DNA of 64,000 bases, taken from Segatella copri. GTDB lineage: Bacteria > Bacteroidota > Bacteroidia > Bacteroidales > Bacteroidaceae. Position 1 is the stretch's first letter, and each line of letters opens with the position of its first letter. Positions 1-64,000 of the stretch are shown piece by piece. The DNA is taken from contig NZ_CP042464.1 of the NCBI RefSeq assembly GCF_015074785.1, forward strand, positions 3,101,001 to 3,165,000. The letters run 5' to 3'. Position numbers and translations under genes: made by a program. A model generated the notes under the pieces. It did not search any database, had not been told where the DNA came from, and saw nothing but the letters and a program-made list of their open reading frames with translations.

Positions 1-1
1 T

Positions 2-574
2 TTGAGTATCGACCGCCTGTTGCTGGCTTATAGCAATGGCATCTTTCCCTGGTATAGTTTCCGTGACCAGCCTGAAATACTCTGGTTCTGTCCGATGAAA
101 CGTTTCGTCATCTTCCCTGATGAAATCCACATCAGTCATTCCATGCGTACCCTGATGAGAAAGAACCGATACAGCGTAGGAATCAACGAAGATTTCGATG
201 GCGTGATACGGGGATGCAGCAAGACCAACGGACGGTATTGGGAAGATGGCGCATGGCTGGGCGAGAACATCATCCAGGCATTTACTGCTCTCCATAAGCA
301 GGGCTTTGCGGTGAGCGTAGAGGTATGGGATAATGAAACCGATGAACTGGTGGGGGGACTTTATGGTGTCACCATCGGCAAGGTTTTTATAGGAGAAAGC
401 ATGTTCTCCAGGGTTCCGTCAGCTTCTAAGATTGCCCTCATCTTCCTTGCCAGATACTTGCAGGAGCACGGTGGCAAGATGATAGATTGTCAGTTGGAGA
501 CTCCTCATCTCAAATCGATGGGTGGCAGATATATTTCTTACGAGGAATATATGAAGATTATGAACGAAGAATAA
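2..574 (+). CDS. aat: Leucyl/phenylalanyl-tRNA--protein transferase, 5' end outside window
   Basis: The enzyme transfers Leu or Phe from charged tRNA to proteins with N-terminal Arg or Lys, marking them for the N-end rule ClpS/ClpAP route in the cytoplasm. The visible 190 residues open with the family hallmark LLLAYSNGIFPWY, followed by WFCPMKRFVIFP and GGLYGVTIGKVFIGESMFS, the conserved core of the Aat fold. Family members have about 20-30 residues before this point, so the true start lies left of base 1; the TTG at base 2 is only where the open frame begins. A strong hairpin follows 2 bases after the stop, so this is the last gene of its transcript. Identification is confident from the motifs; only the N-terminus is missing. 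Confidence 0.93.
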   Translation: MSIDRLLLAYSNGIFPWYSFRDQPEILWFCPMKRFVIFPDEIHISHSMRTLMRKNRYSVGINEDFDGVIRGCSKTNGRYWEDGAWLGENIIQAFTALHKQGFAVSVEVWDNETDELVGGLYGVTIGKVFIGESMFSRVPSASKIALIFLARYLQEHGGKMIDCQLETPHLKSMGGRYISYEEYMKIMNEE

Positions 575-575
575 G

Positions 576-610
576 AGATGTTCTTCTCGGAATAGAAGAA
601 CATCTTCTTT
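576..610 (+). terminator. Rho-independent terminator of aat
   Basis: A 12-bp perfect stem (AGATGTTCTTCT at 576-587 with AGAAGAACATCT at 594-605) with a 6-nt loop is followed by a T-rich run. Confidence 0.75.
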
Positions 611-622
611 TGAATAAAAAAT

Positions 623-658
623 AAAGGCTAGGTTCCCGGAATCGTGAACCTAGCCTTT
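623..658. terminator. Bidirectional terminator between convergent genes
   Basis: AAAGGCTAGGTTC (623-635) pairs with its reverse complement ending at 658 around an 8-nt loop. A-rich and T-rich flanks let it act in both directions. It lies between aat and the convergent phosphatase gene, whose stop is 27 bases away. Confidence 0.7.
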
Positions 659-684
659 GTTATTATCTGTCTTTTTGCTTTTTA

Positions 685-2295
685 TTAGAATATCGGTGTG
701 CCGATGCAGCCGTTAGGTGCCTGAATATGCAGCATCGCACAAACGGTAGCGGCAATATCTGTCATATAGTGAGGTTGGGCACTCTCGCCGTGCTGGATGC
801 CCCAACCCATAAACAGACAAGGAATATGGATATCGTATGGATTCCATGCTCCGTGGGTAGTTCCCTTGCTGCTGTAATAATCGTAGTGACCTGGTTTCAG
901 TACAATCTGAACACCTCCGCTGCGCTCGCGGTTATAACCGTTAATGGCGCGGAACTTCAGCTCTTCAGGGATGCTCTCGATAGAGGTCTTCTCCATGTCG
1001 AAGGCATAGTGCACGTCCTTGTCTTTCTTCAGTCTGTCTACTACCACCTGCTTGATGGCTGCGTAATCCAGACCGAGTTCCTCGATGATGTCTGTATTGA
1101 AGAATACCTGATAGTTCATAATGGTCTTTACTAGGTCCTTGTCGGTGTTGAACTTTGTCTTCAGACTCTTGTTCAATTCATCTACCAGTCCCTTCTTGTT
1201 CCAGATGCCGGCAGGGATTCGTTGATCCTGCAGGAAGGTAGCGTTGTTCACGCCTCCATGGTCGGCGGTGAGGAAGGTGAGATAATTTCCCTTGCCCACG
1301 GTCTGGTCGAGATAAGCGAAGAAATCTGCCAAAGCCTTATCTAATCTGAGATAGCAATCCTCTGTTTCGATAGCGTTTACGCCCACCTGATGACCGATGT
1401 AATCGGTGCTTGAGCAGCTGATGGTCAGCAAATCAGTATCTGTGTTTCTACCCAGATTTTCTCCCTCAATGGCAGCCTTGGCAATATCGAAAGTCAGGTT
1501 GCAGCCGAATGGGGTACTGCGGAGAATCTTGTAACCATGCTTTTTATATAAGGTAGGTAGATCGAGTGGCAATACTGCCTTTTCGCCTTCAACAATTCCA
1601 TTCTCGTAGTTGTTGTCATCGCTGGTGCTCTCCTTATAGGAATCGATAGGGTAGAGCGTCTCCCATTTCTTGGAAAGATACTTGTTTGGGAGTTTCTGCT
1701 TGTTGAACTTGTTCACCCACTCAGGCAACTTATCCATATAGAAAGTACTGGTGATGAACTTGCCCGACTTGTCATCAAACCAGAAAGCGCCATTGGCGTG
1801 ATGGCCCGCAGGGAGGATGGATGTTCTGTCTTTCAAGGCTACACCAATCACCTTAGAGCGGTTGTTGGTAGCCAGACGGAGTTCATCGCCGATGGTGGTT
1901 ACCCACAAATTGCGAGGCGACATCTTGCCAGCCTTGCTGTCAGAACCTACCGGGTTGACGGTATCGTCGGCAGTACAATACACTACCTTTCCATCTTTCA
2001 CGAAGTTATTTCCTGCAATTCCGTGGATGGAAGGAACGGAACCGGTCCAGATAGAAGAGTGACCGATGGCTGTAACCGAAGGGATGTAAGGAATCTTGCA
2101 GTTTTCTACGCTGAATCCTTCTCCGAGCATTCTCTTGAATCCGCCTTCGCCGTAGCGGGCGTAGTAGCGATAGAGATAATCCCATCGCATCTGGTCGATA
2201 ACGATGCCTACAACGAGCTTAGGGCGTTGAGGCTGAGCCTGTGCAATGCCGCAGAAGCAGCAGAGTACGAAGATGAGTTTGATAATCTTATTCAT
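685..2295 (-). CDS. Exported alkaline phosphatase family (PafA/nucleotide pyrophosphatase-like) protein
   Basis: Predicted periplasmic metal-dependent phosphomonoesterase or phosphodiesterase of the alkaline phosphatase superfamily. From the chosen ATG (2295) a typical Sec signal peptide is visible (MNKIIKLIFVLCCFCGIAQA). Then come the first metal-binding Asp in VVGIVIDQMRWDYL and the nucleophile region IPSVTAIGHSSIWTGS, where the Thr is the likely nucleophile. Later metal ligands are in SCSSTDYIGHQVG, FLTADHGG and the C-terminal TTHGAWNPYD. Two further in-frame ATGs lie upstream (2325, 2319), but starting there would put ten hydrophilic residues before the signal peptide. The Thr nucleophile and overall length (about 536 aa) match PafA-type phosphatases of Bacteroidetes. 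The substrate cannot be told from sequence. Confidence 0.85.
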   Translation of the reverse strand: MNKIIKLIFVLCCFCGIAQAQPQRPKLVVGIVIDQMRWDYLYRYYARYGEGGFKRMLGEGFSVENCKIPYIPSVTAIGHSSIWTGSVPSIHGIAGNNFVKDGKVVYCTADDTVNPVGSDSKAGKMSPRNLWVTTIGDELRLATNNRSKVIGVALKDRTSILPAGHHANGAFWFDDKSGKFITSTFYMDKLPEWVNKFNKQKLPNKYLSKKWETLYPIDSYKESTSDDNNYENGIVEGEKAVLPLDLPTLYKKHGYKILRSTPFGCNLTFDIAKAAIEGENLGRNTDTDLLTISCSSTDYIGHQVGVNAIETEDCYLRLDKALADFFAYLDQTVGKGNYLTFLTADHGGVNNATFLQDQRIPAGIWNKKGLVDELNKSLKTKFNTDKDLVKTIMNYQVFFNTDIIEELGLDYAAIKQVVVDRLKKDKDVHYAFDMEKTSIESIPEELKFRAINGYNRERSGGVQIVLKPGHYDYYSSKGTTHGAWNPYDIHIPCLFMGWGIQHGESAQPHYMTDIAATVCAMLHIQAPNGCIGTPIF

Positions 2296-2351
2296 AGTCA
2301 AAATGTCTTTTTTATACATAACCATTCAGTATTGTATATTAAAATTCGGCT

Positions 2352-2360
2352 GCAAAGATA
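2352..2360 (-). promoter_or_regulatory. -7 promoter element of phosphatase gene
   Basis: TATCTTTGC on the minus strand matches the Bacteroidetes TAnnTTTG element and lies about 60 nt upstream of the chosen start. Confidence 0.6.
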
Positions 2361-2376
2361 CAACTTATTTTGGTAT

Positions 2377-4521
2377 TTAACGATAAAAAAGACGATTTTT
2401 ACCCAAACTTCTCATGGCGTTCAATACTGCCAGTACCGTAACACCTACATCGGCAAAGACAGCCATCCACATGGTGCCGAGACCAATGGTGGCGAGAATC
2501 AGTACGGCAACCTTCACTCCGATGGCAAATATCACGTTCTCGTGAGCGATATGAATGGTTCTTCTGGCTATCTTTACGGCAAGGGCAATCTTTCTAGGGT
2601 CATCATCCATCAGTACTACATCGGCAGCTTCGATGGCTGCATCGCTACCCAGTCCACCCATGGCAATGCCCACATCGGCACGCTTCAATACAGGGGCATC
2701 GTTGATGCCATCGCCTACATAAGCGAGCGTCTTGCCTGCTGGTTTTGTCTTCAGCAGTTGTTCTACATGCGAAACTTTGTCGGTTGGCAGCAGTTCTGCG
2801 CGGCACTCGTCCAGTCCCAGTTTGTGGGCAACATCTTCTCCCACTTCTCTTCGGTCACCCGTCAGCATTACCGTTTTCTCTACTCCCAGTTCTTTCAGCT
2901 CTCTGATGGCATGGGCGCTTCCTTCCTTAAGGGTGTCGTTGATTACAATATGTCCCGCATACTTGCCATCAATGGCGACGTGGATGATGGTTCCCACCTG
3001 GTTGCAGTCGTGCCATTGGGCGCCGATGTTTTCCATCATCTTCTTGTTGCCCACGCAAACCACCTTGCCGTTCACTTTGGCACGGATACCTTGTCCTGCA
3101 ATTTCCTCTACATCGGTCACCTCGCAGCCATCCGTTGCTTCTTGCGGGAAGGCAGTACGCAGGGCTGCGCCGATAGGATGAGTGGTGAAATGCTCGGCAT
3201 GAGCTGCCAGATGAAGCAGGATTTTCTCCTTGTCAGAATATTCGCCAATATGTACATTATCTGCATCGTGGGATGAATGGTCTGGGCAGGAATCATCAGC
3301 ATGAACAGCTGCCACGGCAAACTCTCCGTGGGTCAGAGTTCCGGTCTTGTCGAACACAACGGTTCCCACCTTGGCTAAAGCATCCATATAGTTGCTGCCC
3401 TTGATGAGAATACCGTTCCGGGATGCTCCGCCGATGCCGCCAAAGAAGGTGAGGGGCACGCTGATGACCAGGGCGCATGGACAGGAAACTACCAGGAATA
3501 TCAAGGCGCGGTTGAGCCATAATGGGAAGTTCTCGCCAAAGGTTCCTTCGCCAACGATTCCCGTAGCTGCCAGGAATGGAGGAATAACCGCCAGGGCAAT
3601 GGCTGCGAAAACAACGATAGGAGTATAGACTCGGGCGAAACGGGTGATGAAAGCCTCGCTCTTCGACTTGTTCTTGTCTGCACTCTCTACCAGCGCAATA
3701 ATCTTGGATACGGTACTTTCGCCAAAACTCTTGGTGGTGCGTACACGAACTACTCCTGAAAGGTTGATGCAACCGGACATGATAGTATCGCCTTCATTCA
3801 AATCCCGTGGCATACTCTCACCTGTCAGGGCAATGGTATTCAAGGCTGAGCTTCCCTCAACAACAATACCATCCAGAGGCACTTTCTCTCCCGGACGGAT
3901 TACGATAGTTTCTCCTATCTTGACGTCTTCCGGCGAAACGGCCTCTATTTTTCCGTTTCTTTCAACATTCGCTACATCCGGTCGGATATTCATCAGATGC
4001 GAAATACTGTCGCGGCTCTTTCCTTCCGCATATCCTTCGAAGAGTTCGCCCACCTGAAAGAAGAGCATCACAAAGACTGCCTCCGGAAATTCTGTATCTG
4101 ATCCAGGGAAGAATCCGATGCAAAAGGCTCCGATGGTTGCGATAGCCATCAGGAAGTTTTCGTTAAACATATCGCCCTTGGCAATGCCTTCTGCAGCTTC
4201 GCCCAGCGTCTCATGTCCTATTAATAAATAAGGAATGAGATAGACGAGGAGCAACTGCCAGGTAGCCAGACTGTATTCCTTTTCGATGAAAACAGCGATA
4301 ATCAGGAGGATGATGGTTGCTCCTATCAGAAAAAGTTTGGATTTCAAACCGCCTTCTTCATGGTGATGATGGTGGTGGCAACCGCACTCCTGATGCTCAT
4401 GTTCTTCTGTGCCGCATGAGCAATCATAATGATGTTCATGATGATGTTCATGATGATGTTCGTGAGAATTTTCACAATGGCATTCATGATGATGTTCGTG
4501 AGAATGTTTCATTTCTTCCAT
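2377..4521 (-). CDS. Heavy-metal P1B-type ATPase (Zn/Cd/Co/Pb exporter) with His-rich N-terminus
   Basis: Inner-membrane efflux pump driven by ATP. The first about 60 residues are packed with His (clusters such as HHEHHHEHHYD and HHHHHH) and Cys, replacing the usual HMA domain as a cytosolic metal sensor or buffer. After this come membrane helices, the actuator motif ALTGES, the P1B ion-binding motif SCPCALVIS, the phosphorylation site DKTGTLTHG, an HP dipeptide in THPIGAAL and the hinge GDGINDAPVL. The CPC motif and the His-rich tail fit the ZntA/CadA divalent group rather than copper pumps. ATG at 4521 (MEEMKHSH) is preferred over the TTG three codons upstream. A palindromic operator-like sequence precedes the gene. 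Metal specificity is inferred. Confidence 0.88.
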   Translation of the reverse strand: MEEMKHSHEHHHECHCENSHEHHHEHHHEHHYDCSCGTEEHEHQECGCHHHHHHEEGGLKSKLFLIGATIILLIIAVFIEKEYSLATWQLLLVYLIPYLLIGHETLGEAAEGIAKGDMFNENFLMAIATIGAFCIGFFPGSDTEFPEAVFVMLFFQVGELFEGYAEGKSRDSISHLMNIRPDVANVERNGKIEAVSPEDVKIGETIVIRPGEKVPLDGIVVEGSSALNTIALTGESMPRDLNEGDTIMSGCINLSGVVRVRTTKSFGESTVSKIIALVESADKNKSKSEAFITRFARVYTPIVVFAAIALAVIPPFLAATGIVGEGTFGENFPLWLNRALIFLVVSCPCALVISVPLTFFGGIGGASRNGILIKGSNYMDALAKVGTVVFDKTGTLTHGEFAVAAVHADDSCPDHSSHDADNVHIGEYSDKEKILLHLAAHAEHFTTHPIGAALRTAFPQEATDGCEVTDVEEIAGQGIRAKVNGKVVCVGNKKMMENIGAQWHDCNQVGTIIHVAIDGKYAGHIVINDTLKEGSAHAIRELKELGVEKTVMLTGDRREVGEDVAHKLGLDECRAELLPTDKVSHVEQLLKTKPAGKTLAYVGDGINDAPVLKRADVGIAMGGLGSDAAIEAADVVLMDDDPRKIALAVKIARRTIHIAHENVIFAIGVKVAVLILATIGLGTMWMAVFADVGVTVLAVLNAMRSLGKNRLFYR

Positions 4522-4579
4522 AATTTGCAATACTTTTAGTTCTATATAATCAGGAACATTCAGTTCCTTTTTCTATTTC

Positions 4580-4622
4580 GGTTGCAAAATTACAAAAAGG
4601 TTTTTGCAACTTGGTTGCAAAA
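4580..4622 (-). promoter_or_regulatory. Promoter with palindromic operator candidate of the metal ATPase
   Basis: The -7 element TAATTTTGC lies on the minus strand at 4584-4592. Just upstream is a perfect 9+3+9 dyad, TTTTGCAAC-TTG-GTTGCAAAA (4602-4622), and a third half-site GGTTGCAAAA overlaps the -7 element (4580-4589). The position over the -33 region suggests control by a metal-responsive repressor or MerR-type activator. No such regulator gene is in the window. Confidence 0.5.
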
Positions 4623-4701
4623 GCTCCAAATCGCCCTCTTAATGTTTTTTTTGTTTACGCAAAAACAAATAGATCAAATTCAAGCAAACCAGCAACGAAA
4701 A

Positions 4702-4732
4702 AAGCAGTTAAGCTACAATAGCTTAACTGCTT
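4702..4732 (-). terminator. Terminator of tRNA-Met
   Basis: AAGCAGTTAAGCT pairs perfectly with AGCTTAACTGCTT around a 5-nt loop, immediately downstream of the minus-strand tRNA gene. In that direction the stem is followed by a short T run. Confidence 0.65.
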
Positions 4733-4743
4733 GATTTTCAGTG

Positions 4744-4817
4744 TGGACCAGCTAGGGCTTGAACCTAGGACCTCCAGATTATGAGTCTGTTGCTCTAACC
4801 AACTGAGCTACAAGTCC
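4744..4817 (-). tRNA. tRNA-Met (anticodon CAT)
   Basis: A 74-nt cloverleaf on the minus strand: acceptor GGACTTG/CTGGTCC with one weak pair, D arm with AGCTCAGTTGGTTAGAGC, anticodon stem CAGA/TCTG around loop CTCATAA, T arm with GGTTCAAGCCC, discriminator A. CCA is not encoded. The acceptor starts with a G-C pair, so this is an elongator-type rather than initiator tRNA. A CAT anticodon could also be an Ile2 tRNA modified by TilS. The promoter TATCTTTGC is at 4842-4850 on the minus strand. Confidence 0.93.
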
Positions 4818-4841
4818 GTTGAATTTTTATCAAATTCGAGT

Positions 4842-4850
4842 GCAAAGATA
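4842..4850 (-). promoter_or_regulatory. -7 element of tRNA-Met promoter
   Basis: TATCTTTGC on the minus strand, about 25 nt before the mature tRNA 5' end. Confidence 0.6.
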
Positions 4851-4912
4851 CTAGATTTTGGGCAAATAACCAAATAAAATCTTAAAAATTTTCTTAGAAT
4901 CAGAAAAATAGC

Positions 4913-4921
4913 GTATCTTTG
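4913..4921 (+). promoter_or_regulatory. -7 promoter element of Ca-ATPase/ribF transcript
   Basis: TATCTTTGC, a match to TAnnTTTG, about 70 nt upstream of the ATG at 4990. Confidence 0.6.
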
Positions 4922-4989
4922 CACCAAATTATGTGCGCACACGTGCGTATGTACTTATTAATCGTACAAAAAAGAATTTCTATTCAGAA

Positions 4990-7629
4990 ATGGACATAGA
5001 CAAAAATAGAAGAATCGGTCTTACCGATGAACAAGTTAAACAGAGTAGGGAACAGCATGGCAAGAACGTGCTCACCCCTCCTCAACGTACTTCATTATGG
5101 AAACTGTATTTGGATAAATATCGCGACCCGATTATCCAGATACTTCTTGTGGCGGCTTTCGTATCCCTCATCCTTGCTTTTATCGAAAAGAATTTCATGG
5201 AGACCATCGGTATCTTCGTGGCTGTTTTCCTTGCTACTACCGTGGGCTTCTACTTTGAGCGCGATGCTGCTAAGAAGTTTAATCTGCTTACGGCGCTCAG
5301 CGAAGAGCAGCCGGTTAAGGTGCGCCGCAATGGTAAGGTGATGGAGATTCCGCGCCATGATGTGGTGGTGGGAGATGTAGTGCTCGTGGAAGTGGGCGAC
5401 GAGGTGCCTGCCGATGGCGAACTCATCGTCTGCAACGACCTGCAGATTAATGAATCTACCCTTACGGGCGAACCCGTTGCCGAGAAATCTCTGGAAGGCG
5501 GTGGCGATGGAGCCTATCCTCGCAACGTCATCCTCCGTTCTACCATGGTGATGAATGGCAGGGGCGAGTTCGTGGTTACTGCCGTGGGCGATGCTACCGA
5601 GATTGGTAAGGTGGCGAAGAAATCTACCGAACAGACTTCGGTGGAGACACCGCTTCACATGCAGCTCGATAAGTTGGCTAAGATGATTTCCAAGGTGGGC
5701 TCCGTAGTATCTGTGGCAGCCTTCTTCATCTTCCTGATTCACGATATCCTCACCAACCCGGCATGGGGCGGCAAGGATTATTTTTATATGGCAGAAATCG
5801 TGCTGAAATACTTCATGATGGCTGTTACCCTGATTGTGATGGCGGTGCCGGAGGGATTGCCGATGGCGATTACCCTTTCTCTGGCGCTCAATATGCGAAG
5901 AATGCTGAAGTCGAACAATCTGGTGCGCAAGCTTCATGCCTGCGAAACCATGGGCGCCGTTACCGTGATCTGTACCGATAAGACCGGTACGCTTACCCAG
6001 AACAAGATGCAGGTGAGTGCTCTGGAACTCAAGCAGGGCGATGAGGCGCTGCTTGATACTGCCATCGCCCTCAACTCTACAGCCGAGTTGAATGACGGCA
6101 AACCTATCGGAAACCCTACCGAGTCGGCTCTCCTGCTCTGGCTCGATGCCCAGGGCAAGGATTATGAAGAACTCCGCAAGCAGGTGAACGTGCTCAAGCA
6201 GTTGCCTTTCTCTACCGAGAGAAAGATGATGGCAACCTTGGCAGAAGTTGATGGCGAGACCTATCTCTTCGTGAAGGGTGCGCCTGAAATCGTGATGAAG
6301 AAATGCATCATCGAAGATAGAATGCTGAGACAGTCAGCCGAAGAACTCGATGAGTGGCAGCATAAGGCAATGAGAACCCTGGCGTTCGCCTATAAGAAGA
6401 TAGAAGCTTCTATCATGAGAACATCCAGAACCTCTACTGCCGAAGTGGTAGCACTTCTTGATGCCAACGACCTTCAGTTGCAGGCCATTGCAGCCATTGC
6501 CGATCCTATCCGTCCGGATGTTCCTGCTGCCGTGCAGGAGTGCCGCCATGCGGGTATCGAGGTGAAGGTGGTTACGGGTGATACGGCTGCCACCGCCTTG
6601 GAGATAGGCAAGCAGATAGGTGTCTTCGAAGATGAACCTGAGAATATCGGAGCAGATGGCTCTCTGACTTCGCTCGAACAGCAGATGATTACGGGTGAAC
6701 AGTGGGAGGCTCTTTCTGACGAAGAGGCTTACGAACGGGCGAAGGATATCCGAGTGATGAGCCGTGCCCGTCCTACAGATAAGCAGCGACTGGTGGCGAT
6801 GCTCCAGAAGCGTGGCGAGGTGGTTGCCGTAACAGGTGATGGTACCAACGATGCTCCGGCACTTCACTATGCTCACGTGGGCTTGTCGCTGGGGTCGGGA
6901 ACTTCCGTGGCTAAGGAGGCTTCGGATATGACCCTGCTCGATGATTCCTTCAAGTCTATCGCCAACGCCGTGATGTGGGGACGCTCGCTCTATCGCAACC
7001 TGCAGCGCTTCCTCTTCTTCCAGTTGGTAGTAAACGTGGCAGCCCTCTTGCTGGTGCTTGGCGGATCTGTCATCGGAACTGAAATGCCGTTGACGGTAAC
7101 CCAGATTCTTTGGGTGAACCTTATCATGGATACCTTCGCAGCCCTGGCACTTGCCTTATTGCCTCCATCTCATGAGGTGATGAAGGATAAACCACGCAAG
7201 GCATCCGATTTCATCATCAACAAGAGCATCGGTTTCGGCATTCTGTTCTGCGGCATCGTCTTCTTCCTCGTGATGTTTGCCCTACTGGTTTACTGCGAGC
7301 GCAGAGGCAAGGGTGGAGTAGATGTGCATGAACTGACCATGTTCTTCACCACCTTCGTGATGATTCAGTTCTGGAACCTCTTCAATGCCAAGGCGCTGAT
7401 GAGTCATCACACCGCTTTCCGCCATTTCCTGAAGGATAAGGGAATGATTCTGGTGCTTGTACTGGTATTGGTGGGTCAGTGGATTATCGTAACCTTTGGT
7501 GGCGAAATGTTCCGCACCACACCATTGTCGCTCCACGAGTGGCTGCTCATCATCGGCTCAACATCCGTTGTACTTTGGGCGGGCGAGCTGTGGAGAACTT
7601 TTAAGAGAATGATAGCAAAGAGAAGATAA
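4990..7629 (+). CDS. Calcium-translocating P-type ATPase (PMCA type)
   Basis: Cytoplasmic-membrane P2-type ATPase predicted to export Ca2+. Visible features are an N-terminal cation-ATPase domain (TDEQVKQSREQHGKNVL), the actuator loop TLTGEPVAEKS, the M4 ion site VMAVPEGLPMAITL, the phosphorylation site CDKTGTLTQNKM written here as TDKTGTLTQN, the nucleotide-binding KGAPE, the hinge TGDGTNDAPAL and a C-terminal membrane block containing NLIMDTFAALALA. The TGES motif reads TGEP here. The ATG at 4990 is chosen: the frame opens at a GTG at 4933, but those 19 codons lie almost on the transcription start set by TATCTTTGC at 4913-4921. The gene is followed 39 nt later by ribF in the same direction. 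Confidence 0.88.
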   Translation: MDIDKNRRIGLTDEQVKQSREQHGKNVLTPPQRTSLWKLYLDKYRDPIIQILLVAAFVSLILAFIEKNFMETIGIFVAVFLATTVGFYFERDAAKKFNLLTALSEEQPVKVRRNGKVMEIPRHDVVVGDVVLVEVGDEVPADGELIVCNDLQINESTLTGEPVAEKSLEGGGDGAYPRNVILRSTMVMNGRGEFVVTAVGDATEIGKVAKKSTEQTSVETPLHMQLDKLAKMISKVGSVVSVAAFFIFLIHDILTNPAWGGKDYFYMAEIVLKYFMMAVTLIVMAVPEGLPMAITLSLALNMRRMLKSNNLVRKLHACETMGAVTVICTDKTGTLTQNKMQVSALELKQGDEALLDTAIALNSTAELNDGKPIGNPTESALLLWLDAQGKDYEELRKQVNVLKQLPFSTERKMMATLAEVDGETYLFVKGAPEIVMKKCIIEDRMLRQSAEELDEWQHKAMRTLAFAYKKIEASIMRTSRTSTAEVVALLDANDLQLQAIAAIADPIRPDVPAAVQECRHAGIEVKVVTGDTAATALEIGKQIGVFEDEPENIGADGSLTSLEQQMITGEQWEALSDEEAYERAKDIRVMSRARPTDKQRLVAMLQKRGEVVAVTGDGTNDAPALHYAHVGLSLGSGTSVAKEASDMTLLDDSFKSIANAVMWGRSLYRNLQRFLFFQLVVNVAALLLVLGGSVIGTEMPLTVTQILWVNLIMDTFAALALALLPPSHEVMKDKPRKASDFIINKSIGFGILFCGIVFFLVMFALLVYCERRGKGGVDVHELTMFFTTFVMIQFWNLFNAKALMSHHTAFRHFLKDKGMILVLVLVLVGQWIIVTFGGEMFRTTPLSLHEWLLIIGSTSVVLWAGELWRTFKRMIAKRR

Positions 7630-7668
7630 CCCACAGGGGATTCTTCTGATATGAACGATTAAGATAGA

Positions 7669-8607
7669 ATGAATACAATACATTATAACGATACCGTGCA
7701 GTTGCAGCCTTGTGTGGCAACGATTGGTTTCTTCGATGGAGTGCATCGGGGACATCAGTTCCTGATTCATCATCTCGTAGAGACGGCACGAAAGGATGGC
7801 TTGCAATCCACCGTCATCACCTTCGATGCGCATCCCCGCAAGGTATTGCAGGCGGATTACCAGCCAGAGATGCTGAGTACGCTCGATTCCAAGCTGCTGC
7901 TGCTTTCGAAGACGGAAGTGGATAATGCTGTGGTGCTGCATTTCGACAAGGCGATGGCTGCGATGTCGGCAAGAGAGTTTATGCAGCAGGTGCTCCACGA
8001 CCATCTCAACGTAAGGAAACTCTTCATCGGCTACGATCATCGCTTCGGTCATAACCGCGAGGAGACTTTCGAAGATTACGTGCGCTACGGCAAGGAGATG
8101 GGCATCGAGGTAATCAGGAACGAGGCCTTCCAGATAGATGGCATCAACATCTCTTCTTCTGTAATCCGCTCTTTCCTGAAAGAGGGAGAAGTGGAGATGG
8201 CTGCCCGGTGCCTCGGTTTCCCTTACACCCTCATCGGAAAGGTGGTGAATGGATTCCATGAAGGCAGAAAGCTCGGCTTCCCTACTGCCAATCTCGATAT
8301 CTCTCACTTCGGACAGCTGATTCCTGCCCCTGGCGTCTATGCCGTAAGGGTAAGACTGGAGAATACGGTGGTATGGAAACGGGGAATGATGAATGTGGGC
8401 AATCGCCCAACCTTCAATGGCAGACTACTGACGCTAGAGACGCACATCTTCAATTTCGACGGGGATATTTATGACCAGCTCTTGCTCGTAAGCTTCGTGA
8501 AGCGAATAAGGGGCGAACAGAAGTTTGACAGTCCCGAGGAGTTGGCGGCGCAACTGAAAGAGGATGAGCAGACCGTGCTGGATCTCTTTGAAAAGGAAGC
8601 GGAATGA
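7669..8607 (+). CDS. ribF: Bifunctional riboflavin kinase / FAD synthetase
   Basis: Makes FMN from riboflavin and ATP, then FAD from FMN, in the cytoplasm. The N-terminal nucleotidyltransferase domain shows IGFFDGVHRGHQFL (the HxGH-type site), a conserved GYDHRFGHNREE and ISSSVIRSFLKEG. The C-terminal kinase domain shows GKVVNGFHEGRKLGFPTANLD with the PTAN flavin/Mg site, and MMNVGNRPTFNG. Length of 312 aa is normal for the family. It sits 39 nt after the Ca-ATPase and 51 nt before the CPBP protease gene, in the same direction, so the three may be cotranscribed. Confidence 0.95.
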   Translation: MNTIHYNDTVQLQPCVATIGFFDGVHRGHQFLIHHLVETARKDGLQSTVITFDAHPRKVLQADYQPEMLSTLDSKLLLLSKTEVDNAVVLHFDKAMAAMSAREFMQQVLHDHLNVRKLFIGYDHRFGHNREETFEDYVRYGKEMGIEVIRNEAFQIDGINISSSVIRSFLKEGEVEMAARCLGFPYTLIGKVVNGFHEGRKLGFPTANLDISHFGQLIPAPGVYAVRVRLENTVVWKRGMMNVGNRPTFNGRLLTLETHIFNFDGDIYDQLLLVSFVKRIRGEQKFDSPEELAAQLKEDEQTVLDLFEKEAE

Positions 8608-8658
8608 TAGCGAGAATGCTATTAAACTATAAACGATTAATTATAAACAGTAAAAGCA

Positions 8659-9492
8659 ATGGCAAAGATTAATTTAAAGAGAGGTTTGACGGATATCGTC
8701 CTCTACATGATTATATTTATAGTAGTACAGATTATCGTGATGTATGCTGGCGCAGGAATCTGGGCGGGCATTAAGGGCGAAGGTTACCAGGCAACGCTCC
8801 TGGCTATCAGTTCGGGCAGCAATCCTATCCTGATGGCGCTTACCTCAGCGTTCAGCAACGTTATCACCCTCGTCATCTTCCTGAAGACGAAGTGGACACC
8901 GCTGACCCGCGATTATCTGCTTTCCAAGCCTTGGGGCACGCTTCTCTGGGTGGCATTGTTCTCCCTGGGAACCATCATCCCCCTGTCGTTCCTCTATGAG
9001 CAGCTGGGCATCGAGATGGATGAGAATACCCAGCAGATATTCACCTCGCTGATGAAGGAGCCTTGGGGCTATGTGGCAGTCGGCATCCTGGCGCCTCTTG
9101 CCGAAGAGGTAGTATTCCGTGGAGCCGTTCTCCGAACTCTGCTGGGTCTTATGAGCAAGAAGAACCATTGGGTAGCCATCATGATTTCGGCTGCCATCTT
9201 CGGTCTGGCTCACGCCAATGTTGCGCAGTTTGTCAATGCCCTCCTGCTGGGCTTACTCCTGGGTTGGATGTATTATCGCACCAAGAGTCTTGTTCCGGGC
9301 ATCCTGCTCCACTGGGTGAACAATACGATGGCGTATGTACTTGCCAATATCATGCCTCAGAGCGATGGCAAACTCATCGACCTCTTCCATGGCGATGAGA
9401 AAACCATGTATTATGCCGTAGGCTTCTCTCTCTGCATCATGATTCCAAGCTTTATACAGCTGATTATCAGATTAAAGAAGGTGAAGGCTTAA
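8659..9492 (+). CDS. CPBP family intramembrane metalloprotease
   Basis: A polytopic membrane protein of the CAAX protease/bacteriocin-processing (Abi) family. The catalytic motifs are clear: EEVVFRGAVL (double Glu plus Arg, motif 1), FGLAHAN (motif 2 His) and LLHWVNNTMAY (motif 3 with the Asn/His site). At least seven hydrophobic segments are visible, the first being residues 11-32. Relatives cleave prenylated proteins or membrane peptides, and some confer immunity to bacteriocins. The bacterial substrate is unknown here. It follows ribF and is closed by the terminator at 9510-9540. Confidence 0.85.
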   Translation: MAKINLKRGLTDIVLYMIIFIVVQIIVMYAGAGIWAGIKGEGYQATLLAISSGSNPILMALTSAFSNVITLVIFLKTKWTPLTRDYLLSKPWGTLLWVALFSLGTIIPLSFLYEQLGIEMDENTQQIFTSLMKEPWGYVAVGILAPLAEEVVFRGAVLRTLLGLMSKKNHWVAIMISAAIFGLAHANVAQFVNALLLGLLLGWMYYRTKSLVPGILLHWVNNTMAYVLANIMPQSDGKLIDLFHGDEKTMYYAVGFSLCIMIPSFIQLIIRLKKVKA

Positions 9493-9509
9493 GAGATAAA
9501 TAAACGAGT

Positions 9510-9540
9510 AAAAAGGTTACCTGGATGGGTAGCCTTTTTT
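9510..9540 (+). terminator. Rho-independent terminator after CPBP protease gene
   Basis: AAAAGGTTACC pairs with GGGTAGCCTTTTTT with one mismatch and ends in a six-T run. Confidence 0.7.
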
Positions 9541-9572
9541 CAGATATATAACCGGATAGATAAGTAGATTTT

Positions 9573-10469
9573 ATGAAGATTATAGAAAGCTGTATCATAG
9601 GAAAGAAGAGCCCTGAGGCTTGTGAGGATGGAATGGTAGTTACCGATGATTTCATCGCAGTGATTGATGGCAGTACGAGCAAGACGCCGAAGCATCTCAA
9701 TCCCGATATGAAGAACGGAAGATACGCCATGATGCTTATCTCGGAGTATATTCGTGAGGAGTTGAAAGCGGATGCCTCGGTAGATGATTTCTGCCAGGGT
9801 GTAACGGCGTATATATATAATAAGGTGTATGAAAAGCTTGGGGTGGAAGAGCGGTTGAAGGAGCATCCGGAAGAACGGCTTACCGCCTCGGCTATCCTTT
9901 ATAGCCGGACAAGGAATGAAGTCTGGATGGTGGGCGATTGCCAGGCAATCATCGCCGGAAAGCTCTATGAGAACGGCAAACCTTATGAGGAGAAGATTGC
10001 CCGGAAGCGAGTAGAACTGATAGCGCAGGGCCTTTCGCCTGCTGAGGCTAGAAAGCAGATAGAGCCATTATTGATTGAGGCGATGCTTTCGGGTCAGAAC
10101 CAGACCTATACGGTTATTGATGGATTCCCTATCTATCGGGAGGGAGTGAAGGTTGTCTCTGTTTCAGATTCCAGTTCTGTTCAGGATTCTGTTTCATCAT
10201 CAGATTCTTGTTCTGTTCAAGATCCTGTTTCCTGCTCAGGCTCCGCTTCTGCATCAGATACAATTCCATCTTCTTCCTCCGAGATAGTATTGGCGAGCGA
10301 TGGCTATCCGTTCCTGAAGCCAATCTTGGCAGCGAGCGAGGCGGCATTGGCAGAGCAGATTGCCAACGACCCTCAGAACATCCATTCCTTTATCGCCACC
10401 AAGGGCATCGTAGAGGGTAATAAGAGCTTTGATGATAGAACTTATATTCGATTTGTTTATTGCCAGTAA
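9573..10469 (+). CDS. PP2C-like (PPM fold) protein with Ser/Asp-rich insert
   Basis: Not a named gene. The pattern resembles PPM/PP2C Ser/Thr phosphatases: an early IGKKSPEACEDGMVV and FIAVIDGSTSK (metal-binding Asp-Gly pair), MVGDCQAII in the middle (the GD motif) and VLASDGYPFL near the C-terminus (the xSDG motif). About residues 191-230 are a low-complexity insert rich in Ser, Asp, Gln, Val and Cys, with repeating SVSDSSSVQDS-like units just before the SDG motif. It may be a disordered loop and the repetitive DNA could vary in length. The function is probably dephosphorylation of a protein or small molecule. Not all PP2C metal ligands can be placed with certainty. Confidence 0.55.
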   Translation: MKIIESCIIGKKSPEACEDGMVVTDDFIAVIDGSTSKTPKHLNPDMKNGRYAMMLISEYIREELKADASVDDFCQGVTAYIYNKVYEKLGVEERLKEHPEERLTASAILYSRTRNEVWMVGDCQAIIAGKLYENGKPYEEKIARKRVELIAQGLSPAEARKQIEPLLIEAMLSGQNQTYTVIDGFPIYREGVKVVSVSDSSSVQDSVSSSDSCSVQDPVSCSGSASASDTIPSSSSEIVLASDGYPFLKPILAASEAALAEQIANDPQNIHSFIATKGIVEGNKSFDDRTYIRFVYCQ

Positions 10470-10507
10470 ATAAAAAACCGTAGATTTATTTATTGGCAAT
10501 AAACAAA
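10452..10507 (+). terminator. Hairpin overlapping the 3' end of the PP2C-like gene
   Basis: The 23-nt arms 10452-10474 and 10485-10507 are reverse complements except for one base, with a 10-nt loop. The left arm includes the last codons and stop of the gene. It probably acts as a terminator. Confidence 0.55.
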
Positions 10508-10525
10508 AATGGCTGATTCCGCCAG

Positions 10526-10658
10526 AAAAAAATAACATGGACAAATTGAATTTGTCCGGTTTGTTTGTCTGGAGGCTTGTAACTACCCAATAATCAGTAG
10601 ATTATGAGCTTTCGGACAATTTGTCCGGACAAATTCAATTTGTCCGTGTTATTTTTTT
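10526..10658. repeat. 32-bp inverted repeat whose arms are themselves palindromes
   Basis: Arms 10526-10557 and 10627-10658 are reverse complements with one mismatch. Each contains GGACAAATTSAATTTGTCC, a 9+1+9 palindrome (10539-10557 and 10627-10645). A third, shorter palindrome GGACAATTTGTCC abuts the right arm (10614-10626). The outer ends are A7 and T7. It lies just outside the mobile region. It may be a terminator pair, a MITE-like element or a regulator binding array. Confidence 0.6.
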
Positions 10659-11075
10659 AGCATGAAATGACAAGTAATGGCAAGGATTTCTATCCGGCAA
10701 GCGATGTATTCCCAAGAAGAAAACGATGACTTCTGCACCGAGAAACGGTGAGTTCTGGAGGAGAAAACTATGAGTTATTTTTATTAACATAAAGCTCTAA
10801 AGCAGTCAAAGGAGAATAAGAGAGGTTGGAACGTAAACAGTTGGGAATGAGTAGATTTGCACAAAGTTGCCAAATCGGCATAAAGCAAGCGAGTGAGGAA
10901 TATTGAAGTAGTTCAGTTACTAAATCGTGAGCCACAGTTACCTATGCAAAGCAGGTAACAATGCGGAAAGGCAACTTTGTGCATCAACGGATTTTATTGC
11001 GCTGATTCTCAATGTTTTGCGTATCAAGGAACGCTTACAAAATGATTATATTTGCACACTCAAAATGTAAGCGTT
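10659..11075 (+). promoter_or_regulatory. Left end region of mobile element A: recombination and promoter sites
   Basis: No gene is seen. The stretch holds a perfect 14-bp inverted repeat TGCACAAAGTTGCC (10858-10871) and its complement (10970-10983), direct CAGTTAC repeats at 10913-10919 and 10935-10941, an inverted GGTAAC at 10954-10959, and the -7 element TATATTTGC (11047-11055) before the integrase ATG. The CAGTTAC block is also found before the integrase of element B. Arm-type integrase binding sites are the likeliest role, by analogy with IntDOT-type att sites. Confidence 0.5.
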
Positions 11076-12116
11076 ATGAAAATCGAAAAATTCAAGGTGT
11101 TGCTCTACCTAAAAAAGAGCGGAATGGACAAGAATGGAAAAGCTCCCATCATGGGACGCATCACGGTGAACAGGACTATGACGCAGTTCTCCTGCAAGTT
11201 GTCTTGCACTCCATCGCTTTGGAATCCTCGTGCCAGCCGATTGGAGGGCAAGAGCAAGGAAGCCGTGGAGACCAACAAGGACATCGAGCAGTTGTTGCTT
11301 TCCATCCAAAAGGCTTTCGATGTGCTTGTGGAAAAGAGAACGGACTTCGAGGCTAAGGATGTCAAGGAGGCTTTGCAGGGCAGCGTCAAGACACAGAACA
11401 CCCTTCTCTCCTTCGTGGACGAGCATATCAGTGAACTCAGCACCCATGAGGGCATCGATATGTCGAAGAGCAGTGTCTGGACTTACAGAAAGATTCGCAA
11501 GAATCTCGCTGAGTTCATCGGGGAGAAGTATAGGTTGACTGATTTGGCTTTCGGACAGCTGACCGAGCCTTTCATCAGTGACTTTCACCATTACCTGCTT
11601 GACGAGAAAGGCTTTTCATCAGGAACCATCACCATCTATGTGTCGCTCTTCAAGAAGATGTGCCGCATTGCCTTTGAGCGAGGCTTGTGCAAGAACCTGC
11701 TGTTCGCCCATTATCGGGTTGGCACTCCAAAGGTTACGACACCCAAGGCTCTCAGCATGTCTGATTTCATAAAAATCCGTGATGTGGAACTGCCCGAAGA
11801 CAAGCCGAGACTATCCGTTAGCCGTGACCTGTTTCTTTTCGCCTGCTATGCAGGAACAGCCTTCATAGACACCGTTTCCATCACGAAAGCCAATGTCAAG
11901 GTGTTGGAGGATGGTGACAAATGGCTCATCTATAACCGCAAGAAGACCGGAACACTTGCCAGGGTGAAACTCCTGCCCGAGGCGTTGGAGCTGATGGCGA
12001 AATACGAGGACGGGGCAAGAGATACCCTTTTCCCATTGCTGAGCACGAATCGTGTTCGTATCGATCTCATCACCATCTGCAAGTTGGCGGAAACGAGCAA
12101 GACCTATTCCTACCAT
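11076..12116 (+). pseudogene. Tyrosine recombinase of element A, 5' part (split by element B)
   Basis: Residues 1-347 of a Bacteroidetes tyrosine recombinase (starts MKIEKFKVLLYLKKSG; N-terminal arm-binding domain, core-binding domain about 110-210, catalytic domain from about 225). The sequence runs in frame to ...SKTYSYH, whose His codon (12114-12116) is the His of the HxxR catalytic box. After it the frame continues into unrelated sequence to a stop at 12252-12254, adding about 45 foreign residues. The missing part (VSRHSFASLI... with the rest of HxxR, LGH and the Tyr) is intact at 26608-26799. The rejoined protein would be 410 aa, matching the 409-aa paralogue at 25085-26314. As it stands it lacks catalytic residues and cannot be active. 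ATG 11076 is chosen because family members begin MK(I/V)EKFKVLL. Confidence 0.9.
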
Positions 12117-12224
12117 TCGGGGAGTCACAGTAAATTCTTCTATTTATTGAATATCAGCGAGTTGAGTATTTTAAAGAATGTGACTGCTAACGATTTAGAA
12201 ACGAGCTATATTCTTTTTCTTTCA

Positions 12225-12582
12225 CAACTATGCAATATACAAAGAACGCTTTGATTTCGAGTGCAAAGTTAAATCTAATTTCTGAAAAACAACATTTTAT
12301 GCTGTGATTTTACAAAATATTAAGATTAGTCTTTGCAAAGGTAAAAGAGTAGTTACCAACAGTAATTTTCATGTAACGTCATTTTAAGAGTATGGCAAAA
12401 AGAACATATTCATAAACGCATATATGTATCTTGCCATATTGGGAAATCAATTGCTTAGTTCCATTTTTGCAGATTATATTTCTATTTTGTCTAAATTACG
12501 ACGGAATACAGCAGATATTCAAGGGATTTGGATGGATTATCAAAATAAAACGTTATTTTTGTAGTATAAAAACGATAAAAAT
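12225..12582. promoter_or_regulatory. Non-coding region: leftward promoter/leader copy, then cat promoter
   Basis: At about 12228-12275 the minus strand has TAACTTTGC followed by a leader that resembles the ISAzo13-like leader at 14.26 kb (shared GCGTTCTTTG.ATATTGCA block). This is an outward promoter reading into the split integrase antisense. The rest is AT-rich without clear genes. Near 12553-12561 the plus strand has TATTTTTG-type -7 sequence, about 25-30 nt upstream of the cat ATG at 12583. Confidence 0.4.
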
Positions 12583-13218
12583 ATGAAGTTAAGCACTATG
12601 AGAGAAATAAATCCCAAAGAAACCACCCGTGCATATGCATTTGAGCTTTGGATGAAAGCCCCGATGCCAATGGTTACGTTTTTCAAGATTTTGGATGTCA
12701 GTCGTCTTGTTAAAATCAGCAAAAAGTCAGGTATGAAATTCAATATGCTGATGTGCTGGTGCATCGGCAAAGCGGCAAGCAGTATCAAGGAATTTTATAT
12801 GCTGCCTGTCGGAGACAAATTGATGCAATATGATGCTATTGCGGTTAATACCATTGTTATGAACAAGGACAATGAGGTCAGTTCATGTGATGTGCCGTTT
12901 TCTGATGATTTGCAGCTATTCAATGAAGATTATCTGAAATTGACAATGGAAGTAGCCCGAAGCTGTGAGAACCACGATTTGACAGAAAGCATGGTAATAG
13001 GGACTTCCGCACTGGCCCAATATGAAATTGACGGTGCGGTAGGTATGTACAGCGGTATCTTCAACAATCCGTTTATGATATGGGGCAAGTACCATAAAGG
13101 TTTCTTCAGAACGACACTAACGGTTTCATTCCAATTCCACCACACTCAAATGGACGGGGCACATGCTGCAAAGTTCCTGGATCGCCTGCAGCAGGAAATC
13201 AATAAATTACTTGTGTAG
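12583..13218 (+). CDS. Chloramphenicol acetyltransferase, CatA-like
   Basis: A 211-aa trimeric-CAT family protein that would O-acetylate chloramphenicol with acetyl-CoA. The catalytic signature HHxxxDG is present as [15 protein letters not shown] near the C-terminus (His at about 186-187). N-terminal [21 protein letters not shown] and the [10 protein letters not shown] region also match the family. The length is close to the usual 210-220 aa. Whether it still prefers chloramphenicol cannot be read from sequence, since some CatA-like proteins are divergent. It is accessory cargo next to a broken GNAT gene, an IS fragment and the RiPP operon. It starts 8 nt after an AAAACGATA leader, with no strong Shine-Dalgarno, as usual in Bacteroidetes. 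Confidence 0.85.
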
Positions 13219-13220
13219 CG

Positions 13221-13416
13221 ATGAATATGGAAAAACAAAGATTGATACTTCGTTCCTGGACAGAACACGATGCAGAGTCTCTTTATAATTATGCCAAAGT
13301 TCCAGCTATCGGCCCTATTGCAGGATGGCCTCCTCATACATCTGTGGAAAACAAAAACAAAAAAATATACAGGAAAAATTAGACAAAAATCCGGATTATG
13401 TAATGTGTAAAAAATA
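13221..13416 (+). pseudogene. GNAT N-acetyltransferase fragment, frameshifted and truncated
   Basis: It begins 3 nt after the cat stop with [20 protein letters not shown] and continues [21 protein letters not shown], the N-terminal third of a RimJ-like GNAT acetyltransferase. The frame then breaks in an A-rich run (about 13350-13362). In another frame the sequence resumes as [14 protein letters not shown] before a TAA, which fits the next GNAT segment. The acetyl-CoA-binding region is absent, probably lost when the IS-like segment at 13.4-14.3 kb arrived. It is not functional. Confidence 0.6.
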
Positions 13417-13436
13417 ACTTCCGCAGTTTTCTGCGG

Positions 13437-14147
13437 TTAAGAGCAACATTTGACGAGATAGTTCCATTTGGAGAGCTCATCATCAAAAATGATACGTTTG
13501 CTCTTGTTTGATTCGTAAGATTCTTCAATGGGTCTTTTCGTTTCATACGTTCTTTGATTTATTGTAGCGATAATGGAGAGTCCTTTCTTTGTGACGGTTG
13601 CCTCTGCTCTCGTTCTTGCATTCTCAATGGACAAGAGTGGTGCGCCACTCCAACTTCTTGAAATTGGTCCAAACATGCAATGCTCTATAGGATTGTATTT
13701 GGAGCAATATGGAGGGTAATGTACCATGATGATATTTACCCCTATGGTTGAAGCCAACTTCATCAAAGCTTGTTTTACTATATGGTGCGAACATGCATTA
13801 GAACCGCCACCATCACAGAGAATACAGATTGTGTGGGCATTTGGGTATTTCCATTGTAGGAATTGTTGCCAAATATGAATGAAATTGTCACAGACAAACT
13901 CAGCGGTGTCATGGCTAACCCCCAATGTTAAATAGCCAGTATTAGCTCCAACATCATAGATGCCATAAGGGACTATGATTCCATCCGAAAAGCTCTTGAA
14001 ATCATGGTCATAAGCCTTAGGCTTCCCCTTGCAAGAGACTGTGCCTTGACGTTTGAAGTTGCCAATCATCTCCTTCTTCTTTGTGTCAATACTGAATATT
14101 GGGATGCCATAAGTTTCACACTCCGAACGAATTTCTTGAACGGTCAT
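13437..14147 (-). CDS. ISAzo13-like DDE transposase, probably incomplete
   Basis: The protein carries the ISAzo13 hallmarks: IPIFSIDTKKKEMIGNF at the start of the RNase H fold (first catalytic Asp), ICILCDGGGSNACSHH around the second Asp, and HYPPYCSKYNPIEH with the catalytic Glu. Full members are about 400 aa, while this frame has 236, so the N-terminal DNA-binding half is missing. The frame stays open upstream of the ATG for about 18 codons (including QSKSNLERV) to a TAG, inside a leader that also occurs alone at 39 kb. No clear terminal inverted repeats were found. It is either a truncated IS or an unusual short transposase; activity is doubtful. Confidence 0.7.
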   Translation of the reverse strand: MTVQEIRSECETYGIPIFSIDTKKKEMIGNFKRQGTVSCKGKPKAYDHDFKSFSDGIIVPYGIYDVGANTGYLTLGVSHDTAEFVCDNFIHIWQQFLQWKYPNAHTICILCDGGGSNACSHHIVKQALMKLASTIGVNIIMVHYPPYCSKYNPIEHCMFGPISRSWSGAPLLSIENARTRAEATVTKKGLSIIATINQRTYETKRPIEESYESNKSKRIIFDDELSKWNYLVKCCS

Positions 14148-14310
14148 AACTCGCTCTAAATTGGACTTTGATTGAAAATCAAGAAGTTGGGCGTTTGCCT
14201 ATATTATACAGGTAACAATATGGAAACGAGCGGACTTCTGCTCGTTTCTGTATTTTGCAATATGCAAAGAACGCCTTAATTCGGGGACAAAGATACGATA
14301 TTTTTCTAAA
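14148..14310 (-). repeat. Promoter/leader repeat (copy 1) upstream of ISAzo13-like gene
   Basis: This segment matches 38975-39127 almost base for base in opposite orientation. Read on the minus strand it has a -7 element TATCTTTGT (about 14296-14304), a GCGTTCTTTGCATATTGC block, and a hairpin GAAACGAGC/GCTCGTTTC around 8 nt. The identity ends at the transposase ATG. 14311-14422 holds no gene. Confidence 0.65.
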
Positions 14311-14422
14311 TATCCAATGATTTACAAGAGGAATTTTATGGAAATTAGAACTTTTGCATAAAATCTGATGCTTAGCAACACAATATACATCCTAAAATAA
14401 ACAGCAGGTGTTCGGACATAGA

Positions 14423-14899
14423 CTATCCGAACACCTGCTGCCATAACGTTTTATTGCTGACAATGATTCTGACATCAGCTTTCATATACTTTTGCAGTAT
14501 AGGAGTATTTTGTCCCTGTGTGCTCACTGTGGCTATAGCCATAAAATAGTTGCCATCTTCTCTATGTATGAGCTTGGCTTTATGGCTTGTGATGTCGCAG
14601 TTATAAGATGCATTATCGTTGCCCTCGAAAGATACATAAGCCGTCCTTGGCTCATCGAAAAGGTACAAATACTTATATGGCACAAACACTTGCACTGTTC
14701 TTTGATTGATGACCTCACCATTAGCATCTATGGATATAGGATAAGGTATCTTGTAGAAAGCAACTGCGAGGGCGAGGACTATGATCGTAATGATAACTGT
14801 CCCCAAACTGACGAGGCGAGGAGGAACTTTGCCTATCACGTTCCTCACCTTCTCGCTTCTCAACTCGATGTTATCTGATTCTTTTTCTTTCTGTTCCAT
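14423..14899 (-). CDS. Short HlyD-like membrane fusion protein of the RiPP exporter
   Basis: Predicted inner-membrane-anchored periplasmic adaptor for the C39 ABC exporter encoded 12 nt upstream. The N-terminus has ELRSEKVRNVIGKVPPRL, a pattern typical just before the single membrane helix of Bacteroidetes HlyD proteins, then a transmembrane segment at about residues 30-50. The C-terminus ends with MKADVRIIVSNKTLWQQVF, like the end of the HlyD beta-barrel. Normal HlyD/AcrA adaptors are about 400 aa; at 158 aa this one lacks room for the lipoyl domain and the long alpha-hairpin that reaches TolC. It is the last gene of the RiPP operon. It could be a natural mini-adaptor or an internally deleted gene. 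Confidence 0.65.
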   Translation of the reverse strand: MEQKEKESDNIELRSEKVRNVIGKVPPRLVSLGTVIITIIVLALAVAFYKIPYPISIDANGEVINQRTVQVFVPYKYLYLFDEPRTAYVSFEGNDNASYNCDITSHKAKLIHREDGNYFMAIATVSTQGQNTPILQKYMKADVRIIVSNKTLWQQVFG

Positions 14900-14911
14900 A
14901 TCAAACGCTTT

Positions 14912-17113
14912 TTAGTTTCCCAATTCCAACTGATTCTTCACAAGATTATAGTATGCCCCTCGCTTGGCGGTCAAAGACTCATGGTTGCCTATCTCAACCA
15001 CCTTTCCTTGGTCGATGACCACGATTTGGTCGGCATTCTTCACAGTGCTTAGGCGATGAGCCACAATCACAACCGTCTTTCCTTTGTAGAACTTATCCAA
15101 GTTCTCTACGATGCTTCTCTCATTGTTGGCATCGAGCGAGTTGGTCGCCTCGTCAAGGAAGATATAGTCTGGATTCTTATACACCGCCCTTGCTATCAAG
15201 ATACGCTGTTTCTGTCCTTGGCTCAGTCCCACGCCATCACGCCCAATCTTGGTGTTGAACTTCAGAGGCAAAGCCATCACGTAATCCTTGATACAAGCTA
15301 TCTCGGCTGCTTTCAACAACCGTTCCTTATCTATATCGCCATCATCAACAGCAATATTTCTTGCGATACTCTCCGAGAAGATAACACCATCCTGCATGAC
15401 AACACCACATTGTCTGCGCCACCACTTTTTGTTGAGTTTGTTGATGTCAGTATTTCCAATGTTGATTTTTCCCTCCAAGACAGGATAATAGCCTAGCATC
15501 AAACGAATGAGAGTGGTCTTTCCACTGCCAGATGCGCCAACGATGGCTGTAACTTTACCTTGCGGAATGTGAATGTTTACATCGTCTATGGTCTTGTGCA
15601 AAGCATGTGGGTCGTACTTGAACATTATGTTCTTGATGTCAATGCCCTCGCTCTTGTCCTCAATGGAAGTTAGCAAGCCTTCCTTTCCGTTCTCATCATC
15701 CATCTGGTGAATCTCATTGATACGCTCCAAACTAATCTTCACATCTTGCAGGGAATAAAAGAAATTCATCAGTTGCTCCACTGGTGAGTTGAGTTGTCCA
15801 ATGATGTATTGCACGGCAAGCATCATACCAAGTGTCATTTGCCCATGAATCACGGCGGTAGCTGCTACTACCGTAATGATAATGTTCTTCACCTCATTGA
15901 TGAAGATGCTTCCAGCCTCTTGTGTCTGTTGGAGTTTGAGCGATTTCATTTGCACGCCGAACAGATCAGCTTGCGTGTCCTCCCATTCCCATCTTCTGCG
16001 CTGCTCACAATCCTGCAACTTGATTTCCTGCATGGAAGTGATAAACTCATAAGTTTTGTTGTTGTTGATGGCTTGCTGCTCAAACAGTTCATAATCAAGC
16101 ACTTTTCTTCGTTTCAAGAACAAGGTCATCCATGCGCCATAGAGAACGCTTCCCAACAAGAAGATGGCAAACACCAACTTGTTGTAGAAGAAAAGCACTA
16201 CCGAGAATACCACGAAAGTAAGCATGGCAAAGGTGATGTTGAGCGTCTGCTGCGTAAGGAAGTTGTTCACACGGCTATGGTCGTTCATTCTCTGCATCAA
16301 GTCGCCCATGAGTTTCGTATCAAAGAAAGACATCGGCAACTTCAATAGCTTGATGAAGAAGTCGCTCACCAACGAGATGTTGATACGTAAGGAAATATGA
16401 AGTAACAACCACCTGCGGATAAAGTCGATTACCGTTCGGCTAATGGTAAGCATCAACTGTCCCAATAGTATAAGCCAAACAAAGCCAATGTCTTGATTTT
16501 TGATACCAACATCCACGATGGATTGGGTAAGGAATGGCAAGACAAGTTGCAAGAGGCTACCAACCACCAAGCCCAAGATGATTTGCCCGAAGTACTTGCG
16601 GTATTTCTTTACATACCCAAAGAGAAATCGGAAAGATCGCTTTTCCTTGATGTTCTCTTCACCCTCCATCTTATAAGCGAAGAAAGCAGGAGTAATTTCT
16701 AAGAACATGGCAATGCCCTTGTCCTCTCCATTAGATTTCGTGCTTACCCAATGTTGTTTGAACTCTTCCAAACTGTAAGTCACCAATCCCTTCCCTGGAT
16801 CAGCGACATAGAACTTCTTTCCTTTCTTGACCTTATATAAGACAACAAAGTGATTTTGGTTCCAATGAAGAATGCAAGGCAAAGGGGCTTCACCTAGCAC
16901 TATAGTTGTAGCTCTAGCGCATGTAGTATGCAAGCCAAGTGTATTTGCTGCCTCATTGATACCTAACAGAGAGACACCTTCCGTTGTAGCAAAACAAAGT
17001 TTCGTCAGAGAATCCAAAGAGTATTCTCTGCCGAAATATTTGCATACCATCTGCAAACAAGCTATTCCGCATTGCATAGAATCATGCTGGTAAATTATAG
17101 GAAAACGTACCAT
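14912..17113 (-). CDS. Peptidase C39-containing ABC transporter (bacteriocin-type exporter)
   Basis: Three-domain exporter that cleaves a leader peptide and pumps the product across the inner membrane. Residues 1-130 are a C39 Cys protease: QHDSMQCGIACLQMV with catalytic Cys15, NHFVVLY with His88 and ADPGKG with Asp105. Residues about 165-450 form the six-helix exporter domain. The ATPase has Walker A GASGSGKT from about 526, signature LSQGQ near 630, Walker B YIFLDEA and the switch His in AHRLS. Length of 733 aa is standard. It is encoded 26 nt after the outer-membrane gene in the RiPP operon, so its natural substrate is most likely the 55-aa precursor at 20797. All catalytic residues are present. 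Confidence 0.93.
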   Translation of the reverse strand: MVRFPIIYQHDSMQCGIACLQMVCKYFGREYSLDSLTKLCFATTEGVSLLGINEAANTLGLHTTCARATTIVLGEAPLPCILHWNQNHFVVLYKVKKGKKFYVADPGKGLVTYSLEEFKQHWVSTKSNGEDKGIAMFLEITPAFFAYKMEGEENIKEKRSFRFLFGYVKKYRKYFGQIILGLVVGSLLQLVLPFLTQSIVDVGIKNQDIGFVWLILLGQLMLTISRTVIDFIRRWLLLHISLRINISLVSDFFIKLLKLPMSFFDTKLMGDLMQRMNDHSRVNNFLTQQTLNITFAMLTFVVFSVVLFFYNKLVFAIFLLGSVLYGAWMTLFLKRRKVLDYELFEQQAINNNKTYEFITSMQEIKLQDCEQRRRWEWEDTQADLFGVQMKSLKLQQTQEAGSIFINEVKNIIITVVAATAVIHGQMTLGMMLAVQYIIGQLNSPVEQLMNFFYSLQDVKISLERINEIHQMDDENGKEGLLTSIEDKSEGIDIKNIMFKYDPHALHKTIDDVNIHIPQGKVTAIVGASGSGKTTLIRLMLGYYPVLEGKINIGNTDINKLNKKWWRRQCGVVMQDGVIFSESIARNIAVDDGDIDKERLLKAAEIACIKDYVMALPLKFNTKIGRDGVGLSQGQKQRILIARAVYKNPDYIFLDEATNSLDANNERSIVENLDKFYKGKTVVIVAHRLSTVKNADQIVVIDQGKVVEIGNHESLTAKRGAYYNLVKNQLELGN

Positions 17114-17139
17114 TCTTCGTATGACTTACTTTTAAACAT

Positions 17140-19239
17140 TTACAATCTATCCATTTCCTTTTTTCCTGCCCCTTTACCTTTATATTTTGCTTTAACTGTA
17201 TTAAACTTATATCTTACGATAAATTCCACTGCCCTTACACTCGCAGCCCTTTCAATATAGACATCATTCATTCCGCTGAAAATGGTAAAGGTATTTTTGC
17301 GGGCAGTATTAAAGATGTCATTTGCTGACAACTTGACATTCCATTTTTTAGATAAGTCCTTAGCCAAAGAAAGATTTATCTGTCCAACACTCCCCATCTT
17401 AATATTCTCACTATTTCCCTCACTACGCCAACTGTAATTTATTGTCGCCATATAGTTGTTATGGAATTTTAAAATATTATTGAACTTAACTACGACCAAA
17501 GGATTATCCACATGCTTTATATTTCCTCTGTAATCAATCTTGTAAAATTGAGAGACAACACCACATGCCAATACGGGATAATAGCATTTCCAAAGGAATC
17601 CGGGCATAAAAGAAGCCATAATCTGTAAGTTAGACAGACAGTTTCTAGAATTTTCCTTTCTGAGCAAGGCAATCGTCTTCGCATCATCATAATATGTATA
17701 TGATGTTATTATTTGGTTTCGTACCTTTTTATAATTAGCAGTTAATGCCAACCAGCGATACCTCAAATTCAAAGAGATGTTGTCGCTATAGGATGGTTGC
17801 AAATACGGATTTCCACTTTGATAGAGATATTTGTTAACATAGTGAACCGTGTTGCTCAACTGAGAGTACAATGGACGATAGCATTGCTTAGAATAGCTCA
17901 ACTGCACCATGGTTTTTCCAATGGGCAGAGACAATGAAGCTGTCGGGAAAAACTTATCATAAACATGTGACTGTTCGTGATTTTTTCTGCCACCTATAAA
18001 ATATTCACTGTTCACATGCTCATACCTACCACCGATACGGAATGTTACATTGCCTAGATGCTGCATAGTTTCAACGTAATATGCCATGTTCAGCTCCTGT
18101 ATTTTATTGTTCTCGCCTGCCATAATGCTATTTTCACTTTCTGAATTCTCCTCACGGCTACTATTGGTGAAATCTACTCCAAAGCTAAAATTACCTTTAA
18201 GAAATGGGTGTGACGCATATAATTCCGTTGCCATTAACCTAGCATGCCCAACATCTTTTATTCCGAAATTCTGATTGATGCCGGTTTGCTCTATAACGTT
18301 TTGATTTTCATGTGTTTTTTTCCACATTAAATCAAAAGTCATCTCTAAATTCCATTTTCCCCAAACCCCATGGCAATATCCATCTAACAAATGTTCCAAA
18401 TCTCTTAATTTGACATCCTTGTATGCGGAAGTCTCACTTTCAATTACATCATCAGAATATAATGATGACATAATGCTAGAATTGGTCTTTGTTGGAGCAT
18501 AAGATACTTGGTAAAATGCGCCAAATGAGAGTTTTGGAGACGAGGAAAAATCAAATCCCCATTTACCATCAATCAACTTTGAGTGCTGTGTCGATTTCAT
18601 AGTCGTATTCTGCTGATGATGTGACGAGAGCCATGAATTCTGAACATTTTTGCTAGAGTTCGTATCCTTGCCTTTCTCAAATCCAAACGTTCCAAAAACA
18701 TCAAACTTGTCTGCCCTATAGTTCAAGTCCAAATTGTCTTTGCCATACAGATAATTACGATAGCCAAAAGTAGCGATGTTATCAAAGGAGAAACCATCCC
18801 CAACCTTTTTAATGGTTGTTATCTTTATGATGGAACCTACGGTTGAAGCATAACGTGAACTTGGATTCGTTACAACAGTTATCTTATCTATTTGGTTAGC
18901 CTTCAATTGCTCAACTTCTATATTATTGCGGACAATATGTCCATTGATATAGAAGACTGGTTTTCCCTTGCCAAAAACTTCAATGGAACCATTATTATTC
19001 AGTACACCAGGCAACATACCCATAACATCTTTTGCAAAACCAAGTTTTTCCAAAACGGTACCTTTGACTTCTGTCACAAAGCCTTCGCTGTTCAACTTTG
19101 CCAAAGGGCGGGTTGCTCTAACAACAACCTCCCTTAATTGCAAAGTATCCTTTCCGAAATTTTGGTTAGCGATACCAGTCTGAGCTAGAACGATTTGTGT
19201 CCAGGCCAAATGAAATAAAAAAATAAAAAGTCTTCTCAT
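17140..19239 (-). CDS. Outer-membrane plug/beta-barrel protein (TonB-receptor-like) in RiPP operon
   Basis: A 699-aa protein with a Sec signal peptide (MRRLFIFLFHLAWTQIVLAQ) and a plug-like domain at about 30-135 (LREVVVRATRPLAKLNSEGF, MLPGVLNNNGSIEVFGKGKPVFYING, then ITVVTNPSSRYASTVGSIIKI). A long barrel follows, of the outer-membrane beta-barrel family usually coupled to TonB receptors. The Bacteroidetes carboxypeptidase-like N-terminal domain and a SusD partner are absent. It lies 20 nt after the maturase gene and 26 nt before the exporter gene. Inside a peptide operon it could let the peptide cross the outer membrane, take it up again, or serve immunity. The family is clear but its role here is inference. 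Confidence 0.8.
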   Translation of the reverse strand: MRRLFIFLFHLAWTQIVLAQTGIANQNFGKDTLQLREVVVRATRPLAKLNSEGFVTEVKGTVLEKLGFAKDVMGMLPGVLNNNGSIEVFGKGKPVFYINGHIVRNNIEVEQLKANQIDKITVVTNPSSRYASTVGSIIKITTIKKVGDGFSFDNIATFGYRNYLYGKDNLDLNYRADKFDVFGTFGFEKGKDTNSSKNVQNSWLSSHHQQNTTMKSTQHSKLIDGKWGFDFSSSPKLSFGAFYQVSYAPTKTNSSIMSSLYSDDVIESETSAYKDVKLRDLEHLLDGYCHGVWGKWNLEMTFDLMWKKTHENQNVIEQTGINQNFGIKDVGHARLMATELYASHPFLKGNFSFGVDFTNSSREENSESENSIMAGENNKIQELNMAYYVETMQHLGNVTFRIGGRYEHVNSEYFIGGRKNHEQSHVYDKFFPTASLSLPIGKTMVQLSYSKQCYRPLYSQLSNTVHYVNKYLYQSGNPYLQPSYSDNISLNLRYRWLALTANYKKVRNQIITSYTYYDDAKTIALLRKENSRNCLSNLQIMASFMPGFLWKCYYPVLACGVVSQFYKIDYRGNIKHVDNPLVVVKFNNILKFHNNYMATINYSWRSEGNSENIKMGSVGQINLSLAKDLSKKWNVKLSANDIFNTARKNTFTIFSGMNDVYIERAASVRAVEFIVRYKFNTVKAKYKGKGAGKKEMDRL

Positions 19240-19259
19240 TTTTATTAATTAATTCGTCC

Positions 19260-20732
19260 TTACTTTTGGTTATTATAAGGACATTTTACATCTGGGTAAT
19301 ACCATTTTTGTGAGCCATATTTTCGTATTATATCTCTATAGCATACTTGTCTAAATGTTCTACACTCTTTGAACTTGCCACAGCTGTGACACAAAGAATC
19401 TTCAGGGAAATCCTCTTGTTTAATCTCATAAAGAGACTTAGCTTCTTTTGAATTCCAAATTTCCAAGATGCTATTGGATTTAACATTTCCAATAATAAAA
19501 CGCTTATTCCAATATAGCTGTTCACACATAGTAACTTGTCCATCTGGTAAGATGTACAATGAAGAGAACAAACCGCTACAGAATGCTCTGTTGAAAAAAT
19601 GAGATTCCGCTTGTTTTAATTTATCGATAGTGTTATTTACAATTTGAATCTGTTCTAACTTAGGATAATGAATAGACATACCACTGCTGTCAGAAAGGTC
19701 TTTCAGATAATTCACGATGTTATTGTACGAAAGAGAATCTATCTCAATATTACTATAATCTGTTCTTGGATATAAAGTTTCTTCTCCTTTTACTACATGC
19801 CAATCCTCTATATTTTTTAAATTCTTTAGAACATTATATATAGAGCGCATATCAGCTATATCTTTAGTGTATTTTGTCAAAACAGAATGAACCTTTACAA
19901 GTATGCCATATTTTTCTAGTAACATCAAGCTCTTCAACATTTCGGCAACATACCCCTTTCTAACATTTATGGATTCTATTAGATGCTCTTCAATACATGA
20001 ATCTAGAGATATTTGAATATCACGAACCTTAAGTTTTGCCAAGAACTGCACATCATTTTCTTGCAATGGCATTTTTGTAGACAGATAAGGATTATAACCA
20101 TATCTTCTTAACTCAGCAAGGACATCTCTCCAATATTTGTACAAGAAAAATTCTCCTCCTATGACATCAAAGGTATTTACATTCAACTTATAAGCTTCAC
20201 GGATGAGCTCTTTTATTCGTTCTAATGGAATTGTACATTTTGCAACATGCGATTTATCTTGATAGCAATAGATACAATTTGTTACACAAATATTGTTAAA
20301 CATCAATGTAATTGTAGATGGAGTCAAATGTCTCTTCATTCTCAAATCTATTTGGTCATATTTGAATAGGTTTGGAGAATAACGTTTAATTTGGCTAGGT
20401 GATTGCATTGACACTATAGTGTATGGTGGAAAAACAGAATTTCCCTTTTTCCCACTCAGTATCACTTGTTTAGGATTATCCACTAATGAATTAATAAAAT
20501 TAAGAACCAATTCTTTTGGAACTGACAAATATGATGCTGCCTCATTAACACATTCATTGATTTCTCTACCATCAACAAAACACAGAATCATTGCATAAAT
20601 AGGGTGAATAATATCTGTGAAAGAATCATCTTGTCCAATAAGCAAATTTCTACCGACCAAAGAAGCTAATATGAGAGTTCTTCCCTCATCTGGTTTCAAT
20701 ACTAGATTTTCATTAAAAAGAATATATTTCAT
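19260..20732 (-). CDS. Radical SAM/SPASM peptide maturase
   Basis: Predicted to modify the Cys-rich precursor encoded 64 nt upstream. ATG 20732 gives 490 aa; the upstream TTG lies inside a palindrome and is unlikely. Residues 1-95 look like a PqqD-type recognition domain (LVLKPDEGRTLILASL, later VDGREINECVNEAASYL). The radical SAM cluster is C149xxxC153xxC156 within NNICVTNCIYCYQDK, followed by FDVIGGEFFLY. The C-terminal SPASM region has CSGLFSSLYILPDGQVTMCEQ, then LCHSCGKFKECRTFRQVC and a final KCPYN, enough Cys for two auxiliary Fe-S clusters. SPASM maturases of this layout form thioether, C-C or epimerised residues. The Cys-rich substrate favours thioether (sacti/ranthipeptide) chemistry, but this is inference. 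I cannot assign it to a named family. Confidence 0.88.
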   Translation of the reverse strand: MKYILFNENLVLKPDEGRTLILASLVGRNLLIGQDDSFTDIIHPIYAMILCFVDGREINECVNEAASYLSVPKELVLNFINSLVDNPKQVILSGKKGNSVFPPYTIVSMQSPSQIKRYSPNLFKYDQIDLRMKRHLTPSTITLMFNNICVTNCIYCYQDKSHVAKCTIPLERIKELIREAYKLNVNTFDVIGGEFFLYKYWRDVLAELRRYGYNPYLSTKMPLQENDVQFLAKLKVRDIQISLDSCIEEHLIESINVRKGYVAEMLKSLMLLEKYGILVKVHSVLTKYTKDIADMRSIYNVLKNLKNIEDWHVVKGEETLYPRTDYSNIEIDSLSYNNIVNYLKDLSDSSGMSIHYPKLEQIQIVNNTIDKLKQAESHFFNRAFCSGLFSSLYILPDGQVTMCEQLYWNKRFIIGNVKSNSILEIWNSKEAKSLYEIKQEDFPEDSLCHSCGKFKECRTFRQVCYRDIIRKYGSQKWYYPDVKCPYNNQK

Positions 20733-20756
20733 AAGTTTACGAGTCTTAAAAATAAT

Positions 20757-20782
20757 CAAGATGGTAGAATTCTACCATCTTG
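20757..20782 (-). terminator. Perfect 26-nt palindrome between precursor and maturase genes
   Basis: The 26 bases are identical to their reverse complement (half-site CAAGATGGTAGAA), with an EcoRI-like centre. On the minus strand the palindrome starts 14 nt after the precursor stop codon and is followed by ATTATTTTTAAG. This position and T-rich tail fit a leaky terminator or mRNA-stabilising hairpin that would give much more precursor than enzyme. A protein-binding operator is the alternative. Confidence 0.6.
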
Positions 20783-20796
20783 ACAATTAGTTTAAA

Positions 20797-20964
20797 TTAC
20801 AAAACATCATTCACACAAACTGCACAAGCACTAGCGCAGCCTATACAAGAATCACATAAAGAACATTCTTGCTGTAAATGATCTTGCACAACAGCACCAG
20901 CCTTTACCTCAAACATTTGAGATTCAGACAACAACTCCTTTGCTTCTAAAGAATACTTTTCCAT
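20797..20964 (-). CDS. Cys-rich RiPP precursor peptide (55 aa)
   Basis: A short gene not obvious by length alone. It encodes MEKYSLEAKELLSESQMF, then EVKAGAVVQDHLQQ, then a C-terminal core with six Cys spaced C-x2-C-x2-C-x2-C-x3-C-x2-C (residues 34, 37, 40, 43, 47, 50), ending VNDVL. The first half is charged and helical, like C39-processed leaders (LSESQMFEVKAGA resembles LSExEMxxVxGG). Cleavage would be after the AG or GA at 22-24. It sits first in the operon, just before the SPASM maturase and upstream of the C39 exporter. The promoter has TACTTTTGC at 21022-21030. A Cys-rich metal-binding peptide is a weaker alternative. No homologue is recognised. Confidence 0.85.
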   Translation of the reverse strand: MEKYSLEAKELLSESQMFEVKAGAVVQDHLQQECSLCDSCIGCASACAVCVNDVL

Positions 20965-21260
20965 ACTAAAATATTTTCTGTTATGCGCCTTTAAAGTAGG
21001 GCGGTTTCACTATTGTTATCCGCAAAAGTAACTCTATTAATTGAAAAAGAGAAATTTTCAGTCGCGAAATTCTGGAAATTAACTTTATTTATACAATACA
21101 TACATCTATTTGTCGTTTAATAACAAATAAACGTGTCTTTTTGTTGACAAAACACCATGAATACCTGTCAATTTTTCACAATATCGATGAATTTAGTATT
21201 TTTTTACATTGTTAATTGTAATGTTTTTTATTCTGTTTATAAAATTACAAAAGTCTTATT
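20965..21260 (-). promoter_or_regulatory. AT-rich promoter region of the RiPP operon
   Basis: The minus strand has the -7 element TACTTTTGC (21022-21030), about 58 nt before the precursor ATG. The rest is very AT-rich with no supported gene, though a small plus-strand frame (21157-21477) opens here by chance. The RiPP DNA ends where homology to the mobilization module begins, at about 21261. Confidence 0.55.
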
Positions 21261-21465
21261 TGTTGTGTCCACAGACCATCTCGCCGTTCAAGGCAGACTC
21301 ACGGATGTACTCCGCCAACTTGCGGTTGGCTTTCCTCGCCCTCAGTCTCAAAGCCTCGTAGCTTGGCTTCGAGAACTTCACCGTGACAGACTTCGACAGC
21401 TTGCGAACCCTGCCCGTAGGCGGTCTTCCGCCCTTTCTCTTGTCTTGTTCCTGTATGTTTGTCAT
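21256..21465 (-). pseudogene. Truncated mobilization protein (MobC/BmgB-like), element B copy
   Basis: The first 66 or so residues (MTNIQEQDKRKGGRPPTGRV..., ...YIRESALNGEMV) match the intact 137-140-aa protein at 30426-30848, and the frame then ends GHNK at the junction with RiPP DNA. The kept part is the ribbon-helix-helix-like DNA-binding end; the C-terminal half (relaxosome partner) is lost. It marks the breakpoint where the relaxase module of element B was replaced by the RiPP cargo. Confidence 0.8.
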
Positions 21466-21649
21466 TCTATATACTGATTACAGTTGGTACACTCACTTTC
21501 TGCGACCGTTGGGAGCAAAATTCCTCCGCCCTCATGGTGGAGCGAGGCGTTTTGGGATTCCCAAAACATAACCTCGCTCCCTCTCAGAACACGTTAGTTG
21601 GAACTACAACCTTTCAGCTATCCACGTCCAAGGTCGCAGACCTTAATTC

Positions 21650-22132
21650 TCACAATTTGCGCCAAGCCTCGAAGTCCTCTTCATAAAGGCTTAGGTGGTG
21701 GCGCACGATGTTCTCGATGATGCCCGATACGCTCATGCGCCTTCCTCCGAGGATGCGGACGACACGGTCAAGACGGTCTCGTACATCGGAACTGACGAAG
21801 ACTGGCTTGCGGTCGTCAATCCTTGGAACTTGGAGGAAGGTCTGCTGATACTCCTCCAATGTCGCCTTGCGCTGCTTGCCGCTGATGCGCTTCTGCGGAT
21901 TCGGTGGCGATTGAGCCTCGTTCGTTGATGTTTCCTCTCTATAGGGAGTTGTTGCAGCAACTTTCTCTACAATTGCTCTCAACTCTGGGTTCTCTACATC
22001 ATCATAGAGAGAATCACAACTACTTGGATTGGCTTTGTTGCCATACGTAGATGGTTTAACAAAATCCAAATACTCTTTTTCCATCAGCTCCTTTTGCCCA
22101 GGAGCCAAGACTGCATCTTTTGTTCTTGCCAT
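21650..22132 (-). CDS. DUF3408 family mobilizable-element protein
   Basis: A 160-aa protein starting MARTKDAVLAPGQKELMEKEY. The N-terminal half is variable and probably disordered. The C-terminal 70 residues (IDDRKPVFVSSDVRDRLDRVVRILGGRRMSVSGIIENI) look like a ribbon-helix-helix DNA-binding fold typical of DUF3408. Such genes sit next to mobilization genes in Bacteroides conjugative and mobilizable transposons. The reading frame is intact here, whereas the right-arm copy has a 1-bp insertion. The exact role is unknown; transfer regulation or relaxosome assembly is likely. Confidence 0.75.
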   Translation of the reverse strand: MARTKDAVLAPGQKELMEKEYLDFVKPSTYGNKANPSSCDSLYDDVENPELRAIVEKVAATTPYREETSTNEAQSPPNPQKRISGKQRKATLEEYQQTFLQVPRIDDRKPVFVSSDVRDRLDRVVRILGGRRMSVSGIIENIVRHHLSLYEEDFEAWRKL

Positions 22133-22529
22133 AGCTTATGCTGTTTTATTTGTTAGTATAGTGGTCACGGTTTGCCCCATTGACCGATTGTCGGGTGCAA
22201 AGTAAGTGTACTGAGTGCAGCCATGCAACTGATTGGGTGTAACGTGGCAATTTAGTTGTGGCTTGCTTATTTGCATACCGAGATAGTTGTGAGAACTTCA
22301 ACGTATTTCTCAACTCATCATTGTTCATGTATTCGTTGCAGTCGTGCAAGTTTTTCTTGTTGTTTTTGGCGTTGAAGTCGGCAAACCCCGGCAACATACT
22401 GCCACAGAAATTGAAAACGCTTGTTTTTAGATTGCCGTGCCTTATCTTTGCACTCACAAGCGTGGAGCACTGCATATGCGTGGAGCTTTGCGACATATAA
22501 CATAGTATTAACTTAGAAAAAAGAAAAGT
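22133..22529 (+). promoter_or_regulatory. Divergent control region between DUF3408 and HTH genes (left arm)
   Basis: The plus strand has the -7 element TATCTTTGC (22443-22451) followed by two direct GCGTGGAGC repeats (22460-22468, 22478-22486) just after the expected transcription start, a likely operator. The minus strand has TTACTTTGC near 22200 towards DUF3408. No gene is seen in this 397-bp gap. Confidence 0.5.
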
Positions 22530-22841
22530 ATGGGATTCATCGTATTCGAGGAAGAGGCATTCAACTATCTTGATGCCCAGTTGGAGAACTTCGTGAAGCG
22601 CATGGACAGAATCCGTGAGCGCAGTGAGGACAAGACCATGAACAAGTGGCTCGACACGCAGGACGTGTGTCAGACGCTCAACATCTGCCCACGGACAGTG
22701 CAGACGCTTCGGGACAACGGAACTTTGGCTTATACGCAAATCAGCCACAAGACCTACTACAAGCCGGAGGACGTGATGGCTATCGTAGCAGTAGTGGAGG
22801 ACAAGAAAAAGGACATGCGCTTTCGCAAGCGCACAGGTTAG
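22530..22841 (+). CDS. Helix-turn-helix protein (excisionase-like), left copy 1
   Basis: A 103-aa protein: a charged helical N-terminus (FEEEAFNYLDAQLENFVKRMD) followed by a MerR/excisionase-type winged helix (KWLDTQDVCQTLNICPRTVQTLRDNGTLAYTQISHKTYYKPEDV). In Bacteroides elements such pairs act as recombination directionality factors or transfer regulators. The same protein with one change (ERSED versus EHSED) is encoded at 29058-29369. Confidence 0.75.
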   Translation: MGFIVFEEEAFNYLDAQLENFVKRMDRIRERSEDKTMNKWLDTQDVCQTLNICPRTVQTLRDNGTLAYTQISHKTYYKPEDVMAIVAVVEDKKKDMRFRKRTG

Positions 22842-22923
22842 GCTGTCAATATACAACAGCCACTTAATCCAAAGCAGCAAGTAAACCGAGTAACGTAAGT
22901 ATCAACAATAAAACGAGACAACT

Positions 22924-23232
22924 ATGAGCAATGAAGTAATGACAAGAAACAGCGAGTGGATGAACCACATCGTGAACCACCTCAACCGAATGGTTGACAA
23001 TTTTGAACGTGCCGTGATGAACTACCGCCCCATGCTTGACGGTGAGCGCTTCATGACGGACAAGGAGCTTTGTGCCAGACTGCAACTGAGCCGAAGAACC
23101 CTGCAGGACTACCGAAACAACGGTGTCATCCCGTATATCCAGCTTGGCGGAAAGATACTCTACCGCGAGTCCGACATTCAGAAGATTCTGATGGCTAACT
23201 ATCGTGAGGCGTACAGAATGAAGGGCTTGTAG
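22924..23232 (+). CDS. Helix-turn-helix excisionase-like protein, left copy 2
   Basis: A 102-aa protein in series with the previous HTH gene (82-nt gap). The N-terminal half is helical. The C-terminal half (FMTDKELCARLQLSRRTLQDYRNNGVIPYIQLGGKILYRESDIQKIL) is a typical Xis/MerR-type domain of HTH_17. It differs from the right copy only at the last residue (KGL versus KGV). It probably controls excision together with its neighbour. Confidence 0.78.
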   Translation: MSNEVMTRNSEWMNHIVNHLNRMVDNFERAVMNYRPMLDGERFMTDKELCARLQLSRRTLQDYRNNGVIPYIQLGGKILYRESDIQKILMANYREAYRMKGL

Positions 23233-23470
23233 GAGAAATACATGTCCTTGATGAGTGGGGTGAAATGAACAAGGCGACAACGTATAACTTACCGAGTGTG
23301 GCTGTTATAGGTTGTCGCCTCGTTTTATTGGCTATACCGAGTTGTTCGTGTTTGCCGGGTATCATTTGTGTTATCTGTATAAATCTAATACCATGCTAAA
23401 ACACACTGCGGTGGTTCGCCCAAGTGGCTGGAGGCGCAAAGCCTCCAAGGAACGTTGCTTTATGGCAGGT

Positions 23471-23833
23471 CTATGCCATTGCGTTCTCTGTAAAGATACA
23501 GACCAGTTTAGTGCGGCTTGTCTGTCTGCCGATGACAGACTGCATGATGAACTCCCGAAAGGCTCTGCTCTCAATGCTGTCAATACGGAAGGCTACCGCA
23601 ATGACGAGTTCAAGGCTATACACATCATAGCTGATGCGGTCGTTCTTCCTGACATGACGGCGTACACCCTGCTCTTTCAGAATGCCATCCTTGAATATAG
23701 CCTTGACAGCCTTGCGCACATAGCAGCCGAACACATTATACATGTCGGCAATCTCCTGCATGGTCATCCATACAGTATCGGTCGGCATGGATACCGTTCC
23801 GCTCTCGCTGATAGTTATAACTCCTCTGTTCAT
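23471..23833 (-). CDS. RhuM-like small DNA-binding protein, left copy
   Basis: A 120-aa protein identical to that at 28072-28434. Residues 20-85 (TVWMTMQEIADMYNVFGCYVRKAVKAIFKDGILKE..., DRISYDVYSLELVIAVAFRIDS) match the N-terminal part of RhuM-family proteins common in Bacteroidetes mobile elements. Its ATG overlaps the stop of the integrase gene by 4 bp (ATGA), so the two are translationally coupled. The role is unknown; regulation of integration or excision is plausible. Confidence 0.7.
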   Translation of the reverse strand: MNRGVITISESGTVSMPTDTVWMTMQEIADMYNVFGCYVRKAVKAIFKDGILKEQGVRRHVRKNDRISYDVYSLELVIAVAFRIDSIESRAFREFIMQSVIGRQTSRTKLVCIFTENAMA

Positions 23834-25053
23834 TTCCCGTCCTCCTTATTTTTATTCTGGTCAGTTTCTTTTGTTTCTCTGCGCTGCATCAGCTTGTCCA
23901 TGTCCTTGGATATCTTGTCGTCGGTGATGACGGCATAGACCTGGGTGCTTCGCAGGTTGGAATGCCCCATCATCTTGGCGATGCTTTCCATTGATATGCC
24001 CGAAGTAACCATGTTTACTCCGAATGTATGTCTTGCAACGTGTGCGGTAAGGTTCTCATTTATACCCAAAGCCACACCGAGTGAATGAAATTCAAACCAC
24101 ATGGAATCACGTGAAGAAAGAGGGAAAACAGGTTTGCTATCATCCGCTGTATTGTATAGCGACATTATTTGTTCAGCTATCGGATGCAAGGGAATGAACG
24201 CTTCGTTGTTGGTCTTTGCTCTTTTCTCACGAATGTATTTTCTACCGTCTGCCGTCATCCCGATATGGTGTGGATACAGGTTACGTAAATCGACATAAGC
24301 CAAACCTGTAAGGCTGGAGAAAACAAACATTCTTCGTGCCAACTCCAAAGCCTTATCCTCCATAGGAGTCTCCATAATGAGCAGCAAGTCATTTCTGGAT
24401 ATATGTCTACGCTTTGGTGAGCCTTTCTTTTCATATCCGACATCTTCCAATGGATTGAATTTCAGCAGACCTCTGTCAACAGCGATATAAACCAAGCGTT
24501 GCAGCCAACAAAGATTATGGTTCGTATTGGATGCACTATACCCTTTGCCAATCAAGAACAACTTATAAGATTTACCAAATTCCTCAGTCAAATCTTCAAA
24601 TGCAATGTCATTCATTCCTCGTAACCCGATGAACTCTCGCAAGTTTAGCTGCGATGTCTTAGATTGGCGATAAGAAGATGTTGAGTTAATACGGATGGAG
24701 CGCAGCCTAAGGCGTTCACGCTCCTCCTCGCCAGTGGCAAGCAATGTCATCGGGATAGTATTTGCATCAACAATAACATTCTTCAGAATCTCGGCGGTAA
24801 CGATGCCCTTTTCCTTTGTTGCCTGCTCGTAGGCTTCGTCAATTCTTAGTCTGAACGCTTGCAGTTGTCCGTTCACTCTTGCATTCTTGGCTTCACCTTT
24901 TTTCGTGTCCCATTCTTCGGGAGCACAGTAAAGACCTGTTGCTATGGCTGACACTTTGCCGTCAATCGTGATACGGCAAAATATAGATGTGGTTCCGTCT
25001 GCCTTTACTCTGCCACGGTTGATATAATAAAACTGCTTGTATGTACTTCTCAT
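23830..25053 (-). CDS. Tyrosine recombinase, integrase 2 of element B
   Basis: A 407-aa phage-integrase family protein: N-terminal arm-binding domain (VKADGTTSIFCRITIDGKVSAIATGLYC), SAM-like core-binding region about 105-210, and a catalytic domain with FSSLTGLAYVDLRNL (the Arg I position, not Arg here, as in many Bacteroidetes relatives), TAHVARHTFGVNMV (HxxR), MMGHSNLRSTQVYA (LGH-like and the nucleophile Tyr). All C-terminal catalytic motifs are intact. It lies 31 nt after integrase 1. Two adjacent integrases of different subfamilies are common in Bacteroides mobilizable elements. Confidence 0.9.
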   Translation of the reverse strand: MRSTYKQFYYINRGRVKADGTTSIFCRITIDGKVSAIATGLYCAPEEWDTKKGEAKNARVNGQLQAFRLRIDEAYEQATKEKGIVTAEILKNVIVDANTIPMTLLATGEEERERLRLRSIRINSTSSYRQSKTSQLNLREFIGLRGMNDIAFEDLTEEFGKSYKLFLIGKGYSASNTNHNLCWLQRLVYIAVDRGLLKFNPLEDVGYEKKGSPKRRHISRNDLLLIMETPMEDKALELARRMFVFSSLTGLAYVDLRNLYPHHIGMTADGRKYIREKRAKTNNEAFIPLHPIAEQIMSLYNTADDSKPVFPLSSRDSMWFEFHSLGVALGINENLTAHVARHTFGVNMVTSGISMESIAKMMGHSNLRSTQVYAVITDDKISKDMDKLMQRRETKETDQNKNKEDGK

Positions 25054-25084
25054 TGTTATGTTCCTTTCTTATTTTGTGAAAATA

Positions 25085-26314
25085 TTACAGGACAAACTTG
25101 AAGTCTTTGTTGGCTTCGATGAACTTGTCCATATCCTCAAATAGCTTTTTCGGGGTGACACGTGCATAGATTTGCGTGGTCTGAATGTTGTTGTGACCAA
25201 GCATTCTGCTGATAGTCTCTATCGGAACACCTTCTTCGAGCGTAACGAGCGATGCGAAACTGTGCCGTCCAACATGATAGACCAAATCCATACTTATGCC
25301 AGATAGTACTCGGAGACTTTTCATGTTACCTCTCAGCACTCGAAATTCCTGTGGCGGTAAAAGAGTTGGTCTTGTCGGGTCTTTGTATTTCTCCAACATG
25401 GCAAGCGCCTCTGGCAGTAACTTCACACGTGCAAGCATCTTGTTCTTCTTTCTATGGTATTTCAGCCAAAGGCTGCCCTCCTCATCACGAAAGAGGTTTT
25501 CTTCCGTGATGGAAACCGTATCGGCATAAGCCGTGCCTGTATAGCAGGCGAAAAGGAAAAGGTCACGGGTCAAAGCCAACGATTTTCTTCGCTCTGGTAT
25601 TTCGAGGTCACGAATTTTCAGGAAGTCCTCACGTGTCAATGCCTTTGGTGGATTCTCTTTCTTTTGAGGTAACTTGAAGTGCATGAAATGATAACGCTCG
25701 GAGTGTCCTGCCTTGAAAGCTATTCGGCAGGTCTTCTTCAATATGGCGAGATAGTGGCGGACTGTATCAAGTGCAAGACCTCTCTCGTCCAAGCAAAAGT
25801 CCATGTACTCACGGATAAACTGCTCGTCAAGCTCACCGAATGCCACATCGTCAGTTCCATAACGCTTCTTGACGAACAATCCCAATGTCAGGCGAGTGTA
25901 CTGGTAGTTTGGCAGCGTGCCTTTCTTGTAGTCGATGCCGATTCTTGACTCAATGTCCGCAATGATGGCGTCAAGCTGCTTCAACAAGGTCATCTGAGTG
26001 TCTGCACTGCATTGAAACAGATCCTTTATCGCCTTTGCGTCAAAATCCGTCTTGCGCTCCACAAGTGACTCGTAGGCTGAGTTTATTGCCAGCAACTGCT
26101 TGTCAATCTTGGCGTTCACTTCCACAGCCTCCTTGCTCTTGCCGTCAAGTCTGCTCTCACGTGGATTCCATAACTTTGGCGTACATGACAACTTGCAACC
26201 GAACTGCGCCATTGTTCGGTTGAGGGTGATGCGTCCCATGATGGGAGCCTTACCGTTCTTGTCCAATCCGCTCTTTTTGAGGTAGAGCAGCACCTTGAAT
26301 TTTTCAACTTTCAT
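25085..26314 (-). CDS. Tyrosine recombinase, integrase 1 of element B
   Basis: A 409-aa intact paralogue of the split gene at 11076. It starts MKVEKFKVLLYLKKSGLDKNG and ends with the catalytic block VYHVGRHSFASLVTL (HxxR), RMLGHNNIQTTQIYARV (LGH and Tyr). It probably catalysed the insertion of element B into the paralogous integrase gene. The upstream region carries CAGTTAC-type repeats shared with element A. Both integrases B1 and B2 read away from the element's right junction. Confidence 0.92.
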   Translation of the reverse strand: MKVEKFKVLLYLKKSGLDKNGKAPIMGRITLNRTMAQFGCKLSCTPKLWNPRESRLDGKSKEAVEVNAKIDKQLLAINSAYESLVERKTDFDAKAIKDLFQCSADTQMTLLKQLDAIIADIESRIGIDYKKGTLPNYQYTRLTLGLFVKKRYGTDDVAFGELDEQFIREYMDFCLDERGLALDTVRHYLAILKKTCRIAFKAGHSERYHFMHFKLPQKKENPPKALTREDFLKIRDLEIPERRKSLALTRDLFLFACYTGTAYADTVSITEENLFRDEEGSLWLKYHRKKNKMLARVKLLPEALAMLEKYKDPTRPTLLPPQEFRVLRGNMKSLRVLSGISMDLVYHVGRHSFASLVTLEEGVPIETISRMLGHNNIQTTQIYARVTPKKLFEDMDKFIEANKDFKFVL

Positions 26315-26604
26315 CTGCTTACTTTTTTAGTTTGCAAAAATAATCAATCAGTAAGCATTCTCTGTCATTGAAAGTTGTGCAGAACAGTGCAACAAACACT
26401 GGTGACAAACTATTTGTTTTTCACCTCGTTAGCAGTGTTGGTTTCGGTAACTGACCGCTAACGGTTTGGTAACTGAAATAACTCAATATCCTGCTCGGCT
26501 TTGCTTTGCAGCCAATTGGCAGAATTATGAAATATTGCTCATTCTCAACCACTTGCAGTTCATTTCTCCCATCTTTACTTTCCGTTGCTTTTGCTTAAAT
26601 TGTG
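26315..26604 (-). promoter_or_regulatory. Right end of element B: integrase promoter and att-like repeats
   Basis: No gene. The minus strand has a TTATTTTTGC-type -7 element close to the integrase start. GGTAACTG repeats lie at 26446-26453 and 26468-26475, in a block alignable to the upstream region of integrase A (TTCAGTTAC...CAGTTACC). These look like arm-type integrase sites. The junction with the split gene is at 26604/26605. Confidence 0.5.
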
Positions 26605-26799
26605 CATGTATCACGACACTCGTTCGCCAGCCTCATTACGCTGGAGGCAGGTGTGCCGATGGAGACCATCTGCAAGATGCTCGGTCACAAGGATGTGAAG
26701 ATGACGCAGCGGTATGCGAGAGTAACCCAAAAGAAGCTGTTTGAGGACATGGACAAGTTCATCGCTGCAACCGAGAAGGACTTTATTCTCGCATTATGA
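26605..26799 (+). pseudogene. Tyrosine recombinase of element A, 3' part
   Basis: This encodes the missing C-terminal 63 residues of the gene begun at 11076: VSRHSFASLITLEAGVPMET, MLGHKDVKMTQRYARV, KKLFEDMDKF. It contains the Arg of HxxR, the LGH motif and the nucleophile Tyr, and it is collinear with residues 350-409 of integrase 1 of element B. A GTG at 26602 could start a 65-aa peptide, but a stand-alone catalytic tail would not be functional. Joining 12116 to 26608 restores one uninterrupted frame. Confidence 0.9.
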
Positions 26800-26863
26800 A
26801 CAAGGCTTTCAACTTTTCTTTTTACAGTTTCAACTACATTATTATATTATAAGGACAACAACT

Positions 26864-28075
26864 ATGAGCAGAAGTACATTTTCAATTTTGCCTTACATCA
26901 ACAGACAGAAGGTGAAGGCAGACGGAACAGCCAACATACTTTGCCGCATCACCGTTGACGGCAAAAGTGCAGCCATTTCCACAGGCATATCCTGTACACC
27001 ACAGGAGTGGAACGCCAAGAAGGGAGAGGTACGGAATGCAAGGGACAACGGACGATTGGCAAGTTTCCTTGCTGAGGTCAAGGATAAATACAACTTACTT
27101 CTTACCACCAATGGCATCATCACCGTGGAAATGCTGAAGGCTGTGTTGAAGGACAAGGACACGACAGGAAGGTTCTTGCTGAACTTTGGTGATACCATCG
27201 TGGAATGGTATCGAACCTCAAAAGCCAGACAAACCTTTCTGCACAAGCGAACATGGCAGAAGAACCTGAGAGCCTTTGTCCATTCGTTGGATAAGGACGA
27301 CATCGCCTTTGAGGACATAGACGAGAATTTCGGGGAGGAATACAAGCTATTCCTGAAACGAGACCAGGGACGCATCGACAGCTACGTGAACCATTGCCTT
27401 CTCTGGCTGAACATGTTGATGTACAAGGCAGTGGACAGGAGCATTATCCGCTTCAATCCCATAGCCAAGATAGGGTATGAGAAGAAGGCAGCCCCGAAGA
27501 TGACCCATATCAGCAAGGCAGACTTCATCAAGATGCTCTCTACCCCGATGGCTGACGAGCGAACGGAGCTTGCACGCAGATGTTTCATTTTTGCCTCGCT
27601 CACCTCCTTATCCTATATAGATGTAAAGAAACTGTACCCTCACCATATCAGTGAGAACTCCGATGGTAGGAAGTTCATCCGCAAGGAAAGAGAGAAGACA
27701 GGCGTGGAGTTCTTCGTGCCGCTCCATCCGATAGCCGAGAAGATTCTTTCGCTCTACAATACCACGGACGACAGCAAGCCTGTTTTTCCACTGGGTGAGA
27801 AGAAAGACATCTATCTTGATGTGCATACCCTTGGAATGGTGCTTGGCATAAGTAATAAGTTGGGATTCCACGCCAGCCGCCATACATTCGGAGTCTTGAT
27901 GCTCAACGAGGACATTCCCATCGGCAGCATAGCCAAGATGATGGGACACGCAGACATTACAAGCACACAGGTCTATGCGCAGGTGACGGAGCAGAAGATT
28001 TCAAATGACATGGATAAGCTTATTGCCAAGCGAGAAAGGAACAGATTATCGAACGAAAAAACTATTGGAAAATGA
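26864..28075 (+). CDS. Tyrosine recombinase, integrase 2 of element A
   Basis: A 403-aa protein from ATG 26864 (MSRSTFSILPYINRQKVKADG); the open frame upstream is foreign. Catalytic motifs: FASLTSLSYIDVKKL at the Arg I position (no Arg), GFHASRHTFGVLML (HxxR), MMGHADITSTQVYAQV (GH and Tyr). It is paralogous to the integrase at 23830-25053 but clearly diverged, unlike the adjacent accessory genes. It lies 64 nt after the split integrase tail. Its stop overlaps the RhuM-like start by 4 bp. Confidence 0.9.
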   Translation: MSRSTFSILPYINRQKVKADGTANILCRITVDGKSAAISTGISCTPQEWNAKKGEVRNARDNGRLASFLAEVKDKYNLLLTTNGIITVEMLKAVLKDKDTTGRFLLNFGDTIVEWYRTSKARQTFLHKRTWQKNLRAFVHSLDKDDIAFEDIDENFGEEYKLFLKRDQGRIDSYVNHCLLWLNMLMYKAVDRSIIRFNPIAKIGYEKKAAPKMTHISKADFIKMLSTPMADERTELARRCFIFASLTSLSYIDVKKLYPHHISENSDGRKFIRKEREKTGVEFFVPLHPIAEKILSLYNTTDDSKPVFPLGEKKDIYLDVHTLGMVLGISNKLGFHASRHTFGVLMLNEDIPIGSIAKMMGHADITSTQVYAQVTEQKISNDMDKLIAKRERNRLSNEKTIGK

Positions 28076-28434
28076 ACAGAGGAGTTATAACTATCAGCGA
28101 GAGCGGAACGGTATCCATGCCGACCGATACTGTATGGATGACCATGCAGGAGATTGCCGACATGTATAATGTATTCGGCTGCTATGTGCGCAAGGCTGTC
28201 AAGGCTATATTCAAGGACGGCATTCTGAAAGAGCAGGGTGTACGCCGTCATGTCAGAAAGAACGACCGCATCAGCTATGATGTGTATAGCCTTGAACTCG
28301 TCATTGCGGTAGCCTTCCGTATTGACAGCATTGAGAGCAGAGCCTTTCGGGAGTTCATCATGCAGTCCGTCATCGGCAGACAGACAAGCCGCACTAAACT
28401 GGTCTGTATCTTTACAGAGAATGCAATGGCATAG
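28072..28434 (+). CDS. RhuM-like small DNA-binding protein, right copy
   Basis: The 120-aa protein is identical to the left-arm product (23471-23833). It is coupled to integrase 2 of element A through an ATGA overlap. Its TAG stop is followed by a stretch without genes up to the convergent HTH gene at 28667. Confidence 0.7.
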   Translation: MNRGVITISESGTVSMPTDTVWMTMQEIADMYNVFGCYVRKAVKAIFKDGILKEQGVRRHVRKNDRISYDVYSLELVIAVAFRIDSIESRAFREFIMQSVIGRQTSRTKLVCIFTENAMA

Positions 28435-28666
28435 AACAGCCATAAAGCAACGTTCCTTGGAGGCTTTGCGCCTCCAGCCACTTGGGCGAACCACCGCAGT
28501 GTGTTTTAGCATGGTATTAGATTTATATAGGTAACACAAATGATACCCGGCAAACACGAACAACTCGGTATAGCCAATAAAACGAGGCGACAACCTATAA
28601 CAGCCACGCTCGGTAAGTTATACGTTGTCGCCTTGTTCATTTCACACACTCATCAAGGACATTCTC

Positions 28667-28975
28667 CTACACACCTTTCATTCTGTACGCCTCACGATAG
28701 TTAGCCATCAGAATCTTCTGAATATCGGACTCGCGGTAGAGTATCTTTCCGCCAAGCTGGATATACGGGATGACACCGTTGTTTCGGTAGTCCTGCAGGG
28801 TTCTTCGGCTCAGTTGCAGTCTGGCACAAAGCTCCTTGTCCGTCATGAAGCGCTCACCGTCAAGCATGGGGCGGTAGTTCATCACGGCACGTTCAAAGTT
28901 GTCAACCATTCGGTTGAGGTGGTTCACGATGTGGTTCATCCACTCGCTGTTTCTTGTCATTACTTCATTGCTCAT
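28667..28975 (-). CDS. Helix-turn-helix excisionase-like protein, right copy 2
   Basis: A 102-aa protein with the same Xis-type domain as 22924-23232; it ends in Val instead of Leu. It is downstream of the other HTH gene on the minus strand and convergent with the RhuM-like gene. Confidence 0.77.
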   Translation of the reverse strand: MSNEVMTRNSEWMNHIVNHLNRMVDNFERAVMNYRPMLDGERFMTDKELCARLQLSRRTLQDYRNNGVIPYIQLGGKILYRESDIQKILMANYREAYRMKGV

Positions 28976-29057
28976 AGTTGTCTCGTTTTATTGTTGATAC
29001 TTACGTTACTCGGTTTACTTGCTGCTTTGGATTAAGTGGCTGTTGTATATTGACAGC

Positions 29058-29369
29058 CTAACCTGTGCGCTTGCGAAAGCGCATGTCCTTTTTCTTGTCC
29101 TCCACTACTGCTACGATAGCCATCACGTCCTCCGGCTTGTAGTAGGTCTTGTGGCTGATTTGCGTATAAGCCAAAGTTCCGTTGTCCCGAAGCGTCTGCA
29201 CTGTCCGTGGGCAGATGTTGAGCGTCTGACACACGTCCTGCGTGTCGAGCCACTTGTTCATGGTCTTGTCCTCACTGTGCTCACGGATTCTGTCCATGCG
29301 CTTCACGAAGTTCTCCAACTGGGCATCAAGATAGTTGAATGCCTCTTCCTCGAATACGATGAATCCCAT
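29058..29369 (-). CDS. Helix-turn-helix protein (excisionase-like), right copy 1
   Basis: A 103-aa protein, one residue different from 22530-22841 (REHSED here). The promoter TATCTTTGC lies on the minus strand at 29448-29456, followed by the same two GCGTGGAGC-type direct repeats as in the left arm. Confidence 0.75.
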   Translation of the reverse strand: MGFIVFEEEAFNYLDAQLENFVKRMDRIREHSEDKTMNKWLDTQDVCQTLNICPRTVQTLRDNGTLAYTQISHKTYYKPEDVMAIVAVVEDKKKDMRFRKRTG

Positions 29370-29766
29370 ATTTTTCTTTTTTCTAAGTTAATACTATGTT
29401 ATATGTCGCAAAGCTCCACGCATATGCTGTGCTCCACGCTTGTGAGTGCAAAGATAAGGCACGGCAATCTAAAAACAAGCGTTTTCAATTTCTGTGGCAG
29501 TATGTTGCCGGGGTTTGCCGACTTCAACGCCAAAAACAACAAGAAAAACTTGCACGACTGCAACGAATACATGAACAATGATGAGTTGAGAAATACGTTG
29601 AAGTTCTCACAACTATCTCGGTATGCAAATAAGCAAGCCACAACTAAATTGCCACGTTACACCCAATCAGTTGCATGGCTGCACTCAGTACACTTACTTT
29701 GCACCCGACAATCGGTCAATGGTGCAAACCGTGACCACTATACTAACAAATAAAACAGCATAAGCT
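29370..29766 (-). promoter_or_regulatory. Divergent control region, right arm
   Basis: Mirror of 22133-22529: the HTH promoter on the minus strand (-7 at 29448-29456) and a plus-strand promoter (TTACTTTGCACCC near 29694) towards DUF3408. No gene is seen. Confidence 0.45.
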
Positions 29767-30250
29767 ATGGCAAGAACAAAAGATGCAGTCTTGGCTCCTG
29801 GGCAAAAGGAGCTGATGGAAAAAGAGTATGTTGGATTTTGTTAAACCATCTGCGTATGGCAACAAAGCCAATCCAAGTAGTTGTAATTCTCTCTATGATG
29901 ATGTAGAGAACCCAGAGTTGAGAGCAATTGTAGAGAAAGTTGCTGCAACAACTCCCTATAGAGAGGAAACATCAACGAACGAGGCTCAATCGCCACCGAA
30001 TCCGCAGAAGCGCATCAGTGGCAAGCAGCGCAAGGCGACATTGGAGGAGTATCAGCAGACCTTCCTCCAAGTTCCAAGGATTGACGACCGCAAGCCAGTC
30101 TTCGTCAGTTCCGATGTACGAGACCGTCTTGATCGTATCGTCCGCATCCTCGGAGGGAGACGCATGAGCGTATCGGGCATCATCGAGAACATCGTGCGCC
30201 ACCACCTAAGCCTTTATGAAGAGGACTTCGAGGCTTGGCGCAAATTGTGA
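29767..30250 (+). pseudogene. DUF3408 protein gene, right copy, with 1-bp insertion
   Basis: The ATG at 29767 begins MARTKDAVLAPGQKELMEKE as in the left copy. An extra G after GAGTAT (about 29830) then shifts the frame to a TAA within five codons. The same insertion creates ATG at 29828, from which the remaining 140 residues are readable (MLDFVKPSAYGNKANPSS...RKL) and include the whole ribbon-helix-helix-like region. A shortened protein may therefore still be made by reinitiation. Otherwise it is almost identical to 21650-22132. Confidence 0.7.
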
Positions 30251-30434
30251 GAATTAAGGTCTGCGACCTTGGACGTGGATAGATGAAAGGCTGTAGTTCC
30301 AACTAACGTGTTCTGAGAGGGAGCGAGGTTATGTTTTGGGAACCCCAAAACGCCTCGCTCCACCATGAGGGCGGAGAAATTTTGCTCCCGACGGTCGCAA
30401 AAAGTGAGTGTACCAACTGTAAACAGTGTATCGA

Positions 30435-30848
30435 ATGACAAACGTACAGGAACAAGACAAGAGAAAGGGCGGAAGACCGCCCACGGGCAGGGTTCGCAAG
30501 CTGTCGAAGTCTGTCACGGTGAAGTTCTCGAAACCAAGCTACGAGGCATTGAGACTGAGGGCGAGAAAAGCCAACCGTAAGTTGGCGGAGTACATCCGTG
30601 AGTCCGCCTTGAACGGCGAGGTGGTCAGTGGACACAACACTGAGACGGTAGCCATCGCCAAGAATCTCATTGGCATGGCGAACAATCTCAACCAACTTAC
30701 CAAGCTGTCGCATCAGAGAGGTTTCCATGAAACCCATGTATATGTGGTGGACTTGTTGAGAAGATTGAAATCCATCCTTGGCGAGTATCGCCAAGCAAGT
30801 TATAAACCGAAGCCAAGCAGTATGGGCAGAAAGGAGGATACCACATGA
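30435..30848 (+). CDS. Mobilization protein (MobC/BmgB-like)
   Basis: A relaxosome accessory protein of about 137 aa from ATG 30435 (MTNVQEQDKRKGGRPPTGRV); an in-frame ATG three codons upstream (30426) is also possible. The N-terminal RHH-like domain (KSVTVKFSKPSYEALRLRARKANRKLAEYIRESAL) would bind oriT. The C-terminal half (IAKNLIGMANNLNQLTKL) matches the helical part of MobC-type proteins. It overlaps the relaxase gene by 4 bp, as usual for mobCA pairs. Confidence 0.8.
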   Translation: MTNVQEQDKRKGGRPPTGRVRKLSKSVTVKFSKPSYEALRLRARKANRKLAEYIRESALNGEVVSGHNTETVAIAKNLIGMANNLNQLTKLSHQRGFHETHVYVVDLLRRLKSILGEYRQASYKPKPSSMGRKEDTT

Positions 30849-31795
30849 TAGGCAAGCTAAAGAAGGGCAGCTCATTTGGTGGTTGCATCCGCTATGTTAC
30901 AGGCAAGGACGAGGCGAAAATCATCGCCTCGGATGGTGTGTTACTCGGCACGAATGCCGAGATAATGCAAAGTTTCGAGCTACAGAGGCAGCTAAATCCA
31001 AGGATTAAGAAGCCTGTGGGACACATTGCATTGAGCTTCAAACCCGAGGACAAGCCACGTTTGACGGATGAGTTCATGGCTAAGATAACCCTTGAATACA
31101 TGCAGATGATGGGCATCACCGATACCCAATTCATCATCGTAAGGCATCACAATACGGACAATCCACATTGTCATATCGTGTATAACCGCATCAATAACGA
31201 GGGCAAACTCATATCAGACAGGAATGATTACAGGCGTAATGAGCAGGTGACCAAGAGTCTAAAATCCAAGTATGGGCTGACTTACGGAACGGACAAAAGC
31301 AAGACAAATACTCGCAAGTTACGCAATGCTGAGCGTGCCAAATACGAGATTCACAATGTTGTCAAGGATGTCTTGAAAACCGCAGGTAGTTGGCAGAAGT
31401 TCAAGAATGAACTTGCAAAGCGAGGTGTTCTCTTGGAGTTTGTCTATAAGGACAAGGAGCAAATCAAGGTTCAAGGCATCCGTTTCTGCAAGGATGGATA
31501 TAGCTTCAAGGGTACGCAGATTAGCCGAGACTATAGCTTTGGCAAACTGAATGCAAGATTTGAGGGAACGGAGAACCATGTATCAGCAAGAGCCATTTCT
31601 ACTCAACAATATGAGCAAGGTAGTTTCAAGGACGAGCTGTTGCCATTCATGTCGGAGAGCAGCCAGAACCCATGGAATGGTATTTCTTCCATAGGACTTT
31701 TTGCTTCTGCCAATGCACAGACCTTTGAGCAATTCCCAGAGGATGAATCATCCAAGAAGAAAAAGAAGAAACGCAGAAGAGGCTTTAGCCTTTGA
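30845..31795 (+). CDS. MobA-type relaxase
   Basis: Nicks oriT and pilots DNA during mobilization by a co-resident conjugative element. The N-terminus has GSSFGGCIRYVTGKDEAKI, with a Tyr usable as the nucleophile. The metal-binding HUH motif is VRHHNTDNPHCHIVYNRI, preceded by HIALSFKPEDK. The tail is basic (KKKKKKRRRGFSL). The length of 316 aa fits Bacteroides Mob/Bmg relaxases of small mobilizable elements. It overlaps mobC upstream and the next gene downstream (TGATG). The element needs transfer machinery from elsewhere; no tra genes are in the window. Confidence 0.9.
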   Translation: MIGKLKKGSSFGGCIRYVTGKDEAKIIASDGVLLGTNAEIMQSFELQRQLNPRIKKPVGHIALSFKPEDKPRLTDEFMAKITLEYMQMMGITDTQFIIVRHHNTDNPHCHIVYNRINNEGKLISDRNDYRRNEQVTKSLKSKYGLTYGTDKSKTNTRKLRNAERAKYEIHNVVKDVLKTAGSWQKFKNELAKRGVLLEFVYKDKEQIKVQGIRFCKDGYSFKGTQISRDYSFGKLNARFEGTENHVSARAISTQQYEQGSFKDELLPFMSESSQNPWNGISSIGLFASANAQTFEQFPEDESSKKKKKKRRRGFSL

Positions 31796-32577
31796 TGCAA
31801 GTTACAAACCATTCAAACAACAAAAGAAAGATGAAAGAAGAACTATTGGAAGCCATCTACGGCACAGTTGAGAGATTGGAGCAGAAAGTTGATGAACTTT
31901 CTGTCTCCACAAAGAACGCAGGAGCGGAAACCGTTCCTGCAAGTAATGACATAACCAAGTTGGATAAGTCAATCAATGCGATGTTTATCAAAGAAGAGGA
32001 AGTCAGAGGTAAAATATCCAAATTAAGAGATGCCATTATCGTTTTTGCTGACCTTATCAAGGTTGAACTTGGCAAAAATGAGCAGCGAAGCAAGTTCTTG
32101 GTTGATGCAGTCAAGCAGATGAGACAAGAGAATGATGTTTCCTCAAAGACATTGCAAGATAAACTTGAAGTGATGAACAATTCACCTCAGAAGAAACTTG
32201 TCACCCATCGCTTCGAGCCTACATCAAAGTATGTTCTTCTTTTCATTGGCGGCTTGGCTCTATCTCTCGTTCTCTCCATTTGGGGCAACCTCACCCAATG
32301 GCGAGAGCACCAAGATTGGGAGGAGGCAGACTTGAAATATCGTGCTTTGAAGATGGTTCTTCCATCTAACGATCCAAATGTTCGATACATCGAAAAGAAC
32401 TTTTCTGTATGCCCAAATAAAGAAGTTATTGAGAAAGTGAGAACTCATGTAAATATTTACGAGGACTCAATTCGCTATCATAACGAAATGATACAGATGG
32501 CAGCAATTAAAGATAGCATTGCTAATAGCCTATTTAAAGAGGTGAATGAAATTAAAAAGAAAATTAATCAGAAATAA
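31795..32577 (+). CDS. Mobilization-module coiled-coil membrane protein (BmgC/MobB-like position)
   Basis: A 260-aa protein that starts at the ATG overlapping the relaxase stop, or at ATG 31831 (MKEELLEAIYGTVERLEQK). An N-terminal coiled coil (about 14-130), one membrane helix (about 147-165, YVLLFIGGLALSLVLSIWG) and a C-terminal helical region are visible. Third-gene proteins of this kind follow relaxases in Bacteroides mobilizable elements and may link the relaxosome to the coupling protein. No catalytic motif is seen. Confidence 0.65.
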   Translation: MQVTNHSNNKRKMKEELLEAIYGTVERLEQKVDELSVSTKNAGAETVPASNDITKLDKSINAMFIKEEEVRGKISKLRDAIIVFADLIKVELGKNEQRSKFLVDAVKQMRQENDVSSKTLQDKLEVMNNSPQKKLVTHRFEPTSKYVLLFIGGLALSLVLSIWGNLTQWREHQDWEEADLKYRALKMVLPSNDPNVRYIEKNFSVCPNKEVIEKVRTHVNIYEDSIRYHNEMIQMAAIKDSIANSLFKEVNEIKKKINQK

Positions 32578-32879
32578 TAGATAACGACCATCTGGTACAA
32601 GCGCATTCTTCGTTTCGAATCGGGTAGGAGGTAAATGCTAATCATAAAAGGCAGTTGCTTCCTATTTTCACATTTACCGACCTCCCACACCAGGCTTATT
32701 AGGGACTTGCACCCATTAGATAAGCTCATGCCGAGCAATCGAGTAGGAGGAAAACGAAGCAGTTTTCTTCCTGCTCGATTCACTTGTTGCGTCTGTTTTT
32801 TGAATCCATGCCTTTAGAGAAAGCACGAAGTTGTTGCTTCCCAAGGAGGCCATGAAGTGGTGATGAACGGAGAATAACA
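32578..32879. other. Structured non-coding region at the right side of element A
   Basis: No convincing gene. Two imperfect hairpins stand out: GGAGGTAAATG near 32630 with CATTTACCGACCTCC near 32675, and AATCGAGTAGGAGGAAAA (about 32737-32754) with its near-complement ending about 32780. The repeated GTAGGAGG motif and strong pairing suggest a structured RNA or an element end. The right boundary of element A probably lies in or near here, but no att repeat could be found by eye. Confidence 0.35.
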
Positions 32880-33503
32880 CTATTCACTCTCTCTCGGAGG
32901 GTGTGACAGAAGTTCTTTTTGTACAAACACTCCTTTCTCGAACTTCCATTTTCCAAACTCATAATCAACGGCAGAACCACGGCTGAAAGATTCAATAATC
33001 TTTTCTTTTTCGTTAAGCGTAGGATTGGGAATATCATGGAATGATGGAACAAACAAGAACTTCTGCTTGACTTCATTCCAGACATAAGCATCCCAATATT
33101 CCACACCTTGATTTCCGAATTGTCCCAAATATACCAACAGATCTTTATTGCCATCAAACGTCACATCAGCCATCAGACAGCTATCCTTCCGGCCACCATT
33201 TGGGTCAAAAGTATCGTCCTTTGGATAAGAGAAAGGTATAATTTGTACAGTTTTCTCCCCTCGCATAATAAATACTTCAAAATCGAAATCCTTGGACTTG
33301 GGAGATTGTGTTCTTATAACAGCGTTAAGCGTATCTTCCGATGCAATATCTTGCTTGGTAAAGACCTTGCCCGAAATCACACTATCGGTGTCAATAGACA
33401 TGCTGTCTTTGGTAGGGTTTCCCTGCCCCACCTTACTTTCCTTGCAACCGAAGATCAACATCAAAGAAAGTATTACTAATGTACTATCGATAATTCTTTT
33501 CAT
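32880..33503 (-). CDS. Lipoprotein, possible orphan immunity protein
   Basis: A 207-aa protein with a lipoprotein signal (MKRIIDSTLVILSLMLIFGC, lipobox IFGC). The mature part has YPKDDTFDPNGGRKDSCLMADVTFDGNKDLLVYLGQFGNQGVEYWDAYVWN, an integrin/EF-hand-like D-x-N-x-D pattern seen in a family of small secreted proteins. It is paralogous to the next gene (33892-34584), sharing DSCL, FDG, YLG.FG..G.E..DA.VWN and F.DIPNP. It lies in a row of small lipoproteins downstream of an Rhs remnant, so immunity against a toxin is a guess from context. Confidence 0.6.
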   Translation of the reverse strand: MKRIIDSTLVILSLMLIFGCKESKVGQGNPTKDSMSIDTDSVISGKVFTKQDIASEDTLNAVIRTQSPKSKDFDFEVFIMRGEKTVQIIPFSYPKDDTFDPNGGRKDSCLMADVTFDGNKDLLVYLGQFGNQGVEYWDAYVWNEVKQKFLFVPSFHDIPNPTLNEKEKIIESFSRGSAVDYEFGKWKFEKGVFVQKELLSHPPRESE

Positions 33504-33690
33504 TGTCTTTAAATATTTTGATCATTTCATTGCGTTATTTTTTATTATTGTATGCAAAGGTAGTGCTTTTAGCCTTTAAGCCACTATCACACAACCCCTT
33601 TCTTTGAAAAGAACGTAAAATCAATAGTATTATTGCGATGATTGTACTTTTATTAATCGTTTCACTCGTTGTACGGTATTTACCCCTTAA

Positions 33691-33798
33691 ACGGATGATT
33701 TCCCGACAACAGGAGTCAATAACATTACAATAAGTCCACAAAAGGAAGAACAGATATATGATTTGTCTGGGAAAAAGGTAATATCTACAACTCATTAA
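33691..33798 (+). pseudogene. C-terminal fragment of an extracellular protein
   Basis: A short plus-strand frame encodes DDFPTTGVNNITISPQKEE, then QIYDLSGKKVISTTH and a stop. The ending IYDLSGKKV resembles the C-terminal tail of many secreted Prevotella proteins. A stop lies directly upstream, so only this stub remains. A terminator follows at 33813. Confidence 0.35.
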
Positions 33799-33812
33799 AA
33801 AGAAAAAATTAG

Positions 33813-33857
33813 AAAGGAATTATGGAAAGCGATATTTGCCCATAATTCCTTTTTATT
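33813..33857 (+). terminator. Rho-independent terminator
   Basis: AAAGGAATTATGG (33813-33825) pairs perfectly with CCATAATTCCTTT (33840-33852), followed by T-rich sequence. Confidence 0.65.
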
Positions 33858-33891
33858 TTTATATGACCCCACCAACTCCAATTGGATATAA

Positions 33892-34584
33892 TCAAAACGG
33901 TACGACCGGTTTCCAGAAATCGCTAATTTGATTTAGTTTCAAGTTTCTCTTCCAAACATTAGCTTTAATAAAATGCTCTTCATAAACAGCCCTGTCTCGC
34001 TCTGGATAAATGTTCCCTTTCCAATATTGTCTCAATTCGGCAACCTTAATGAGATGTCCATTGGTGCATACATATTTTGCATATTCGTTCTCTGCGGAAG
34101 AAACATACACTCTTGAAAGAATACACTTGTATTTGTCGCTGATTTGGGGGTTTGGAATATCTTTGAATTCTTCAATTTTGTCATAATGCTCAGTATTAGG
34201 ATTCCAAACACATGCATCAAAATGTTCAGTGCCAGAAGCACCAAAGCTACCCAAATAAAACAGCACATCTTCTTTTATACCGTCAAAATTCAAGTCAGTC
34301 AACAGACAACTATCAATACGTTCTTCATTTGGTACAAGATCATCATCTTCAGGATATTTGTATCCGAAGCGATGAATGGTCTTGTCGCCACGTTTTATAA
34401 TCACTCCATAATCAACATCGTCAACCTCATGCTCTATCATAAGGCTTAGAGTGTCGTCATTACTTCTCATAGAAGAATCAGAAGTTGCTTCTTTCTGTGG
34501 AACACATTTCGTTTTATTCTTATAGCATCCCCATACTACAAGAAAACTACAAAAAATGAGTAGAATAAAAACTATCTTTTTCAT
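33892..34584 (-). CDS. Lipoprotein, paralogue of 32880-33503
   Basis: From ATG 34584 (MKKIVFILLIFCSFLVVWGC) the protein has a clear lipobox (VWGC) and 230 aa. The frame remains open far upstream, but those codons lack a start with a signal sequence. It shares KYPEDDDLVPNEERIDSCLLTDLNFDGIKEDVLFYLGSFGASGTEHFDACVWN-type features with the neighbouring lipoprotein, so the two arose by duplication. The repeated D-F-D-G pattern may bind calcium. Its function is not known; immunity is suggested by position only. Confidence 0.6.
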   Translation of the reverse strand: MKKIVFILLIFCSFLVVWGCYKNKTKCVPQKEATSDSSMRSNDDTLSLMIEHEVDDVDYGVIIKRGDKTIHRFGYKYPEDDDLVPNEERIDSCLLTDLNFDGIKEDVLFYLGSFGASGTEHFDACVWNPNTEHYDKIEEFKDIPNPQISDKYKCILSRVYVSSAENEYAKYVCTNGHLIKVAELRQYWKGNIYPERDRAVYEEHFIKANVWKRNLKLNQISDFWKPVVPF

Positions 34585-34599
34585 ACTTCTTTTTATTTT

Positions 34600-34887
34600 T
34601 ATTTTTATTGCGACAAAGATACAGAATTTCTTTTTATTTTCTGCAAAAATTAGCAATTTTCTTACTCCACCAATAGCAATTGGATATAAATCGTGCTGTG
34701 GGAACTTCTCGCAGCCGATATAGAGCGTTTCGAAGGCATCGGTGCCGTCGGTACGGTGTTCGAGAAGGTATTTGTTCTCACCAAAAAGGTGCAGATGAAG
34801 CGAAGCGTAACAGGAGATGATGCCGATGGCTGCTGCCCACAAAGGAAAAGCCCTTGTCCTACGTTGGTTGGGCGCAAGACAAATGCT
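34600..34887 (-). other. Degenerate coding-like fragment, unidentified
   Basis: The minus-strand frame from 34842 contains SCYASLHLHLFGENKYLLEH and TDAFETLYIGCEKFPQHDLYP, which has a natural-looking composition and higher GC than its neighbours, but no start or family was recognised. It lies between two lipoprotein genes and is likely a remnant of a larger gene, perhaps part of the decayed toxin locus. Confidence 0.25.
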
Positions 34888-35346
34888 TTATCTATTAAGG
34901 TGGATTCGGATGGAGTCCACGTTAATATGTTCATTCAGTGAATCATTAGCATGTAATTTACCAAAAGGGTCAGTATAATAATATTTGAAAATATTTACTC
35001 TGGCGCCCATTCCAGTATGTGATACTATATATTGTGTATTTGGCAATAATTTTATGAATGAAGGGTCGAGATTATATTCTCGTGTGTATGAAGAAGATTC
35101 AATTACTTTAAATTTATTTGGAATCTTCCTTTCTAAATAAATGGTGTCAACTTCCTTGCATGGTTTCGGGTTTCGTAGGAAAAAGTCATAAGAATATGCT
35201 TTGCTAAGGCTGTCCCATGGCTCAATGGAAAAATACAGCATTTGGTTGATGTAAAAAACTTGTTCTTTTTCAGATAGTTCAAAATCATGATTGTCACAAG
35301 AGCACATCAAGAACAAACACATTGCAAATGTTATAATATACTTCAT
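34888..35346 (-). CDS. Small lipoprotein, possible immunity protein
   Basis: A 152-aa protein with a short lipoprotein signal (MKYIITFAMCLFLMCSC). The mature part (EPWDSLSKAYSYDFFLRNPK, LLPNTQYIVSHTGMGARV) has no family I recognise, though NTQYIVSHTGMGA resembles NSTYTISSTGLGA in the lipoprotein at 35949-36359. The two may be distant paralogues. It is one of a run of same-strand low-GC genes. Confidence 0.5.
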   Translation of the reverse strand: MKYIITFAMCLFLMCSCDNHDFELSEKEQVFYINQMLYFSIEPWDSLSKAYSYDFFLRNPKPCKEVDTIYLERKIPNKFKVIESSSYTREYNLDPSFIKLLPNTQYIVSHTGMGARVNIFKYYYTDPFGKLHANDSLNEHINVDSIRIHLNR

Positions 35347-35356
35347 ATTGAAAACT

Positions 35357-35882
35357 TTAATGAAAACTACATATTGACCTTTCTGATAAGTTCACTAACA
35401 ACATTTTATAGTCCTTATTGTTGCCATTGAGAGGATTAACAACATGATTTTTAGGATTATCTGCAAATGCGTTGGTCGTATTTATTTCATATTTTGTAGT
35501 TCTATATGCATACAGATTCGCGAATACAAAAAGATGCATATTTTCTTTATAGCATAAGTATTGTCTAAAATAACAATCTATTGTATTGTTTTTATTAGAA
35601 TAATGATTTTTTATCTTTGTCTTCAAGATATTTCGCAACAAGAGTTTCTACATTATATATGCAATCTTTTGTCATTTGCATATATTCCTGTTTGTTCGTT
35701 AGAACTTTTTTCCCATTTGCAAATTGAGCATTAGACGATAAAACATGAATTTTGGAATCATTACTGCAATCTTTCGCCCATTTCTTCTCAATTATTGTTG
35801 AGTTTGTATTTTGCTCTTTTCTTTCACCTTTACAGGCATACAAACAGAACAAAATTATTACTATGAAATACTTTTGCCACAT
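35357..35882 (-). pseudogene. Lipoprotein gene with poly-A frameshift
   Basis: From ATG 35882 the gene encodes MWQKYFIVIILFCLYACKGE (lipobox YAC) and reads to ...AKYLEDKDKKSLF at 35595. In the next frame the sequence continues DCYFRQYLCYKENMHLFVFANLYAYRTT... to 35357. The switch coincides with a run of six A at about 35610-35620; one A fewer would join both parts as KYLEDKDKNHYSNKNN in a protein of about 175 aa. It may be an inactivating or phase-variable frameshift, or a sequencing error in a homopolymer. Confidence 0.55.
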
Positions 35883-35948
35883 ATAGTAAAATTTCTGATT
35901 GAACATTCAACTTTTCTTTTCAAGGATTCTAAGATTAAGTTTTTATAG

Positions 35949-36359
35949 TCAATATTTGACTGCTTTTAAAATTTTCCCATTGCGATTTGTCCAAGCCTTA
36001 ATACGACATTCCACAGCACCCAAGCCTGTGGATGAAATTGTATAGGTGGAGTTCGCTTTTAGTTTTATCTTTCTTTCAGATGATGGTATTCCACCACGAC
36101 TAACAATATATCCATTTGGAATATAGTTGTTCAAATCAATTTTTGTAGGAGGTACACATAATGAATCTTGCCATATCAAAAATAATGCGCCTTCGTATGA
36201 TTTTCCATTTGGAAGAACGGAGTCATTTTCAAAACATAAGTCATAAAAATAGCCATTACTGATATGGAGAGATTGTTTGTAGGTGTCGAAATCGAAATCA
36301 ATCGTTCTTCTACAACCACAAATAAGAAAAGCGAGAAGGCAAATCACGAATTTCTTCAT
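35949..36359 (-). CDS. Small lipoprotein, possible immunity protein
   Basis: A 136-aa protein with signal MKKFVICLLAFLICGC and lipobox ICGC. The mature region has DFDFDTYKQSLHISNGYFYD and IKLKANSTYTISSTGLGAVECRIKAW. No family is recognised. It is on the same strand and of similar size to neighbouring lipoproteins downstream of the Rhs stub. Confidence 0.5.
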   Translation of the reverse strand: MKKFVICLLAFLICGCRRTIDFDFDTYKQSLHISNGYFYDLCFENDSVLPNGKSYEGALFLIWQDSLCVPPTKIDLNNYIPNGYIVSRGGIPSSERKIKLKANSTYTISSTGLGAVECRIKAWTNRNGKILKAVKY

Positions 36360-36559
36360 TTTTTATTATTTAGTTTAACCTTACAAAGTTACACCATAAA
36401 AAACGGCAATTTCCTAGTTTTATTGCAAGGTTTACTTGGATTTTCTGCCAATCCTGTCCGATTTTAACATTTAAATGGCGGTTATTGCTGTATATAAAAG
36501 TATAGAAACTGCAGTTTCGCCATCTAAAGCCCCTAACATCCATTGTGACAGATACGAAA

Positions 36560-36590
36560 AAGGAGTAAGAACTTTATTACCTTACTCCTT
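36560..36590 (-). terminator. Hairpin terminator downstream of the DUF1016 fragment
   Basis: AAGGAGTAAG (36560-36569) pairs with CTTACTCCTT (36581-36590) around an 11-nt loop. It lies just downstream of the minus-strand gene ending at 36622. The segment 36360-36559 is otherwise empty. Confidence 0.5.
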
Positions 36591-36621
36591 AATACGCATT
36601 TTATATAATGTGAATACACAT

Positions 36622-37020
36622 TTACAACGATTTGCAATATAAATCTTTCATCTTATCCAAATCAGGCAAAGCCTTCTGTAATTCTTCAGGCATATCCTGT
36701 TTGGTTTTTATACGTAAGTCTGCTGACTCTATAGGTCTGTTAATACAAAGGAGTGTCTTTTCTCCTATTTCAACACCTTCTTCTATCTTATTTTCAAGCT
36801 GTTGTAATTGGTTCGCCAATGGCGAACCAATTGAAAGGCATTGCCATTCCTCATAGAGGATACGCATTTTCTTCAAGTTGCCTGAAGAAAAGCCTCTTAA
36901 TCCTGGTAATTCACGCTGCAATCTCTCACTAATACTATCAAGAGCTTTTGCGCCCCAATGTGCTTGCTGTAAATTGATAGACACATAACGCCCTATACTT
37001 ATATACAGGCGAAGAAATAG
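36622..37020 (-). pseudogene. DUF1016 (YhcG-type) N-terminal domain fragment
   Basis: The frame has LYISIGRYVSINLQQAHWGA, then KALDSISERLQRELPGLRGF and SSGNLKKMRILYEEWQ, the diagnostic pattern of the DUF1016 N-terminal domain found in PDDEXK-nuclease-type YhcG proteins. The start of the domain and the whole C-terminal nuclease domain are missing; the last 75 residues belong to the variable linker or something else. Intact relatives are often linked to mobile elements and restriction. This is a remnant. Confidence 0.6.
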
Positions 37021-37079
37021 AAATCCGTGGATAAACAATAATCCACGGATTTCTATTCTTTGTCAATTCAATGAATTTC

Positions 37080-37544
37080 TTATATTCCATTGAAACCAGT
37101 AAGGGTCTCGTCTTTTTTTATTTCATACAAATACGTGTACCCTGTTGGAATATTATAATTTATAAATACACATTTTTTCTTATGTCTTATAGCCTTTGCG
37201 TAACTCGGAGATTTATCGTCAAATAATGTAGTCTTAAAACTATAGTACATTTTTTTTATTGGTGCGCCAAACACAAAGAGATATGTATGATTGTTAAAAT
37301 CAAGTTTATTTGTATCAATAATGGCTTCTACTTTTATTGCATTGTTAATTAATTTCATATTTGACAAAAACTCTTCTTTTGTATTTGCAAATTTATAAGC
37401 ATCTGGATAAAATGGAGTTTTAGGTATCGGAAGCTTGTAACAAGCACTATACTTAATATAATGCTTGTTACAAATAATAAAAGATAGTCCAAAGACTATT
37501 ACTACAAAACATAATTTCATATAAAGCATCCTATCTTTTGCCAT
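37080..37544 (-). CDS. Membrane-anchored small protein, possible immunity protein
   Basis: 154 aa from ATG 37544, or 146 aa from ATG 37520 (MKLCFVVIVFGLSFIICNKH). One N-terminal membrane helix or uncleaved signal is followed by an extracytoplasmic domain of unknown family (PDAYKFANTKEEFLSNMKLI, IDTNKLDFNNHTYLFVFGAP). Its start overlaps the truncated Rhs frame, so it sits exactly where a toxin tip or immunity cassette would follow. Confidence 0.5.
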   Translation of the reverse strand: MAKDRMLYMKLCFVVIVFGLSFIICNKHYIKYSACYKLPIPKTPFYPDAYKFANTKEEFLSNMKLINNAIKVEAIIDTNKLDFNNHTYLFVFGAPIKKMYYSFKTTLFDDKSPSYAKAIRHKKKCVFINYNIPTGYTYLYEIKKDETLTGFNGI

Positions 37545-37895
37545 TTCTCTCTCTTCTTAATGGATTATTTGAAATGTTATTGCGTTCCTCAACGAAAACC
37601 TCACCGAAAGGTACATACTCAATATGCTGCACCACCTCGCCGTTAAGGTTGGTGATGTAACTACTGCTACCCAAATGGTCTGGGTGGTAGTAGAACTGCA
37701 TCTTCTCGTATGCGTCGCCCTCTTGGAAGTTATTCTTTGCAGCTCTCGACAAAGCTCGTGCCTGCGCAGCTTCCAAGCTGCCGTCATTGCAGCAGAAGCC
37801 TCGCCATCGACATAATCGTTGTTGTCCTCGCCATTGTACGGCACTGCAAAGGTTGCATAATTATCCTTGATAACCTGCAACTGTAGAACATATTT
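37531..37895 (-). pseudogene. Rhs/YD-repeat protein C-terminal stub
   Basis: Two frames joined by a shift near 37770 encode VIKDNYATFAVPYNGEDNND and then DAYEKMQFYYHPDHLGSSSY followed by NGEVVQHIEYVPFGEVFVEE, the hallmark of the RHS repeat-associated core just before the toxin tip. The usual continuation (PYLFNGKE..TGLYYYGARYYDP) is replaced by NISNNPLRRERNGKR and a stop. Thousands of upstream bases of a normal Rhs gene are missing as well. It is a footprint of a polymorphic toxin locus. Confidence 0.75.
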
Positions 37896-37904
37896 TTGCT
37901 TATA

Positions 37905-38267
37905 TCATGATAATATCACCATTATCCCATAGAACATAAAACCAATACCGCAATAGTAGCCCTTAAGAACATAAGGATGAGGAATTGTTATTTTGAAATA
38001 AGTCCTATTAACAGGACTCTTTTTCTGTTCCATATATGTATCAATGAATATTTCTATACCAAATAATATTGCACAAAATGCATGACAGATGTAATAAAAA
38101 AAACTTATCACACCTAAGAACAGTCCTATCAATGAAGCTATTCCATATATATATGTGGAAAAACTTTTTTTACTCCTATTTCTGTATAAATATATAAGTA
38201 TCCATACACTACTCAAGAGCGTTATGCAATTAATAAATATTATGCACCATAGAGGTATCGTATCCAT
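37905..38267 (-). CDS. Multi-pass membrane protein, possible immunity protein
   Basis: A 120-aa very hydrophobic protein with about four membrane segments (LWCIIFINCITLLSSVWILI, then YGIASLIGLFLGVISFFYYI, AFCAILFGIEIFI, GFMFYGIMVILS). No family is recognised. It is just upstream of the Rhs stub on the same strand. Small polytopic proteins often protect against pore-forming or membrane-acting toxin tips; here that is only inferred from context. Confidence 0.5.
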   Translation of the reverse strand: MDTIPLWCIIFINCITLLSSVWILIYLYRNRSKKSFSTYIYGIASLIGLFLGVISFFYYICHAFCAILFGIEIFIDTYMEQKKSPVNRTYFKITIPHPYVLKGYYCGIGFMFYGIMVILS

Positions 38268-38974
38268 TATTTATTATCTTTTGTATTATTATTTTTAGAG
38301 TCCTTTTCTTCTATTACCTTATCGGTGATTTTTTCAGCTCCAGAGATTTAAATTGGCGACTTTGATCTATCATGCGCTGTCAATTTGGAGTGTTTGAAAA
38401 ATATAAAAACGTATGCCTCTGCCGCGCAGGGAGAGACCAGTGAGAGAGAACGGACTGTTACTACGGAGAAGAATTGTGATATAGGCTTGCTCCGTAAAGT
38501 CCTATTGTCACGTGGCAGGCCAATAGGCTTTACCACCAAACTAATGCTGCAAATATACAAAAATAATCTTAATAAACGGATATAATCTTTAAGAAATTTG
38601 CTGATTTGGTGTTTTTTTTCTTATGATTTTGGTCGATTTTGCAGAAATCTTTTACATCTGTTGTATGTACTGGAGTTAGTTTGGCAAAAATACACAAATG
38701 GTCACGGCTTCACTTTCTTATATAAGAATGTAAATCATGGTTTGAAACTGTACACACTCGGAGTACAAACGAAAACAAGATATGCTTGTGTCGAAAAGGT
38801 ATATATGAGCTGATGGTAGAGTCGTCATCAACAACAATGGCCCTTATTTGATAAACTCAGCAGGAATACTTGCTATTCATTTTATGATGGGGTTATGTTC
38901 ACAAGTTTGAGATTTCATGTAAAAAAGTCCTAATTTCTATGTTTCTCTTCTTGCAAATTATGGGATATTAAGAA
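38268..38974. other. Intergenic stretch without a supported gene
   Basis: Several short frames open on both strands (for example 38348-38560 minus and 38598-38813 plus), but none has a recognisable domain, start context or conserved neighbour. The part at 38385-38585 has higher GC than its surroundings and may be a remnant of an older gene. Confidence 0.3.
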
Positions 38975-39127
38975 AAATATCGTATCTTTGTCCCCGAATT
39001 GAGGCGTTCTTTGCATATTGCAAAATACAGAAACGAGCAGAAGTCCGCTCGTTTCCATATTGTTACCTATATAATATAGGCAAACGCCCAACTTCTTGAT
39101 TTTCAATCAAAGTCCAATTTAGAGCGA
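38975..39127 (+). repeat. Promoter/leader repeat (copy 2), without transposase
   Basis: Nearly identical, in opposite orientation, to 14148-14310. It has the -7 element TATCTTTGT (38983-38991), GCGTTCTTTGCATATTGC, the hairpin GAAACGAGC/GCTCGTTTC, and ends ...GAGCGAGTTA exactly where the ISAzo13-like ATG begins in copy 1. Here unrelated DNA follows. Confidence 0.65.
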
Positions 39128-39149
39128 GTTAGTATTTTTAACAAAAGGG

Positions 39150-39306
39150 ACAAAGGGTTAACAGGTTAACAGTTAACAGCTGTTTTTTGCATCCTCCCCC
39201 TCTCCCATACCTTATATTATATATAAATATATATACTTATTATTATATGTGAGTGGGGGGAAAGTAGGCATTTTGGGCTGTTAACTGTTAACTCTGTTAA
39301 CCCCCA
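39150..39306. repeat. GTTAAC-rich inverted repeat
   Basis: Tandem GTTAACAG units at about 39157-39181 face GCTGTTAACTGTTAAC and CTGTTAACCCC at about 39278-39306. Together they can form a long stem with an AT-rich TATATA loop region between. The rest of 39128-39616 holds no gene. Confidence 0.5.
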
Positions 39307-39616
39307 TTAGGGAAAATAGCCTTTCAGATGCTTCTTGATAATAGGTTAAGTGGCTTATATTAAGCCTAGTAAGAGTCATCAATGATGACCGGAAGGAGGC
39401 TTAAATGAAGCCTCGCAGTGGCGATAAATTGAGCCACTTGTGTATCCTTTATCATACGCTTGTGTACAAAAATATAAAATAAGTAAGGGCTGCCAGTACA
39501 TCCTGGCAGCCCTATTACGTTAGTATGTTATGAAAAATTTGAGAGAATTGAAACTTCACAGCTTCAGAATTGTTTTACTAAACATGATTTTTTTATAGAG
39601 AAAGCATAGAAATAAT

Positions 39617-40117
39617 CTACTTTAATAACGTTGGAGACGTTGTTGGAGTGCTTACCTGATCGATGCCTGTGCGTTGCATAGAATCAACCGAAGCAGAATC
39701 TCCCATGGCTACGGACACGCCCTTGCCACTCTTGATGTATCCTACGTTTTCAACAGAATCATTGCCATTGTTCTGGAAAGGAACCTGAACTGCATTGCCC
39801 AATGTCAGGATGATAGCTACCACGGCAGCAGCCTTGAAGAGAGGCTTCAGGCGCTCTGTCAATGAAACGACCTTTGCCTTGTTAGGCTTCTTGGTGTATT
39901 CATCCTCAATCATCGCCATCATCTTCTGGTCGAAGTCATCACCCAGTGCCTCTTGCTTAGCCTCGCCCATCTCGTAAGAGAAGAGCGCTTGGTATGGCTT
40001 CAGCTCGGCAGGCAACTCGTCCTGGCTGAAGAATGCACGGAGAATCTCCTCTTCTTCGAGAGAAGTCTCGCCCTTCCAGTAGCGATCCAAAAGTTGGTTG
40101 ATGTACTTATAATCCAT
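39617..40117 (-). CDS. Anti-sigma-like single-pass membrane protein
   Basis: A 166-aa protein: an N-terminal cytoplasmic helical domain (INQLLDRYWKGETSLEEEEILRAFF, typical of Prevotella/Bacteroides proteins coupled to ECF sigma factors), one membrane helix at about 93-110 (AAAVVAIILTLGNAVQV) and a short periplasmic tail. Its start overlaps the sigma-factor gene by 11 bp, so the two are coupled. It probably holds the sigma factor at the membrane. It lacks the FecR domain of larger anti-sigma factors. Confidence 0.7.
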   Translation of the reverse strand: MDYKYINQLLDRYWKGETSLEEEEILRAFFSQDELPAELKPYQALFSYEMGEAKQEALGDDFDQKMMAMIEDEYTKKPNKAKVVSLTERLKPLFKAAAVVAIILTLGNAVQVPFQNNGNDSVENVGYIKSGKGVSVAMGDSASVDSMQRTGIDQVSTPTTSPTLLK

Positions 40118-40622
40118 ATCTGTCGAATTGTTGAAATCTTTGTTTGACTGTTTGACGAGCCCTGAAGATGTTCACCTTGACCTGGTCTTCCGTGATGCTG
40201 AGGATGTCTGCTATTTCCTTGTAGGACTTTCCTTCGATGTCTCGAAGCTGCAGACAGCTGCGCTGCTTTTCAGGCAACTCGTCGATAATATTCCTTACGA
40301 TGTCCAGTTTGTCTTTCTGAATCATCCTTTCTGAGGGGGTAGAAGTGTTTTCGTCTAACCTTTCTGTATTCTGCTCTTCCAGCGAATCATTCTGATTTTC
40401 CATCTTCTTGATGCGGTCGAGCGAGAGGTTGCGAGCGATGGTGAGGCTGTATGCCTCGATGGAGTCAAGTTCCTGCCATCTGTCGCGGGCGTTCCAGACT
40501 TTAATCAGCGTATCCTGCACAACGTCTTCCGCTTCCTCCCGGTTGAGAGTAATGCGAAGGGCCAGTCTGAAGAGTTTGTTCTTCAGCGGCAAAACATCGT
40601 TTTGGAAACTGATTTCTTTCAT
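40107..40622 (-). CDS. ECF RNA polymerase sigma factor
   Basis: A 171-aa sigma-70-family protein. Region 2 has LFRLALRITLNREEAEDVVQDTLIKVWN and IEAYSLTIARNLSLDRIKK. After an acidic linker, region 4 has DELPEKQRSCLQLRDIEGKSYKEIADIL and EDQVKVNIFRARQTVKQRF, which recognises the -35-type element. It is followed by the anti-sigma-like gene in the same transcript. The target promoters cannot be told from the window. Confidence 0.92.
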   Translation of the reverse strand: MKEISFQNDVLPLKNKLFRLALRITLNREEAEDVVQDTLIKVWNARDRWQELDSIEAYSLTIARNLSLDRIKKMENQNDSLEEQNTERLDENTSTPSERMIQKDKLDIVRNIIDELPEKQRSCLQLRDIEGKSYKEIADILSITEDQVKVNIFRARQTVKQRFQQFDRYGL

Positions 40623-40742
40623 CCCTCTATAATTAATGACGACTATGTTATAAGAAAGTTACAACCAATCTTGATTTATTTCTATTTTTAACTCTTGTTA
40701 AGAAAAAAGGTGATGAATTCTTCACTCTTCACTCTTCGTTCT

Positions 40743-41513
40743 TCACTTAATCACTGTTCCGTGCTTTCCGTCGATGGCGGTAGCAAGGGTGATAATCACC
40801 TCTTTCACACCAGCATCAATGGCTGCAAGGGCATTCTCCAACTTAGGAATCATGCCGCCTGCTACGGTACCATCTGCTTTGTATCTCTCAAAATCGGCAC
40901 GGGTAATCACTGGAATCACGCTGTCGTCATTCTCAGGATTACTGAGCACGCCTTTCTTTTCAAAACTATATATCAATGTCACATCGTAGTAAGGAGCCAG
41001 AGCCTTGGCAGTCTCGCTGGCTATGGTGTCGGCATTGGTGTTGAGGATGTTGCCCTTGCCGTCATGGGTCAATGGAGCCATCACTGGAGTAATGCCTTCA
41101 TTAATCAGGGTTTGGAGCATCTTGCCGTTGGCACGTTCTACATCGCCCACGTATCCGAAGTCGATACCGTCCTTCAACGGACGCTTGTGACTGTGGATTA
41201 CGTCCATATCAGCACCGGTCAGACCGAGAGCATTCACGCCGTTAGCCTGGAGCTTGGCAACCAGGTTCTTGTTGACCAGACCGCCATAAACCATTGTTAC
41301 CACTTCCAGCATGTCTGCATCGGTGATGCGGCGGCCGTTCACCATCTTGCTCTCGATGCCGAGGGCTGCGGCTACCTTAGTGGCACGGCGGCCACCGCCA
41401 TGTACCAATACTTTCTTGCCGGGAATGGCTGCGAAATCCTTCAAGAGCTGTGCCAGCTGCTCGCTGTCTTCAACGATGGCACCGCCTACCTTTACTACTG
41501 TTACTTTTTCCAT
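40743..41513 (-). CDS. argB: Acetylglutamate kinase
   Basis: Phosphorylates N-acetylglutamate in arginine synthesis (N-acetylornithine and, in Bacteroidetes, related N-succinyl routes). ATG 41513 gives 256 aa starting MEKVTVVKVGGAIVEDSEQL, which places the conserved Lys and Gly-Gly at the usual place. HGGGRRATKVAAALGI, the ITDADMLEVVTMVYGGLVNKN helix and NTNADTIASETAKAL are family motifs, and GGMIPKLENALAAIDAGV is near the end. The frame opens 15 codons earlier in an AT-rich intergenic repeat, which is unlikely to be translated. It is 81 nt after speA on the same strand, so arginine synthesis and arginine use are side by side. Confidence 0.93.
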   Translation of the reverse strand: MEKVTVVKVGGAIVEDSEQLAQLLKDFAAIPGKKVLVHGGGRRATKVAAALGIESKMVNGRRITDADMLEVVTMVYGGLVNKNLVAKLQANGVNALGLTGADMDVIHSHKRPLKDGIDFGYVGDVERANGKMLQTLINEGITPVMAPLTHDGKGNILNTNADTIASETAKALAPYYDVTLIYSFEKKGVLSNPENDDSVIPVITRADFERYKADGTVAGGMIPKLENALAAIDAGVKEVIITLATAIDGKHGTVIK

Positions 41514-41594
41514 CTTTAAGTTTAGTTTATAGTTTATAGTTAATAGTTTATAGGGCAATCTTGCTGTAAACTATTAACTATCAACTGTTAATTC

Positions 41595-43487
41595 TTACTG
41601 AAGATAAGTGTATCCGAAGAGACCATTGCGATAGGTGCCCAAGAATTCCTTGCCCTCATCTAGCGAAATCTTGCCTTCCTTCACACTCTTGGTTACCCAC
41701 TGCTCCAACTGGCGGACGAGCTTCTTCGGATTGTACTGTACGTAATCCAATACCTCCTCTACGGTCTCGCCGTCGAATATCTGGTCGATGCAATATTTGC
41801 CGTCCTTTACAGAGATGTGGGCAGCATTGGTGTCGCCGAAGAGATTGTGCATGTCGCCCAGAATCTCCTGGTAGGCACCTACGAGGAACACACCGAGATA
41901 GTATGGCTCGTTCTTCTTCAATGGATGAAGAGGAAGAACGTTACCTATATGACCGTCGGTAACGAAGTTGGCAATCTTTCCGTCGCTGTCGCAGGTGATG
42001 TCCTGCAAGGTAGCGTTGCGGGTAGGACGCTCGTTCAGACGCTGGATAGGCATGATAGGGAAGAGCTGGTCGATAGCCCAACTGTCTGGCAGGCTCTGGA
42101 ACAGAGAGAAGTTGCAGAAATACTTGTCGGCAAGAATCTTGTCCAGACCTCTGAGCTCTTCTGGTACATGCTTCATGTGCTTGGCAAGATTGTTGATCTC
42201 GTGGCACACGCTCCAGTACATTGCCTCAATCTCTGCACGGGTCTTCAGATCTACGATGCCGTGAGAGAAGAGCTGCAATGCCTCTTCGCGAATCTGCTCG
42301 GCATCATGCCAGTCTTCCAGCATGTTGCGAGGATTCAGGTTGTCCCATATCTCATAAAGATCCTTCACCAGCTGGTGGTCGGTCTCCTTCGCCTCAAACT
42401 CCTCAGGCATCTCTGGCAGGGAAGCGGTCTCCAAGACATCGATAACCAAGACTGAGTGATGGGCAGAGAGCGAGCGGCCGCTCTCGGTGATGAGGTTAGG
42501 GTGCTCGATATTGCTCTTGTTGGCTGCATCTACGAATGTATAGACACAGTCGTTTACATACTCCTGGATAGAGTAGTTTACGGAGCTCTCGCTGCTGGAA
42601 GAGCGGGTGCCGTCGTAATCTACACCGAGTCCGCCACCGCAATCTACGAAATCTACATTGTAACCCATCTTGTGGAGGCTAATATAGAACTGGGCTGCCT
42701 CACGGAGAGCTGTCTGGATGCGGCGAATCTTGGTAATCTGACTTCCGATATGGAAGTGGATAAGGCGCAGACAGTCGTGGAATCCCATCTCGTCTATCTT
42801 CTTGAGGGCTGTGAGCAGTTCTGCGCTGGTCAAGCCGAACTTAGATGCATCGCCGCCGCTTTCAGCCCATTTGCCTGAGCCTGAAGAAGCCAGTTTGATG
42901 CGGATACCGATGTTTGGCTTTACGTTGAGCTTTTTGGCTACCTTTTCGATGATATCCAGCTCATTGAGCTTTTCTACTACGATAAAGATGCGCTTGCCCA
43001 TCTTCTGAGCCAGCAAGGCAAGTTCGATGTAGCTCTCGTCTTTGTAACCGTTACAGATGATGAGCGAGTCGCTCTGTGCCTGTACGGCGATGACGGCGTG
43101 GAGTTCAGGCTTGGAGCCAGCCTCCAGTCCGAGGTTGAACTTCTTGCCGTGAGAGATAATCTCCTCAACGACCGGCTGCATCTGGTTCACCTTAATAGGA
43201 TAGATGACAAAGTTTTCTCCCTTGTATCCATACTCTTCCTTTGCCTTTTGAAAACAGCTGGCTGTCTTCTCGATGCGGTTGTCGAGGATGTCTGGGAAAC
43301 GGAGCAGTACGGGAGCGTTGATGTCGCGTAATGCCAACTCGTCCATGATGTCGCGCAGGTCTATCTGCGTGTTGTCCTTGCATGGAGTTACATAGACATC
43401 ACCCTTGTCGTTGATGCCAAAGTAAGAAGTACCCCAACCACAGATGTTGTAGAGCTCCTTCGAGTCTTCAATAGTCCATTTCTTCAT
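41595..43487 (-). CDS. speA: Biosynthetic arginine decarboxylase
   Basis: PLP enzyme that converts arginine to agmatine, the first step to putrescine and other polyamines. At 630 aa it has the normal SpeA length. Visible motifs are the PLP-Lys region NFVIYPIKVNQMQPVVEEII, the substrate-side IHFHIGSQITKIRRIQ, the glycine loop VDCGGGLGVDYDGTRS, ESGRSLSAHHSVLVIDV, and a C-terminal part with VDCGG-independent FSLFQSLPDSWAIDQLFPIMP. It sits between aroK and argB on the minus strand. Confidence 0.95.
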   Translation of the reverse strand: MKKWTIEDSKELYNICGWGTSYFGINDKGDVYVTPCKDNTQIDLRDIMDELALRDINAPVLLRFPDILDNRIEKTASCFQKAKEEYGYKGENFVIYPIKVNQMQPVVEEIISHGKKFNLGLEAGSKPELHAVIAVQAQSDSLIICNGYKDESYIELALLAQKMGKRIFIVVEKLNELDIIEKVAKKLNVKPNIGIRIKLASSGSGKWAESGGDASKFGLTSAELLTALKKIDEMGFHDCLRLIHFHIGSQITKIRRIQTALREAAQFYISLHKMGYNVDFVDCGGGLGVDYDGTRSSSSESSVNYSIQEYVNDCVYTFVDAANKSNIEHPNLITESGRSLSAHHSVLVIDVLETASLPEMPEEFEAKETDHQLVKDLYEIWDNLNPRNMLEDWHDAEQIREEALQLFSHGIVDLKTRAEIEAMYWSVCHEINNLAKHMKHVPEELRGLDKILADKYFCNFSLFQSLPDSWAIDQLFPIMPIQRLNERPTRNATLQDITCDSDGKIANFVTDGHIGNVLPLHPLKKNEPYYLGVFLVGAYQEILGDMHNLFGDTNAAHISVKDGKYCIDQIFDGETVEEVLDYVQYNPKKLVRQLEQWVTKSVKEGKISLDEGKEFLGTYRNGLFGYTYLQ

Positions 43488-43557
43488 TTTCTAATCTTGC
43501 TTGCTGGAAATCAGTTTTGTTTGTTACCTTTATTATATATTACTTTATTAGATACGG

Positions 43558-44085
43558 CTATATGTTCAGCAGGTCTCTGATCTGCTGAACAATAGCGTTG
43601 ATTTTATCATAATTGTCCATCACGTTGATATCGATGATGTGTTTTGCCTTCTCGTAGTAAGGCTCGCGAAGTTTCAGCTGCTCATGGATAAACTTGTCTA
43701 CCTCTTCCGGTGTTTTGTTGAGCAGCAGAGGGCGTACGCCTTTGCCCATCTTCAGATGAGCGTGAAGGGTTTCTGGAGATGCCTTCAGGTAAAACGTTTC
43801 GCCAAGTTGGTTCATGTAGTCCATATTGTCGAAGAAACATGGTGTTCCTCCTCCGCAACTTACCACTACATTTTCAAACTCTGCCACTTCGTGTAGCATA
43901 TTGTGCTCTATCTTGCGAAATCCCTCTTCTCCAACTTCGTCGAAGATCTGTTTAACGGTCTTGCGCATTCGGCTCTCGATATACCAGTCGAGATCGTAGA
44001 ACATAACGCCAAGGTCTTTGGCGAGGGCTTTGCCGACTGTTGTCTTGCCGGCGCCCATGTATCCTATGATGATGATTGACTTCAT
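43558..44085 (-). CDS. aroK: Shikimate kinase
   Basis: Phosphorylates shikimate in the chorismate pathway. The P-loop is IIGYMGAGKTTVGKALA. The substrate-binding Asp is in FYDLDWYIESRM (D-x-D region), followed by FRKIEHNML and VVSCGGGTPCF (the Gly-Gly-Gly motif), and a lid region GKGVRPLLLNKTPEEV with the conserved Arg. 175 aa is standard. It starts 31 nt after the topA stop, so the two are probably cotranscribed. Confidence 0.95.
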   Translation of the reverse strand: MKSIIIIGYMGAGKTTVGKALAKDLGVMFYDLDWYIESRMRKTVKQIFDEVGEEGFRKIEHNMLHEVAEFENVVVSCGGGTPCFFDNMDYMNQLGETFYLKASPETLHAHLKMGKGVRPLLLNKTPEEVDKFIHEQLKLREPYYEKAKHIIDINVMDNYDKINAIVQQIRDLLNI

Positions 44086-44116
44086 TTTCTTCTGTTTCTA
44101 TGACAATGAGGCATGT

Positions 44117-46447
44117 TTATGATTTCTTTCTGCCTCTAGCCTTTGGTTCTGGAGCAGCTTTGATAATTTCCATACACTCCTCGTATGTAAGCTCCTCTGC
44201 ACTCTCATGTTTTGCCTTTGGAATGCGGTAATTCTTGCCGTCGTAAGCAATGTATGGACCATACTTGCCATTGAGAATTTCCATCTTATCGTCCTCATCG
44301 AAAACTTTGAGATGACGCTTCTCTTCGGCTTCGCGCTTTTCCTTGATCAGCTCGATGGCTCTATCCAGGGTGATGGTCAGCGGATCATCCTCCTTTGGAA
44401 TAGAAACATACTTGCGGTTATGGAGGATGTAAGGACCGTAGCGACCAGAGCCAACTGTTACAGTAATGCCTTCATAATCACCGAGTTCTCTTGGCAGCTT
44501 GAAGAGTTCCAAAGCCTCTTCCAGGGTGATGGTTTCGATGCTCTTGTCTGATGGCAACTGGGCAAACTGAGGCTTGTCCTTATCCTCAGCAGAACCAATC
44601 TGTACCACAGGTCCAAAACGGCCAATCTTGACGAATACTGGCTTTCCTGTCTTTGGATCATTTCCGAGATTGCGCTCGCCGGCTTTGTGCTGGTTGCGGG
44701 CTTCCAGAACTTCCTTCACTTCAGGCTCAAAGCCCTTGTCGAAATCCTTCATCCAGTTGGTCCATTCGGTCTTTCCTTCTGCAATATCATCAAACTTCTT
44801 CTCTACGTCTGCCGTAAAGTTGTAGTTCATGATGTTCGGGAAGTTCTCCATCAGGAAGTCGTTTACTACGATGCCGATATCAGTAGGCAGAAGTTTGCCC
44901 TTTTCAGAGCCTGCCATCTCTTTCTTCAACTTCTGGGTTATCTTGATGCCCTTCAGAGAATCTATGGTAAATGTGCGCTCTTCACCCGTCTTGTCACCCT
45001 TTACCACGTATTGACGCTGCTGGATGGTACTGATAGTTGGAGCATAGGTAGATGGACGGCCGATGCCGAGATCTTCCAGTTTCTTCACCAGACTAGCCTC
45101 GGTGTATCTTGCAGGAGCCAGAGAATACTTCTCTGTAGCAAGGATTTCTCTGCGCTGCAATTCATCGCCTTCTTTCAGGGCAGGAAGAATGTGGGAAGAA
45201 TCCTCAGCATGCTCTTCATCGTCGGTTGACTCGAGATAAACCTTGAGGAAACCATCGAATGAAACAACCTCGCCGGTAGCAACAAACTTTTCGCTTGTGT
45301 TGCCGATATTGATGTTGATGGTTGTCTTTTCAAGTTGTGCGTCAGCCATCTGAGATGCGATGGTACGCTTCCAGATGAGTTCGTAAAGGCGCTTCTCCTG
45401 AGCGGTTCCTTCGATGGTTGGTTCATTCATATATGTAGGACGGATAGCCTCGTGCGCTTCCTGTGCACCCTTTGAACTGGTGTGGTAGGCACGAGTCTGG
45501 CTGTATTCCTTGCCATATTCTCTGATAATCTCATCTTTGCTGGCGTTGGAACAGAGCGTAGAGAGGTTTACGCTATCGGTTCGCATGTAAGTGATGCGTC
45601 CGCTTTCGTAAAGTTTCTGGGCAATCATCATGGTCTGTACAACGGTGAAACCAAGCTTGCGTGCAGCCTCCTGTTGCAGAGTAGAAGTAGTGAAAGGTGG
45701 TGCAGGAGAACGCTTTAAAGGCTTTTTGGTTACAGATTCAACCATAAACTTAGCGTCTTTACACTTCTCAAGGAATGCTTCAACCTCTTCGTGGGTATTG
45801 AAACGCTGGTCCAGTTCTGCCTTTACCTCTGTTGCATTGCCGCTGTCACTGATCAGGGCGAAAATAGCGGTAACGCGATAGTATGGAACACTCTGGAACT
45901 TCTGGATTTCACGCTCACGTTCTACTATCAGACGGACAGCAACACTCTGTACACGACCTGCAGAAAGGGCTGGCTTAACCTTTCTCCACAAGATAGGAGA
46001 AAGCTTGAAACCTACCAGTCGGTCGAGTACACGACGAGCCTGCTGGGCATTCACCAGGTTCATGTCCAGATGGCGTGGGTTCTTGATTGCGTCAAGAATA
46101 GCCTGTTTGGTAATCTCGTGGAAGACAATACGGTTTGTCTTCTCCTCATCCAATCCCAGTACTTCGCAAAGATGCCAGCTGATGGCTTCTCCCTCGCGGT
46201 CCTCATCGGATGCTAACCAGATTTTCTTGGCTTTCTTCGCATTCGTTTTCAATTCTGTAACGAGTTTTTTCTTTTCCTCTGGAATCTCATAATCAGGTTC
46301 CATGGTTTTCTCGTTTATACTAAGTTCCTTCTTCTTCAGGTCACGGATATGACCGTAAGAAGACATAACCTTATAGTCCTTACCTAAAAACTCTTCGATC
46401 TTTTTAGCCTTCGCAGGGCTCTCGACGATTACTAAATTCTCTTGCAT
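44117..46447 (-). CDS. topA: DNA topoisomerase I
   Basis: Type IA topoisomerase that relaxes negative supercoils. ATG 46447 (MQENLVIVESPAKAKKIEEFLG) places the Toprim domain at the N-terminus with SYGHIRDL and ASDEDREGEAISWHL. The active-site Tyr is in ESGRITYMRTDSVNLS. C-terminal repeat modules GRFGPVVQIG, GSGRYGPYILHNRKYVSIPK and NGKYGPYIAYDGKNYRIPK replace the zinc ribbons of the E. coli enzyme, as is usual in Bacteroidetes. The protein has 776 aa. The promoter has TACTTTTGC on the minus strand at 46475-46483. Confidence 0.96.
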   Translation of the reverse strand: MQENLVIVESPAKAKKIEEFLGKDYKVMSSYGHIRDLKKKELSINEKTMEPDYEIPEEKKKLVTELKTNAKKAKKIWLASDEDREGEAISWHLCEVLGLDEEKTNRIVFHEITKQAILDAIKNPRHLDMNLVNAQQARRVLDRLVGFKLSPILWRKVKPALSAGRVQSVAVRLIVEREREIQKFQSVPYYRVTAIFALISDSGNATEVKAELDQRFNTHEEVEAFLEKCKDAKFMVESVTKKPLKRSPAPPFTTSTLQQEAARKLGFTVVQTMMIAQKLYESGRITYMRTDSVNLSTLCSNASKDEIIREYGKEYSQTRAYHTSSKGAQEAHEAIRPTYMNEPTIEGTAQEKRLYELIWKRTIASQMADAQLEKTTININIGNTSEKFVATGEVVSFDGFLKVYLESTDDEEHAEDSSHILPALKEGDELQRREILATEKYSLAPARYTEASLVKKLEDLGIGRPSTYAPTISTIQQRQYVVKGDKTGEERTFTIDSLKGIKITQKLKKEMAGSEKGKLLPTDIGIVVNDFLMENFPNIMNYNFTADVEKKFDDIAEGKTEWTNWMKDFDKGFEPEVKEVLEARNQHKAGERNLGNDPKTGKPVFVKIGRFGPVVQIGSAEDKDKPQFAQLPSDKSIETITLEEALELFKLPRELGDYEGITVTVGSGRYGPYILHNRKYVSIPKEDDPLTITLDRAIELIKEKREAEEKRHLKVFDEDDKMEILNGKYGPYIAYDGKNYRIPKAKHESAEELTYEECMEIIKAAPEPKARGRKKS

Positions 46448-46474
46448 AAGCTTATACACAATTTTTTTCGGTTG

Positions 46475-46483
46475 GCAAAAGTA
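46475..46483 (-). promoter_or_regulatory. -7 promoter element of topA
   Basis: TACTTTTGC on the minus strand, 28 nt upstream of the ATG at 46447. Confidence 0.6.
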
Positions 46484-46572
46484 AGTAAACTTTTTGCTTA
46501 TACCTTATTATATGGTGTTTTTTTTGGTTTTTTTAATGTTTGGGAGCCATATTTGGCTGTATTGAACCCTTT

Positions 46573-47100
46573 TTACCCCAATTTTGTTTCCAAATAACGA
46601 TGGAGCCCTTTGCGTATGGAATCGAATGCAAACTCATCAGGATTGAGTCTGCTCAATGGTATCCAGAATGATTCTTCTGCATCGTCCATTGCTTCTATAT
46701 GAGTGTCGTCTTTCACCTTCACTTCATAGAACATATCGAGGGTATGGACCATGAAACCTGAGTAAAGGTAGAGATTTGGGTAGCTGAACTGATACTTAAC
46801 CTCAGTTGCATCCAGTCCGGTTTCCTCTTTTACCTCTCTTGCCATACCTTCTTCACCTGTTTCATCCATGTCAACAAAACCGCCTGGCAAATCGAGTGCC
46901 CCCTTGGCTGGGTCTTTCTTGCGCCTTACTGCCAGGAGCTCTTCCTTACTGTTGAGTATGAGAGCTACCGTAGCACTGCTTGGATTGAGGTAATAAGAGA
47001 ATCCGCAGTCCTTACACTTCTTGCTCTTGATGTTGTTGATTTCGAAATGACTAGAGCCGCAAACCGGGCAAAACTGAAACTTATCTAATACGTGACTCAT
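46573..47100 (-). CDS. NUDIX hydrolase with zinc ribbon
   Basis: A 175-aa protein. The N-terminus has a zinc ribbon with two Cys pairs (FCPVCGSSHF and KCKDCGFSYY), as in NudC-like and related NUDIX enzymes. The NUDIX box is complete: GGFVDMDETGEEGMAREVKEETGL. Such proteins hydrolyse nucleoside diphosphate derivatives, but the exact substrate is unknown. It precedes topA on the same strand with a 125-nt gap that contains the topA promoter. Confidence 0.85.
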   Translation of the reverse strand: MSHVLDKFQFCPVCGSSHFEINNIKSKKCKDCGFSYYLNPSSATVALILNSKEELLAVRRKKDPAKGALDLPGGFVDMDETGEEGMAREVKEETGLDATEVKYQFSYPNLYLYSGFMVHTLDMFYEVKVKDDTHIEAMDDAEESFWIPLSRLNPDEFAFDSIRKGLHRYLETKLG

Positions 47101-47166
47101 ATTATGATTAATGTATAATGATTGATGTTTAATGGAAAAGAATTTATCTTCATGTTATAATTGAAA

Positions 47167-47205
47167 AGCGGCCGGTCTTTGACTGCTGAACAAAGATCGG
47201 CCGCT
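47167..47205 (-). terminator. Strong terminator of the esterase gene
   Basis: AGCGGCCGGTCTTTG pairs with CAAAGATCGGCCGCT with one G-T pair and a 9-nt loop. On the minus strand it is followed by TTTTC. It separates the esterase gene from the NUDIX gene. Confidence 0.75.
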
Positions 47206-47218
47206 GGTTATCTGTTAT

Positions 47219-48673
47219 TTACCAATTATCTGTACGGAATGGGAAGAGAGGCAGGTTGCCTGCATTTGCCATATTGCCGAGCTGGAAGTTGCGGAAACAG
47301 TAGCGAAGGGCTACTGGTTTCTTTACCTCAGGACTGGTTACGATGACGCACTCATTCCAAGGATCGTTGCCTTCCTGCCAGAAGTGCTTGGCTGTAGCCT
47401 TATGGAATACCTTGTCCTCGCCTGCAACTTCGAAACCTTCGATACCTTCAAAGCGGTTGTAGGCTCCGTAGGTGTTGTCGAAATGCACCTTTACTGTATC
47501 ACCTACAATCTTCATCTCCTTGAAGGTCATGCTCTCGCTGAAGAGTCCCTTCATGCCATAGGTATTGCTGAGTGCCTGGAGTGCAAGACGTTCGCCTACA
47601 GGCTGTTTCTGACATGGATGAATCTGCTCAACCTCGTATGGGTAAACCAGGTCTTCGGTACAGACGATGCCGCTGTTTGGAATCACCTTGGCTGCATTGA
47701 ACTGCTGTTCACGGAGCTTAGGTCCCCAATCGCCATTTACGTCGCCATTATGATAAGGTGCAATCTGTACGAAATAGAATGGCAGTTCGCCCTGCTTGAA
47801 GTCTCTGCGCCACTGGGCAACGAGGTCGGCAAGACGTTTGGTATACTGGCCGCCCGGGTCGCCCACGTTAGAACATCCCTGATAGAAGAGAATACCCTTT
47901 ACGCTATAGTTGAGGATAGGGTGGAAAGTTCCGTTACCCCAGAGAAGAGGGTAGAGGAAATCCCACTTAAACTTAGGGTTCTTGGTCATCTTTACAGAGT
48001 CGAGATCTTCCTTGGTGTTCTTCTTCAGGTAGTCGCGGTCGAGCCAGCTTTCTACACGGCTTCCACCCTTGTTTGCCATGACCAGACCTACCGGAATATC
48101 AAGAGTCTTGTTTATTACCTGTGCAAAGAAGTATCCTGTAGCAGATGCATCGCCTACGGTTTCCGGGTTAACCTCCTTCCATTCGCAGTTGGCATCATCT
48201 AACGGCTTACTGCTCATTACGCTAGGAATCTTTACGTAATGTACGCCTTTGTACTGGTTTGCTTCGAGCACCGCCTTGTTGTAACCTTCTACAGGGCAGT
48301 TGCCGAATCCTTTTACAGGCATCTCCATGTTGCTCTGACCTGCACAAACCCATACTTCTCCTGCCAGCACATTGTTGAGAGTGGTCTTTTCGCCATCATC
48401 GAAAGTGATGGAGAGTGGGGTGTAGCTCGCCTTCGGGGTTTGTACTTTGATAGCCCATTTGCCATCCTTTCCGGTCTTGGCAGAATATTTCTGCCCAGAC
48501 CATGAGGTGGTTACCTCTACTGTGGTTCCTGGTTTGTCCCATCCCCAAAGGTTAGCCTCTGTGTTTTGCTGTAAAATCATGTTGTCACCCAAGATGTGTG
48601 GCAACTTTACTTTAGCCTGTGCTCCTGTTGTGATAAGTGCCAAGGCTGCCATTGCTAAAAATTTCTTATTCAT
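47219..48673 (-). CDS. Exported sialate O-acetylesterase-like SGNH hydrolase
   Basis: A 484-aa protein with a Sec signal peptide (MNKKFLAMAALALITTGAQA). An N-terminal beta domain (KLPHILGDNMILQQNTEANLWGW) is typical of the sialate O-acetylesterase family. The SGNH catalytic region follows: AGQSNMEMPVKG with the Ser nucleophile, NKGGSRVESWL, and GILFYQGCSNV (Gln-Gly-x-Ser/Glu block). The catalytic His is likely in VEQIHPCQKQPVGERLAL. It removes acetyl groups from sialic acids or plant glycans in the periplasm; relatives act on acetylated xylan. The Cys in YQGCSN, where many have YQGESN, is worth noting. Confidence 0.85.
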   Translation of the reverse strand: MNKKFLAMAALALITTGAQAKVKLPHILGDNMILQQNTEANLWGWDKPGTTVEVTTSWSGQKYSAKTGKDGKWAIKVQTPKASYTPLSITFDDGEKTTLNNVLAGEVWVCAGQSNMEMPVKGFGNCPVEGYNKAVLEANQYKGVHYVKIPSVMSSKPLDDANCEWKEVNPETVGDASATGYFFAQVINKTLDIPVGLVMANKGGSRVESWLDRDYLKKNTKEDLDSVKMTKNPKFKWDFLYPLLWGNGTFHPILNYSVKGILFYQGCSNVGDPGGQYTKRLADLVAQWRRDFKQGELPFYFVQIAPYHNGDVNGDWGPKLREQQFNAAKVIPNSGIVCTEDLVYPYEVEQIHPCQKQPVGERLALQALSNTYGMKGLFSESMTFKEMKIVGDTVKVHFDNTYGAYNRFEGIEGFEVAGEDKVFHKATAKHFWQEGNDPWNECVIVTSPEVKKPVALRYCFRNFQLGNMANAGNLPLFPFRTDNW

Positions 48674-48865
48674 TTTTTAGGGTTTAAAAGTTTATCGTTT
48701 TTTGTTCTTAAGTTCCTTGTATGGTTCGTATTCAGATATTGCCATCTATGTTATCTTGAAAGCAGATACAGAACTGACGTTAAAGAATAAGAGTTAGAAG
48801 CTGGAAGATGAAAAGCCGAAACTGTTCTCTCCAAACTTCTAACTCCTGGTTATCTTCTGGTTATC

Positions 48866-50044
48866 TTAAAGAAGGTTCTTGATGGCTGCCTCTATGTCCT
48901 TAATCTGTGCATCACGTGCCTGCAGGGTGTTGGTGCGGTCAATCAGGAAGAAGGTAGGAATGCTCTGGACATTGTAGAGAGCCAGACTCTTGCCCTGAAT
49001 GCCATCTTCATCGCGTACGCAAATCCAAGGGATGGCAGCGGTAGAGGTTTTCCAGAAGTGCTCGTCAGGGTCTACTGATACCTGATAAATCTCCAGTCCG
49101 GCAGCATGATACTTGTTGTAGAGTTCACGCAACATCATGATGCGCTTGGTGCTCTCTTTGCTGGCGAAGAGATGGAAGTCGAGCAGTACCACCTTGCCCT
49201 TGAGGTCGGAGAGACGGCGTACCTGTCCCTTGTTGTCCTGAAGTGCAAGTTCGATGCATCCGTTTACGCTCACCTTGCTGGCCTCAATCTGCTGCTGTGC
49301 CATCTGGTTCTCGATGATGCGGATGTCCTTCATTCCCTCGATGGCGATATTGTGGAGGTTCTTGCCACGCTCAGCGCCAGGATAGTAGGTATCCCAACTG
49401 GTTGCTACGGCAGCAAATACCTTCACGTCGTCTTTGTTGTTGCGAGGGTTGAAGATAAGTGTATTCACATTGCCCAACTGTACCGTTTGGAAGAGCGCAT
49501 AGTAAGCGTATGCCTTCATTGGCTCCTTGAAGATGTAGTTGGTCTTGATGTCCTGTTTGTAAGCCTGGAGCATGCGGCCTACGATGGATTCGATAGAATC
49601 GTTGCCGATGTTAGGATCTTTCACGAGCCCGTTGATATTGCTCTGGAGAGTCATCTGCTTAAGAGACAACTCCTTGATCTTGTTGCAGTTTTCAGAACCT
49701 TCCACTTCGTATTTGAAACTCATCTGCGGATAAGCCGCCTTTACCTTGACGGTTTCTGTAGAATCGATGGAAAGATTGATGGTTTGGTTGGCGATGCGTA
49801 AGCGGTAGAACTCTGGGGTAACAGAGTCCATGGCAGCCTCGTCGAAGGCAAAGGCACCATCCTCGCCCAGTTTCACAGAGTCGATTTTCACAGGACCGTT
49901 CAGGCTGATGTTCTCCAGATAGAGCATAGAGTCCTGAGCCTCTGTGATATTGCCGTTGATGTGGAATTTCTTGTTGTTACAAGAAGTCAAAGCCAGTGCA
50001 GCTACCATAATCGCTGCCACTGAAAAGAGTCTAGTTATCTTCAT
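48866..50044 (-). CDS. DUF4369/thioredoxin-fold lipoprotein lacking the CxxC motif
   Basis: A 392-aa lipoprotein with signal MKITRLFSVAAIMVAALALTSC. The N-terminal DUF4369-like beta domain (FHINGNITEAQDSMLYLENI) is followed by a helical middle part and a C-terminal TlpA/AhpC-like domain (LSDLKGKVVLLDFHLFASKE, YQVSVDPDEHFWKTS, VQSIPTFFLIDR with the cis-Pro). The redox site, normally WASWCGPC after LLDF, reads LFASKES, with no Cys, so it cannot be a classical thiol oxidoreductase. The -7 element TATCTTTGC lies on the minus strand at 50075-50083. Confidence 0.8.
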   Translation of the reverse strand: MKITRLFSVAAIMVAALALTSCNNKKFHINGNITEAQDSMLYLENISLNGPVKIDSVKLGEDGAFAFDEAAMDSVTPEFYRLRIANQTINLSIDSTETVKVKAAYPQMSFKYEVEGSENCNKIKELSLKQMTLQSNINGLVKDPNIGNDSIESIVGRMLQAYKQDIKTNYIFKEPMKAYAYYALFQTVQLGNVNTLIFNPRNNKDDVKVFAAVATSWDTYYPGAERGKNLHNIAIEGMKDIRIIENQMAQQQIEASKVSVNGCIELALQDNKGQVRRLSDLKGKVVLLDFHLFASKESTKRIMMLRELYNKYHAAGLEIYQVSVDPDEHFWKTSTAAIPWICVRDEDGIQGKSLALYNVQSIPTFFLIDRTNTLQARDAQIKDIEAAIKNLL

Positions 50045-50074
50045 GAATTTTATTATTTTGCAAAATTATCGAGT

Positions 50075-50083
50075 GCAAAGATA
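50075..50083 (-). promoter_or_regulatory. -7 promoter element of the lipoprotein gene
   Basis: TATCTTTGC on the minus strand, 31 nt before the ATG. Confidence 0.6.
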
Positions 50084-50179
50084 GTAATAAAATTGCGAAT
50101 AATGCACCTTCTATAGATAAATTATTTAAAAAAGTGGAAAATAATTGCTGATTTATTTGTTTATTAATAATTAAAGAGG

Positions 50180-50188
50180 TATCTTTGC
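50180..50188 (+). promoter_or_regulatory. -7 promoter element of pnp
   Basis: TATCTTTGC, 53 nt upstream of the pnp ATG. Confidence 0.6.
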
Positions 50189-50240
50189 AGCGTTTTAGAT
50201 ATTTTAGATGTTAGACAAAACAATAAGTTTTTTAATTTAG

Positions 50241-52559
50241 ATGAACGTAATTACAAAAAGTGTTCAGTTGCCTGATGGAAGAACCATCACAATTGAGACC
50301 GGAAAAGTTGCAAAACAGGCTGATGGTGCTGCGGTTCTCCGCATGGGTAACACAGTGCTTCTCGCAACTGTTTGTGCAGCAAAGGATGCAGTTCCGGGTA
50401 CAGATTTTATGCCTTTGCAAGTAGATTATCGTGAGCAGTACAGTGCTGCAGGTCGTTTCCCTGGTGGTTTCACCAAGCGCGAAGGCAAAGCCAGCGATGA
50501 GGAAATCCTTACCTCTCGTCTTGTGGACCGTGCTTTGCGTCCACTTTTCCCTTCTAACTACCATGCAGAAGTTTACGTACAGGTAATGTTGCTCTCAGCC
50601 GATGGTGTTGACCAGCCAGATGCCCTCGCAGGTTTCGCTGCTTCAGCTGCCATGGCTTGTTCAGATATTCCTTTCGAGTACTATATCTCTGAGGTTCGTG
50701 TAGCTCGTATCAATGGTGAGTATGTTGTTAACCCTACATTCCAGCAGATGGAAGAGGCAGACATGGATATCATGGTTGGTGCTACCAAGGACAATATCAT
50801 GATGGTAGAAGGTGAGATGAAGGAAGTTTCTGAGCAGGATCTCATTGGTGCCCTCAAGGTGGCTGCCGAGGCTATCAAGCCTATGTGCGAACTCCAGTAT
50901 GAGTTGGCTAAGGAGAAGGGTACTGACGTGAAGCGTGAGTATGACCACGAGATCAACGATGAGGAACTCCGTGAGCAGATTAAGTCTGAGCTTTACAAGC
51001 CAGCTTATGATATCAATCATCAGGCTTTGGAGAAGCATGCACGTCAGGATGCTTTCGACAAGGTTTTGGCTGATTTCCTTGAGAAGTATGACGCTGCTCA
51101 TACCGATCTTTCTGAGGAAGACTTGGAGGAGAAGCACGCTGAGGCTACCCGTTACTATGATGACGTAATGCGCGATGCTATGCGCCGTTGCATCCTCGAT
51201 GAGGGCTTGCGCCTTGATGGTCGTGCTACTACAGAAATCCGTCCTATCTGGTGCGAGGTATCTCCACTCCCAATGCCTCACGGAAGCGCTATCTTCCAGC
51301 GTGGTGAGACTATGTCTCTCTCTACATGTACTCTTGGTACAAAGATGGATGAAAAGCTTATCGACGGTGTGCTCGAGAAGAGCTACCAGCGCTTCCTCCT
51401 TCACTATAACTTCCCTCCATTCTCAACAGGTGAGGCTAAGGCTCAGCGCGGTGTAGGCCGTCGTGAGATTGGTCACGGTCACTTGGCATGGCGTGGTTTG
51501 AAGGGTCAGATTCCTACAGACTTCCCTTACACAGTACGTTTGGTAAGCCAGATCTTGGAGTCTAACGGTTCTTCTTCTATGGCTACTGTTTGTGCCGGTA
51601 CTCTCGCCCTGATGGATGCAGGTGTTCCTATGAAGAAGCCTGTTTCTGGTATCGCTATGGGTCTTATCAAGAACCCAGGTGAGGACAAGTACGCTATCCT
51701 CAGTGATATCCTCGGTGATGAGGACCACTTGGGTGATATGGACTTCAAGACCACTGGTACCCGCGATGGTTTGACCGCTACACAGATGGATATCAAGTGT
51801 GATGGTTTGAGCTTCGAGATTCTTGAGGAGGCTTTGATGCAGGCTAAGGCTGGTCGTGAGCACATCCTCAACTGCATGATGGAGACAATCTCTGAGCCAC
51901 GTGCTGAGATGAAGCCACAGGTTCCACGTATCGTAGCATTCGATATCCCTAAGGAGTTCATCGGTGCTGTTATCGGCCCTGGTGGTAAGATTATCCAGCA
52001 GATGCAGGAGGATACTGGTGCGACAATCACTATCGAGGAGACTGATGGTAAGGGTCACGTACAGGTATCTGCTCCTAACAAGGATTCTATCGATGCAGCT
52101 TTGGCTAAGATTAAGGCAATCGTAGCTGTTCCTGAGGTTGGTGAGGTTTACGAGGGTACTGTTCGCTCTATCATGCCTTACGGTTGCTTCGTAGAGATTC
52201 TCCCTGGTAAGGATGGTTTGCTCCACATCTCTGAGATTGATTGGAAGCGTCTTGAGACAGTTGAAGAGGCTGGCATCAAGGAAGGCGACAAGATCAAGGT
52301 GAAGTTGATGGAGATTGATCCTAAGACTGGCAAGTACAAGCTCTCTCACCGTGTGTTGATGGAGAAGCCAGAGGGTTATGTAGAGCGTGAGCGTCGTCCA
52401 CGTCCAGAGCGTGGTGAGCGTCGCGGTCGTCGTGATGACCGTCATGAGGGTCGTGGTGAGCGTCCAGCTCGTCAGCCACGTCGTTACGAGCATCGTAATG
52501 ATGAGCAGGCTCCTAAGGAGTTCAATGACTCTTTGGATCATAACAATGATGTAGAATAA
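50241..52559 (+). CDS. pnp: Polynucleotide phosphorylase
   Basis: Degrades RNA 3'-5' using phosphate. Two RNase PH domains are visible: the first with [33 protein letters not shown], the second with [18 protein letters not shown] and [25 protein letters not shown] domain ([23 protein letters not shown]) and an S1 domain ([20 protein letters not shown]) follow. The C-terminus carries an Arg-rich, RGG-like tail (about 715-760: [12 protein letters not shown] and similar), which may add RNA binding and is longer than in E. coli. Codon use is strongly biased, as expected for a highly expressed gene. Confidence 0.97.
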
Positions 52560-52736
52560 TCCTAGTATTATATACATTAATAAATATAGATGGGTGTATT
52601 TCGTCAAAAAAGCGGAATGCACCCGTTTTTTGTCAGCATCCTATGAAAATGTTTCCTTAATGAAACATGCAGTTTCCCTTAGGGGAACAAATATTTTCCC
52701 TTAAGGAAAGTACATATAAAAAGTGTTTGAGAGAAG

Positions 52737-52776
52737 AATGAGGAAAGTTTACTGGTTATCAGTTACTTTCCTCATT
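52737..52776 (+). terminator. Hairpin downstream of pnp
   Basis: AATGAGGAAAGT (52737-52748) pairs perfectly with ACTTTCCTCATT (52765-52776) around a 16-nt loop, followed by TTGG. It is a candidate terminator, with little T run. Confidence 0.4.
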
Positions 52777-52779
52777 TTG

Positions 52780-53055
52780 GTTAAAAGTGGCGAGGACAGA
52801 CGAAGACGGGAATACGACAAGATGAGACAGAGGAACGTTACCTATCCGTAACCTATACCCCAAATGAGGAATGTTAAGGTTCGGAAGAATGAGGAAGGTT
52901 ACGAATTGAATTTGAATACTCTGATTTATAGTGAGTTACTGATGAGTAACGTAAGATTTTTGGTTACGAACCAAATTTGCCGTGTTCTGCCGTGAAATGC
53001 GTAGCAAGAAAAGACTCTTCATGTATTAATTTTGAACGCAAAAAAGAATGACGTT
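52780..53055 (+). promoter_or_regulatory. Att-like region with GTTAC repeats before the integrase stub
   Basis: No gene. Repeated GTTAC/GTAAC units occur in both orientations (52840-53000: CGTTACC, CGTAACC, GGTTACGA, GAGTTACT, GAGTAACG, GGTTACGAACC). The same kind of repeat precedes the integrases at 11076 and 26314, so these are probably arm-type sites of a lost element. Confidence 0.45.
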
Positions 53056-53472
53056 ATGAAGAGTACATTTTCAATTATCTTCTACCTCAAAAGACAGGTA
53101 GTAAAGAAAGATGGTACTGTTCCAGTTATGGGACGTATCACAGTGGACGGAACACAGGCGCAGTTCAGTTGCAAGACAACTGCCAATTCTGATTTGTGGG
53201 ACACCAAGGGCGGACGCATGATAGGTAAGAGTATGCAGGCTTTGGAGGTGAACCGTAAATTGGACAAGATGCGTGTGAGTATCAGCAAGCATTATCAGGA
53301 GATTATGGACAGGGACAACTTCGTCACTGCCGACAAGGTGAAGAACGCCTTTCTTGGCTTGGAGTATCGTTGCCATACACTGATGAAAGTCTATTCCCAA
53401 AGCCGTGATGAAATGGAAAAGCAATATAAGGCTGGCATGAAATCTTTGAGTACATACACGAAGTATAGATAA
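53056..53472 (+). pseudogene. Tyrosine recombinase N-terminal stub
   Basis: From ATG 53056 (MKSTFSIIFYLKRQVVKKDG) the frame encodes the arm-binding domain and the beginning of the core-binding domain of a Bacteroidetes integrase, then stops at codon 139. The entire catalytic domain is absent. The next frame is part of an unrelated gene, so a deletion joined the two. It marks the left border of a defence island. Confidence 0.8.
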
Positions 53473-53665
53473 AAAGCTGATAGAGGATTACCTCTTGAAA
53501 TTTGGCTCTGCTTCAAGAACTGATTTGGATGAACTCTTATTGGACAAATTACCTGATGTGCTTGATGAGACACAAAAATATAATAAGGTGACAAATCTTC
53601 TTGCTTCTTTAAGAAGAGCAGGAAAGATACATGTTATTGGTAGGAAATGGCTCTTATGCAATTAG
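53468..53665 (+). pseudogene. C-terminal winged-helix stub of a Schlafen/AlbA-type ATP-binding protein
   Basis: A frame without start encodes KKLIEDYLLKFGSASRTDLD, then ELLLDKLPDVLDETQKYNKV and NLLASLRRAGKIHVIGRKWL before TAG. This matches the C-terminal winged helix of AlbA_2/AAA_4-type proteins common in Bacteroidetes genome islands. The N-terminal nucleotide-binding region is missing, lost by the same deletion that truncated the integrase. Confidence 0.5.
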
Positions 53666-53799
53666 TATAATAAGGTGAAAGTTTACAAGAAAATTGGTTG
53701 TATTTACAAGAGAGTAAATGTAAACTCTTGAAAACCAGTTGGTTGAAAGCTTTAAGGTTTACAAGAATACAAGAAGATTTACAAGAAAATTACAAGAAG

Positions 53800-56259
53800 A
53801 TGGACATACAAGGATATATCATAGACCACTGGTTGGGGAAGATGAGCGCAGAGAAACCTGTGCTCGTCATCTACGACCGTAATGCGCTTTATCATAGTGT
53901 TTTGCCTCTAGCAGAGGAAAAAGGAGTGAAGGTGATAGACACAACCAAGGGCTTACTGCATGCTCGGCTGGCTGCGTCTCGTTTTTGGTGTGGTGAACTG
54001 GCAGAGAATAATGATTTGCGTATGATTATCTATCGCCAGATGCCTCAACCAACTACCGACCGTCAGTGGGTAGAGGAGCCTTATAGTGCTTTCAAAAATG
54101 CAGCGGCAATGTTTCCTGTAGGCCCACAAGATGACTATAAGTACATCTGTCAGTCGTTTTTGCCAACCAAGAAAGACGAGATTGAACGCCTGTTTGCGAG
54201 TGGAACTACATCTTTCAATATGATTAATGCCTTGCTTGATGGAGCGGCTTATCCTGCTTTGGAACAATTGACTGGTGGCAAGAGCTTTGTTGAGATGACG
54301 GTGGGCTTGTTGGCTCAAACGTTTTCTTCGGATATGGCATGGTTACCTGAATGGGCTCGTTTTGCGGAGATTCAATATCCGGGGCTTGATAGTAACGGAA
54401 TCTCACTTCAGGATATTCAGCAGAAACTATGGATGTATTTGCTGTTTAGTGAGTTCGTTTTCGATTTGCCTTCGGCTTTACCTGATAGCTTGAAGACGGT
54501 TGCTATGGCACCGGTTGAAATCAAGGATAAGATCTATTCGGTGTGTGATCATTTGCGTCGCAGAAGCGACTTGCGTGAGATTTATGTGAGAATGGCACGT
54601 AAAACGGCGGATGCTTTCCAACTTGCTGATTTGTTTGCGAAGTCCAAACATTTGGGTGACCGCGTGACATTTGCTTTTGAAAATAAGGTGGAATACGAAC
54701 GTTTCGTAGCTTATCTCAAAGAGGGTAAGTTAGGAGAGGCTCATAAGTTGCTCAAAAAGAATATCGAAGACGTTTGGTATCAGGAAGATTCTGAGGTGTC
54801 AACGTTTTGGAAGTTGGCTGGTTATGCCTTGCAAATCGCTGATTGTGTGAATCGGGGAGTAAAGAGCGATGGAGATATCCAGGATTTGGTGGAATGGTAT
54901 GTTGGCAGTGGTCAGGAAGCTGATAAAGCTTACCGTAGATATTTGACTGATAGCCAGGAAGTAGTCTCTCTTCCTACTGCAGTAAAGACAATGACACAAT
55001 ATGTAGAAGGCTTGTATGCAGACTTTACTGAGCGTAGTGTCAAGGAGTATCAGATGCGTGCCGGGGAAATCAAGAATCATGAGCAACTGCGAAACCAGGG
55101 ATGTATAGATATCGTATATCCAGCCCTGAAAGAAGGTAAGCGGGTGGCTTTATTTTTTGTGGATGCTTTCCGCTATGAGATGGGTAAATGTTTTGCTGAT
55201 AGTATGATGCGCAATGAACCAGATCAAGTAAAGATAGGGGCTAAGTTGTCTTTCCTGCCTTCTGTTACTCGATTTGGTATGGCTGCTCATTTGGGACATG
55301 TGAAAATTGTGGAACAAAACGGAAAGCTTCAACCTTCTGTAGATGGCAGAGTGATTATAACGCCTGATGACCGACTGGATTATTTGCAGCAGAAAACCCA
55401 TGTAGTAACGCAAGATGTGCGTTTGGAAAATTTCGATATGTCTGCCATAGAAGACAATGTACAATTGTTGGTTATAAGAAGTCAGGATATGGATACTGCT
55501 GGAGAAGAAATCAAGTTGAGTGGGCTTGCCGTGATGGATAAGGTGTTGGTGCGTCTGGCGCGTGCCTTGAATGCCTGCAAGCAAAAAAGCTTTGATATGG
55601 CTGTCTTTGTTGCTGACCATGGATTTATGGTGCAGTCAAGTTTCCATGTGGGTAATTTGATAGATAAACCTATGGGTAGTGATGTCTCGCTGGAAGAAAG
55701 TCGCTTGTTGGTAGGTAATCTGAATGACAGCGAGGATACTTTGTCCTTTACTCCTGAAGAACTGGGACTGGATGCTGAGGTTATGAAACTATGTTATGCC
55801 AAGAACTTTACTGTGTTTAGAAAAGGTGAAGTGTTTTACCATGAAGGCTTGTCGCTCCAGGAGAATGTGGTACCTGTGATAACTGTACAGTTGCAGAATA
55901 AGCAAAAAAAGCAGAAGTATAGCGTGGAATTAAAGTATAAAGGGAATACGTTTGGTACAGTTTATACTTGCCGTCCGTTGATTGATATTAATATCCATCA
56001 GGATGATTTGTTTTCAGATGGAGTAAATATAAGATTAATAGTGTCTGATGGCGAAGGCCATGCAATAGGCGCACCGAGTGGTAAATTCTATGATGATGTT
56101 ACGCAGACAGCACAAATACCTTCTGGTGTTACTCAATACCGTCAGCCGATAGTTATAGATGAAGAATATGGGGGTGACAGTATTGTTGTGTCTGCGTTGG
56201 ATGCCGATACCCATGCTACGCTCTCTACATTGAAGTTGAACTTTGAAAATGATTTGTAA
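53800..56259 (+). CDS. pglZ: PglZ-domain protein of a BREX-like phage defence system
   Basis: From ATG 53800 (MDIQGYIIDHWLGKMSAEKP) the protein has 819 aa; the frame is open 34 codons earlier, but those come from non-coding sequence rich in ACAAGAA repeats. The N-terminal part (VLVIYDRNALYHSVLPLAEE) and a helical middle region lead to the alkaline-phosphatase-fold PglZ domain: VALFFVDAFRYEMGK (metal-binding Asp), LPSVTRFGMAAHLG (the Thr/Ser nucleophile position) and MAVFVADHGFMVQSSFHVG (DHG metal site). A C-terminal beta domain follows. PglZ is the one component shared by all BREX and Pgl systems. brxL begins directly after its stop. It is intact, while the usual methyltransferase and BrxC/P genes are not present. 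Confidence 0.88.
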   Translation: MDIQGYIIDHWLGKMSAEKPVLVIYDRNALYHSVLPLAEEKGVKVIDTTKGLLHARLAASRFWCGELAENNDLRMIIYRQMPQPTTDRQWVEEPYSAFKNAAAMFPVGPQDDYKYICQSFLPTKKDEIERLFASGTTSFNMINALLDGAAYPALEQLTGGKSFVEMTVGLLAQTFSSDMAWLPEWARFAEIQYPGLDSNGISLQDIQQKLWMYLLFSEFVFDLPSALPDSLKTVAMAPVEIKDKIYSVCDHLRRRSDLREIYVRMARKTADAFQLADLFAKSKHLGDRVTFAFENKVEYERFVAYLKEGKLGEAHKLLKKNIEDVWYQEDSEVSTFWKLAGYALQIADCVNRGVKSDGDIQDLVEWYVGSGQEADKAYRRYLTDSQEVVSLPTAVKTMTQYVEGLYADFTERSVKEYQMRAGEIKNHEQLRNQGCIDIVYPALKEGKRVALFFVDAFRYEMGKCFADSMMRNEPDQVKIGAKLSFLPSVTRFGMAAHLGHVKIVEQNGKLQPSVDGRVIITPDDRLDYLQQKTHVVTQDVRLENFDMSAIEDNVQLLVIRSQDMDTAGEEIKLSGLAVMDKVLVRLARALNACKQKSFDMAVFVADHGFMVQSSFHVGNLIDKPMGSDVSLEESRLLVGNLNDSEDTLSFTPEELGLDAEVMKLCYAKNFTVFRKGEVFYHEGLSLQENVVPVITVQLQNKQKKQKYSVELKYKGNTFGTVYTCRPLIDINIHQDDLFSDGVNIRLIVSDGEGHAIGAPSGKFYDDVTQTAQIPSGVTQYRQPIVIDEEYGGDSIVVSALDADTHATLSTLKLNFENDL

Positions 56260-58401
56260 ATGGATGCTTTAGATATGAAACTTAACCATGCTTTCCCAGG
56301 AAAGGTGGTTCGCAAGGACCTGCTGCATGATATTAAGCGTGCTGTGAACGTTCCTTCCTTTGTCTTGGAGTTCCTGCTGTCACGTTATTGTGCCAGTGAG
56401 GATCCCGAAGAAATAGAGGAAGGAAAGAAAGCTGTGCTGCAAACTATAGAAAAATGCTATGTTCGACCAGATGAATCTAACAAGGCACAGGCAATCGTGG
56501 AGCAGAAAAAACGCCATAAATTCATTGATAAGATTCATGTGAAATATGTGGAGCGGGAAAAGCGTTACTGGGCTGAGATGGAGAATTTTGCCTCCAAGCG
56601 TATTGCCATCAATCCTTGTTTCTATCAGGAAAACGAAAAATTGCTCGAGAGTGGCATCTGGGCTGAGATAACTTTGGCATATAATGAAGTGGAGGAGGAT
56701 GACTATGCCTTCTTCATCGAAGATTTGCGCCCTATCCAAATTGCCCATTTTGATGCAGAAAAGTTCTTTCGTGGTCGTGAGCAATTTACTACTGATGAGT
56801 GGATGGATGTTCTGATTCGTAGTATTGGCATTAATCCTGATTGGCTTTCTGAAAGATCACGTCAGCTGAATAGCGATAAGAATGGTAGAAGATTGAAATT
56901 TCATATTCTCTCCCGCTTCCTGCCATTGGTTCAAAGTAATTATAATAGCATTGAGTTGGGAGGCAGAAGTACCGGTAAGAGCTATTTTTATTCGGAGTTC
57001 TCTCCTTATTCTACTTTGTTGTCTGGTGGACAGGCTTCAACTGCCACATTACTATATAATAATCAACGCAAGCAAGTGGGTGCTGTTGGTTATTGGGATA
57101 ATGTCGCCTTTGATGAGGTTGCCAAGATGAAAATCAAGGATGCCGATACCGTGCAAATCATGAAAGATTATATGGCTAATGGTCGTTTCTCGCGTGGTAG
57201 GGAAGTGACAGGCTATGCCAGTTTCTCTTTTGTTGGTAACTTTGACTTGAATATCCAGCAGATAGTTAATAATTATGATAAAGATTTGCTGGTTACTTTG
57301 CCTGAAGCTTTCGATCTCGCTGTAATCGATCGTATCTACAACTATATTCCAGGGTGGGAGATACCGAAGATTGATGACAGTGCTTATAATAACGGTTTTG
57401 GATTGATCACGGATTATATGTCAGAGGCACTTCATTACTTATTTGTGCATGATAGTGACTACGTGGGGGTAGTCAATGCCCGTTTGAAGAAGGGTGATAA
57501 TATTGAAGGCCGTGATAACCGTGCCTTACAAAAAACGATATCTGGCTTTATCAAGTTGTTGTTCCCGACAGGTCAACCAACTGATGAGGAGTTCGATGAA
57601 ATAGTGGAATATGCGATAGAAGGCCGTCGTCGTGTGAAGGAACAATTGAATAAGCGTAAGCCTGATGAGGAATACGCTCGTATCAATATGTCATATATAA
57701 ATAGGGATGGAAAGAAAATTATAGTATATTGTCCGGAAAGTAAGTATAGCAAGGCAACCCAGAATCCTCGTAAAGATCCTGAAGTGGCAGTTTTGACCGA
57801 AGCTTATGATGAAATGCCTTTTGAGAATGCACCTTCAAAGGTTATGGAGGATCGTCCTATGATGAAACCTCTAATTGTTGAAGATAATTCTCCTAAAGAG
57901 AAGACAATTGATGTGCAATATGGCGATATAGGTTATGGTTATGATGACTTGTTTGCTGACTATCTGAAGGGGGCAAAGGTGGTTATGCTCGAAGAACCTT
58001 ACTTGTCACATGGCTATCAGGTAACCAATTTGGTTCGATTCATCGAATTATTGGTAAAGATAGGTGACTGTAAAGTTTTTAAGTTGATTACAAAACTCGG
58101 CGATACGGTAGAAGAGTCATCTTATATAAAAGATAGTTTGAGTGGTATCAAGGAAACCCTGGCTGATATGGATGGCAACATAATGACATTTGAATATGAA
58201 TTTGATGAAAACTCTCATGACCGTTACATCCGCACTAGTAATGATTGGGACATCACCCTTGGTCGTGGTCTTCATTTCTATCAGAACTTGAATCCAAGCA
58301 AGGATAGTCGTAACTACTTCCAGATGGGAACCTACGATCTTTCCCTTCGTCCATGTTTGAAGACAAGATTTACTTTTATCAAAAGAGATTCTAAAGAATA
58401 A
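56260..58401 (+). CDS. brxL: BrxL-like AAA+/Lon-like protein with C-terminal MIT_C-type domain
   Basis: A 713-aa protein whose ATG directly follows the pglZ stop. The N-terminal helical region (FPGKVVRKDLLHDIKRAVNVPSFVLEFLLSRYC) is typical of BrxL. An AAA+ core has Walker A ELGGRSTGKSYFY, a Walker-B-like VAFDEVAKM, and a GNFDLN sensor. The Lon-like protease domain common in BrxL is not evident. Instead the last 150 residues (DIGYGYDDLFADYLKGAKVV, EEPYLSHGYQVTNLVRFIEL, TLGRGLHFYQ) resemble the phospholipase-D-like MIT C-terminal domain. In BREX, BrxL is a ring-shaped DNA-binding factor needed to block phage. The C-terminal assignment is from memory of the motif. Confidence 0.85.
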   Translation: MDALDMKLNHAFPGKVVRKDLLHDIKRAVNVPSFVLEFLLSRYCASEDPEEIEEGKKAVLQTIEKCYVRPDESNKAQAIVEQKKRHKFIDKIHVKYVEREKRYWAEMENFASKRIAINPCFYQENEKLLESGIWAEITLAYNEVEEDDYAFFIEDLRPIQIAHFDAEKFFRGREQFTTDEWMDVLIRSIGINPDWLSERSRQLNSDKNGRRLKFHILSRFLPLVQSNYNSIELGGRSTGKSYFYSEFSPYSTLLSGGQASTATLLYNNQRKQVGAVGYWDNVAFDEVAKMKIKDADTVQIMKDYMANGRFSRGREVTGYASFSFVGNFDLNIQQIVNNYDKDLLVTLPEAFDLAVIDRIYNYIPGWEIPKIDDSAYNNGFGLITDYMSEALHYLFVHDSDYVGVVNARLKKGDNIEGRDNRALQKTISGFIKLLFPTGQPTDEEFDEIVEYAIEGRRRVKEQLNKRKPDEEYARINMSYINRDGKKIIVYCPESKYSKATQNPRKDPEVAVLTEAYDEMPFENAPSKVMEDRPMMKPLIVEDNSPKEKTIDVQYGDIGYGYDDLFADYLKGAKVVMLEEPYLSHGYQVTNLVRFIELLVKIGDCKVFKLITKLGDTVEESSYIKDSLSGIKETLADMDGNIMTFEYEFDENSHDRYIRTSNDWDITLGRGLHFYQNLNPSKDSRNYFQMGTYDLSLRPCLKTRFTFIKRDSKE

Positions 58402-59154
58402 ATGCGTATGGATAGTAAATGTAAATATTGGATGTTATTATTGACACTGTTGTGTGTCATATCATTAGGTTTTTCTTTATTTAGAGTGTTTCCCTGTGAA
58501 GTTGGTAATGAGACGTTTTTAGGAATAGTACTTTCTGCTGTCGGTATCATTGTTACTTTGGTTATGGGATATCAGATATTTAGTGTTGTTGAATTTAGAG
58601 GTGAACTTCAAAAGCAAAAAGAAGAAAATATTAAGTTGGCTCATGATAATGCAAAACTTCAACAAATGATTAGAAATCAAATGGGTGCATTAGATAAGCA
58701 AAAGGGTCGTATAGAGGAAGGGCTTAATATGTGTTTTTCTTATATTAATTATTTTTCGGGTCAAGATGTTTGTACTGCTTTTGGCGCATTTGTACCTATG
58801 TTGGATGCTTTGTACTATTCATTGGATTCTGATGAAGATGGTATTGACGATATATTCTCTAGCTTACAGTTATTTGTTAGCAAAATCCAAACACAATCTT
58901 TTGCAATGCCAGGAGGGTATGGTGATGTTCATGGAAAGTATATAATAACAGACCCACAGCATCCTTTTTATAATCGCACAATTGATGAATATATGAATTC
59001 TCGTTTGAAGCCTGTAAAGACTATTGATGATAAAATTCGCAATCATAAGAACTATAAGTTTATTAAAGTTTCATATGAAGATATTATGGCTTTATTCAAT
59101 GAGAAGGTGGCAAAGATTATTCAGGATCCTCAGAATTTATCTTTTTCGAGATAA
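58402..59154 (+). CDS. Membrane/coiled-coil protein following pglZ-brxL
   Basis: A 250-aa protein beginning at the codon after the brxL stop. ATG 58402 or 58408 are both possible. Two membrane helices (about 10-27 and 37-58), a coiled coil (about 62-105: FRGELQKQKEENIKLAHDNA) and a soluble C-terminal domain of unknown fold (TAFGAFVPMLDALYYSLDSD, GGYGDVHGKYIITDP) are visible. I recognise no family. The zero-base spacing indicates cotranscription and translational coupling, so it is likely a third component: a membrane sensor, an effector, or a passenger. Confidence 0.6.
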   Translation: MRMDSKCKYWMLLLTLLCVISLGFSLFRVFPCEVGNETFLGIVLSAVGIIVTLVMGYQIFSVVEFRGELQKQKEENIKLAHDNAKLQQMIRNQMGALDKQKGRIEEGLNMCFSYINYFSGQDVCTAFGAFVPMLDALYYSLDSDEDGIDDIFSSLQLFVSKIQTQSFAMPGGYGDVHGKYIITDPQHPFYNRTIDEYMNSRLKPVKTIDDKIRNHKNYKFIKVSYEDIMALFNEKVAKIIQDPQNLSFSR

Positions 59155-59442
59155 GACAATTTGAAAATGAAGTTTCTTGTTGACGGTTGAAAGTCCTTAG
59201 TGATTTTCAACTTGTCAACTTTGATACTTGACAATCCTTATAATACTCTACGATTTTGTAGAGTTATATGCTCAGGGATTCTGCAATGGGTGCAAAAGAG
59301 AGAATAGACTATAAATATTGGGTGCAAATCCTCTGATTTTGCAGAATTGCATGTTGAAGATTCTGCAATGGGGCAAGTGAAATGGAGGTCTATGAATTAT
59401 GGGTGCAAATAGGGTGCAACTTTGAAATGTATAAAAACAAAA
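59155..59442. other. Non-coding region with short direct repeats
   Basis: No gene. GATTCTGCAATGGG occurs twice (about 59278 and 59359), with TGGGTGCAAAT-type units between and after it. It separates the defence genes from the tRNA genes. Confidence 0.4.
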
Positions 59443-59475
59443 GAGCCTTGCAAGTAGTTGACTTGCAAGGCTTTA
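59443..59475. terminator. Hairpin between the defence island and tRNA genes
   Basis: AGCCTTGCAAGT pairs perfectly with ACTTGCAAGGCT around a 5-nt loop, with A-rich and T-rich flanks on the two sides. It can end both the plus-strand defence transcript and the minus-strand tRNA transcript. Confidence 0.65.
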
Positions 59476-59482
59476 TCTTTTG

Positions 59483-59556
59483 CGCTTCAAGATGGGCTTG
59501 AACCAACGACCCCCTGATTAACAGTCAGGTGCTCTAACCAACTGAGCTATTGAAGC
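59483..59556 (-). tRNA. tRNA-Asn (anticodon GTT), copy 1
   Basis: A 74-nt cloverleaf on the minus strand: acceptor GCTTCAA/TTGAAGC, D arm TAGCTCAGTTGGTTAGAGCA, anticodon stem CTGA/TCAG with loop CTGTTAA, T arm with GGTTCAAGCC, discriminator G. CCA is not encoded. It borders the defence island, and tRNA genes are typical integration sites, but no tRNA fragment was found at the other island border. Confidence 0.95.
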
Positions 59557-59606
59557 AATTTGCTATGAAAGAAGATGAGTTACGAGGCTAACCTGAAACT
59601 CTCTTG

Positions 59607-59680
59607 CGCTTCAAGATGGGCTTGAACCAACGACCCCCTGATTAACAGTCAGGTGCTCTAACCAACTGAGCTATTGAAGC
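59607..59680 (-). tRNA. tRNA-Asn (anticodon GTT), copy 2
   Basis: Base-for-base the same 74 nt as copy 1, 50 nt upstream of it in transcription order. The CTTGCGCTTCAAGATGGG flank is shared beyond the 3' end, showing a tandem duplication. Confidence 0.95.
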
Positions 59681-59855
59681 ATTTTTTCTGTAAAGAACAT
59701 GACGTTCCTTATTTGCGTGTGCAAAAGTACTAACTTTTCTTCATTCTGCCAAATTTTTTGCTGACTTTTTTCGCTTTTTCTCTAAAAAAGTGTATTTTTT
59801 CTTATCTTTGTGCCACTTTTTGCCTATTTTATGGTGTTTTTCGCAAAGAAATGAG

Positions 59856-59863
59856 TACTTTTG
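59856..59863 (+). promoter_or_regulatory. -7 promoter element of the S41 protease gene
   Basis: TACTTTTG, about 90 nt upstream of the ATG at 59954. Confidence 0.5.
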
Positions 59864-59953
59864 TGGTCGAAATCTTCTCCCGAGGGCGAATGCCGTGAAG
59901 AGGAGGAGGAAATAACCAATAAGTTGAATCATATACAATTAAATAAGGTAACA

Positions 59954-61618
59954 ATGAAAAGAATACTGTTCTCCTTGCTTATGGTGCTCCTGGCAGTTCC
60001 TACTTTTGCCCAGGTTGACAAAGATCATGACTTCAAAGCCGCAAAGAATATGGAAATATTCAATGCCATCTACAAGAATCTCGATTTGATGTATGTTGAT
60101 ACGCTCGATGCTGAAGTTGTGGTCGGTAATGGTATCAATGCCATGTTGCGTAGTCTCGACCCTTATACTACCTATTATCCTGAGCAGAAGATGAAGGAAC
60201 TCAAGAACCTGCTCACCGGCAAGTATGCGGGTGTAGGTGCGGTGATACGCTACAATTTCCAGTTGCAGCGCGTCTGTATCAGCGAGCCTTACGAGAATAT
60301 GCCTGCTGCAGAAGTGGGACTGAAGAAGGGTGACATCATCCTGAGTATTGATGATGAGGATATGACCAATAAGGAGGTGAGCTATGTCAGCGATCATCTT
60401 CGTGGTGATCCGGGTTCTTCTTTCATGCTGAAAGTTAAGCGTCCAAGTACAGGCAAGACGATGAAGGTGAAGGTAACACGCCGTACCATCCAGTTGCCGT
60501 TCTTGCCTTATTATGGCATGTTGGAGGGCAGCATCGGTTACATAAACTTCAATTCCTTTACCGAGCAGTCTGCCAAGGAAGTGCGTCGTGCTTTCATCGA
60601 TTTGAGAAAGCAAGGAGCCAAGAGTCTTGTCTTCGATCTGCGTAATAATGGTGGTGGTTCTGTTACCGAAGCGGTCAGCATCATCAATATGTTCTTGCCT
60701 AAAGGTAAGACAGTCTTGGAGATGAAGGGAAAGTTGCAGCGTTCTAATCATGTTTATAAGACCACGGTTGAACCGATAGATTCCGTTATGCCGATGGTGG
60801 TATTGGTGAACGAGAATTCTGCCAGTGCCAGTGAAATCATGAGCGGCAGTCTGCAGGATTATGACCGTGCTGTAATATTAGGTACGCGCACGTATGGAAA
60901 GGGATTGGTGCAGACTACCATGGATTTGCCTTATAACGGACAGGTGAAACTCACTACTGCTAAATATTTCATTCCTAGCGGTCGATGCGTTCAGGCACTC
61001 AACTATAAGCACGATAAGGGTGGTTATGTGGAGCATGTTCCCGACTCTCTTACCAAGGTGTTCTATACCGCAGGTGGCAGAGAAGTGAGAGATGGAGGTG
61101 GCGTGAAGCCGGATGTAGAAGTAAAGCCTGATTCTTTGCCAAACATCGCCTTCTATCTGGCTGGTGCCCGCGACAGTAATGAGGTGATGCTTAATTATGA
61201 GGTTGATTATATCGCCAAGCATCCTGCTATTGCTCCTGCGAAGGAATTCTCGCTGACCGATGCCGACTATGATGAATTCAAGACACGCGTGTTGAAGGCT
61301 AACTTCCAGTACGACCGTGAAACAGAAAAGTATCTCAAGGACTTGGAAAAACTCGCTAAGTTTGAAGGCTACTACGATGATGCCAAGGCTGAGTTTGAGG
61401 CTTTGAAGAAAAAACTGAGTCATAATGTGGCAAAGGATCTGGATTATAACAAGGATTACATCAAGCATCTGTTGGAAAATGACATCGTTTCTGCCTATTA
61501 TTTCCAGCGCGGTGCCATCCAGAATTCCATGCGTTACGACAAGCAGATTAAGGAAGCAGTAAAATTGCTGAATTCTCCATCAGAATACGAAAAAATACTG
61601 CATCCTGTGAAGAAATAA
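59954..61618 (+). CDS. S41 family C-terminal processing peptidase with PDZ domain
   Basis: A 554-aa exported protease. ATG 59954 gives a clean signal peptide (MKRILFSLLMVLLAVPTFA); the 31 upstream codons in frame are not protein-like. An N-terminal helical part is followed by a PDZ domain (GVGAVIRYNFQLQRVCISEP, GLKKGDIILSIDDEDM) and the S41 core: IGYINFNSFTEQSAKEVRRA, LRNNGGGSVTEAVSI and VLVNENSASASEIMSGSLQD with the catalytic Ser. The Lys of the dyad is in GTRTYGKGLVQ. The C-terminal extension is helical. It degrades or trims periplasmic proteins. Confidence 0.92.
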   Translation: MKRILFSLLMVLLAVPTFAQVDKDHDFKAAKNMEIFNAIYKNLDLMYVDTLDAEVVVGNGINAMLRSLDPYTTYYPEQKMKELKNLLTGKYAGVGAVIRYNFQLQRVCISEPYENMPAAEVGLKKGDIILSIDDEDMTNKEVSYVSDHLRGDPGSSFMLKVKRPSTGKTMKVKVTRRTIQLPFLPYYGMLEGSIGYINFNSFTEQSAKEVRRAFIDLRKQGAKSLVFDLRNNGGGSVTEAVSIINMFLPKGKTVLEMKGKLQRSNHVYKTTVEPIDSVMPMVVLVNENSASASEIMSGSLQDYDRAVILGTRTYGKGLVQTTMDLPYNGQVKLTTAKYFIPSGRCVQALNYKHDKGGYVEHVPDSLTKVFYTAGGREVRDGGGVKPDVEVKPDSLPNIAFYLAGARDSNEVMLNYEVDYIAKHPAIAPAKEFSLTDADYDEFKTRVLKANFQYDRETEKYLKDLEKLAKFEGYYDDAKAEFEALKKKLSHNVAKDLDYNKDYIKHLLENDIVSAYYFQRGAIQNSMRYDKQIKEAVKLLNSPSEYEKILHPVKK

Positions 61619-61703
61619 GTACAAAAACGTGCACAATCGATTAAAAATGTGCACGTTGCGAATAAAAAGTTGCATTTTTTTTGGCTAATCACAAAAATAT
61701 TTG

Positions 61704-61712
61704 TAATTTTGC
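61704..61712 (+). promoter_or_regulatory. -7 promoter element of the rimP-nusA-infB operon
   Basis: TAATTTTGC, 60 nt upstream of the rimP ATG. Confidence 0.6.
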
Positions 61713-61771
61713 AACGTTCAGTGGAATGAGGGGCTCACAAGAGTTCCTCATTTTATTTTAATAAGGTATAT

Positions 61772-62239
61772 ATGATTGATAAAAACGTCGTAAAAAAATT
61801 AGTTGAAGAATGGCTCCAAGATAAGGAATATTTCTTGGTAAGCATTGAAATCAGTCCCGACGATAGAATCGTTGTTGAGATTGACCATGCCGATGGAGTA
61901 TGGATTGAGGATTGTGTTGCCTTGAGTAAGTATATTGAGGATCATTTGAACCGTGACGAGGAAGACTATGAGCTCGAAGTTGGCTCTGCAGGCTTGGGTC
62001 AACCGTTCAAAGTTCCGCAGCAGTATATCAATTTCATTGGCAAGGAGGTAGAGGTGCTTGATGCCGACGGCAAGAAGGTGAAGGGTATCTTGAAAGCTGT
62101 TGAAGGAAATGACTTCACAGTTGGCGTTGAAGAAAAGGTAAAGGTTGAAGGTAAAAAACGTCCGGTTAAGCAGGAGGTTGATCACGTTTACCAGATGGAT
62201 AAAGTAAAATATACAAAATACATAATTAGTTTCAATTAA
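61772..62239 (+). CDS. rimP: Ribosome maturation factor RimP
   Basis: Needed for maturation of the 30S subunit. The 155-aa protein has LVSIEISPDDRIVVEIDHAD, EDCVALSKYIEDHLNRDEED and the signature YELEVGSAGLGQPFKVPQQY (in other phyla LEVSSPGLDRPL). The C-terminal SH3-like domain follows. It is first in the conserved rimP-nusA-infB order, 3 nt before nusA. The change of SPG to SAG in the signature is a normal Bacteroidetes variant. Confidence 0.94.
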   Translation: MIDKNVVKKLVEEWLQDKEYFLVSIEISPDDRIVVEIDHADGVWIEDCVALSKYIEDHLNRDEEDYELEVGSAGLGQPFKVPQQYINFIGKEVEVLDADGKKVKGILKAVEGNDFTVGVEEKVKVEGKKRPVKQEVDHVYQMDKVKYTKYIISFN

Positions 62240-62242
62240 GTT

Positions 62243-63505
62243 ATGGCTAAAAAAGAGCAAGAATTGACAGCGAGTATGATTGATACATTCCGCGAGTTTA
62301 AAGAAACAAAGAATATCGACCGTACTACATTGGTAAGTGTATTGGAGGAGAGCTTCCGTAATGTACTTGCCAAGATTTTTGGTAGTGACGAAAACTTTGA
62401 TGTCATCGTGAACCCTGACAAGGGTGACTTCGAAATTTATCGCAACCGTATAGTTGTTGCTGATGGCGAAGTTGAAGATGAAAATAAGGAAATTACACTT
62501 TCTGAGGCTCGTAAGATTGAGCCGGATTACGAGGTTGGTGAGGATGTAAGTGAGACGGTTGACTTCAATAAGTTTGGTCGTCGTGCCATCTTGACTCTTC
62601 GTCAGACTTTGGCTTCCAAGATTCTTGAGTTGGAGCATGATTCACTCTACAACAAATACAAGGATCGCGTAGGTCAGGTTATCTCTGGTGAGGTTTATCA
62701 GGTTTGGAAGCGCGAGGTTCTGATTGTAGATGATGAGAACAACGAGCTCATGTTGCCTAAGACTGAGCAGATTCCTGGTGATACTTACCGCAAGGGTGAG
62801 ACTGTTCGTGCGGTCATCCTTCGTGTAGACAACGAGAACAATAATCCAAAGATTATCTTGAGCCGTACTGCTCCAATCTTCCTGCAGCGCCTGTTGGAGG
62901 CTGAGGTTCCTGAGATTGCAGACGGTCTGATTGCAATCCGCCGTATCGCCCGTCTTCCGGGAGAGCGTGCTAAGATTGCTGTTGAAACATTCGATGAGCG
63001 TATCGACCCGGTTGGCGCATGTGTAGGTGTTAAAGGTAGCCGCGTTCACGGTATCGTTCGCGAACTTTGCAACGAGAATCTCGATGTCATCAACTACTCA
63101 AGCAATACTAAACTCTTCATTCAGCGTGCGTTGGCTCCAGCCAAGGTTTCTTCAATCAATGTTGATGATGAGAACAAGAAAGCAGAGGTTTACTTGCAGC
63201 CTGAGGAAGTTAGTTTGGCTATCGGCCGTGGCGGTATGAACATCAAACTGGCTTCTATGCTTACAGAATATACCATCGACGTATTCCGTGAGGTAGACGA
63301 GAATGAGGCCGATGAGGATATCTACTTGGATGAGTTCTCTGATGAGATTGACCAGTGGGTTATCGATGCTATCAAGGGCATCGGTCTTGATACTGCCAAG
63401 CAGGTACTCAATGCACCTCGCAACTTGCTGATAGAGAAGGCCGACCTCGAAGAGGAGACCGTTGATCATGTACTCAGCGTGTTGCGCGCCGAATTCGAAC
63501 AATAA
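62243..63505 (+). CDS. nusA: Transcription termination/antitermination factor NusA
   Basis: Binds RNA polymerase and nascent RNA and modulates pausing, termination and antitermination. The 420-aa protein shows the N-terminal polymerase-binding domain (SMIDTFREFKETKNIDRTTL), an S1 domain (DRVGQVISGEVYQVWKREVLI), and two KH domains (RIARLPGERAKIAVETFDER, VGACVGVKGSRVHGIVRELC, and LAIGRGGMNIKLASMLTEY). A C-terminal acidic and helix-hairpin-helix part ends near LSVLRAEFEQ. It starts 3 nt after rimP. Confidence 0.96.
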   Translation: MAKKEQELTASMIDTFREFKETKNIDRTTLVSVLEESFRNVLAKIFGSDENFDVIVNPDKGDFEIYRNRIVVADGEVEDENKEITLSEARKIEPDYEVGEDVSETVDFNKFGRRAILTLRQTLASKILELEHDSLYNKYKDRVGQVISGEVYQVWKREVLIVDDENNELMLPKTEQIPGDTYRKGETVRAVILRVDNENNNPKIILSRTAPIFLQRLLEAEVPEIADGLIAIRRIARLPGERAKIAVETFDERIDPVGACVGVKGSRVHGIVRELCNENLDVINYSSNTKLFIQRALAPAKVSSINVDDENKKAEVYLQPEEVSLAIGRGGMNIKLASMLTEYTIDVFREVDENEADEDIYLDEFSDEIDQWVIDAIKGIGLDTAKQVLNAPRNLLIEKADLEEETVDHVLSVLRAEFEQ

Positions 63506-63566
63506 TTCCCTTGCCAGCGAGTGCTTGCAGGGAATCTAACTTTAAAAATAGGAGAATAAATAATTT

Positions 63567-64000
63567 ATGAGCATCAGATTAAATAAAGCACTACGTGAAT
63601 TAAATATAGGACTTCAGACGGCAGTTGAATTCCTAGAGAAAAGAAAAGACCTGGGAGATGTCAAGGCAGAACCGAGCTTCAAACTCACCGACCAGCAATA
63701 CAAGGCATTGAATGATGCCTTCAGTCAGGACAGAGAGGTTCGTGATCAGGCTGAGAAACTCTTTACCAAAAAAGCAAAAGATAAGAAGCGTGCGCCAGAG
63801 CAGAAGGACAATCGCGCTGAAAGCTTGTTGGAGTCTAATGGACAGCAGCAGTATAAGCCGCTGGGAAAGATTGACTTGGACAATATCGGTAAGAAGCCTG
63901 CTGCAGAGTCTGTTGCGGATAAGCCTGAGACTGCTGCCGTCAGTCCTGAGCAGAAGAAAGACGCTCCTAAGGCTGAGCAAAAGAAGGAACAGAAGCCACA
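63567..64000 (+). CDS. infB: Translation initiation factor IF-2, N-terminal part (runs off window)
   Basis: ATG 63567 opens MSIRLNKALRELNIGLQTAV, the IF2_N domain typical of Bacteroidetes InfB (where related proteins read LSKVARELNVGISTIVEFL). The charged, low-complexity linker begins about residue 70 with Lys, Glu, Ala and Pro runs (KKAKDKKRAPEQKD, EQKKDAPKAEQKKEQKP). The GTPase domains lie beyond the window. Its place after nusA, 61 nt downstream, is the conserved order. At least 144 codons are visible without a stop. Confidence 0.93.
   Translation, partial: MSIRLNKALRELNIGLQTAVEFLEKRKDLGDVKAEPSFKLTDQQYKALNDAFSQDREVRDQAEKLFTKKAKDKKRAPEQKDNRAESLLESNGQQQYKPLGKIDLDNIGKKPAAESVADKPETAAVSPEQKKDAPKAEQKKEQKP

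Follow-up and report, generated by a model that had tools for sequence, protein, structure and literature searches.

A six-cysteine RiPP operon of Segatella copri with a shortened exporter adaptor and an apparently exchangeable outer-membrane barrel

How C39-exported RiPPs of the Bacteroidales get across the outer membrane in clusters where no adaptor has been detected is a question left open in the excerpted text of a published survey (Fernandez-Cantos et al. 2023, PMC10352776). Our study analysed a 64,000-nucleotide stretch of DNA from Segatella copri, referred to below as the window, in which a RiPP operon combines a C39 exporter with a short adaptor and an outer-membrane barrel. The short adaptor and the barrel that accompanies it offer an answer to this question that can be tested.

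The operon and the chemistry of its peptide

Five genes follow each other on the minus strand, with intergenic gaps of 64, 20, 26 and 12 nt. They encode a RiPP precursor of 55 aa (20797-20964), a radical SAM/SPASM peptide maturase of 490 aa (19260-20732; PF04055, PF13186), an outer-membrane barrel of 699 aa (17140-19239; PF14905), a C39 peptidase/ABC exporter of 733 aa (14912-17113; PF03412, PF00664 and PF00005, together with its motifs) and a hairpin-less, HlyD-like membrane fusion protein of 158 aa (14423-14899), which was identified by profile alignment to full-length membrane fusion proteins and by its structure model. The first-pass annotation, which was made from the letters alone, had placed a six-Cys precursor, a radical SAM/SPASM protein, a barrel, a C39 exporter and a short HlyD-like gene at these positions with gaps of 12-64 nt, and had read them as a RiPP operon of a Bacteroidales host; all of this is borne out by the leader type, the maturase, the exporter and the precursor-like ORFs described below. 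The thioether bridges and the antimicrobial or signalling activity that it also proposed are putative.

The precursor was recognized as an ORF with homologues, and matched no Pfam family and no NCBIfam model at E 0.1, the GG-samocin/GG-Bacteroidales set (TIGR04148, TIGR04149) included. Its leader ends in AG at residues 22-23, a leader end of the type cleaved by C39 peptidases, and is followed by a 32-aa core of the form CxxCxxCxxCxxxCxxC, with Cys at positions 34, 37, 40, 43, 47 and 50. The protein database held 14 homologues at E 2e-8 or better; all six Cys are present in nine of these and five in one, and the remaining four are cut short or diverge in the Cys block. In Segatella albensis (L003) a 65 % identical maturase is preceded by a precursor that matches that of the window in its leader and has identical Cys spacing, whereas most other core residues differ. 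Because of these homologues and of the S. albensis orthologue beside its related maturase, the operon is more than a chance arrangement. At 15 of the 17 maturase loci the upstream DNA contains a short ORF that has a leader of the GG or AG type and two or more Cys, the exceptions being L027, a locus cut by a contig end, and L030, where none was seen. Precursor-like ORFs thus do occur beside the maturase, a pairing on which the first-pass reading depended. A short precursor of the double-glycine type adjoins a modifying enzyme, and this arrangement is conserved across genomes. The five genes almost certainly constitute a RiPP operon with an AG/GG leader, a SPASM maturase and a C39 exporter, in a host of the Bacteroidales type, among the Prevotella/Segatella-type gut bacteria.

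For the maturase, the ATG at 20732 (490 aa) is preferred over the listed TTG at 20759; close relatives begin at that ATG. The enzyme contains the radical SAM motif CVTNCIYC (149-156), and its SPASM region has seven Cys (385, 403, 448, 451, 457, 464 and 484), as expected from the CxxxCxxC motif and the many C-terminal Cys remarked on earlier. An NCBIfam scan matched 38 families, of which the best 25 were considered (the last of these at E 5e-4). Among these best 25 of 38 matches, the one model above its cut-off was that of the generic SPASM domain (TIGR04085), and no specific cut-off was reached; the best match was AlbA, with 54.8 bits against a cut-off of 850, and SkfB gave 33 of the 300 bits required. 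SCIFF, PapB and the GG-samocin model TIGR04148 were absent from the best 25 of 38, and no sulfatase-maturase or other non-peptide family, which would have spoken against a peptide maturase, was found among them at its cut-off. The maturase therefore seems, from its sequence, to lie outside the curated families. Profile comparison gave SkfB as the nearest solved chain (E 1.6e-13). Homologues numbered 353 at E 1e-3 or better among 7996 candidates scored, and the gene is rare both in the genus (4/398 genomes, E 1e-60) and in the order (10/393 genomes, E 1e-90).

The maturase would modify the six-Cys core, most likely by carbon-sulfur cross-links, and we regard a thioether-type product as probable. 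Its seven SPASM-region Cys resemble those of sactipeptide-type enzymes, and both AlbA and SkfB, its best NCBIfam match and its nearest solved relative, are of the sactipeptide type, although these matches are weak. A peptide without cross-links, in which the six Cys bind metal or form disulfides and the maturase performs another chemistry, appears unlikely in the face of these resemblances. It would, however, agree with scores that fall below the cut-offs of the known thioether families among the best 25 of 38 matches, and with the cores of the window and of S. albensis sharing mainly their Cys spacing. In addition, metal sites typically show CxxC spacing.

Exchange of the peptide genes beside a constant exporter

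The operon appears to sit on an integrative mobile element, and it adjoins genes of that element, all of them on the minus strand: a truncated, NikA-like MobA of 69 aa (21256-21465; PF21983), a DUF3408 protein that forms a constant flank of the element (21650-22132; PF11888) and two tyrosine integrases (23830-25053 and 25085-26314; PF00589), which from their position are presumably part of the same element. The first-pass annotation had described the element as mobilizable. Integrases are present, but MobA is shortened (69 aa, as against 137 aa in L036) and has no neighbouring relaxase in the window; a different relaxase gene is found in the window at 30845-31795. In L036 a relaxase (PF03432) is encoded.

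Comparison with other genomes revealed two constant parts of the element and a block between them that is specific to the window (17089-21261). The nearest genome compared, G001, carries the element twice (L036 and L037). L036 matched window DNA at 22928-21261 (98.5 % identity) and at 17098-14147 (91 %), and L037 at 22339-21297 (97.8 %) and at 17089-14721 (84 %). No DNA match was found between these flanks in either locus, and the precursor, maturase and barrel there are unrelated or distant. A second genome, G043, likewise has constant flanks and an unrelated middle (L158 and L159), and the DUF3408 protein is 97.5-99.4 % identical in all four loci. On the mob side the junction falls inside MobA, the last matched base being 21261, 21263, 21297 or 21448. 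On the exporter side it coincides with the codons for the C39 active-site motif QHDSMQCG, and therefore about the first eight exporter residues travel with the cassette.

DNA of the exporter and adaptor was matched in 57/398 genomes of the genus at E 1e-50. In six units whose exporter is 93-96 % identical to that of the window (L036, L156, L157, L158, L160 and L176), the barrels show a coverage-scaled identity of 7-30 % to the window barrel, and the SPASM-type maturases, found in four of the six, one of 0-26 %. Precursor-like ORFs were seen in the cassettes of L036, L037, L156, L158, L160, L176 and L177, and none was recognized in L157. Across 27 units with 76-96 % identical exporters, the exporter lies within 1200 nt downstream of a barrel in 21, whatever the chemistry; the six units without a barrel are those of L166, L171, L172, L174 and L175 and one unit of L162.

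The enzymes of these cassettes are varied. In L158 both members of a grasp-with-spasm pair exceed their cut-offs (TIGR04192, 273 vs 230 bits; TIGR04193, 281 vs 175), and L177 encodes a GG-samocin-like enzyme below its cut-off (255 vs 300) with a partner resembling a pseudo-radical SAM protein. Below cut-off, the enzymes of L156 and L176 resemble PapB and that of L037 resembles CefB. A C39-VKOR-thioredoxin protein occurs in L161 and L164, and two DUF6734 proteins together with a radical SAM enzyme in one unit of L162.

These alignments indicate that the precursor, enzyme and barrel are very probably exchanged as one block, with the exporter and adaptor staying with the element, an unusually clean split between exchanged and constant parts. 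As precursor, enzyme(s) and barrel would swap together and the exporter and short adaptor are generic, one element lineage can carry different peptides and chemistries. The same pattern could have arisen without cassette exchange, if gene conversion had replaced the exporter genes of separate RiPP clusters with that of a single donor. The DNA identity of the exporter (84-92 %) is lower than that of the mob flank (about 98 %), so that the constant parts differ in their history, and in L156, L157, L160 and L176, each compared over a short stretch, the exporter was found without the mob flank. However, four loci other than the window (L036, L037, L158 and L159) retain both flanks around an unrelated middle, and we consider gene conversion improbable. 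Cassette exchange would provide a natural experiment that separates the peptide-matched parts of an export system from its generic parts.

The adaptor, the barrel and the way out

The exporter contains every C39 and ABC motif (QHDSMQCG, HFVVL, ADPG, Walker A, signature, Walker B and H-loop), and its catalytic residues are intact, as had been claimed. The adaptor has the transmembrane helix and the beta-barrel domain of membrane fusion proteins, and its structure model matches the MacA beta-barrel domain. Profile alignment of 30 short adaptors with 74 full ones revealed that the short form is missing the lipoyl domain and alpha-hairpin. The gene that the first-pass annotation had called short and HlyD-like therefore exists as described, and its small size reflects a defined loss of this part. 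The protein matched no Pfam or NCBIfam model at E 0.1. It is nevertheless common, as one database cluster, 96 % identical to the window protein, has 7338 members, compared to 490 in the closest maturase cluster.

The relation between adaptor length and barrel was quantified in a survey of C39 exporters (E 1e-130), which were found at 148 places in 115/296 genomes, with at most three places scored per genome. The sample comprised 120 survey loci, 12 earlier loci and the window, minus 15 with too little flank, and gave 114 exporters. A barrel accompanied 5 of the 70 exporters with a full-length adaptor, neither of the two with an adaptor of 300-399 aa, 18 of the 25 with a short adaptor, three of the four with a stub and eight of the 13 for which no adaptor was found. 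Truncated adaptors thus occur mostly with a barrel and full ones mostly without, an association that is not significant after correction for the exporter tree. Fisher's test of full against short, stub or absent adaptors gave p 5e-12, but overstates the link, because most barrel rows belong to a single exporter clade (25 rows, 23 with a barrel and none with a full adaptor). Barrel rows outside that clade are L131, L134, L139, L148, L153 and L155, together with the five that have full adaptors. Independent pairs gave 2.9 in the same direction, 0.3 in the opposite direction and 6.8 without difference (median p 0.25). These five full-length adaptors with a barrel are exceptions, as are seven short adaptors without one in the counted range. 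In L144 a short adaptor is found together with an ORF that looks TolC-like by eye, and L126 has a long downstream ORF that reads like a TonB-dependent receptor.

The barrel matches PF14905 (E 2.2e-48), one of the barrel families (PF14905/PF00593) by which we recognized TonB-dependent transporters. By profile its nearest solved structures are SusC homologues, with a match to SusC 5t3r over query residues 1-235. No plug model was matched at E 0.1. A TonB-box-like LREVVV lies near residue 35, and a strict TonB-box-like motif was found in only 16/70 barrels. The window barrel is without the N-terminal domain present in its S. albensis homologue, and its structure model was unusable (pLDDT 38.7). 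An outer-membrane protein within an export operon had been thought unusual, yet it is recurrent: a barrel homologue follows the maturase at 12 of 18 maturase loci, the window included, and adjoins it directly at 10, with one or two small ORFs between them in L027 and L030. Maturase loci without a barrel are L005 (contig end), L025, L031, L032 and L034 and the second maturase of L026. The barrel is exchanged along with the peptide and is not retained with the exporter. A deeper test for co-adaptation over 26 units was negative: no correlation was found between barrel and maturase (partial correlation -0.002, p 0.49) or between barrel and exporter (0.10, p 0.21).

Taken together, we propose that the C39 domain would cleave the leader at AG, that the ABC exporter and its shortened adaptor would move the core across the inner membrane, and that the core would be freed into the periplasm. 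The adaptor should not reach TolC, as the hairpin that meets TolC is missing, which is the reason for proposing periplasmic release and exit by the barrel. The peptide would then leave by way of the SusC-related barrel of its own cassette, probably driven by TonB. This exit role is favoured because it is the barrel, and not the exporter, that goes with the peptide, and we judge it a real possibility, though one short of probable. Counting against the proposal are the concentration of the adaptor-barrel link in one exporter clade, the exceptions to that link, the negative co-adaptation test, the scarcity of the strict TonB-box-like motif and the fact that known TonB-dependent transporters mostly import.

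The main and serious rival is that the barrel acts as a TonB-dependent receptor and imports the mature peptide, as a metal carrier, a pheromone or a means of self-recognition, and that the peptide leaves by another way. Such a receptor must fit its ligand and would for this reason be exchanged with the cassette, as is seen; the SusC-related sequence and the TonB-box-like LREVVV also agree with uptake, and proteins of this family are established importers, as a published account also states (PMC6434023). However, uptake would leave exit across the outer membrane unexplained, given an adaptor without the hairpin that meets TolC, and the window cassette has no recognized gene for uptake, signalling or regulation. 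We consider this role rather unlikely. A barrel that protects the producer, by immunity or as a decoy, without taking part in transport would also be exchanged with the peptide, and no other immunity candidate was recognized among the five window genes. This would leave the short adaptor unexplained, we know of no case of such a barrel serving as producer protection, and the reading is very doubtful.

On balance, we find it somewhat probable that the operon modifies and exports a peptide by way of a hairpin-less adaptor, and that the cassette's own barrel takes it out. More tentatively, these genes may represent a TolC-free, two-step mode of secretion, in which a C39 exporter and its hairpin-less adaptor would bring different RiPPs into the periplasm, from where a SusC-related barrel, TonB-driven and matched to the peptide, would secrete each of them. 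The mobile element would then carry a plug-in platform, its block of precursor, enzyme and barrel being swapped across unrelated chemistries (several SPASM types, grasp-with-spasm and C39-VKOR-thioredoxin).

Comparison with known systems

The association of exporter and barrel has in part been noticed in print, as two publications describe it in their excerpted texts (PMC10352776, PMC8939145). The first reports Bacteroidales RiPP clusters, BGC6-9, with a C39 exporter, an outer-membrane protein gene and GG-type precursors, and with radical SAM enzymes in BGC6-8; its authors find no membrane fusion protein in BGC6-9 and ask whether transport is distinct. The second lists PF14905 among the genes near graspetide loci and predicts that proteins related to TonB-dependent receptors mediate export. 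Our literature search found no account of a hairpin-less adaptor or of cassette exchange. BGC6-9 differ from the window operon in having YcaO with radical SAM enzymes in BGC6-8 and LanM in BGC9, and the excerpted text describes neither cassette exchange nor a hairpin-less adaptor (PMC10352776).

The sactipeptide maturases AlbA and SkfB share the radical SAM and SPASM architecture of the window maturase, but their systems differ in host, precursor and export genes, and the AlbA cut-off of 850 bits is not reached. Grasp-with-spasm graspetide systems (TIGR04192/TIGR04193) are represented by the pair in L158, which stands before the same exporter, whereas the window cassette has no ATP-grasp gene. 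Membrane fusion proteins of the MacA/HlyD type have the lipoyl and alpha-hairpin parts that are absent from the window adaptor. A precedent for secretion through a TonB-dependent transporter is Oar of Myxococcus xanthus, which in the excerpted text is needed for the secretion of PopC (PMC6434023). By this description, Oar resembles the present proposal in that a TonB-dependent transporter carries cargo out of the periplasm, and differs from it in that the cargo is a protein and no C39 exporter takes part.

Adaptor remnants and tandem units

L167, a locus from outside the window, holds the 3' end of the adaptor gene, which lies 3' of the exporter gene in the operon, as two isolated pieces, at 5366-5617 and 11604-11843 (90-91% DNA identity), separated by approximately 6 kb. 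Neither piece was accompanied by an exporter in this locus, and these remnants point to repeated recombination. Locus L162 carries a tandem pair of complete units; each includes a radical SAM enzyme, to which one unit adds two DUF6734 proteins and the other a barrel protein. In L158, the grasp-with-spasm copy of the element, a second short GG-leader ORF with a largely threonine core was seen at 9223-9393 (exporter-strand orientation), followed by a barrel of its own.

Mobility genes around the operon

A second set of mobility genes adjoins the RiPP element at window 26741-32577, with an integrase at 26741 (plus strand, PF00589) and a relaxase at 30845-31795 (plus strand, PF03432), and this set might serve the element in trans. 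On its other side, the operon is flanked at window 11052-14147 by an integrase-like ORF (11052) with no catalytic-domain match, a CatA-like acetyltransferase (12583; NF040637, above cut-off) and a piece of an ISAzo13 transposase (13437).

Exporters with other cassettes

Two human-faeces scaffolds, both deposited as Bacteriophage sp., are MT836930.1 and MT836455.1. Their exporters share 94.8% and 85.5% protein identity, respectively, with that of the window, and their cassettes differ from the window cassette. Their presence there may reflect host DNA contained in virus preparations or, alternatively, particle-borne transfer. Elsewhere, exporters of the window type are preceded by cassettes encoding a C39-VKOR-thioredoxin protein (L161:1399-2910 and L164:1945-3447), which perhaps employ disulfide-forming instead of radical chemistry.
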